Shown here piece by piece: positions 1 to 29,012 of a DNA stretch of 29,012 nucleotides (positions are counted from its first letter, which is position 1; each line of letters starts with the position of its first letter). The notes under the pieces were generated by a model. It saw only the letters and a program-made list of their open reading frames with translations. It did no database searches and had not been told where the DNA came from. The DNA lies in the IMG/VR virus record IMGVR_UViG_3300032271_001873, positions 1-29,012 of that record; one strand, written 5' to 3'. The DNA comes from a virus. Both the position numbers and the translations under genes were made by a program.

Positions 1-12
1 AGTTTTTCACAG

Positions 13-1008
13 ATGTTCAATGCCAGCATAAGCATCATTGACAGGTCAGGAACGATTCAATGCCCGCCGATTCCGGTCAAGGTGATGGACCCAATGGAAT
101 CATGGAATCGTCCTAGGGACTTTGACAGCATATGTTACGATCGATATGATCGGATATTGCGATCAACCATTGAGTCCGGAAAACGGTTGGTGATATTCTA
201 TAGTGGGGGCATAGATAGCACCCTGATAGCAGCACTTGCGTTGCGCCATACTGATTTTAACAAACACAAGGATCATCTGTTGCTGGCACTCAGTGAGGAT
301 AGCATACGCGAGAATCCAGTTTTTTGGAGACAACATCTACTGCCAGCGTTCGGAAGCAGGATAGTCAACGCATCTGGATTTCATGCATTGATTTCTGATG
401 ACGATAACGTGTGCCTCACCGGCGAATTCGCCGATAACATTTTCGGCAGTCTCACCGTGAAAAGCTATATGGACAATACCGGCGACAGGGATGCCATACA
501 CAAGGATTTTAGATCAACTGGCATGGGATGGTTGCTGAATAAAATCACCAATGCAGCGCACAGGGACGGATGTGTTGGATTGATGGAATCAATATTTGCA
601 ACACATCCTGTGGGTTGCAACACAAATCATGATTGTTTCTGGTGGCTAAATTTTGTGTTAAAATGGCAAGCTGTTAAGATGCGATTGATTAGCCATGCAC
701 CCACGGCAGAATTGGTGAATTTAATGGCCCACCGCGTGGTACACTTCTTTGAGACAAAAGAGTTCCAGGATTGGGCGGTATTAACGGATGAACCAAAGGT
801 TGGGAAAGACTGGTTTAGCTACAAGTTGCCTGCTAAAAACCTGATATATTCCTTGAACGGTGATGAATACTATCTAAAATGGAAAACCAAGTATCCTAGC
901 ATACCAAGCCTAACACGCTATGCCAACATGCATGATTTCATCTACCACGATACTATCAATGATCGATACGTGGCATCAAAGGTGTTGATGGATCGTGGAG
1001 GACATTGA
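13..1008 (+). CDS. Asparagine-synthase-like PP-loop ATPase, no glutaminase domain
   Basis: The 331-residue protein carries the PP-loop pyrophosphatase signature S-G-G-I-D-S-T at residues 64-70, preceded by a hydrophobic strand. This is the ATP-binding motif of the asparagine synthetase C-terminal/ATP-sulfurylase-type family, which adenylates a carboxyl or carbonyl so that a nucleophile can attack it. The N-terminal glutaminase domain of AsnB is absent, so ammonia or an amine would have to come from elsewhere. There is no in-frame stop upstream of the ATG inside the window and no Shine-Dalgarno sequence before it, so the true start may lie outside the window. It converges with the minus-strand 2OG oxygenase and overlaps its 3' end by 53 nt. 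The PP-loop class is clear; the substrate is unknown. Confidence 0.7.
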   Translation: MFNASISIIDRSGTIQCPPIPVKVMDPMESWNRPRDFDSICYDRYDRILRSTIESGKRLVIFYSGGIDSTLIAALALRHTDFNKHKDHLLLALSEDSIRENPVFWRQHLLPAFGSRIVNASGFHALISDDDNVCLTGEFADNIFGSLTVKSYMDNTGDRDAIHKDFRSTGMGWLLNKITNAAHRDGCVGLMESIFATHPVGCNTNHDCFWWLNFVLKWQAVKMRLISHAPTAELVNLMAHRVVHFFETKEFQDWAVLTDEPKVGKDWFSYKLPAKNLIYSLNGDEYYLKWKTKYPSIPSLTRYANMHDFIYHDTINDRYVASKVLMDRGGH

Positions 1009-1994
1009 TCCTCCACATCAACCTCTCTTCTGCCTGGGTTATCGCCAAATTGGTTCGATTATGAAGGAGTGCATGGTTGTCGTACATGATGATATCTCCT
1101 TCCTGCCATTGATGATAATATGTGCATCCTGGTACTCGTTCCATCATGCCTATTAGCTCTTCCATTGGTTTGCATCCGATTTGGTTCCCGTTGGAATCGA
1201 TCATGTTGTTGATCCATGCATCCTTAACATTTCCATGGTTGTAATGATTAACGGTCGGGCTTTCTTTTCCCGTGATTGGATGGATCTTAACGCTTGATAA
1301 ATTTTGTATGTTGGACCCTGCTTCGTACCAGCTTTGCTGCTCTATGGTATAGGTGTGCCATTTATCCTTCACGGTGGTTGGTAATTCCATCCACGCCGTT
1401 TCTATATTAAGAAACCCGGTAAATCCAGCAGTTGGGTTCGGACAGGTGACCATTCGCAGGCATTGTATTGGATAGCTCTTTTCTCCAATATCTGGATTAT
1501 CCGCATGCCATGGCATTTTGATGTTCCTAGTCGAGGACTTATGATGTTGCTGATCTTACCGTAATACCGAACAACACCATCCACAGTGACGGACTCATGT
1601 TTTTCACGACCACGATCATATTCCTTGTCGTCCATCGTACGTCCAAGCTTGGAACATATGCGCCAGAACTCAATCTGCTGATAAAGATCCGAACATAACC
1701 GCCGGCCATTTCAGCATCAACCACCGAATCGCATATCTTCCTGATGGTTTTCATCTCGGGAAGCTGCATGATAACTGGATCGTCAACAATGGTTAATACA
1801 CCATTGGATTCATTGACATTTTCTGCAAAAAAAGGCAGCCTTCTCATGGGTATGTAAAGGGTGTCTTTCAATGCTGCACTGAGTTTCTGGCGATTGGTAT
1901 CTCGCAGCCAAATCTCTTCATAATCACTGGATAGCAATCGAGATTCCAAGTCAGACACATCAACTCCGGACCGTATCAATCGGAAATTTCTCAT
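956..1994 (-). pseudogene. TauD/TfdA-like 2OG-Fe(II) oxygenase broken by two single-base frameshifts
   Basis: One protein is spread over three minus-strand frames. The N-terminal part runs from ATG 1994 (AGGTGG 8 nt upstream) to about 1690. The middle part (QQIEFWRICSKLG...VRYYGKISNI) runs to about 1520. The C-terminal part contains the facial triad: H-A-D just after M-P-W at 1516, a distal His in NHALLHNRT, and the 2-oxoglutarate Arg in RLMWRIN. Both breaks are repaired by adding one base to a short homopolymer: a G near 1692 (giving GGYVRDLYQQIEFW) and an A in the A-run at 1517-1520 (giving LGTSKMPWHADN). The repaired protein would be about 346 aa, a normal length for the family, with all catalytic residues kept. 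It is either a very recent pseudogene or a gene hit by two indel sequencing errors; retention of every motif favours recency or error. Confidence 0.75.
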
Positions 1995-2032
1995 ATGATA
2001 TACCACCTGCAGAATGACTTTTGTTTGTGATA

Positions 2033-2061
2033 ACTATATAATTTGGATAGAAGGAAGTCAA
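2033..2061 (-). promoter_or_regulatory. Sigma70-like promoter for the 2OG oxygenase gene
   Basis: Read on the minus strand, TTGACT (2061-2056) is followed after 17 nt by TATAGT (2038-2033), a near-consensus -35/-10 pair. Transcription would start near 2026, leaving a leader of about 30 nt with the AGGTGG ribosome site. The -10 overlaps the -10 of the divergent Rieske gene. Confidence 0.45.
2037..2042 (+). promoter_or_regulatory. TATAAT -10 box for the Rieske oxygenase gene
   Basis: A perfect TATAAT lies 25 nt before ATG 2068. The region 16-17 nt upstream offers only a weak -35 (TGACTT or ATGACT). It supports 2068 rather than 2014 as the start of the downstream gene, because a transcript starting here would not include ATG 2014. 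Confidence 0.35.
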
Positions 2062-2067
2062 TCACAC

Positions 2068-3114
2068 ATGGCCACCATGCTAGATCCGCGTATGTACGAT
2101 ACCAGTTGTTATCTCAACCATGAGGCATGGCAGCAACATCCTAGATGGATGGCATCAACCGTTGATCTATCTCCGGGAAGATTTGTTGTACCCCAGCATG
2201 ATCGATCTACCATGCTGATCAATAGCGGAAATGGAATATCAGCCATATCAAACATATGCACCCATAAACGTGCCACTATTTCCGAGGGCAGGGGTGACAT
2301 CGGATCGGTCATAACCTGTCCAATACATCGATGGTCGTGGAACCTTGATGGAACCATCAGGGGTGCAAGGGGATTTAAAACCAACTGTACCATGGACCTT
2401 CCAACTGGTAATACATTTACGTGGAATGGTCATGTTTTTTCTGGATCAATCCATCAGTTTGATGATATCAATCTGCTTGGTGATCTATCCTTGTTTCTTT
2501 CCATGTCAAACTACGAATGGGAATCATCTCAGGTCATTTCATACGGATTTGATTGGAAGATCTTCATGGAAATCTTCCTTGATCTATATCATGTTCAATC
2601 ATTCCATCCAGGTCTTAAGAGCCTTACTGATTGCAAGACATTTGATTGGGTATTTGGAAAAAATTGGAGCTGCCAGACGGCACTGCTCAATAAAGATGTT
2701 CCAGGAACAGGATGGTATCAGGAACTATACCGATATTATCGCGCATCTGGACATTATGAAAACGCCAAATATGGAGCGGTATGGTTAGGCATCTACCCAA
2801 ACACCATGATAGAATATTATCCAGGATGCATGGTCGTTAGCACGGTTTGGCCAGATGGAGCAGGCAGATGCAAGAACCATCTTGAATTCTATTACGAAAA
2901 AGGATTATTGGAGAGATTGCCCGGATTTGCGGATGTGCATCAGAAATGCTTCATGGTAACTGCTGACGAAGACGAGATCATTGGAAATCGCATCCAAGAA
3001 GGTCTAGGACTCGCCGCGTCATTGGTAGGAGTACATAGCCATCCAACCGAAGAAGCTGGATTCACGCATTTCCACGGATGGTTACGAGATCAAACCGGGC
3101 AGACTACCAAATGA
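2068..3114 (+). CDS. Rieske non-heme iron oxygenase, alpha-subunit type
   Basis: The protein has the two-domain plan of ring-hydroxylating oxygenase alpha subunits. The Rieske [2Fe-2S] motif is canonical: C64-T-H66, 17 residues, C84-P-I-H87. The mononuclear iron site follows: D172-L-Y-H175-x4-H180, with the later carboxylate in the V-T-A-D-E-D-E segment that precedes I-Q-E-G-L. At 348 aa it matches the shorter members of the family. These enzymes use O2 and electrons from a reductase to hydroxylate, demethylate or desaturate small molecules; no ferredoxin or reductase gene is in the window, so host electron donors would be needed. ATG 2068 is preceded by AAGGAAG at a 10-nt spacing; an in-frame ATG at 2014 has no ribosome site. 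The gene converges with the next one, overlapping it by 25 nt. The substrate is unknown. Confidence 0.85.
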   Translation: MATMLDPRMYDTSCYLNHEAWQQHPRWMASTVDLSPGRFVVPQHDRSTMLINSGNGISAISNICTHKRATISEGRGDIGSVITCPIHRWSWNLDGTIRGARGFKTNCTMDLPTGNTFTWNGHVFSGSIHQFDDINLLGDLSLFLSMSNYEWESSQVISYGFDWKIFMEIFLDLYHVQSFHPGLKSLTDCKTFDWVFGKNWSCQTALLNKDVPGTGWYQELYRYYRASGHYENAKYGAVWLGIYPNTMIEYYPGCMVVSTVWPDGAGRCKNHLEFYYEKGLLERLPGFADVHQKCFMVTADEDEIIGNRIQEGLGLAASLVGVHSHPTEEAGFTHFHGWLRDQTGQTTK

Positions 3115-3638
3115 GTCCGTGGAGTCCATCCACCATTATAAACAAAATGGCTACGACGGGTGTCTACCCGATACCAGTGTCCATCATCCAGTATGTTGTA
3201 TCCAATCGTCCTGATTGGTGAATTTTCAAGGCATTCACAGAAGATCGCATCCTTGTGGGTTTCAATTACGAAATGATATCGAACCTGTTCATCAACATGT
3301 ATGCTCAATCCGGTTTTTGGCATCAATCGCATGAATCGTATGCGTCCAAATCTGATTTTTTCACAATCCGCCAGCAATCCAAGAGCCATCTTGGTATAAT
3401 CAGGTGTTCCGTCGTTCCATGTGGAAAAATCTTCCTCGTTTGATAGACGTTCCTTGGTGATCCTATCAAACAGTCCACCGTAGCTATCTGTCCATTGATC
3501 ATGGCAGCCGGGCCGGTGTCGCAACCCTATCTGATTGGTAGGTTCCCATTTTGTCATTCCAAGTATGGAAGATAGGTCAGCATTGATCTGATCCTTGCTT
3601 GCTGTTAACGGAAGCCGTTCTATGAAATTCATCATCAT
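3090..3638 (-). CDS. Aspartyl/asparaginyl beta-hydroxylase-like 2OG oxygenase
   Basis: This 182-residue protein looks like the compact 2OG-Fe(II) fold of the Asp/Asn beta-hydroxylase family. Residues 108-122 read R-L-M-P-K-T-G-L-S-I-H-V-D-E-Q, giving the iron ligands H114 and D116. A distal S-H-F-V-Y-N at about 163-168 supplies the third His and is followed by R174-T-H, the expected 2-oxoglutarate Arg region. Family members hydroxylate peptide side chains or free amino acids, and phage copies are usually unassigned. ATG 3638 overlaps the upstream stop (ATGA) and has AGGA 5 nt before it; the longer GTG-start version from 3674 lacks this support. It is translationally coupled to the methyltransferase-like gene upstream, so the two probably act together. 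Confidence 0.72.
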   Translation of the reverse strand: MMMNFIERLPLTASKDQINADLSSILGMTKWEPTNQIGLRHRPGCHDQWTDSYGGLFDRITKERLSNEEDFSTWNDGTPDYTKMALGLLADCEKIRFGRIRFMRLMPKTGLSIHVDEQVRYHFVIETHKDAIFCECLENSPIRTIGYNILDDGHWYRVDTRRSHFVYNGGWTPRTHLVVCPV

Positions 3639-4213
3639 TTCATTCCTATCATCATGTATCGTGTAAATGACCACGATGGGTAATCGAACTCAAGAGATCC
3701 TGTATATGATATCGTTGATAAAGGGAATGCATCAACGATATCATCCTCTGTGGACATGCAAGAATGATGATCATCATGTGGCATATTATTACTTTGCAAT
3801 GCCACGAGGGTGCCCGAGGGTATTTTATCAAACCATGCACTGCTGGTGAAATGTTCGGTACTGGTGTTTATTATGAGGTCAGGAGGAGGTCCGTATTTTC
3901 CATCCAGTACGCTTAGTTGATTGCAATCCGCCGTGAATGCTTTGAACTTCCATGCCTGCCATACCCAGTTTTCAAGCAATATATCGGCAACGGCAGCACA
4001 GTTAGGATCCATGTCAAAGTTGCGTATGTGTTTTATCGGAAAACACCCCCGTGAGAAGAGAAGCATGGCAGATATACCATACCAACCTCCATATATCCAT
4101 GTTATCATGGGCCTGTCAATACCAAGATTTTCCAGCTCCTTACAGAGCCATAGTTTGCTTGATATCTGCCCACTGCTAAATGCATCTGGATTTATCAGAA
4201 CGTCTTCAGGCAT
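3635..4213 (-). CDS. Class I SAM methyltransferase-like protein
   Basis: The 192-residue protein has a Rossmann-like arrangement: a first strand ending in W-I-Y-G-G-W-Y-G in place of the usual GxGxG loop, then an acidic loop N-F-D-M-D-P-N-C at the end of the second strand. A later N-T-S-T-E-H-F and L-Q-S-N-N-M-P-H-D-D-H segment may form the active site. Similar proteins are, from memory, common in large aquatic T4-like phages and are annotated as class I SAM-dependent methyltransferases of unknown target. The chosen ATG (4213) overlaps the upstream stop codon (ATGCCTGA) and has GGGGAC about 10 nt upstream. The longer TTG-start frame from 4264 would overlap the previous gene by 59 nt and is less likely. 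Catalysis is not shown by the sequence. Confidence 0.6.
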   Translation of the reverse strand: MPEDVLINPDAFSSGQISSKLWLCKELENLGIDRPMITWIYGGWYGISAMLLFSRGCFPIKHIRNFDMDPNCAAVADILLENWVWQAWKFKAFTADCNQLSVLDGKYGPPPDLIINTSTEHFTSSAWFDKIPSGTLVALQSNNMPHDDHHSCMSTEDDIVDAFPLSTISYTGSLEFDYPSWSFTRYMMIGMK

Positions 4214-4493
4214 GCCCGATTTGTCCCCAATGATCAATTGACATGGTTTCAATGGTTGAAACAAGAGAATCGTTGACTATTTGATCCGCCATCGCCATGT
4301 ATCGCATCCGATGCGAATCTGGTATTTGTGCCAATATTATTCCAAGATTGGTAGCAACTGCCGAAACAATGATGGCAACGGCCTGTGCCTGGCTGGTTTC
4401 AATTTCAGACTCATGGTATGCATCAGATATCGCATCATGCAACATCTGGTTAACGGTTTTTTGTAACTCTATCAACTCAGAGTCATTTATCAT
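4206..4493 (-). CDS. Small helical protein, unknown function
   Basis: This 95-residue protein is predicted to be almost entirely helical. It has a hydrophobic middle (A-V-A-I-I-V-S-A-V-A-T-N-L-G-I-I-L-A, about residues 38-55) that could be one membrane helix or a buried helix. The flanking segments are polar and acidic. I do not recognise a family. It sits between the 69-aa gene (11-nt overlap) and the methyltransferase-like gene (8-nt overlap), so the three form one translational unit on the minus strand. AGGA lies 9 nt before its ATG. Confidence 0.6.
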   Translation of the reverse strand: MINDSELIELQKTVNQMLHDAISDAYHESEIETSQAQAVAIIVSAVATNLGIILAQIPDSHRMRYMAMADQIVNDSLVSTIETMSIDHWGQIGHA

Positions 4494-4692
4494 CAGATTT
4501 CGTCCTGGATGATCTCATTAGCGTGGATACCGTGAGAGCGTCTCCTTGATCTTCAGGATGATTACGTAATAACCATTCCTCGATTTCAAGACAAGTCCGT
4601 TTATTCTGTGACGCAAGACGTAGCATTTGAACCGCTTCTTCGAGTTGCAATTCAAGCGTTGTTATCCTGCTTTCTGCATGACGAGTAACCAT
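4483..4692 (-). CDS. Small coiled-coil protein, unknown function
   Basis: The 69-residue protein has a heptad-like N-terminal helix (roughly residues 8-32, with L/I/V at repeating positions) and a polar tail ending in S-D-D-K. I do not recognise it. It is the first gene of the minus-strand unit 4692-3090 and lies just downstream of the sheath terminator. Its ATG has no Shine-Dalgarno sequence. A -10-like AATAAT ends 6 nt before the ATG, which would make the transcript essentially leaderless. Confidence 0.6.
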   Translation of the reverse strand: MVTRHAESRITTLELQLEEAVQMLRLASQNKRTCLEIEEWLLRNHPEDQGDALTVSTLMRSSRTKSDDK

Positions 4693-4698
4693 GATATG

Positions 4699-4728
4699 AT
4701 TATTGACTGAAAACGGTGATCAGATCAA
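4699..4728 (-). promoter_or_regulatory. Sigma70-like promoter with no room for a leader
   Basis: On the minus strand TTGATC (4728-4723) and AATAAT (4704-4699) are separated by 18 nt. The -10 ends 6 nt before ATG 4692, so transcription should begin at or next to the A of the start codon. Confidence 0.35.
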
Positions 4729-4734
4729 CAACAA

Positions 4735-4763
4735 AAACGGGAGGATTTTTGATCCTCCCGTTT
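4735..4763 (-). terminator. Rho-independent terminator of the tail sheath gene
   Basis: A perfect 12-bp stem (aaacgggaggat / atcctcccgttt) closes a 5-nt loop. On the minus strand it is followed by TTTTTGTTGTTG and lies just past the sheath stop codon (4771). On the plus strand the downstream tract is weaker. Confidence 0.85.
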
Positions 4764-4770
4764 ATTCGTG

Positions 4771-7700
4771 TTAGACGGATCCGCCCGGTAGTGGATCACC
4801 GGTATTGAGTATTCGTACCGGTATGTAGATGAACTCAATTGCCTTCTCAGGTTTGATAGCAATGTCAATCCATAGCTCGTTCCTGTCTATGCGATCAGCG
4901 GTATTGTTGCTTTCATCGCAAACAACCGCAAAATCGTACAAGGCACGCAGGGTGATTAGATTCTGCATGAAGCTCTTGAACGTTGCCGTCACGTTAGCAC
5001 GGGTGGTGTTATCGTTTGGCTCGAACAGGAACGGCTTTGCCAGATTATCAAGTGTGTACTTGAGATAATTGATCAACCTTGCAACATTTACCCTGTCGAG
5101 CGCAGTGCTTACAGGATTTAGCGTCTTTTGTCCATACACAACCAGTCCGCGTCCTGGAATGTAGGCGATTGGGTTGATCCTGTTGGTGTACAGAACGTCT
5201 CGCTGTCCTTGGTTGAGCGTAACCGGCTGGTAATCACCTTCGCCGGTGAGATACCCAACGCTGCTCACACCAGTTACCAGACCCCGGTTGAATCCTGCTG
5301 GTGCAAACCATGGATACGAAACCTGATCGCTATATGCAATGGTACGAAGAGCGATCATGCTCGGCGGTACCAGCACGCTGGTACCGTCTAGGTTGGTTCC
5401 TAGTCCCCATGGATAGTAAACCGCTGCATATGGCGTCGATGTGATCAATGCATCCGGACCGTTATCAGCTGCATTAGCAGTGTTGTTTGCCCAGTTAACG
5501 AATGCCGTGCCAGTTGGTTCAAGGGTGCTTGGGGTATCAGCAACGATGAATGCCACTTCCTTCTTGTCAGTGTTAAGGGTGACCATTTCATCAAGGCATT
5601 CAACATATCCAGGTGTTGACAGCAGATTGAAGTACACGCTTTCTGCGCGTGCTTCCTGGTTAGCAGCAAGGACCGATTGCAGTGCATTGACCACCACCTG
5701 CCTTTGCGATGCGCTTCCCATGTATGGGCTACCATCAACACGGTTACCGCTATAGGTGACCCAGCGATCTCTCCAGCTTCCACTGGTTAGATAGTTCTTG
5801 CGGAACACCTTAACATTGTTGGTGCTATAACGGGTGTTGAACAGCATCATTCCGGACGGATACAGCATCGCATCCGGTGTATCAGAATCAACATAATCAC
5901 TGGTGACCATGTCGCTTTCGATTTCGCTACCAGACGTGGTTCCATCTGAATTTGGTCGTGCATCGGCAAACACGATACCTGCGCTGGTCGTCTGATCAGT
6001 GTTATCGATCAGCGTCCAGCTTGATTCCATCGCATTGTAGCGATAAATCGCAGGATATGGAACAACATTGGTATCGATCCAGATGTCGTAATCAACCAAT
6101 GGATTGAGAGTGCTTTGCGTGCTCGGTTCGGTGCTCGAAAGTATCGGACCGTTTGGATCGGTTGCCGGATACATGTTCCTGTATCCAAGCCATTGAACAC
6201 CGTCATTAACCATGATATCAGCACGCAGGCGGCTGTTGTACCAAAGGGTACCGTCAACCGGCGGACCGCTTGGTTCGTTAGCAGATGGAGTGTACTTTAG
6301 ATTTTCCCAGCTGGTTCCGGTCCAATACTTGATCACATGGTTGGCTTCTGCCGGGCTATCTCCGTCTGAATTGTATTGAACGAAAACACTACCAATGGCC
6401 TTAAGACCTCCAAATCCGGCATCAGCTGCCGATGTGGTCTCATACATCGGAACGGTACCGGTATTTGGATGTATGTTAAGGGTGCGCCAAACGCTGCCAA
6501 CATATTGTTTTACAACAAAATTGGCTCCTTGATTTCCAGGAGTGGTGTTGATCCATACGTTCTGAGATGCAATTGAACTCAGATCAGATGGTGATGTTAG
6601 ATTCGGCTGATACCCCTGATAGACCAATGCACGCCCAAACGTCACACCGGCTGCGATACCAGAATCGTTCAGAGGAGTACCTCGTATGTCTTCAACCGTG
6701 AATGCGGTTCCATTGCTGTTAACAAGTTTTAGCATGTTATCGCCAGTTGCGCTTGCAACTATTGGACCATTTGGGAAACCAACAGTGTTGATCTCATTAA
6801 TCAGACCCGCTAGGTTGTTGTTTGGGGTTGCAGGAACGTGTATTATCACAGGTCCGCTTCCTGCATCAATACTGAAGCTTGTGCTTTGCAGCCAATCACT
6901 GACCAGGTTCACGGTTGCATTGTTTCCGTTTCCGCCGGTAACTGCCGCAGGACTTGATGGATAAATCGTGTAACTACCAGGCGTTGCAACGGTCATGGTA
7001 TTAACACCCCACGTTAGGTCAAACGTGGCATTGATGCCGGTGCCGGTGGTGGTCGTTGCCGGTACCGTTGATGTAGGCGCAGGCGTTCCAACAAACTGGC
7101 CGGCCTGGACGATGCTCACTCCGGTGATAGCACCTGGGGATCCGTCAATGGAATCAACGTTCAATATGACCGTTGTATTGTAGTTTGAGCCGGAGAATAC
7201 CAAACGATCGTTGACCCTGTATCCGCTTCCTGTGCTTCCACCGTTTGGTACTGCACCAATCACCTGTATGCTGGCAACTGATAGCACGCTAGCGCTGGTC
7301 GAAGTTCCACCAATTACGGTGAGGCTGTCTCCAACTTCGTAACCAGACCCAGTTGCCGAAACGGTTGCGGACTTGGTGAGCAGTGTTGCTGCCGTATATG
7401 TCGGATTTGAAACCGTTCCGGTAACATTACCCCAATATGTATTGGTAGGCAGTATGCCTGCATCTTTCCACGGATGCCCAACACCGTATTGATCACTGAT
7501 GTCATTGATGGTGATGCTGGTACCGCTGAAATTGGTAATGCGCAGGTATTTCTGGCTGCCGACCGTGTAGATCGTGGCAATCGCATTGGTTCCACCACCG
7601 GTGTTTAGCTGTGCATTTATTGCCCCCACAAATCCAGCAAGAGTTCCACCAGAAGGTACCGTCACCGTTAGTGACGATCCGGATCCAATCTTTATCGTGC

Positions 7701-8817
7701 AGGTGTCACCAGCCGTGAAAGTTGGGTTTGCAACGGATCCTGTTAGAACACGAGGAGCAGCTTCTCTCCAACCCCAGCCGGCATAGGAATCATTGGTGCT
7801 ACCAAGCTTGAACCACCATGCGGTCGTTCCGGTGCTGGTGACAACCGATACCTTTTCCCAAATCTGGTTCTTGTGAGTACCATCAGCAAGTGGTAGCGTG
7901 TTGATCGCAAAATCGCCGCCATTGCCAAAAGATGCCGATGGAACGATGATGTTATCAGGTGTTGTGGATGCAAATCCAAGATCATCAAGAACGCTTTGCG
8001 TGGTTCCATTAAGGGTGATGACCTGTGATGAATTGGTTACCAGGCGTATATTGTAAACGTCACCATAGGAACTGCCGGTTGGAAGATACTTTTCCATCCT
8101 TGAGAATATGGTTGCGGACACACCTTGATGGATAAGAGCAGCATTGCTGTTGACCTTGCTGGCAATCAGTGAGATGCTATCGCCTGCTGACAGAGAGATT
8201 GATACTCCGTTGACTACGAGAACGCCGTTAGCCGTTATGGCGCTTGTGGATCCACTTATGATCTTGGAGCTGCTGCTACCCTGTATGATATTTTGTAGAT
8301 TTGCTGCTGCATTGATTACCAGCGGGACACGAGGCTGCCAACTAAATGCCGGGTTTGGATTTCCATTGCTACGGAAGATACCCCATGTGCTCGAGGAAAG
8401 ATCCAGCCAGTTGGAACCAGTTGTTATGGGACCAGTTGGTTCGGTTGTGGTTGGAACCAGTTGTGTAAGATCGATATCGGCCCTGATGACATATGCCTGG
8501 TTGGCAATTCCGAGGTATTCATAAAGTGTGAAAAGACCAACTTCATTGAGCTCGTTGTCATATTGCACGGTTCCGGCTGAGCTATAAAATGCCGGGCTCC
8601 CGTAAGTCTGCAATGCATCTCTCTGGCTTGTGATCAAGTAGAGCTTGCCTGCGGTTGACTTGGTGGTACCCGGTGCTATTGCGGTCGTGCTACCCGGCTG
8701 TATTTTGTCTTGCTTGGTTGCTATGACTAGCAACGGTACCGTTCCGGTACCTGCAGGACCATACTGGCTTTCGTCAGTAACGGTTACCGATACACCGGGA
8801 GAAACTAGAATTGCCAT
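4771..8817 (-). CDS. Contractile tail sheath protein (T4 gp18-like), expanded to 1348 aa
   Basis: The N-terminus (M-A-I-L-V-S-P-G-V-S-V) and the C-terminal third (about 1025-1348, with S-Y-P-W-F-A-P-A-G, L-T-G-E-G, N-P-I-A-Y-I-P-G-R-G, and the final region ending P-V-R-I-L-N-T-G) are typical of myovirus sheath subunits. These polymerise around the tube and contract to drive injection. T4 gp18 is 659 aa; this protein is about twice that. The extra length is a central region (about 150-1000) of beta-rich modules: three flagellin-IN/hook-IN-like units near 190-240, 365-460 and 645-735; G-S-G-Y repeats near 490-580; and several short D-x-W-x-D/N units near 750-940. These probably project from the sheath surface. 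GAGGT lies 5 nt before the ATG and an NTAAATA late-type promoter 41 nt upstream. Confidence 0.9.
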   Translation of the reverse strand: MAILVSPGVSVTVTDESQYGPAGTGTVPLLVIATKQDKIQPGSTTAIAPGTTKSTAGKLYLITSQRDALQTYGSPAFYSSAGTVQYDNELNEVGLFTLYEYLGIANQAYVIRADIDLTQLVPTTTEPTGPITTGSNWLDLSSSTWGIFRSNGNPNPAFSWQPRVPLVINAAANLQNIIQGSSSSKIISGSTSAITANGVLVVNGVSISLSAGDSISLIASKVNSNAALIHQGVSATIFSRMEKYLPTGSSYGDVYNIRLVTNSSQVITLNGTTQSVLDDLGFASTTPDNIIVPSASFGNGGDFAINTLPLADGTHKNQIWEKVSVVTSTGTTAWWFKLGSTNDSYAGWGWREAAPRVLTGSVANPTFTAGDTCTIKIGSGSSLTVTVPSGGTLAGFVGAINAQLNTGGGTNAIATIYTVGSQKYLRITNFSGTSITINDISDQYGVGHPWKDAGILPTNTYWGNVTGTVSNPTYTAATLLTKSATVSATGSGYEVGDSLTVIGGTSTSASVLSVASIQVIGAVPNGGSTGSGYRVNDRLVFSGSNYNTTVILNVDSIDGSPGAITGVSIVQAGQFVGTPAPTSTVPATTTTGTGINATFDLTWGVNTMTVATPGSYTIYPSSPAAVTGGNGNNATVNLVSDWLQSTSFSIDAGSGPVIIHVPATPNNNLAGLINEINTVGFPNGPIVASATGDNMLKLVNSNGTAFTVEDIRGTPLNDSGIAAGVTFGRALVYQGYQPNLTSPSDLSSIASQNVWINTTPGNQGANFVVKQYVGSVWRTLNIHPNTGTVPMYETTSAADAGFGGLKAIGSVFVQYNSDGDSPAEANHVIKYWTGTSWENLKYTPSANEPSGPPVDGTLWYNSRLRADIMVNDGVQWLGYRNMYPATDPNGPILSSTEPSTQSTLNPLVDYDIWIDTNVVPYPAIYRYNAMESSWTLIDNTDQTTSAGIVFADARPNSDGTTSGSEIESDMVTSDYVDSDTPDAMLYPSGMMLFNTRYSTNNVKVFRKNYLTSGSWRDRWVTYSGNRVDGSPYMGSASQRQVVVNALQSVLAANQEARAESVYFNLLSTPGYVECLDEMVTLNTDKKEVAFIVADTPSTLEPTGTAFVNWANNTANAADNGPDALITSTPYAAVYYPWGLGTNLDGTSVLVPPSMIALRTIAYSDQVSYPWFAPAGFNRGLVTGVSSVGYLTGEGDYQPVTLNQGQRDVLYTNRINPIAYIPGRGLVVYGQKTLNPVSTALDRVNVARLINYLKYTLDNLAKPFLFEPNDNTTRANVTATFKSFMQNLITLRALYDFAVVCDESNNTADRIDRNELWIDIAIKPEKAIEFIYIPVRILNTGDPLPGGSV

Positions 8818-8858
8818 ATGTTACCTCATTCGTTGGGATGGTATGTTAAGCTATGTGA

Positions 8859-8866
8859 TATTTACC
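8859..8866 (-). promoter_or_regulatory. Late-type promoter (GGTAAATA) for the tail sheath gene
   Basis: GGTAAATA on the minus strand ends 41 nt before the sheath ATG. It differs from the T4 late box TATAAATA only in the first two bases. Three other virion genes have the same TAAATA core upstream. Confidence 0.5.
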
Positions 8867-8914
8867 TGACCTACCATAAAACATGCTTGATTTGAGCATC
8901 TCGTACCTTTCATG

Positions 8915-8943
8915 TTGATTAATGCCTGTTTTATCACTAAAAT
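8915..8943 (+). promoter_or_regulatory. Sigma70-like promoter for the dNMP kinase gene
   Basis: TTGATT (8915-8920) and TAAAAT (8938-8943) are separated by 17 nt. The -10 ends 6 nt before ATG 8950, which has no ribosome site, so a leaderless transcript is predicted. Confidence 0.45.
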
Positions 8944-8949
8944 AATGTC

Positions 8950-9549
8950 ATGGTATCAAAGATCATCGGAGTGGTTGGGTTCATCGGCAGTGGAAAGGGC
9001 ACCGTCGGTGACTATCTTTCATCAACGCATGGATATCAACTGGCCAGTTTTGCACATAACCTAAAGGATGCAACGTCCTGTATATTTGGTTGGCCTCGAC
9101 ATCTACTTGAAGGGAACACACCCGAAAGCAGGCACTGGAGAGAGCAGCCCGATCCATATTGGAGCTCAAAAATGGGAAGAGGTATCACACCACGGTGGGT
9201 GTTGCAATACATGGGCACCGATGTCATGAGAAATCATTTCATAGATGACATATGGATATGGAGCCTTGAGAAGAAACTCGTTAATGATGGACACCCAACG
9301 GTGATAACCGATGTTCGATTTCCAAACGAGATAAAATTGATCAAGGAGATAGGAGGTAAGCTGTTATGGGTACGGCGACATCCAGAACCAGCATGGACCG
9401 AGATGGCCATCAACGATCCTGAAAAAATGTCACTTCGATCCGACGTACATCCCAGCGAATATGCATGGTTAGGTGTCGCCGATTACCAGGTCATATGGAA
9501 TGATTCAAACCTTGACGATCTATATAAACGTGTTGACGAAGTGATATGA
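8950..9549 (+). CDS. Deoxynucleoside monophosphate kinase (T4 gp1-like)
   Basis: The 199-residue protein starts with a P-loop, G-F-I-G-S-G-K-G-T (about residues 10-18), typical of NMP kinases. The mid-protein strand-loop V-I-T-D-V-R-F-P-N-E-I is the recognisable signature of T4 gene 1-type dNMP kinases. These phosphorylate dNMPs to dNDPs to feed phage DNA synthesis, including modified hydroxymethyl nucleotides in T4. Length is close to that of the family. It is divergent from the sheath gene and has its own promoter. Its stop codon overlaps the ATG of a SLOG-like gene stub (ATGA), so it was once, or still is, the first gene of a two-gene unit. Confidence 0.82.
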   Translation: MVSKIIGVVGFIGSGKGTVGDYLSSTHGYQLASFAHNLKDATSCIFGWPRHLLEGNTPESRHWREQPDPYWSSKMGRGITPRWVLQYMGTDVMRNHFIDDIWIWSLEKKLVNDGHPTVITDVRFPNEIKLIKEIGGKLLWVRRHPEPAWTEMAINDPEKMSLRSDVHPSEYAWLGVADYQVIWNDSNLDDLYKRVDEVI

Positions 9550-9736
9550 CGGCGATATGTTTTAGCGGTGGCGCTAAGGGTGCCGACCATGCCTGGGGAT
9601 TGATGGCGGCTGACAAGGGACATGAGGGCCCGGTAATCAATTGAATAAATTGTGGTATAACAATGGTGTTAAAAGTACACTTTCGCATGAACCGCCAGGT
9701 GCAGGTTGGGTTCCAGGACGTCTTAAACGTAAGTGA
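9546..9736 (+). pseudogene. SLOG-like gene stub joined to a frameshifted C-terminal tail
   Basis: From ATG 9546 (overlapping the kinase stop) the frame encodes only 32 aa, starting M-T-A-I-C-F-S-G-G-A-K-G-A-D-H-A-W-G and stopping at 9644. That is the start of SLOG/TIR-like nucleotide-binding Rossmann proteins (S-G-G-A-x-G-A-D), which are normally over 150 aa. From about 9626 another plus frame is open to a stop at 9736 and encodes L-W-Y-N-N-G-V-K-S ... P-P-G-A-G-W-V-P-G-R-L-K-R-K. This W-Y-N-N-G...G-W-x-x-G-R pattern resembles a short C-terminal motif seen in various phage accessory proteins. One extra G in the GGG at 9626-9628 would join them into a 63-aa product. The middle of the original gene appears lost, so a functional protein is unlikely. 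Confidence 0.55.
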
Positions 9737-9820
9737 TCAAGCAACCTTGCCCGGATTCATTCTGGGCAGATCAGTCCTGAGAAGGACATACACTGCCAGT
9801 TCTCTCGTGTTTTCTTCCAT
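9737..9820 (-). pseudogene. Truncated PTH2-type peptidyl-tRNA hydrolase, N-terminal 27 aa only
   Basis: A minus-strand frame with a good ribosome site (GAGGAG 5-6 nt upstream) encodes a 27-residue peptide containing Y-V-L-L-R-T-D-L-P-R-M-N-P-G-K-V-A, then stops. Y-x-L-x-R-x-D-L-x-x-M-N-P-G-K is the first strand and first helix of type 2 peptidyl-tRNA hydrolases, normally about 115 aa. The following sequence does not resemble the rest of the family in any frame, so the gene lost its 3' part rather than suffering a simple frameshift. Its TGA abuts the TGA of the plus-strand remnant (shared TGATCA at 9734-9739). Confidence 0.6.
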
Positions 9821-9860
9821 GCTATTCTCCTCATATTTGTATTAAGAGAATAGCATGGAA
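9815..9860. repeat. 15-bp perfect inverted repeat over the PTH2-stub start
   Basis: The arms ttccatgctattctc (9815-9829) and gagaatagcatggaa (9846-9860) are perfect complements around a 16-nt loop. On the minus strand the 3' arm includes the ATG of the PTH2 stub and the end of its Shine-Dalgarno sequence. It also lies 18 nt beyond the stop of the gp13-like gene. There is no U-tract on either strand, so it is not a standard terminator. It could limit translation of the stub or protect the 3' end of the gp13 transcript. Confidence 0.7.
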
Positions 9861-9878
9861 TGAACAATTGGTCAATGG

Positions 9879-10631
9879 TTATCCGATGACTATTCCAGGC
9901 GGCATCGAGCTGTCAATGTAAAGATCGATTTCCTTCTCAAGGGCTTCAAACATTTCCTTGGCTTCAGTCTTCAATGCATCACCCTTAAGGGTTGTTCCTC
10001 CCTGTGGCCCGATCACGGTATTGAACTTGCTATAGGCCTCACCTAGCATCATCTTGCACCACGCTAGGGTATAGCTCCTAACCCACGGACGTATGTAAGG
10101 ATCCTGGAGGATTTGTTCATCCGGCTTAACCTTCATGACCCACAATAGCAGATCCTCTCCGCCGGTTGGTTTCCTGACCAACTGTAGTTTCTTGGTCACC
10201 GGATCAAAGGTGAAATTCATGTATGCACCAAACATACGCCCGGCTTGCTTGAGATAATCGTTAAACAGTTCGTATGTCAGCAAACCAGCCGTGTATCCTC
10301 CGCCTGCGCCTGCTTGCAAGAGATACAGGTTAGTGTATGCAAGGCTGAACGGATCAATGCTCGATCCTCCGCCAGTTTCACCAAGTCCCCTGCGGAATAT
10401 CTGTCTTACCTGTACCACTTCCTCCGGAAGAGTGTAAACATTGGTCTCATACATGACACGAAGGAACATGTATGCTTCTTCCATTGAATTTCCGGCACGT
10501 TGCCTGTAACGATCAAATGCCAAATTGCTAGCGGTTTCATAATGTTCAGGATCAAGCTCGATGTCAACCATCTGCCCTCCCATCATCAATCTAACCTCGT
10601 TGATCATCTGTTGCCGTAGTGGGAGTGCCAT
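9879..10631 (-). CDS. Probable neck protein (T4 gp13-like)
   Basis: This 250-residue, mostly helical protein contains Y-E-T-A-S-N-L-A-F-D-R-Y-R-Q-R-A-G-N-S near residues 30-48, then Y-T-L-P-E-E-V-V-Q-V-R-Q-I-F-R-R-G-L-G (about 66-84) and a Gly-rich loop. This pattern matches what I recall of gp13-type neck (head completion) proteins in environmental T4-like phages; T4 gp13 is 309 aa. Such proteins seal the portal after packaging and form the platform for tail joining. Its divergent neighbour is the gp14-like gene, the usual partner. AGAGGT lies 8 nt before the ATG and CATAAATA 17 nt upstream. The family call is from pattern memory, so moderate. Confidence 0.58.
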   Translation of the reverse strand: MALPLRQQMINEVRLMMGGQMVDIELDPEHYETASNLAFDRYRQRAGNSMEEAYMFLRVMYETNVYTLPEEVVQVRQIFRRGLGETGGGSSIDPFSLAYTNLYLLQAGAGGGYTAGLLTYELFNDYLKQAGRMFGAYMNFTFDPVTKKLQLVRKPTGGEDLLLWVMKVKPDEQILQDPYIRPWVRSYTLAWCKMMLGEAYSKFNTVIGPQGGTTLKGDALKTEAKEMFEALEKEIDLYIDSSMPPGIVIG

Positions 10632-10648
10632 GTATTTTACCTCTGCTC

Positions 10649-10656
10649 TATTTATG
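10649..10656 (-). promoter_or_regulatory. Late-type promoter (CATAAATA) for the gp13-like gene
   Basis: CATAAATA on the minus strand matches the T4 late promoter TATAAATA in seven of eight positions. It ends 17 nt before the ATG at 10631. Confidence 0.6.
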
Positions 10657-10692
10657 TGTACGCAATAACAGGATGGCTACAAATCACGAATT

Positions 10693-10700
10693 GCTAAATA
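10693..10700 (+). promoter_or_regulatory. Late-type promoter (GCTAAATA) for the gp14-like gene
   Basis: GCTAAATA ends 23 nt before ATG 10724 and shares the TAAATA core with the late boxes of three other virion genes. With the box at 10649-10656 it forms a compact divergent late promoter region. Confidence 0.5.
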
Positions 10701-10723
10701 GTTGGTACTTAAAAGGAACAATC

Positions 10724-11842
10724 ATGCCACCTCTGTCTTTATGGAAAGGCGTTGCCGTTAAGACCAACGATTTCAAGTTCGTCGATCGGGTGGTCGCGGA
10801 ACAGTATCGTATTGGTGGTACCGAATTTTACATACACAAGCTCATGGGCGTAAACAACCAGGGTGCTGCTGATCCATTGACGGTAAATCTTGATCAAACC
10901 GGTAATGCCGATCCAACGATGACCATACAGGACGTTCTTAACATGGAGAATAGGGATCGAAAATATGATCCCGACATCTACAGCATGAAAGGACATTATC
11001 AGATCAGTGATACCGAATTTGATCTACGGCAGTTCGGATTATTCCTATCAAATGATACGATATTCATCACCTTCCATCTCAACAACATGGTCGACCAGTT
11101 GGGTCGCACACTCATGAGCGGTGATGTTGTGGAGATACTACACCGACGAGATGACCTTGTCTTAGGAAGTCCGGCTGCTATCAGCAAGTTCTATGTGGTG
11201 GATGAGGGTACCAGGCCGGCCGAGGGATACAGCCCAACATGGTGGCCACATCTATGGCGGGTTAAATGCAATCCAATCACAGACAGCCAGGAATTTAGGG
11301 ATATCTTGCAACAACCATTGTTGGATGCTAGCGGTGATCCGATACCAAAGACCGATGGTAGTGGTAAGGACACCACATTGCAGGATATATTCAGCACCAG
11401 AAACAGTGAGCTAGCCATTAACGATGCAATCGTTACACAAGCCGAGGCCGAGGTTCCGTTCCGATACTATCAGGCACAACATTTTTACATATTGCCAGGA
11501 CAGGATCCAAACATGACCGGAAACGACATATGGACAGGAGATGGTATCCCTCCAAATGGCAGCAAACCCGTTAATAACGGAACGGTATGGCCCACGTCAC
11601 CATTAACAGGGGATTACTTCCTGCGCACCGATTACAGTCCTCCACAGCTTTTCAAACGAGACAGTGGAAAATGGACACGGGTACAAACGGCATGGAGAAA
11701 CCCGTGGCAGCCGGCCAATCAAAGGTTGGTAAGCTTCATCAACAATACAAACATCACCACATTGACGGATGGTTCTCAGATTGCTGAACAGCAGAATCTG
11801 AGAACCGCTATCAAGCCAAAGCTGGATCCAGACATAACTTAA
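10724..11842 (+). CDS. Probable neck protein (T4 gp14-like) with a C-terminal extension
   Basis: The first 200 residues carry the pattern K-Y-D-P-D-I-Y-S-M-K-G-H-Y-Q-I-S-D-T-E-F and F-G-L-F-L-S-N-D-T-I-F-I-T-F-H, followed by L-M-S-G-D-V-V-E-I. I recognise this as the gp14-type neck protein of environmental T4-like phages; T4 gp14 is 256 aa. It should join the filled head to the tail. At 372 aa the protein is longer: the C-terminal part includes a short W-rich unit, G-D-Y-F-L-R-T-D-Y-S-P-P-Q-L-F-K-R-D-S-G-K-W, of a type also found in the sheath and gp15-like proteins here. ATG 10724 is chosen because AAAAGGA lies 6 nt upstream; in-frame ATGs at 10619 and 10673 lack ribosome sites and precede the late promoter. 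Confidence 0.65.
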   Translation: MPPLSLWKGVAVKTNDFKFVDRVVAEQYRIGGTEFYIHKLMGVNNQGAADPLTVNLDQTGNADPTMTIQDVLNMENRDRKYDPDIYSMKGHYQISDTEFDLRQFGLFLSNDTIFITFHLNNMVDQLGRTLMSGDVVEILHRRDDLVLGSPAAISKFYVVDEGTRPAEGYSPTWWPHLWRVKCNPITDSQEFRDILQQPLLDASGDPIPKTDGSGKDTTLQDIFSTRNSELAINDAIVTQAEAEVPFRYYQAQHFYILPGQDPNMTGNDIWTGDGIPPNGSKPVNNGTVWPTSPLTGDYFLRTDYSPPQLFKRDSGKWTRVQTAWRNPWQPANQRLVSFINNTNITTLTDGSQIAEQQNLRTAIKPKLDPDIT

Positions 11843-11854
11843 GGAGGACACATT

Positions 11855-12484
11855 ATGAGTTTTGAATTTGATTTCACGCCGGAAAAACTAGCCTCGTGCA
11901 TTCGCAGCCCACAAATCAACGATTGGTATCAGCCGATCATTGATGTACTTCCACAATATGAAATCACCACGGTTCTTAGAGTCGCCATGTGGCTCGCACA
12001 AATGGGCCACGAAAGCGGAGATCTACGGGAGATACAGGAAAATCTAAACTATAGCGCCAAGGGACTACGAGGCGTTTTTCCTCGATATTTTCCAACTGAT
12101 GGAATGGCCATTGCATATCAGCGCAAGCCAGAGATGATTGCCAATCGTGTATATGGAAGTCGCATGGGCAATGGAGACGAGCACTCGGGCGATGGGTTTA
12201 GATTCCATGGACGCGGGTTGGTGCAAATAACCGGCAAGGAAAACTACACTCACTGTTCTCAAGCCATGTATGGAGATCTGCGTTTGCTTGAAACGCCGGA
12301 TCTGTTATGCGAACAGGATGGTGCCATACGGTCGGCATGCTGGTATTGGAACTCTCGCCAACTGAATCAATGGGCCGACCTCGGCGATATAGTCACGGTC
12401 ACCAAGCAGATCAATGGAGGAACCATTGGACTTGACGATCGCACAGCCAGGTATCACCATATCATCGGTGTGCTGAACTCCTAA
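11855..12484 (+). CDS. GH19 chitinase-like endolysin
   Basis: The 209-residue protein is a glycoside hydrolase family 19 lysozyme. The catalytic acid lies in M-G-H-E-S-G (E53), with a second acidic residue in Q-E-N-L-N-Y (E62). The substrate-cleft signature F-H-G-R-G-L-V-Q-I-T-G-K-E-N-Y follows, and Q-I-N-G-G-T near the C-terminus is also typical. Phage GH19 enzymes cleave the peptidoglycan sugar backbone for host lysis or, when structural, for local wall penetration. There is no signal peptide or membrane segment, so release would need a holin, none of which is visible here. The ribosome site AAGGAGG is strong. The gene sits between neck and tail-completion genes, so co-expression with late genes is likely and a virion-associated role is possible. 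Confidence 0.9.
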   Translation: MSFEFDFTPEKLASCIRSPQINDWYQPIIDVLPQYEITTVLRVAMWLAQMGHESGDLREIQENLNYSAKGLRGVFPRYFPTDGMAIAYQRKPEMIANRVYGSRMGNGDEHSGDGFRFHGRGLVQITGKENYTHCSQAMYGDLRLLETPDLLCEQDGAIRSACWYWNSRQLNQWADLGDIVTVTKQINGGTIGLDDRTARYHHIIGVLNS

Positions 12485-12506
12485 CGTATGCTGGGCGGAA
12501 TGCATC

Positions 12507-12514
12507 GGTAAATA
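12507..12514 (+). promoter_or_regulatory. Late-type promoter (GGTAAATA) for the gp15-like gene
   Basis: GGTAAATA ends 25 nt before ATG 12540 and is identical to the box before the sheath gene. It lies within a small palindrome, CGGTaaataACCG. Confidence 0.5.
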
Positions 12515-12539
12515 ACCGTCAATAAGGTGTAAATGACGC

Positions 12540-14195
12540 ATGCAATACTGGTATTCCGCCCAACTACGACAATATCGTCTACAGTTCATCCGAGCATTTA
12601 GCAATTTTTCGGTAAAAACCGGAAACGGGGGTCCAACCAACACTCCTGAGATCGTGCGGGTTCCTTGTCGTTATGGAGACCCTACTCGTATTGCTGCATC
12701 CATCGTTCGTGGAAACAGTGAGAACAAGGTCCTCAGTGTTCCATTCATCACCTGCTATGTTGACGGGATCTCAATGGCCCCATCTCGCAGGCAGGATCCC
12801 CAACTGGTGGTTCCGGTACAGGTCAATGAACGCAGGTATGACGCAGAAAAAGGTGCATATACCAACGAGATTGGAAACCGTTATACGGTTGAAAGATACA
12901 TGCCGGTTCCGTATGATCTTACCATGCAGGTAGATATATGGACCAACAATGAGGACATCAAGGAACAACTTCTCGAACAGATACTCGTTCTGTACAATCC
13001 AGCCATTGACATACAGACATCCGTCAATCCAATAGATTGGACGGTGCTTACCATAATAGAAATGATGGATTCCATAAACTGGTCTTCAAGGAGCATACCA
13101 GTTGGTACTGACAATCCTATCGACGTTGCCACAATGAAATTCAAGTTGCCAATCTGGATAAATCCGCCTGCTAAGGTCAAGAAACAAAGCATAATACATG
13201 AGATCGTGACCAACATCGTGCAGGGACAGAAGGATGAAAATGCCGTGGAATGGAACGAGTATGAATTCCTCGGCAGGAACATAACCACACCCGGCGATTG
13301 CGTGTTGCGTGTTGAACCAACGTCATCGAGCGTGTACTCCTTGATACTGTGCGATTCGTCAGGATCCACGATTGATCGTAATCTTCTTCCCACGGTGGTG
13401 TCGTCGAGCAAGGATCCTGTTCCATTCATTGGGTCGAGTTTTAGCGTAAACGGCATAACATGCAACATATCACATCAGACATTAACCGATGCGATTAACG
13501 ACATACGGTCATCCCTCGCAGGTAGTAATCTTAATTGTATGATATACAACAAGACGTCCATGCAGTTCTTTAATACCGATGGCGGCAATCTTGAATTTAA
13601 GGATATAGTTCCTGGAACGCTTGATTCTCTTGGAATATCAAACACCACATATCCAGGCGGAACCATGGCATGGTGGAGGTTGTTACAACTGTATGGCGAT
13701 ACAAAATATCAGGCTGACTACGGATCAAACGCAAGCCAGCTACGATTGAAGACCGTTGATGACATAGAACAGACCAACACTGACATAGTTGGATGGATAG
13801 ACCCAGATCCTATTGATCAAAACAAGCTCATCTGGACGATTGATCCTCAAAGCATTCCATACACGACATTGTCCCCAATTGACGCGATAGTCAATCCGTT
13901 AACAAGTGGCCCGGGCATAAATCTTCCATTGCCAGCCATTGGTGCAAGATATCTTCTTACCGAAAAACCGGCAGAACAGAGCGTAAGCTGGGGAACCATT
14001 GATGCCAACGAAAATGATATCGTTGAATTCAATGGATCAAATTGGACGGTCGTATGGACACCGTCATCATCAATCAACATCAACCAAGTCGTGGTCAACA
14101 ATCGCAGCAATCGGATGTATAGATGGTCAAACGGATACTGGGCACCAATCATCCATGAGAAATATCTTCCAGGATATTGGAGGTTGGCATTATGA
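12540..14195 (+). CDS. Tail sheath completion/stabilisation protein (T4 gp15-like), extended
   Basis: The N-terminal 210 residues follow the gp15 plan: an opening aromatic segment M-Q-Y-W-Y-S-A-Q-L-R-Q-Y-R, then V-R-V-P-C-R-Y-G-D-P-T-R-I, then P-F-I-T-C-Y-V-D-G-I-S, then M-P-V-P-Y-D-L-T-M-Q-V-D-I-W-T-N-N-E-D-I-K-E-Q-L-L-E-Q-I-L. T4 gp15 (272 aa) forms the hexameric ring that caps the sheath and tube and docks onto the neck. This protein has 551 aa; beyond about residue 230 it carries a beta-rich extension ending in W-rich repeats (F-N-G-S-N-W-T-V-V-W; M-Y-R-W-S-N-G-Y-W). AAGGTG precedes the ATG by about 10 nt. The stop overlaps the start of the polymerase-like gene. Confidence 0.75.
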   Translation: MQYWYSAQLRQYRLQFIRAFSNFSVKTGNGGPTNTPEIVRVPCRYGDPTRIAASIVRGNSENKVLSVPFITCYVDGISMAPSRRQDPQLVVPVQVNERRYDAEKGAYTNEIGNRYTVERYMPVPYDLTMQVDIWTNNEDIKEQLLEQILVLYNPAIDIQTSVNPIDWTVLTIIEMMDSINWSSRSIPVGTDNPIDVATMKFKLPIWINPPAKVKKQSIIHEIVTNIVQGQKDENAVEWNEYEFLGRNITTPGDCVLRVEPTSSSVYSLILCDSSGSTIDRNLLPTVVSSSKDPVPFIGSSFSVNGITCNISHQTLTDAINDIRSSLAGSNLNCMIYNKTSMQFFNTDGGNLEFKDIVPGTLDSLGISNTTYPGGTMAWWRLLQLYGDTKYQADYGSNASQLRLKTVDDIEQTNTDIVGWIDPDPIDQNKLIWTIDPQSIPYTTLSPIDAIVNPLTSGPGINLPLPAIGARYLLTEKPAEQSVSWGTIDANENDIVEFNGSNWTVVWTPSSSININQVVVNNRSNRMYRWSNGYWAPIIHEKYLPGYWRLAL

Positions 14196-14944
14196 CATTA
14201 TTATTTGATTCGAAAGATTCCATCAATTTCAAACGTTTCAGCCAGGTGTTTACTCCTGAAATACGCAGGGTTATTTCCGTGGTGAGGAAATATGGATTTG
14301 ATGTGCGAGTGGTCGGTGGTGCCGTGCGTGATTTCATCAGAGGACAACCTCCTCGTGATGTTGATTTTGCAACGGATGCCGAGCCTGCCGAATTGATATT
14401 CATCTTCGATCTTGAAGGTATAGTCTACGATGCCGGTGGAATCAAACATGGAACCATAAAAGCCGTCTTTGGAAAAGAAAAGATAGATGTTACCTCCATA
14501 ACCTATCGCATGAAGGTTTACAAGGGTGGTATCAAAATCGAGAGGCGGGTGGGATGGGAAAAAGACAGTAAAAGCAGAGACTTTACCATCAATTCCATGA
14601 GCATTGACCTTGACGGTCGAATCCATGACTACATGGGCGGAATCAAGGATTTAGAAAATTCAATCGTTCGTTTTTGTCCAGGTGCGGAGGAGCAAATACA
14701 ACAGGATCCAAATGTGATCATGAGGTGGTTCAAAGCCCTTACGTATTTTGACAATCCAAAATGGCCGAGTAAAGATCAGGAGATCATCGTTCGTGGCTTG
14801 CCGGGATTATCTTCCGTAAAAAATGATCGTCGTACACGTTTAATAATGGATAACATCGATCAGTCTCCAAACGGAGAAAAGGTTAAAAGGCTCATCTGCA
14901 AGCTAGGAGCCGCCAGGTACATTGGATTAACTTGCAAGGATTAA
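14192..14944 (+). CDS. tRNA nucleotidyltransferase/poly(A) polymerase homologue, head domain only
   Basis: This is a class II nucleotidyltransferase head. It has V-V-G-G-A-V-R-D (residues 40-47), the metal-binding D56-V-D58 in P-R-D-V-D-F-A-T, and the neck signature S-R-D-F-T-I-N-S-M-S-I-D. Full bacterial CCA-adding enzymes and poly(A) polymerases run to roughly 400 aa or more; this one is 250 aa and its C-terminal tRNA-binding body is largely missing. It could repair tRNA 3' ends or add nucleotides to RNA during infection, possibly with altered specificity. ATG 14192 overlaps the gp15 stop (ATGA) and is preceded by GGAGG at 8 nt, so it is translated with a virion gene. Confidence 0.8.
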   Translation: MTLLFDSKDSINFKRFSQVFTPEIRRVISVVRKYGFDVRVVGGAVRDFIRGQPPRDVDFATDAEPAELIFIFDLEGIVYDAGGIKHGTIKAVFGKEKIDVTSITYRMKVYKGGIKIERRVGWEKDSKSRDFTINSMSIDLDGRIHDYMGGIKDLENSIVRFCPGAEEQIQQDPNVIMRWFKALTYFDNPKWPSKDQEIIVRGLPGLSSVKNDRRTRLIMDNIDQSPNGEKVKRLICKLGAARYIGLTCKD

Positions 14945-14961
14945 GCAGTCATCCATATACT
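14932..14961 (+). promoter_or_regulatory. Sigma70-like promoter of the sugar cassette
   Basis: TTGCAA (14932-14937) and TATACT (14956-14961) are separated by 18 nt. The -10 ends 6 nt before ATG 14968, which has no ribosome site. It is the same geometry as before the dNMP kinase and the 69-aa gene. Confidence 0.42.
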
Positions 14962-14967
14962 TGATCT

Positions 14968-15840
14968 ATGAATGATCAAGCAAATCTCACCAAAGACCTT
15001 ATCATAGGTGCATATACAAATTATGACTGGAGCCAGATCAAATACTGGGCTAACAGCATAGATAGGAGTGGATTCACCGGCGACAAGGCCATGGTGGTTT
15101 ACAATAGTGATCCAACAACCGTTCAGAAATTGATAGATCTTGGATTCAAGGTATGGGCATTCAATCAGGATCCTGTCACCAAGAATTTCTTCTGGCCCGA
15201 TCAAAAACTGGTCATTGTCGTTCAACGGTTCTACCATCTTTGGTACTATCTGAATCAGCTACCAACAGGAACATATCGATATGTAATAAGCACCGATGTC
15301 AAGGACGTGGTATTTCAACAAAATCCAAGCAAGTGGTTGGAAGAGAACCTCACAGGGCCTGATAAGCAGGTGGTTGCCAGTTGTGAAAGCATCAGATACA
15401 AGGATGAACCATGGGGAGATGACAATCTTAGGGGCAGTTATCCTGCATTGCACGGCATGTTACAAGATCAACCCATATGGAACTGCGGAGTACAAGCAGG
15501 TAGGATGGAAGCCATCAGGGATTTATGGCTGCAAATATGGCTGACTTGCCATGCAGGAGCAAGACATAATCCCGATCAGGCGGCGTATAACATCCTGCTG
15601 AATTTAACACCATGGAAATCAATAACAAGATTTGCCATGAGCGAAGATGCATGGGCATGCCAGGCAGGAACCACGGTTGATCCCACCAAGATAAATGGAT
15701 TTAGACCAAATCTTCTTGAACCTGAACCGGTATGGAGAGGTGGCATGGCACGGACCAGCATGGATATCACACATGCCATCCTGCACCAATGGGATCGGAT
15801 ACCATCCTGGAAATTAGAAATAGAAAAGAGGTATGGTTAA
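14968..15840 (+). CDS. Putative GT-A glycosyltransferase
   Basis: This 290-residue protein begins with a Rossmann-like nucleotide-sugar region (I-I-G-A-Y-T-N-Y-D-W). It contains Y-V-I-S-T-D-V-K-D-V-V-F at about residues 105-116, the D-x-x-D variant of the metal-binding DxD motif used by GT-A transferases. A later W-N-C-G-V-Q-A-G pattern resembles the N-x-G-x-x segment that often contacts the sugar donor in this fold. The acceptor and sugar are not evident. It is the first gene of the plus-strand cassette and has no Shine-Dalgarno sequence; its own promoter ends 6 nt upstream. The next gene follows at once (stop TAA then A-ATG). Confidence 0.62.
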   Translation: MNDQANLTKDLIIGAYTNYDWSQIKYWANSIDRSGFTGDKAMVVYNSDPTTVQKLIDLGFKVWAFNQDPVTKNFFWPDQKLVIVVQRFYHLWYYLNQLPTGTYRYVISTDVKDVVFQQNPSKWLEENLTGPDKQVVASCESIRYKDEPWGDDNLRGSYPALHGMLQDQPIWNCGVQAGRMEAIRDLWLQIWLTCHAGARHNPDQAAYNILLNLTPWKSITRFAMSEDAWACQAGTTVDPTKINGFRPNLLEPEPVWRGGMARTSMDITHAILHQWDRIPSWKLEIEKRYG

Positions 15841-15841
15841 A

Positions 15842-16822
15842 ATGAATGTTACGTTAGAATCACTGCATCAACAGCAGGAAGCTGTGTTGAAAAATCTTCC
15901 ATCAATTCCAGACTATCTGCCGGGTCGCAGCATCGTGACAAGCTGCTATAGGAATGAAATTCCAGGATCATACATACTCCTTAGTGAGCTTAAACGACTT
16001 GCTATCAGCTTACCAATTGAGGTGTTTTATAGAGACGGCGAGCTAGCCGATGGCGAGATTAGCGAGCTTACTTCTATCTGGCCAGATCGAATAGTTTTCC
16101 GAAAGATCCAGGCAAATGCGGCCGATTTCAAAGATCAGTGGGGGAATATAAAAGGATGGAGCACAAAGGTACACGCGATACTGGAAAGCCAATATTTGGA
16201 AAATCTTTGGATAGACGGTGACAATTTTCCAATAAAAAACTGTCTCGATCTATTCAATGATGATGAATATAAAAATAAAGGAAGCCTGTTCTGGAGGGAC
16301 GTGTATAGCATTGATCGGGCAGATCAATACTGGAGCGGATCTGACATGTGGAAGATATTCCAGGTTGGCCCAAATGACGGAGAGCCATTTGAAAGCGGTC
16401 AGTTTCTCGTGAACAAACCAATGGTGTGGGCACAGCTATCCATGATGAAACACTACACGGATAATTGCCAGATATACTATTCATTTGGCGGTGATGCGGA
16501 ATGCTGGAGGATGGCATGGCAATACGTTAGCATCCGTTCCGATGGTTACCATGCCAGGAGCAACTACAATTCAAGCGATCTCGTTCCGTATGGATTCATG
16601 CCTTATGGTCCTTTCCATAAAGGGGTACAAAATCAATGGCACAAATATGGCGGCGGGTCGGTGATGGTACAGAGAGACCGAAAGGGTCAAGAGCTATTCA
16701 ACCATCGAAACATTGATAAATTTCGATGGTCCGGTAATAACCCGTACAATGAAGACATTGCAAACGAAAGCACATACCACATGATCATGACCCATATAAA
16801 AACAAAATACGGCGCGGCATGA
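15842..16822 (+). CDS. GT71/MNN1-like glycosyltransferase
   Basis: The key stretch L-W-I-D-G-D-N-F-P-I-K-N (about residues 122-133), followed by L-F-x(7)-K-x-K-G-S-L-F-W-R-D, matches the DxD core of fungal-type alpha-mannosyltransferases (L-D-S-D-N-x-P ... G-x-x-F-W-x-D). Later, F-E-S-G-Q-F-L-V-N-K matches the E-S-G-Q element of the same family. Members transfer mannose or a related hexose from a nucleotide donor. The family is best known from eukaryotic Golgi enzymes, with scattered bacterial and viral members. ATG 15842 has AGAGG 10 nt upstream; ATG 15833 would leave only 1 nt and is rejected. Confidence 0.72.
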   Translation: MNVTLESLHQQQEAVLKNLPSIPDYLPGRSIVTSCYRNEIPGSYILLSELKRLAISLPIEVFYRDGELADGEISELTSIWPDRIVFRKIQANAADFKDQWGNIKGWSTKVHAILESQYLENLWIDGDNFPIKNCLDLFNDDEYKNKGSLFWRDVYSIDRADQYWSGSDMWKIFQVGPNDGEPFESGQFLVNKPMVWAQLSMMKHYTDNCQIYYSFGGDAECWRMAWQYVSIRSDGYHARSNYNSSDLVPYGFMPYGPFHKGVQNQWHKYGGGSVMVQRDRKGQELFNHRNIDKFRWSGNNPYNEDIANESTYHMIMTHIKTKYGAA

Positions 16823-17982
16823 TGGCAGAAATACTATCAAGGTTTAACTATCCTCACGACTGGGGATTCTATCGGGATCCAGCAAGGCCGGTGGATTTGC
16901 GTGTCATAAATTTTGAAAATCTATACGATTACCACACGATATGGAACGATGCCATACAGGTCAATCAGAACACCGTTCTGTTGATTGGTCCTCCTTTATA
17001 TGGAACGGCCGAATGGATCAAAAACAATTGTCGAATTGAGGATCAGAAAGGTAATCATCTTGATTATCGGGTGGTTGAGATGGACCGTGCATGTGTTACG
17101 GTGGTGATGACGAAAGGCTGGTGCGATTTCTTGGTTTTTCGAGACCCACATGGTCTACACACCATCATGACAAATCGTCAATCAATGGATTTTCTCGGTA
17201 AAAAGGTCATCGTCACCATCAGCAAGGATCATCCGATATCCTGGCTGAAACAATGGATAGATTATCATCGGGTGGTTCATAACGTTGACGGGCTATTATT
17301 ATACAATAACCAAAGCACGATATACACAAGCGAACATCTTTCATCCCAGCTTTCACGTGATGACATGGTCATAAAGGTGGTTGATTATGATGTACCGTTT
17401 GGAGTGATGGGAGGAGGAGACTGGGAGTGGCAGGGTCGCGAAGGCACGTATCTTCCGTGGGATAGCGATTTTAGCCAATATGTCATGTTAGAACATGCCA
17501 AGTGGAGATACCTACATTGTGCCAAACTGGCAATAAATGCCGATACCGATGAACTGATATACATCAATGGTGCATCGTTGGACGATCTTGCAAACTACTG
17601 CGAATCAAATGACGATTCGGTGTGGTTATACAATGGTACCTGGATAGAACCTATTGACAGCCGTGACGGAACGATAGCCAGCACGGTACCTTTTGATCAA
17701 CGGCAATTTGTCAATTACTGGCATACCAATCATAGCGACCAACGGGGCATAGGAGTGAAATGGTCACTAAACCCAGGACGTAACATGGGATATCAATGGC
17801 ATCTTCATAAGACGTTTGGACCACATAAATCAACCAATTTTATTGGATTTGGGCATTATCTTGCCATGAACACATCGTGGAGCTGGCCGAGAGATGGATA
17901 TACAGGGAATCGATCAACCTTAACGGAGTTTGACGAGATCAAGAAGAATTTAGAAATCTGGAACTCAAGGACGGGGAGATAA
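16819..17982 (+). CDS. GT92-like (DUF23-like) glycosyltransferase
   Basis: After an N-terminal region of about 125 residues with no clear family, the protein has V-I-V-T-I-S-K-D-H-P-I-S-W-L-K-Q-W-I-D-Y-H followed by V-D-G-L-L-L-Y-N-N-Q-S. This is the characteristic N-E-x-x-x-L-x-E-W-I-x-Y-H ... Y-x-N-N-S start of GT92/DUF23 galactosyltransferase-like enzymes, here with K-D-H in place of N-E. A later N-A-D-T-D-E segment (about 239-244) gives the DxD metal site, and W-S-L-N-P occurs downstream as in the family. The donor is probably UDP-galactose or similar, by family only. It overlaps the previous stop (ATGA). The N-terminal domain could define the acceptor. Confidence 0.65.
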   Translation: MMAEILSRFNYPHDWGFYRDPARPVDLRVINFENLYDYHTIWNDAIQVNQNTVLLIGPPLYGTAEWIKNNCRIEDQKGNHLDYRVVEMDRACVTVVMTKGWCDFLVFRDPHGLHTIMTNRQSMDFLGKKVIVTISKDHPISWLKQWIDYHRVVHNVDGLLLYNNQSTIYTSEHLSSQLSRDDMVIKVVDYDVPFGVMGGGDWEWQGREGTYLPWDSDFSQYVMLEHAKWRYLHCAKLAINADTDELIYINGASLDDLANYCESNDDSVWLYNGTWIEPIDSRDGTIASTVPFDQRQFVNYWHTNHSDQRGIGVKWSLNPGRNMGYQWHLHKTFGPHKSTNFIGFGHYLAMNTSWSWPRDGYTGNRSTLTEFDEIKKNLEIWNSRTGR

Positions 17983-17984
17983 TC

Positions 17985-18635
17985 ATGCGCGGCGCGATGG
18001 TAACCATACACGATGACAACTACAAGGATCTTGCTGATCTAACATGGACCAGGAATCGGGCTAGATATGCAGCAAGGATGGGTTATGATGCCATAGCCAA
18101 GACAACTGATTTTGAAGGAATCAACATAGGATTTTGGAAGATAAAGTTCATGTTGGAGGTGATGGCAGGCGGACGTCACGATGTTCTCCATTGGAGCGGA
18201 ACTGATACGATGGTGACCAATTTCACCATACCTCTATCTGAATTTCTGTATGATGGATACCATGTGACCATTGCCACGGATTTCAACGGAATACAAGCCG
18301 ATAGCTTTATCATACGCAACACGCCCGAAGGACGATCTTGGTTGCAGATGATCATGGATAAAATGCCCCAATATCTTAATCATCCATATTTTGAGCAAGG
18401 GGTAATGATGGAAACTTATCAGCAATGGTCACACGTGGTAAAGGTAGTCCCACAGCGATTCATCAACAGCTATTATTACGATCTCTACTCCATGAAAGGT
18501 GCTAAGAACAATCTTGATAAGCTAGGATTCAACGGACAATGGCAAAAAGGGGATTGGTTGCTGCATTGCCCTGATCACAAGATGGACGTACGAATGAACC
18601 TATTCAATCAGATCCTGCCCTTGGTGGTGGAATGA
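17985..18635 (+). CDS. GT34-like (GMA12/MNN10-type) glycosyltransferase
   Basis: The 216-residue protein has H-D-V-L-H-W-S-G-T-D-T-M-V-T-N near residues 65-79, replacing the W-L-D-x-D-A-L-x-M-N core of galactosyl/mannosyltransferases of this type. It is followed by A-T-D-F-N-G-I-Q-A-D-S-F-I-I-R-N-T-P-E-G-R-S-W-L, which closely follows the family pattern D-x-N-G-L-N-A-G-x-F-L-I-R-N-S-x-W-x-x-x-x-L. The first Asp of the DxD is replaced (S-G-T-D), so metal binding may differ. Ribosome site GGGGAG lies 6 nt before the ATG and the intergenic gap is 2 nt. The sugar and acceptor are unknown. Confidence 0.65.
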   Translation: MRGAMVTIHDDNYKDLADLTWTRNRARYAARMGYDAIAKTTDFEGINIGFWKIKFMLEVMAGGRHDVLHWSGTDTMVTNFTIPLSEFLYDGYHVTIATDFNGIQADSFIIRNTPEGRSWLQMIMDKMPQYLNHPYFEQGVMMETYQQWSHVVKVVPQRFINSYYYDLYSMKGAKNNLDKLGFNGQWQKGDWLLHCPDHKMDVRMNLFNQILPLVVE

Positions 18636-18636
18636 T

Positions 18637-19467
18637 ATGAGGATTTTTATCACTGGTTCAACTGGATTCATTGGTCGGAATCTTGTTGAGCATTATTCAG
18701 ATAAGGAAGTCTATGCATACAATCGCGGCAGCATCAAGCTTGAGCTGTCCATGTTCAAGCCCGATCTGATCATCAATTGTGCCGCAGAGATATACAATCC
18801 AAATCTCATGCTTGATTCAAATGTCATGTTGGTAAAGAATTGCCTTGATTGGTTGCAGATGAGCCCATCGACACGCATGATACAGATAGGATCGTCATCC
18901 GAATATGGTCCTGTTCCCCATGCTAGCGCGGAAACTGACCGTATAAATCCGATAGATATGTATCAGGCAACCAAGGGCATGGCAACCATACTATGCCAAG
19001 GACATGCAAGATCATATCAACATGACATACGCATCATCAGACCATATAGCGTTTATGGAAAATACGAGAAACCACACAGGTTGTTTCCTAGATTGTGGAA
19101 GGCATTCATGCTTGATCAACCGATGACGTTGTTTGACGGACAGCACGATTTCATCCACATAGAGGATTTCGTGAGAGGTGTGGACATTATCGCATCATCA
19201 ACGGATGCTCCGACAGGTGATATAATCAACATTGGATCGGGTTGCCAATATGGAAACTTTGAGATACTTGATCTGTTTGAAAACATCACTGGAAAAAAAG
19301 CTCCCGTGACAAGGATGGAAACCATGGCCAAGAAATTTGAAAGCGAGGTGTGGATGTGCAATACTACCTATGCATGGGAAAAATATGGATTTAGATGCCA
19401 GCACGACGTTGTATCCGGCATCAAACGATTCATTGAAACCGCAAACTATCAACCGGAGGTAGCATGA
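18637..19467 (+). CDS. NAD-dependent nucleotide-sugar epimerase/dehydratase (extended SDR)
   Basis: The N-terminus has the SDR dinucleotide fold G7-S-T-G10-F-I-G13. The catalytic set is present: S86-S-S with E-Y-G following, and Y109-Q-A-T-K113. A P-Y-S-V-Y-G segment after the active site and D-F-I-H-I-E-D-F-V-R-G later are typical of extended SDRs acting on nucleotide-linked sugars (GDP/dTDP/UDP-sugar epimerases, dehydratases or reductases). At 276 aa it is shorter than RfbB (about 350). Which step it performs cannot be told from the motifs. GGTGG lies 6 nt upstream of the ATG, and the stop overlaps the FkbM gene. Confidence 0.85.
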   Translation: MRIFITGSTGFIGRNLVEHYSDKEVYAYNRGSIKLELSMFKPDLIINCAAEIYNPNLMLDSNVMLVKNCLDWLQMSPSTRMIQIGSSSEYGPVPHASAETDRINPIDMYQATKGMATILCQGHARSYQHDIRIIRPYSVYGKYEKPHRLFPRLWKAFMLDQPMTLFDGQHDFIHIEDFVRGVDIIASSTDAPTGDIINIGSGCQYGNFEILDLFENITGKKAPVTRMETMAKKFESEVWMCNTTYAWEKYGFRCQHDVVSGIKRFIETANYQPEVA

Positions 19468-20174
19468 CACTACGCAGGCAGCTGATAACCAGCAAAAAGA
19501 ATACCGTGGAAATAACGTCAGATGATGCGACAGTTGAGCAGCATTTTGCTAATCCTGCAAGCTACGCAGATGTGGTTCTCAATGAATTCAACACTGATCG
19601 GTCATATGATCACATATTCCAAGGAGGTGAGGATCTTACCATACTTGATATTGGTGCAAACATAGGTCTATTCTCACTTTACATACATGAACGGGCAAAA
19701 AATGTATATGCCATCGAGCCAACTCCGGGACATTTTGGAATACTCTCAAAGCTAACCAATGGATACCCAAACATAACCTGCATCAATGCAGCCTTGCACA
19801 ACATCGACGGTCCCATTGATTTCTTCATCAATAATGAAAATAGCACCATGAACAGCACCACCAATCGTTATGGTGTAAAAACCACCGTGGATGGTGTAAC
19901 GATTGCATCATTGTTGGATAGATTAAATCTCAATCAGGTTGATTTCGTGAAATGTGATATTGAAGGCAGTGAAATGACGGCACTCACCGATGAAACGATC
20001 GGTGCAGTACGAGATAGGATACGCATATGGTACATCGAATGCCATGCCACGGACCACTCTCGCTGGCAGGAAAGCACCAGATACAATCGAAGCATGATGG
20101 CCACGATGTTTGTAAGGCAGGGATATCAGGTACATCTTCTGAAGAATGACACGCTGTATGCATACAAGGACTGA
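19464..20174 (+). CDS. FkbM-family SAM-dependent methyltransferase
   Basis: The SAM-binding motif I-L-D-I-G-A-N-I-G-L-F at residues 60-70 is followed by V-Y-A-I-E-P-T-P (motif II acid) and V-D-F-V-K-C-D-I-E-G-S-E. This is the order and spelling of the FkbM family, which usually O-methylates sugars or polyketides. Length (236 aa) is normal. In this cassette it most likely methylates the finished sugar or glycan. The ribosome site GGAGGT lies just before the ATG, which overlaps the preceding stop (ATGA). Confidence 0.88.
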   Translation: MTLRRQLITSKKNTVEITSDDATVEQHFANPASYADVVLNEFNTDRSYDHIFQGGEDLTILDIGANIGLFSLYIHERAKNVYAIEPTPGHFGILSKLTNGYPNITCINAALHNIDGPIDFFINNENSTMNSTTNRYGVKTTVDGVTIASLLDRLNLNQVDFVKCDIEGSEMTALTDETIGAVRDRIRIWYIECHATDHSRWQESTRYNRSMMATMFVRQGYQVHLLKNDTLYAYKD

Positions 20175-20175
20175 C

Positions 20176-20784
20176 ATGCACCCTACCATACGCAGGATCA
20201 TTGATATTACCTATCAGGAGCGGTTGAGCCATCTCAGCAGTTGCCTTAGCGCCTGGCCGATCATACATGAGATATACGATCGCAAATCCAAGGATGATGT
20301 TTTCATCCTTAGCAACGGCCATGCCGGGCTTGCTCTCTATTGTGAGCTGGAAGCAAGGCATGGAATTGATCCGATCATGCTATTGCACAAACATGGAATA
20401 CATCCAGGAAAAGATCTCGAAAATGGTCTGTATTGTTCAACCGGTAGCTTGGGTAGCGGGCTACCGATTGCCATTGGCCATGCCCTTGCGGATCGTGATA
20501 AAGACGTCTATTGTATGATATCCGACGGAGAAGCTGCTGAAGGCAGCATCTGGGAAAGCCTGCGATTCATACACACCGCTGGATTGAACAATCTGCATGT
20601 CTATGCAAACATCAACGGTATGAGCGCATATGAATATCTTGATGTTGATTATCTCATCAGAAGATTGGTTGCATTCATGCCTAGGATACACATACGGGTG
20701 TCAGATCCGCCAAGATTTCCATTTGCGGATGGTCTGTTAACCCATTATTATGTTCTCAAACCGGAGGATTATCAGTCGATATGA
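20176..20784 (+). CDS. Transketolase, N-terminal (TPP pyrophosphate-binding) subunit
   Basis: This 202-residue protein is only the first domain of a transketolase. It has S-N-G-H-A (H49), the G-S-L-G-S-G-L loop (90-96), and the TPP-binding S-D-G-E-A-A-E-G-S-x-W-E (116-127) followed by N-I-N-G. In ordinary transketolase (over 600 aa) this is fused to the Pyr and C-terminal domains; here the Pyr domain is the next gene. Split transketolases are known and move a two-carbon ketol unit. Beside NDP-sugar genes they could extend or branch a sugar. It is also shorter than usual for a stand-alone N-subunit (about 270 aa). ATG 20176 has AAGGA 5 nt upstream. Confidence 0.85.
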   Translation: MHPTIRRIIDITYQERLSHLSSCLSAWPIIHEIYDRKSKDDVFILSNGHAGLALYCELEARHGIDPIMLLHKHGIHPGKDLENGLYCSTGSLGSGLPIAIGHALADRDKDVYCMISDGEAAEGSIWESLRFIHTAGLNNLHVYANINGMSAYEYLDVDYLIRRLVAFMPRIHIRVSDPPRFPFADGLLTHYYVLKPEDYQSI

Positions 20785-21263
20785 GGAAGGAATGCATGGA
20801 TCTGCTATTCAATTCGATGGCAGAAAACGAACACATCGTGGTTCTAACCGCAGACCTTGGATTCGGGCTGTTAGATCGGATACGAGATTCTTATCCTGAT
20901 AGGTTCCACAACGTCGGTGCTGCTGAACAGTTGATGATAGGCGCGGCGGTAGGATTGGCAGAATCTGGAAAGATACCAGTATGCTATTCCATGAGCAGTT
21001 TCCTGTTGTATCGTCCATTTGAGATGCTGAGAAACTACGTCAATCATGAAAATGTTCCTGTTAAGCTGATCGGCAGCGGACGAGATCAAGATTATAGCCA
21101 TGACGGTATCAGCCACTGGGCGCACGACGACATGCTGGTACTCAATGCGTTACCAAACATTGAACCATATAGGCCAGTGGACATACGAGAACTAGAAGAA
21201 TCATGGCCAAACTTCATCTTCAGTGATCGTCCATCCTATCTCAACCTCACAAGGAAGATATGA
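20781..21263 (+). CDS. Transketolase, pyrimidine-binding (C-terminal) subunit, minimal form
   Basis: The 160-residue protein is the transketolase Pyr domain. L-T-A-D-L-G-F-G lies near residue 22. R-F-H-N-V-G-A-A-E49-Q-L-M-I-G-A-A-V-G-L-A carries the catalytic Glu that activates the thiamine ring. The usual third transketolase domain, present in most split C-subunits (about 300 aa), is absent. G-R-D-Q-D-Y-S-H-D-G-I-S-H-W-A-H-D-D matches the Pyr-domain region that contacts TPP and substrate. Its ATG overlaps the stop of the N-subunit (ATGA, GGAGG upstream), as expected for obligate partners. Confidence 0.85.
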   Translation: MRKECMDLLFNSMAENEHIVVLTADLGFGLLDRIRDSYPDRFHNVGAAEQLMIGAAVGLAESGKIPVCYSMSSFLLYRPFEMLRNYVNHENVPVKLIGSGRDQDYSHDGISHWAHDDMLVLNALPNIEPYRPVDIRELEESWPNFIFSDRPSYLNLTRKI

Positions 21264-22207
21264 GCAAGAAGGTCCTATACATCACAGGATGCCTTGGTTT
21301 CATGGGATATCATGTGACCAAGGCATGTCTGTCCAAAGGATGGTATGTCAGGGGAATAGATTGTGGTACATATGCCGCAAACTGGAATCTTCTTAATGAC
21401 CTGGATGCACATGAAAACTTCGTATTTGAGAAAAAAGACATCAACGATATCAACATGTTATATGACTGTGATTACTTCGTTAATACAGCAGCAGAGACCC
21501 ACGTTGATAACTCCATAGTTAGCAGTGATGTGTTCCTAAAAAGCAACGTGAACGGTATCCATAACGTGCTCGAGCTGATCAGATCAAAGAGCCGACACCG
21601 CATGCCAACCTTGTTGCATTTTAGCACGGATGAGGTATATGGAGACATAGTAGACGGTAGCCACATCGAAACCGATCTTCTGAAACCAAGCAATCCTTAT
21701 AGCGCAACCAAAGCAGCAGCTGACATGCTGATACAGGCATGGTCACGCACATATGGAATACCGTATGTCATCGTTCGTCCAACCAATAACTATGGCATCG
21801 GACAATACACGGAAAAATTCATACCCCATACCATAAAATATCTCAGTCTTGGAAAGAAAATTCCGTTGCATGACGCAGGAACACCAACAAGAACGTGGTT
21901 ACATGCAAGTGACACGGCATCGGCGATAATCACCATCATAGAGGCAGGCGTGACAAATGAGATATTCAACATATCCGGCAATCACGAGGAACAGAACATC
22001 GTGATTGCCGAGAAGATATTGGATCTCATGGAATTCACCGAAAACCATTTGGAGCATCTTGATCTCACCGTGAAACGGCCCGGGCAGGACGTTCGTTATT
22101 CAATTGATAGCAGCAAGCTTGAATCACTGGGATGGAAACCAATTGCTAATTTTGATTCAGAACTTAAAACGATAGTTGACTATTACAGGCGTAATTTCAT
22201 CTGGTAA
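21260..22207 (+). CDS. dTDP-glucose 4,6-dehydratase-like SDR
   Basis: The NAD fold starts I-T-G10-C-L-G13-F-M-G16. The catalytic triad context F-S-T-D-E-V-Y-G (T123, D124, E125) and Y147-S-A-T-K151 is that of RfbB/RmlB-type 4,6-dehydratases, where Asp-Glu drive water elimination. A-E-T-H-V-D-N-S-I and R-P-T-N-N-Y-G are also RfbB signatures. At 315 aa it is slightly short. It should convert an NDP-hexose to the 4-keto-6-deoxy form, the branch point for many deoxysugars. The ATG overlaps the transketolase stop. Substrate nucleotide (dTDP versus GDP/UDP) is inferred from the family. Confidence 0.88.
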   Translation: MSKKVLYITGCLGFMGYHVTKACLSKGWYVRGIDCGTYAANWNLLNDLDAHENFVFEKKDINDINMLYDCDYFVNTAAETHVDNSIVSSDVFLKSNVNGIHNVLELIRSKSRHRMPTLLHFSTDEVYGDIVDGSHIETDLLKPSNPYSATKAAADMLIQAWSRTYGIPYVIVRPTNNYGIGQYTEKFIPHTIKYLSLGKKIPLHDAGTPTRTWLHASDTASAIITIIEAGVTNEIFNISGNHEEQNIVIAEKILDLMEFTENHLEHLDLTVKRPGQDVRYSIDSSKLESLGWKPIANFDSELKTIVDYYRRNFIW

Positions 22208-22271
22208 GGTTGGTAGACAATCCGGTCCTTTTCACCAATAATTGAGCAAAATATCCTACTAGGTGGAAAGC

Positions 22272-23375
22272 ATGAAGGTTTTGATACCAATGGCGGGTCT
22301 TGGATCGAGATTCTCCAAGATAGGGATCAAGGATCCCAAACCCCTTATTGAGGTACAAGGCAAAACTCTCATAGAGCATAGCATCAATAGCTTTGATGTT
22401 GATGCTGAATTTATATTCATAACGAGACGATTTGAGAACCCAACACACAACAGGATTCTCAGCGAGCTGTTGCAACGCCTCCGGCCAACAAGCAGAGAGA
22501 TATGCATCGATCATCTCACCAGCGGAGCTAGCCAGACCTGTCTGGTTGCTAGGGAGCTCATCAATGATGATGAGCCATTGGTTATCTACAACTGCGATCA
22601 GATCATAAGATGGAATGCCCGGGAGTTTGTTGATTTCTGCAACGACAAAGATTGCGACGGCGCTGTTGTTCTACATACCAGCAGTGATCCAAAGAATAGC
22701 TTTGCCGACATTGATGAGGGCCGTATAAAAAGCATAGTGGAGAAAAAAGCCATCAGCAACAGCGCATTGATAGGGTTACACTATTGGAAACATGGACGTG
22801 ATTTCGTCCATAGCGCTGAAAAACTGATAGAACGGTTCCACACATCAGGGCAACCTGAATGCTATATCAGCGAAACCTACAACTATCTCATCGAAATGGG
22901 TAGGACCATACTGCCATATTTTGTCTCAAATAATGCCTACATTCCACTTGGTACACCTGAAGATGTTGCCAAGTACCAAGGAAAGATGAAGGAATTTTAT
23001 AGCGAAAAACCAAAGACGATTTTCTGTGATATCGATGGAACCATCCTTAAGCATGAACACACGATAAGCGACGTATTGATGGGTAACTCTCCAATGATAC
23101 TTGACGGCGTTCGTAGTAAAATGAACCAATGGGACAGCCAAGGTCATCGCATAATACTGGTCACGGCACGCAAGGAAAGCACACGTTCTACAACCGAAAC
23201 ACATTTGCGATCGATGGGCATAGCCTGGGATCAGCTGATCATGGGCGTGACAAACGGCGCAAGGGTTCTTATCAACGACAAGCTTTATGATGATGACAAC
23301 AACCGTGCATTTGCGGTAAACGTGATCACCAACGACGGATTTGATGGCATCAACTGGGAAGATTGCGGACTATGA
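22272..23375 (+). CDS. Sugar nucleotidyltransferase fused to a HAD-family phosphatase domain
   Basis: Residues 1-235 form a nucleotidyltransferase: M-K-V-L-I-P-M-A-G-L-G-S-R-F with K-P-L-I-E-V (the activating loop), a metal-site N-C-D-Q (about 107-110), and Y-I-P-L-G-T-P-E-D at the domain end. Residues 248-367 form a HAD domain with F-C-D253-I-D255-G-T and I-L-V-T-A-R. The pair suggests one polypeptide that dephosphorylates and nucleotidylates sugar intermediates, as needed in heptose-type routes, though the exact substrates are unknown. ATG 22272 is preceded by AGGTGG; the GTG at 22263 in the same frame lies within that region. The 64 nt before the gene hold no ORF and possibly a weak internal -10 (TATCCT). 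Confidence 0.82.
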   Translation: MKVLIPMAGLGSRFSKIGIKDPKPLIEVQGKTLIEHSINSFDVDAEFIFITRRFENPTHNRILSELLQRLRPTSREICIDHLTSGASQTCLVARELINDDEPLVIYNCDQIIRWNAREFVDFCNDKDCDGAVVLHTSSDPKNSFADIDEGRIKSIVEKKAISNSALIGLHYWKHGRDFVHSAEKLIERFHTSGQPECYISETYNYLIEMGRTILPYFVSNNAYIPLGTPEDVAKYQGKMKEFYSEKPKTIFCDIDGTILKHEHTISDVLMGNSPMILDGVRSKMNQWDSQGHRIILVTARKESTRSTTETHLRSMGIAWDQLIMGVTNGARVLINDKLYDDDNNRAFAVNVITNDGFDGINWEDCGL

Positions 23376-23704
23376 AAACCTTGAGATTAGATAGCATGGT
23401 CAGGGGATGGTTTGTTGGAGGTTTTGAACCGACCGCATACCACACCATGGATTTTGAGGTTGGATATCAAACACACGCCAAAGGAACCGTTGATCATCAT
23501 TACCATCCAGTGGTAAAGGAGATCAATTTGGTAGTATCAGGACGCATGCGCCTGCATGGAAAAGAACTGATCGAAGGAGATATCTTCATTCTTGAACCAT
23601 ACGAGATAACCAATCCCGATTTCCTTGAAGATACCTCCATTGTCTGCGTCAAGGTTCCAAGCATGAATGACAAGATACGGTTTGAGATAAAGGATCAAAA
23701 ATGA
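23372..23704 (+). CDS. Small cupin protein
   Basis: The 110-residue protein has the first cupin motif H43-Y-H45-P-V-V-K-E50-x5-S-G and a following beta-strand region with E-G-D-I-F-I-L-E-P-Y-E, the usual Gly-Asp turn before the second motif. H43, H45 and E50 would bind a metal. In the second motif the expected His is not evident, so it may be a partial site. Cupins in sugar cassettes are often epimerases, isomerases or ketoisomerases. This one is smaller than RmlC (about 180 aa). ATG 23372 overlaps the upstream stop (ATGA). Confidence 0.75.
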   Translation: MKTLRLDSMVRGWFVGGFEPTAYHTMDFEVGYQTHAKGTVDHHYHPVVKEINLVVSGRMRLHGKELIEGDIFILEPYEITNPDFLEDTSIVCVKVPSMNDKIRFEIKDQK

Positions 23705-24414
23705 GGATAGCCTTGCAGATAAGCGGAAGGTTACGCTTCACCGAAGACAGCCTTAATTCCATGCTAGGATCGATAATCGAAACTCTACAACCCGACGTGT
23801 TTTGTAGTTTTTGGCATGCTGAGAATGTTGATACCGAGTCAACCTATGAAAACATCATGCATCCTAAACTCATGGAACTAGAAACGCAATCGTTGGTAAG
23901 ACCATATTTGGATTCTTTATTTCCATCACAGGTATGGCCAAACATGCCAAGCATGAGCTACAAGTTCAATAGGGTGTCGCATGTCAGGAAGATGTGGGAA
24001 AAAGCCAACGGGTTCAAATACGATTGCGTTATACAGGCAAGGACCGATAACATATTCTTTGAGAGGCTCGACATTGATCGTTGCCAGATGGCACTTGATC
24101 AGGATCAGGTACTTTGCTGTAATCAATCCTGGACTCCAACTATTGACGGATATACAACGCAGCCACGGATGGTGGATAACTTCTATCTCGGTCCAAGAGA
24201 TCACATGGATCTTGCCAATGACACATTCTGGCACATACGCAGGATGGCCATTGATCTTGCTAACCAACGTCGCCATCACGAAATGAACACATCAGAAATC
24301 ATTGAGGATTATGTATGGAAAGAGATTGGTGTACCAATCGGTAGCCTTCCTGGAATTGGAACACACGGTAATTTTTGGTATGACATAGATAGACGAGAAA
24401 CGAAATGGAAATGA
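23701..24414 (+). CDS. Putative glycosyltransferase-like protein, family uncertain
   Basis: The 237-residue protein opens M-R-I-A-L-Q-I-S-G-R-L-R and contains Y-D-C-V-I-Q-A-R-T-D-N-I-F at about residues 108-120. The opening strand and the later R-T-D-N resemble a group of poorly assigned polysaccharide proteins in which R-x-R-x-D may bind the nucleotide sugar. Beyond this I cannot name a family. It lies between the cupin and a GT4-like transferase and overlaps the cupin stop (ATGA, with AAGGA upstream), so a role in the same glycan is likely. Evidence is mostly context. Confidence 0.5.
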   Translation: MRIALQISGRLRFTEDSLNSMLGSIIETLQPDVFCSFWHAENVDTESTYENIMHPKLMELETQSLVRPYLDSLFPSQVWPNMPSMSYKFNRVSHVRKMWEKANGFKYDCVIQARTDNIFFERLDIDRCQMALDQDQVLCCNQSWTPTIDGYTTQPRMVDNFYLGPRDHMDLANDTFWHIRRMAIDLANQRRHHEMNTSEIIEDYVWKEIGVPIGSLPGIGTHGNFWYDIDRRETKWK

Positions 24415-24418
24415 TGAT

Positions 24419-25381
24419 ATGAAGCTTCTTTATGTGGTGCATAGATATGCGCCTTTTCCCGGAGGATCCGAGATATACGTGCAAGGAATGGCGGAAGAGA
24501 GCTTGCGCAGGGGACACGAGGTTGCGGTATTTGCAGGAGAGCATCAAGGCAATCACAACGGTGTCATCGTGACGAGCGACCATTCAATACTCCTAAATAA
24601 CTGGGATCTAATAGTGGTCCATGGAGGTGATGTTTATGTACAAGATTTTGTTCTTTCCAATGCTAACCGAATATCTAGTCCTGTTCTTTATCTTCTTGTC
24701 CTACCGAGCAATAGTGCTGTCTGCGTGCAGGCTATGCATGATTGTGCATCCATTGGATGCAGCACCAATCAGGATTTCCAACACTGCCAGGAACACGGGG
24801 TTTCGTCCAAGGCGGTAAGGGTAAGGCACGGCATCACCTGGCATGATTGCATGGGCAAGCCAGGATTTAAACGTCGGCATGGGATCACAACAAGGATGTT
24901 CCTTAGCTGTGGTGGATACTGGCCAAACAAGGCCATGAGAGAGCTTGCTGCCACATTTGAATTGGCAAATCCGTCCAATGCATTGCTGGTAACCACCGGA
25001 TATGATAATCGCATGGATCTCATGCCAACGGAGAGCCATTTGATAAAACCCATGCTGATCAAGGATCGTAGCGAGGTATTATCCGCCATACATGATGCGG
25101 ATTGCCTGATAATGCACAGCCATCAGGAAGGATTTGGATTGGTATTGCTAGAAGCCATGCTCAATCAGACCCCATGGATAGCAAGGCGCATAGCAGGTGC
25201 TGATTTGATGAAACAATTTGGTCAGACCTATGATACTGATGGAGAGCTTATATACAGGATCAAGACCTTTGATAGGAAGGATTTTGATATTGAGGGAGCA
25301 TACAATCATGTGTCTCAAAATCATCTCATCAGCAACACCGTTGACGATATTGAGATTGCAGTCGGTTCCTTGTCAGCCTGA
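24419..25381 (+). CDS. GT4-type (GT-B fold) glycosyltransferase
   Basis: The N-terminal P-F-P-G-G-S-E-I-Y-V (about 13-22) is the donor-side Gly-rich loop of GT4-like enzymes. The C-terminal domain has S-C-G-G-Y-W-P-N-K and the signature H-S-H-Q-E-G-F-G-L-V-L-L-E-A-M (E-x7-E retaining motif). With 320 aa it is a compact GT-B protein. It is the last gene of the cassette and overlaps the convergent DUF5591-like gene by 9 nt. Cys-rich residues in the middle (C-V-Q-A-M-H-D-C-A-S-I-G-C ... H-C) are unusual for the family and might bind metal. The acceptor is unknown. Confidence 0.82.
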   Translation: MKLLYVVHRYAPFPGGSEIYVQGMAEESLRRGHEVAVFAGEHQGNHNGVIVTSDHSILLNNWDLIVVHGGDVYVQDFVLSNANRISSPVLYLLVLPSNSAVCVQAMHDCASIGCSTNQDFQHCQEHGVSSKAVRVRHGITWHDCMGKPGFKRRHGITTRMFLSCGGYWPNKAMRELAATFELANPSNALLVTTGYDNRMDLMPTESHLIKPMLIKDRSEVLSAIHDADCLIMHSHQEGFGLVLLEAMLNQTPWIARRIAGADLMKQFGQTYDTDGELIYRIKTFDRKDFDIEGAYNHVSQNHLISNTVDDIEIAVGSLSA

Positions 25382-26239
25382 CGACCTGCTCCGTAGTATC
25401 CGATCAACATAGTCAAACGGTTCCTTGCGGGGAGCATCACGTTTTAGATATCTGTTTTCGTCAGGAATGGATCCTGTGCGCGAAAGCATGTCACTGTGCG
25501 TGCCAACATTTTTGTTCCGTGGATTGAATATCTTGTCCTCAACAAACGACAGGAAACGTTTTGATCCGTTGTTTTGTATGAACCGTTTGATCACGTTGCC
25601 CAATATGTTGATGCTTTGATGATACGCCGATTTGTCAAACGGTGTTGATCGAGGCCCAGTCCCAAATAGTCGCTGCCAGTCTCTCTTGAACATGCCACCG
25701 GTGCGCTGGACGTTGTCCTTGAAAAGTCCCGGGTTGTCATATTGCGGAAAATCTGCCCACAATGACTGCGGAACTATGCCCAGAGGTTCGCTCACGGTGA
25801 CGAAGTACACCGGGTATTGATTATCATTTATGATCTTGTTGTAGCTCTTGTACAATCCTCGAGATGCGCCTGCCCACGGCTTGGTCTTGGCACAAGGAAC
25901 AAATGCAACCATTGAATATCGGTCTGGAACCTGATACGACGTTATCTCATCGTGCCAGGCTTTTATCTCTGGCTCTGCCATGAGATGCAGGGTTTCCCCT
26001 GGTGTATATGCGGTAAGTGACGGATCAAGAGATGGGTTTGATGCCAGGCTACGATCTAACAGGAATCGCCTGAATCGCGGCCAATCTTCGCGTGATATGA
26101 ATCCAGATGTTCCTAGCTGTCCAAGCTCAACAGGACTTAGCTTTGAGAATGCTAGGGTTGATTCTGCTGGAGAAAGTTCGTGCGCGGATTGAGGTTTAAC
26201 GGACTTGATCGAAGTTTCTAATATTTCTGATATTCTCAT
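25373..26239 (-). CDS. DUF5591/ArcS-like domain protein
   Basis: After an N-terminal region of about 110 residues with no recognised domain, the protein has V-A-F-V-P-C-A-K-T-K-P-W, then S-E-P-L-G-I-V-P-Q-S-L, then P-Q-Y-D-N-P-G-L. The pattern P-C-x-x-x-K-P ... S-x-P-L-G-x-V-P-x-E-L ... Y-D resembles DUF5591, a domain found in archaeosine synthase (ArcS) and related TGT-like proteins that act on 7-deazaguanine. The domain match is from memory and the function in phage is unknown; a link to modified guanine in RNA or DNA is only a hypothesis. The ATG start (26239) has no ribosome site. The opening M-R-I-S-E-I-L is, as I recall, common in T4-like phage proteins of unknown function. Confidence 0.55.
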   Translation of the reverse strand: MRISEILETSIKSVKPQSAHELSPAESTLAFSKLSPVELGQLGTSGFISREDWPRFRRFLLDRSLASNPSLDPSLTAYTPGETLHLMAEPEIKAWHDEITSYQVPDRYSMVAFVPCAKTKPWAGASRGLYKSYNKIINDNQYPVYFVTVSEPLGIVPQSLWADFPQYDNPGLFKDNVQRTGGMFKRDWQRLFGTGPRSTPFDKSAYHQSINILGNVIKRFIQNNGSKRFLSFVEDKIFNPRNKNVGTHSDMLSRTGSIPDENRYLKRDAPRKEPFDYVDRILRSRSSG

Positions 26240-26265
26240 GCAATATATCAATCATACCTAATAAG

Positions 26266-26493
26266 ATGGTGTTATTGATGCAATACGTATTTTGCGTGGG
26301 TTCAATACGTGATGCAAAGGTGGAAAAACTACGAAAGTATATCGAACGAGACAGAATTAAAGATCAAATAGCTTATAAGAATGGATACTTCATTTATAGA
26401 ATACCAGTTAATAACAAACTCTATCCAGAAATTTGGATTGAGTATTTGGAAGAATACGGTTGTGACATCTTCAAAAGAAAACCCCGGGATTAA
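26266..26493 (+). CDS. Small AT-rich hypothetical protein
   Basis: The frame encodes 75 residues with a mixed basic/acidic composition, a Y-F-I-Y-R-I-P-V strand and W-I-E-Y-L-E-E-Y helix; I do not recognise a family. Its codon use is visibly more AT-rich (aaa, aga, ata, aat) than the surrounding genes, hinting at separate origin. An alternative start is ATG 26278. There is no clear ribosome site for either. Its TAA stop lies inside the loop of the capsid-gene terminator. Confidence 0.5.
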   Translation: MVLLMQYVFCVGSIRDAKVEKLRKYIERDRIKDQIAYKNGYFIYRIPVNNKLYPEIWIEYLEEYGCDIFKRKPRD

Positions 26494-26501
26494 CCCCGGG
26501 G
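26473..26501 (-). terminator. Rho-independent terminator of the capsid operon
   Basis: A 7-bp all-G/C stem (ccccggg / cccgggg, 6-nt loop) is followed on the minus strand by TTTTCTTTT. It lies about 65 nt past the capsid stop codon. Confidence 0.8.
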
Positions 26502-26524
26502 TCGACTTGTTTAGTTTTATGAAA

Positions 26525-26561
26525 TTTGTTTTCAATGGGCTTGTAACCCATTGAAAACAAA
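26525..26561. repeat. Perfect 15-bp hairpin immediately after the capsid gene
   Basis: The arms tttgttttcaatggg (26525-26539) and cccattgaaaacaaa (26547-26561) are complementary around a 7-nt loop. The 5' arm starts with T/G and the 3' arm ends with A, the reverse of a terminator, and no U-tract follows on either strand. It sits 5 nt after the capsid stop and upstream of the real terminator, so a 3'-stabilising or processing element is plausible. Confidence 0.75.
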
Positions 26562-26565
26562 GGAT

Positions 26566-27765
26566 TCATAAAAATTTCAAATGTGCAGTGTTTATCCCAA
26601 TTCCTGCCAGGTAGTCCGCCGCGTTGCCAAGGCTGCTTGCGGTGTTTGACAGCTCCAGGTAACCATACCTGGACATGAAGCTAACGACCGGCTCAAAGGT
26701 TGACGGATCGATGATCACGCCAGAGCTGGTCAGCGGCACGTATGGGCAGTAATAGGCAGCAGCGTCAATCTCGCCTGGGCCCTTGTAACCAACGAGCACG
26801 TTGGTGTCGTCAGCAGCATACTGGTCAACATACACGCGCATGCTGTTGTTCAGGGTTCCAACAAACTTGGTGTTGGTTGGAGCCTCAAACGTTCCCTCGG
26901 TGGTACGAGCGAAAGCAGAGGTAGTTGCGCTCTGCAGGATCGTTAGGGCAGTTGGGGAAACAACAACCCAGTTACCAGCGCCACGACGTGTACGTGCAGC
27001 GATCAGGTTTGCTCCACGGTTGATGAGAACGGCCAGGGCGGCGTGCTCGTCACCAACATATGTAGCAGTACCAGAAACAGCACCTTGGTCGTAGGTTAGG
27101 GTGGTGCCAGCCAGGGTGCGCAGCGACACAAGAATCTCTTGGTCGATTTCTGCGGTGATTTCCTGTGCCAGCGCTGCCATGATCTCGGCCTCGATGTCAA
27201 TTCCTTGCTGAGCCTGTGCATCCTGTGCAGCCTCAAAAGTCCAACGAGCGGACAGCTTGCGCGTCTTGGCTTCGACGGTTTCCTTGAGGATCTGGATGTT
27301 CAGGCGCTTACCAGCAGTACCTTCAAGCACGCTCACTGGAGCTGCCTGTGGGTTGGTGCTGTTGCCATTGCCGCTATAGAAGCGAGCAATGTCAAACGGG
27401 CTCAGTGCTTCTGCACCAGCAACAACGCCACTTGGGGTACCAAATGTGTCGGCATAGCGAACGCGCAGTGTGTGGATCTGACCAACCGGGCCGCTCATTG
27501 GCTGCACGCCAATGATCTCGTTAGCGATCACTGTCGGCATAACACGACGGATGACCGGCAGGATGACCTTGTTTAGGGTGGCAACGTTGCCAGCGCTGGT
27601 GGCGCCAGGAGTGCTGCTCTCAAACAGGATTCCGCTCTTTGCTTGCAGATCCTTGCGTGTGTTCTCGAGGACAACTTCCATGACCTTCTTGCGATTGCCG
27701 GTTAGACCTTCGCAGAGGGCGGTCTTGGTTGCCGTCCAATGTGTCTCGAAGAGGTTCTTACTCAT
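26566..27765 (-). CDS. Major capsid protein (T4 gp23-like)
   Basis: The protein carries the gp23 signature V-I-R-R-V-M-P-T-V-I-A-N-E-I-I-G-V-Q-P-M (about residues 72-91), followed by S-G-P-V-G-Q-I, the most conserved stretch of T4-type capsid proteins. W-T-F-E-A-A-Q-D and the C-terminal Y-C-P-Y-V-P-L and R-Y-G-Y are also typical. It should form the hexameric shell. At 399 aa it is clearly shorter than T4 gp23 (521 aa), with the difference probably in the surface insertion domain and N-terminal propeptide. The region before residue 60 (L-F-E-S-S-T-P-G) may include a prohead-protease site, as T4 gp23 is cleaved near residue 65. AAGGAGC 7-8 nt upstream overlaps the scaffold stop, giving coupling. 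Confidence 0.9.
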   Translation of the reverse strand: MSKNLFETHWTATKTALCEGLTGNRKKVMEVVLENTRKDLQAKSGILFESSTPGATSAGNVATLNKVILPVIRRVMPTVIANEIIGVQPMSGPVGQIHTLRVRYADTFGTPSGVVAGAEALSPFDIARFYSGNGNSTNPQAAPVSVLEGTAGKRLNIQILKETVEAKTRKLSARWTFEAAQDAQAQQGIDIEAEIMAALAQEITAEIDQEILVSLRTLAGTTLTYDQGAVSGTATYVGDEHAALAVLINRGANLIAARTRRGAGNWVVVSPTALTILQSATTSAFARTTEGTFEAPTNTKFVGTLNNSMRVYVDQYAADDTNVLVGYKGPGEIDAAAYYCPYVPLTSSGVIIDPSTFEPVVSFMSRYGYLELSNTASSLGNAADYLAGIGINTAHLKFL

Positions 27766-27777
27766 TTAATTAGCTCC

Positions 27778-28992
27778 TTAATTCTTGATACCTGCGAGGT
27801 GTAGAATAACGCCAAGGTCATCGGGTGTCCTGGTCTCCTCTATCACTGCTTGGGCGAGTTTGTTGTTTGTCCGATCGCCGGTAACGGCTACGGTCTTGTG
27901 TCGGGCTGTCTCAGCAAGGGCGACCTTGGTCTGAGGAGTTTGGGCACCGTTAACCACTGCTGGCAGATAACGTGTGAAGGTTTCCTTCAAGTTTGAAGTC
28001 TTGATATCCCTCAGCATGTCAACCATGATGGCCTTCTTATCGCGTGCCAGAGGGGCTAGCAGTTCGTTAATGATATGCATCCTCTGTAGGCGATCAGCAG
28101 CGGCATTGGCCTTGGCATTGGCTGACTCAACGAGCGTATTCTGCTCCTTGACTTTTACCCGTGCTTCTTCCAGTGCGGCCTTCTGCTCCTGAAGCTGACG
28201 GCTCAGCTTCTTGACTTCGCTACCTTCTGAAAGATAGCTGGCCATGTATTCAGCTGCCACGGCTTCAAAGATGCGGCGACCAAAGTTGTTCTTGCGAGCT
28301 TCCATGATATCACCGCGCCATTGCATCAGTTCGTTCTTGATCACCTCGTTCAGTGTCTTGTCGACCGCTGAAGTTGCACGATTGATGAACTTGCTTTGTG
28401 CCTCGGCTAGCTTCTTCTTGCCTTCCTGTGCCAGCTTCACCCGTTGCTCAACCAGTGCCTTTTTATCGGCATGGAACTCGGCGATTTCCTCGCTGAGCTG
28501 CTTGAGAACGAATCCTTCTAACTTGTTGACACGAGTTTTTAGCTCGCGTGCGCTGCTCTCCCTTACGGTTTGCAGTTCCTTTGCCATTTCACGACGCTGT
28601 GCCTCGAGGGTCTTGCGATCCTCAACGAATTCAACGAGCTCGCCCTTTAGCTGCTTTGCAACAAAACTATTGAGCATTTTTGCGTGCTCCATCATTTTTG
28701 TCACATACAACTTCTTGGCTTCGGTCGTCTCCTGGCTTAGCTTTGCGCGCTGCTTGATCAGTGCGGAACGATCTTCCGCAAATTCTGTCAGTTCGGCACG
28801 TATAGCATCGCCCAGCATCTTGTCCATGGCCTCAACAAGCACTGCCTTGTCATTGGTATAACGGGCAGAATAGTTCTCCTGGAGCTTTTGCTCCATGGCC
28901 TTTATCTTGTTGTCAAAGGCTTCCTGGATAGAGGTCCTGACGTCTTCGCCAAGCACTTCATTCTCCAGGAGTTCCTTAATTTCCTTTTCCAT
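27778..28992 (-). CDS. Prohead core scaffolding protein (T4 gp22-like) with 51-residue repeats
   Basis: This 404-residue protein is highly charged (Glu/Lys/Arg-rich) and almost wholly helical. It lies directly 5' of the major capsid gene, the T4 position of gene 22. Within residues 54-240 a unit recurs four times: E-L-T-E-F-A-E-D-R (67), E-L-V-E-F-V-E-D-R (118), E-I-A-E-F-H-A-D-K (169) and a degenerate E-L-M-Q-W-R-G-D (221), with spacings of 51, 51 and 52 residues. Gp22 forms the internal core around which gp23 assembles and is then degraded by the prohead protease. The C-terminal 60 residues resemble neither repeat nor coil. AAGGAG lies 9 nt before the ATG. Confidence 0.75.
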   Translation of the reverse strand: MEKEIKELLENEVLGEDVRTSIQEAFDNKIKAMEQKLQENYSARYTNDKAVLVEAMDKMLGDAIRAELTEFAEDRSALIKQRAKLSQETTEAKKLYVTKMMEHAKMLNSFVAKQLKGELVEFVEDRKTLEAQRREMAKELQTVRESSARELKTRVNKLEGFVLKQLSEEIAEFHADKKALVEQRVKLAQEGKKKLAEAQSKFINRATSAVDKTLNEVIKNELMQWRGDIMEARKNNFGRRIFEAVAAEYMASYLSEGSEVKKLSRQLQEQKAALEEARVKVKEQNTLVESANAKANAAADRLQRMHIINELLAPLARDKKAIMVDMLRDIKTSNLKETFTRYLPAVVNGAQTPQTKVALAETARHKTVAVTGDRTNNKLAQAVIEETRTPDDLGVILHLAGIKN

Positions 28993-29012
28993 AGGACACT
29001 ACTCCTTATCTA

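Follow-up and report, generated by a model that had tools for sequence, protein, structure and literature searches.

A two-gene minimal transketolase in an exchangeable slot of a jumbo-phage sugar cassette: predicted role in ketosugar branching

Three classes of ThDP enzymes for the branching of ketosugars were named in a 2025 review (PMC12247030). The yersiniose/erwiniose systems (YerE/ErwE) and the aldgamycin/avilamycin/paulomycin systems (aKADH2: AviB1/B2, Plm8/9) combine an NDP-4-keto-6-deoxy (or 3,6-dideoxy) hexose with a ThDP enzyme and a reductase, and use pyruvate or longer keto acids. O3 is removed by RfbH in the yersiniose-type systems. The role of the third class, the transketolases, is proposed and unverified. 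Split transketolases of Streptomyces (miharamycin/amipurimycin) were proposed to transfer a hydroxyacetyl group to a keto-sugar; there are only 13 candidate sequences, all from Streptomyces, and no transketolase was demonstrated to branch a ketosugar (PMC12247030). The split transketolase of Carboxydothermus hydrogenoformans (6yaj/6yak, PMC7661550) divides its PP and Pyr domains between two chains (309 and 341 aa) and belongs to primary metabolism. Polysaccharide clusters of cyanophages and jumbo phages contain SDR epimerase/dehydratases, a cupin, a nucleotidyltransferase and several glycosyltransferases, as does the locus described here. Unlike this locus, they are mentioned with neither a ThDP enzyme/transketolase nor a branched sugar in the review that describes them (PMC7824862). 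Our search of the literature on phage branched-chain sugars found nothing relevant.

The window analysed here, the whole 29,012-nucleotide stretch of an IMG/VR virus record (IMGVR_UViG_3300032271_001873), is part of the genome of a T4-like jumbo phage. Its nearest cultured capsid relatives are Sinorhizobium phage Phosso and Agrobacterium phage Atu_ph07, which also have T4-like jumbo virion genes (78% and 67% capsid identity, respectively) but have no such cassette beside the capsid gene. The cassette (14968-25381) holds 13 genes, one more than the twelve counted in the sequence-only reading. They are named A to M, and the flanking genes are included.

12540-14195, + strand: flank, gp15-like tail sheath stabiliser (PF16724, 2.4e-23)
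14177-14944, + strand: flank, CCA-adding/PolyA_pol head protein (PF01743, 1.3e-26)
14968-15840, + strand: A, probable GT-A glycosyltransferase of 290 aa (weak match to PLOD-GT at E 0.009; TDxKDV invariant in 7 homologues; syntenic in relatives)
15833-16822, + strand: B, GT71-like (Mannosyl_trans3) glycosyltransferase (PF11051, 2.4e-19, over the cut-off)
16819-17982, + strand: C, GT92-like glycosyltransferase (PF01697 via relatives; NADTDEL invariant)
17985-18635, + strand: D, GT34-like glycosyltransferase, left border of the exchangeable slot (PF05637, 1.2e-9, over the cut-off)
18637-19467, + strand: E, SDR epimerase/reductase (PF01370, 1.9e-32; YxxxK 62/62, GxxGxxG 61/61)
19464-20174, + strand: F, FkbM-type methyltransferase (PF05050, 2.3e-17; DxGxNxG 45/45)
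20179-20784, + strand: G, transketolase PP-domain subunit, 201 aa (PF00456, 2e-6; AF2 pLDDT 93.7)
20781-21263, + strand: H, transketolase Pyr-domain subunit, 160 aa, without the C-terminal domain (PF02779, 8.5e-18; 6yaj, E 2.6e-19)
21260-22207, + strand: I, RmlB-like NDP-glucose 4,6-dehydratase, right border of the exchangeable slot (2hun, E 5.9e-69)
22263-23375, + strand: J, sugar nucleotidyltransferase fused to a HAD phosphatase (PF00483 and HAD; 4evw, 1e-15)
23363-23704, + strand: K, small cupin-like protein (phrog_24762, function unknown, 2.9e-30)
23701-24414, + strand: L, probable GT-A glycosyltransferase (AF2 pLDDT 73.7; QARxDN invariant)
24419-25381, + strand: M, GT4-type glycosyltransferase (PF13692, 1e-8; EGFGLVLLE motif)
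25373-26251, - strand: flank, DUF5591 protein (PF17884, 1.2e-6)
26566-27765, - strand: flank, gp23-like major capsid protein (PF07068, 3e-97; 78% to Phosso)

All main ORFs of the cassette span lie on the + strand. The gene junctions measure about -13 to +4 nt, so that the genes nearly abut, with one wider gap of 55-64 nt between I and J. These strands and junction lengths confirmed the earlier description of overlapping or nearly abutting genes in one direction. Its placement of the cassette between a virion block and the capsid block also agrees with the Pfam matches of the tail sheath stabiliser and CCA/PolyA_pol genes on one side (PF16724, PF01743) and of the gp23 major capsid gene on the other (PF07068). 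The single promoter it proposed was rejected because promoter-like matches were no more frequent than in shuffled sequence (27 versus 32.8 expected), and no enrichment of the T4 late-promoter word was found. The upstream genes, also on the + strand, lead directly into the cassette.

Most of the gene families named in that reading were recovered by Pfam, including Mannosyl_trans3/GT71, GT34, the FkbM methyltransferase, Transketolase_N, Transket_pyr, the RmlB/Epimerase SDRs, NTP_transferase with HAD, and the GT4 type. GT92 was reached through relatives only: 5/7 members of the C family matched PF01697 (best 2.5e-9), and C of the window itself was unmatched. The cupin call for K came from the sequence, and the Pfam search gave no match. 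B reached 70.2 bits against a cut-off of 22 for Mannosyl_trans3, with DxD present in 8/8 sequences. D reached 38.7 bits against a cut-off of 23 for GT34; the second Asp of its DxD is kept in 69/69, and the first position is E or G. Searching the PDB with profiles of A, C and L gave no match, so A and L were assigned by motif or fold. Foldseek aligned the AF2 model of L (pLDDT 73.7) to GT6 enzymes with a probability of 1.0 and a TM score of just 0.4-0.5. The active site of I (STDEVYG and YxxxK) is present in 80/80 homologues among the best 80 listed. The protein scored 295.4 bits with NCBIfam TIGR01181 (dTDP-glucose 4,6-dehydratase), under the cut-off of 365.1, and was therefore named RmlB-like.

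The two-gene split minimal transketolase suggested earlier is real, as supported by Pfam, alignments, fold and conserved cofactor residues. The PP and Pyr ThDP domains are on separate chains encoded by adjacent genes. The ORF of G is open from 20146, but the start is probably at 20179 because homologues begin there. The closest PDB match of its predicted structure (AF2) is the split transketolase 6yak. Invariant in 44 homologues of G are H48, H75, D116-G117-E118, N146 and H189, and in 20 homologues of H they are E49, H112 (the substrate His) and R158. In alignment to 6yak/6yaj, the metal/ThDP Asp-Gly-Glu and Asn of the PP domain and the catalytic Glu and substrate His of the Pyr domain are all present. 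H75 aligns with the His of the HP motif in 6yak, which is the TK-type His (equivalent to H100 of E. coli) and not the DXS-type. The C. hydrogenoformans enzyme is thus the best structural match, with its Mg/ThDP Asp, Glu, Asn and His and its Pyr Glu/His aligned to the phage pair, but sequence identity is low and the phage chains are much shorter. H stops at residue 160 (homologues, 149-186 aa), where the C-terminal domain of that enzyme would start, and no TKC domain follows. G+H is therefore a very small transketolase, with 361 residues in two chains and the third domain absent. In contrast to the C. hydrogenoformans enzyme, the phage pair is located in a sugar-nucleotide cluster.

The G+H family is mainly viral and was found on at least 343 IMG/VR stretches. 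In the tree, the pair of the window is nested among viral sequences only, in a clade of 54 rows, and Patescibacteria/Omnitrophota form a separate clade. A recent transfer of the pair from cells was therefore rejected.

Block exchange, which the sequence-only reading had proposed looking for, was found among close relatives. The window and four relatives (L082, L083, L086 and L155) share the gene order A B C D [E F G H] I (J K) L M. In L003, a 452-kb relative with a 95% identical capsid, the order is A B C D [RfbH, E1-alpha-like of 208 aa, E1-beta-like of 193 aa, SDR] I x L M, and the slot pair is a split pyruvate-dehydrogenase-E1-like enzyme. L313 has A B C D [RfbH, a 619-aa YerE/acetolactate-synthase-like protein, acetaldehyde dehydrogenase, 4-hydroxy-2-oxovalerate aldolase]. 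The E-F-G-H slot is thus an exchangeable, putative branching module, swapped within one phage lineage in which all the flanking cassette genes are kept. The three enzyme sets correspond to the three ThDP classes known or proposed for keto-sugar branching. The YerE/ErwE- and aKADH2-class enzymes, which belong to ThDP subfamilies other than that of G+H, fill the same slot in sister phages. The phage pair also differs from the Streptomyces split transketolases in sitting with an RmlB/SDR/methyltransferase set. J and K are missing from five sister cassettes, and J-K is therefore an optional module; its role as an essential part of the cassette was rejected.

The ThDP genes are encoded together with genes for forming and reducing NDP-ketosugars. 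We counted neighbours within 5 kb over distinct loci, with viral loci drawn from the best 80 matches per list, which are samples biased to close relatives. Among at least 66 distinct loci listed for the transketolase pair, an RmlB-like gene was present at 54, an SDR at 55 and a methyltransferase at 42. The E1 pair (at least 59 loci listed) was accompanied by RmlB at 55, SDR at 55 and RfbH at 50, and the YerE-like enzyme (at least 37) by RmlB at 30, SDR at 32, aldehyde dehydrogenase at 31 and aldolase at 31. All three classes on viral contigs adjoin one common family of RmlB-like 4,6-dehydratases. Consistently, in the reverse direction from I, 53/58 closest-relative loci with enough flank had any ThDP class within about 5 kb, compared with 1/83 capsid-anchored loci as a baseline. 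Near the genes of a few close relatives of I, no ThDP enzyme was recognised. Some transketolase loci also carry RfbH, and resemble the yersiniose set with the transketolase replacing YerE. Such neighbourhoods are no proof of the ketone that is attacked, nor that the acceptor is the NDP sugar and not the finished glycan.

We consider it likely, judging from gene content, domains, catalytic residues, slot exchange and the RmlB and SDR neighbours, that the cassette makes an O-methylated C2-branched 6-deoxyhexose, which five to six glycosyltransferases would build into an oligosaccharide. In the putative order of steps, I would convert NDP-glucose (host-derived or made by J) to an NDP-4-keto-6-deoxyhexose. 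G+H, a pair without the third transketolase domain, would then transfer a two-carbon hydroxyacetyl group from a ketose or hydroxypyruvate to the ring ketone, giving a tertiary-alcohol branch. C4 would be the most likely branch position. E would reduce the ketone left over (side-chain or ring) and F would O-methylate the product. A, B, C, D, M and probably L may assemble and attach the oligosaccharide bearing the branched sugar. RfbH, a C3 dehydrase, accompanies the E1-like and YerE-like sets, unlike the window cassette, and C3 of the window's sugar therefore probably keeps its oxygen. The methylated, perhaps two-carbon-branched deoxysugar proposed earlier is well supported by the slot exchange, but a complete route was too strong a claim, with J-K optional. 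More broadly, phages probably own a general, modular branched-sugar system, in which three interchangeable ThDP classes surround one dedicated RmlB-like dehydratase and the two-domain split transketolase would be the viral version for hydroxyacetyl branches.

If this is true, the natural swaps would be the first comparative evidence for transketolases performing ketosugar branching, which is an explicitly open question (PMC12247030) to which phages add at least 66 distinct viral loci. Swaps with the two better-known classes in one slot give specific, testable predictions of substrate and product. The phage glycan would also vary by module swaps between sister phages.

The transketolase pair could instead be a metabolic helper, for pentose-phosphate feed or a ketose precursor, with glycan neighbours by coincidence. 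G+H is indeed related to transketolases and carries the TK-type His, and transketolase is listed in surveys of viral auxiliary genes (PMC8319345). This reading is unlikely, as the same slot is filled by E1-like and YerE-like enzymes without a pentose-phosphate role, and an RmlB-like neighbour was present at most of the transketolase loci listed. Even the cellular clade looks glycan-linked: a GT2 polyprenyl-transferase-like gene adjoins the pair at the two loci inspected, and the one SDR neighbour profiled is RmlB/LegB-like. Decoration of phage DNA is another possible use of the several glycosyltransferases, and T4-like phages glucosylate hydroxymethyl-cytosine. To our knowledge, none of GT71, GT92, GT34 and GT4 is a known DNA glycosyltransferase type, and DNA modification with an NDP-branched sugar would be without precedent. 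In L003, whose E1-type cassette is complete, no protein matched PF00303 (thymidylate synthase/dCMP hydroxymethylase; the record may be incomplete), and DNA glycosylation was rejected as very improbable.

With the branched sugar accepted, jumbo phages encode and exchange rare-sugar routes, presumably to vary a glycan carried by the phage or by its host. Placement of the oligosaccharide on capsid, sheath or fibre proteins of the virion is plausible, with a chance a little short of even. The cassette of this lineage sits within the virion gene region, from tail stabiliser to capsid, and has no flippase or polymerase; a passage of PMC12619734 cites virion glycosylation in mycobacteriophages. Against it, no protein acceptor was identified, and in other phages the flanks of the module consist largely of replication genes (helicases), metabolic genes and glycosyltransferases. 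Because these flanks are not mainly virion genes, a virion target was rejected as a general rule. Alteration of the host surface polysaccharide during infection (superinfection exclusion) is a tentative but serious possibility. The 13 cassette genes include no initiating transferase, flippase or polymerase of a lipid-linked polysaccharide locus, nor Wzx/Wzy/ligase genes, and L006, a relative with a partial cassette, lacks PF02397. However, bacteria use such sugars in LPS/O-antigen (PMC12247030, PMC4753412), and sugar clusters of jumbo cyanophages were explained in this way (PMC7824862). Consistently, L003 has a single gene for a polyprenyl-phosphate initiating transferase (PF02397), at a distance of about 115 kb.

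The complete 29,012-base IMG/VR record is a fragment of a virus, and its virion genes (gp23-type capsid, scaffold, sheath and gp15-like stabiliser) are of the T4-like jumbo phage type. The capsid is 78% identical to that of Sinorhizobium phage Phosso (469 kb) and 67% to that of Atu_ph07 (490 kb), and IMG/VR capsids 84-95% identical to it were found on contigs of 450-543 kb. The sugar cassette lies between the CCA gene (end 14944) and an opposite-strand DUF5591 gene (25373-26251).

Genes of the cassette (14968-25381, + strand), in order
A, +: weak PLOD-GT match, invariant TDxKDV motif
B, +: GT71/Mannosyl_trans3
C, +: GT92, assigned by family
D, +: GT34
E, +: SDR
F, +: FkbM methyltransferase
G and H, +: transketolase (TK) halves
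I, +: RmlB-like 4,6-dehydratase
J, +: nucleotidyltransferase-HAD
K, +: small protein (phrog_24762), putative cupin
L, +: no Pfam match; predicted GT-A fold resembling GT6 enzymes, at modest confidence
M, +: GT4-type

All 13 ORFs are on the + strand and nearly all abut or overlap by a few bases, the widest gap (55-64 nt) being between I and J. This agreed with the compact, one-directional arrangement described by the sequence-only reading, whose count of twelve genes was one too few. Its single promoter was not supported: no excess of promoter-like sites was found in a scan of the window, and the T4 late-promoter word was not enriched. Homologues of G begin at residue 12 of its open reading frame, so its start is likely at 20179.

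The catalytic motifs are conserved. STDEVYG and YxxxK of I were kept in 80/80 homologues, YxxxK of E in 62/62 and DxGxNxG of F in 45/45. DxD was present in all homologues of B and C checked; in D its second Asp is invariant, with Gly or Glu in place of the first.

G (201 aa versus 309) and H (160 aa, 2.6e-19) match the N- and C-terminal chains of the Carboxydothermus split transketolase (ChTK). The AF2 model of G (pLDDT 93.7) had this enzyme as its best PDB match (TM 0.77 by query length). H terminates with the Pyr domain, whereas ChTK-C goes on into a C-terminal domain (residues 164-312, PMC7661550), so the enzyme is indeed "minimal", as had been proposed. Invariant residues were H48, H75, D116-G117-E118, N146 and H189 in 44 homologues of G, and E49, H112 and R158 in 20 sequences of H. 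Most of them align with ChTK residues for ThDP, metal and substrate, so the two halves together appear competent for catalysis and lack only the third domain.

The cassette was compared among relatives. Five loci (L082, L083, L084, L086, L155) carry it at the equivalent place without J or K. In L003, a 452-kb phage with a 95% identical capsid, A, B, C, D, I, L and M are 71, 70, 62, 73, 62, 53 and 71% identical, and E-F-G-H is swapped for RfbH (NCBIfam NF011936, over cut-off), an E1-dehydrogenase-alpha-like protein (208 aa, PF00676 54 bits versus 22), an E1-beta/Pyr protein (181-193 aa) and an SDR. In the relative L313, the same slot starts with RfbH, a 619-aa acetolactate-synthase/YerE-like enzyme, acetaldehyde dehydrogenase and 4-hydroxy-2-oxovalerate aldolase before the contig ends; all are over cut-off except the YerE-like enzyme, which is below that for acetolactate synthase. 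Block exchange among relatives, which the earlier reading proposed as a check, thus does occur, with other ThDP sets in the slot. The 518-kb relative L006 has A, B, C and M only, and no cassette was found in Phosso, Atu_ph07 or the other capsid relatives examined. The 452-kb relative also has, in one region (L446, G001:C1:70000-86000), clustered CTP synthase-, PRPP synthetase-, ppGpp-hydrolase-like HD- and polyprenyl-phosphate sugar transferase-like ORFs.

For branched-sugar synthesis, a 2025 review of ketone-attacking ThDP enzymes (PMC12247030) names three classes. The first is the YerE-like decarboxylases (yersiniose), among which ErwE and the caryophyllose enzyme favour 4-hydroxy-2-oxo acids. 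The second comprises pairs of the alpha-keto-acid dehydrogenase type 2 (aldgamycin, paulomycin, kibdelomycin), and the third the split-gene transketolases (miharamycin, amipurimycin), whose role was only proposed and never tested. One slot in this phage lineage alternates exactly these three classes, which argues for a branched sugar.

Neighbours within 5 kb were counted in IMG/VR loci deduplicated at 95% identity, which are samples of close relatives among the matches listed. TK-pair loci (n=66) had I in 54, SDR in 55, methyltransferase in 42 and RfbH in 8; E1-pair loci (n=59) had I in 55, SDR in 55 and RfbH in 50; YerE-like loci (n=37) had I in 30, SDR in 32, RfbH in 17, and aldehyde dehydrogenase and aldolase in 31 each. 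The latter two enzymes would make a 4-hydroxy-2-oxo acid, the ErwE-type donor. Starting from I, flanks of 2.5 kb or more on each side were present in 58 of the 80 viral relatives nearest to it; in 53 of the 58, one of the three enzymes lies no more than about 5 kb away (22 TK, 21 YerE-like, 10 E1). As a baseline, only L003 has both I and a ThDP enzyme among 83 capsid-anchored loci (958 kb). Five close I relatives with full flanks (L372, L380, L403, L413, L416), several with an RfbH-like gene, have no recognised ThDP enzyme nearby and may rely on a different enzyme for branching or for amination. An E1-type pair and a TK pair lie beside one RmlB and RfbH in L288 (5724-11072), and L220 and L221 have two TK pairs each, perhaps for two different branches.

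The two-carbon branch of the earlier reading is therefore probable, with the TK pair as the branching enzyme; each further step is held with lower confidence. I would make an NDP-4-keto-6-deoxyhexose, G+H would transfer hydroxyacetyl onto the ketone, E would reduce and F methylate the product, and the glycosyltransferases would assemble the glycan. Because RfbH is missing from most TK loci, the TK product probably retains O3, which may be the group capped by the methyltransferase. J and K, an optional pair, may serve to add or activate a further sugar. Some contigs, such as L120 (RfbH confirmed by NCBIfam), have TK pair, SDR, RfbH and RmlB together, similar to the yersiniose set with TK at the place of YerE.

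A profile scan found at least 343 TK-pair relatives in IMG/VR versus 37 in 11.3 million genome contigs. A tree built from 104 concatenated pairs set a clade of 69 viral rows and 6 MAG contigs apart from one of 29 rows that belong mostly to Patescibacteria and Omnitrophota, and the window's pair fell within an all-viral subclade of 54 rows. L114, L119, L120, L125 and L127, MAG contigs inside the viral clade, bear the labels Planctomycetaceae, Euryarchaeota, Maricaulis, Thaumarchaeota and Alphaproteobacteria and probably come from phages that were binned wrongly. The separate cellular clade (L115-L149) has short split transketolases of about 240 + 166 aa. A GT2-like gene directly follows the pair in both cellular loci inspected (L123, L132); that of L132 matches polyprenyl-phosphate sugar transferases of the PgfS/ArnC type and adjoins an RmlB/LegB-like SDR.

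Phage sugar clusters have been described (PMC7824862), and branched sugars are already known in bacteria. A search of open-licence papers found no description of phages that encode the synthesis of branched-chain sugars. New here are the viral minimal split-TK family and the swap of three ThDP classes tied to one RmlB-like family.

As for the glycan's target, the position of the cassette among virion genes in the window's lineage favours virion decoration, with late expression, but the module is flanked by helicases, metabolic genes and glycosyltransferases in other phages. A lipid-linked route is possible, as the genome of L003 encodes an initiating transferase (PF02397). DNA glycosylation is unlikely.

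The ORF taken as tail sheath (4771-8817, -) is very long for a sheath (1348 aa), and its middle resembles a large Gly/Ser/Thr-rich insertion. The left end of the fragment has unusual phage cargo, namely a putative Rieske-type CxHR...CxxH protein (2014-3114, +), a 2OG-dioxygenase-like ORF (956-1516, -) and a putative PP-loop (SGGxDS) protein (13-1008, +).
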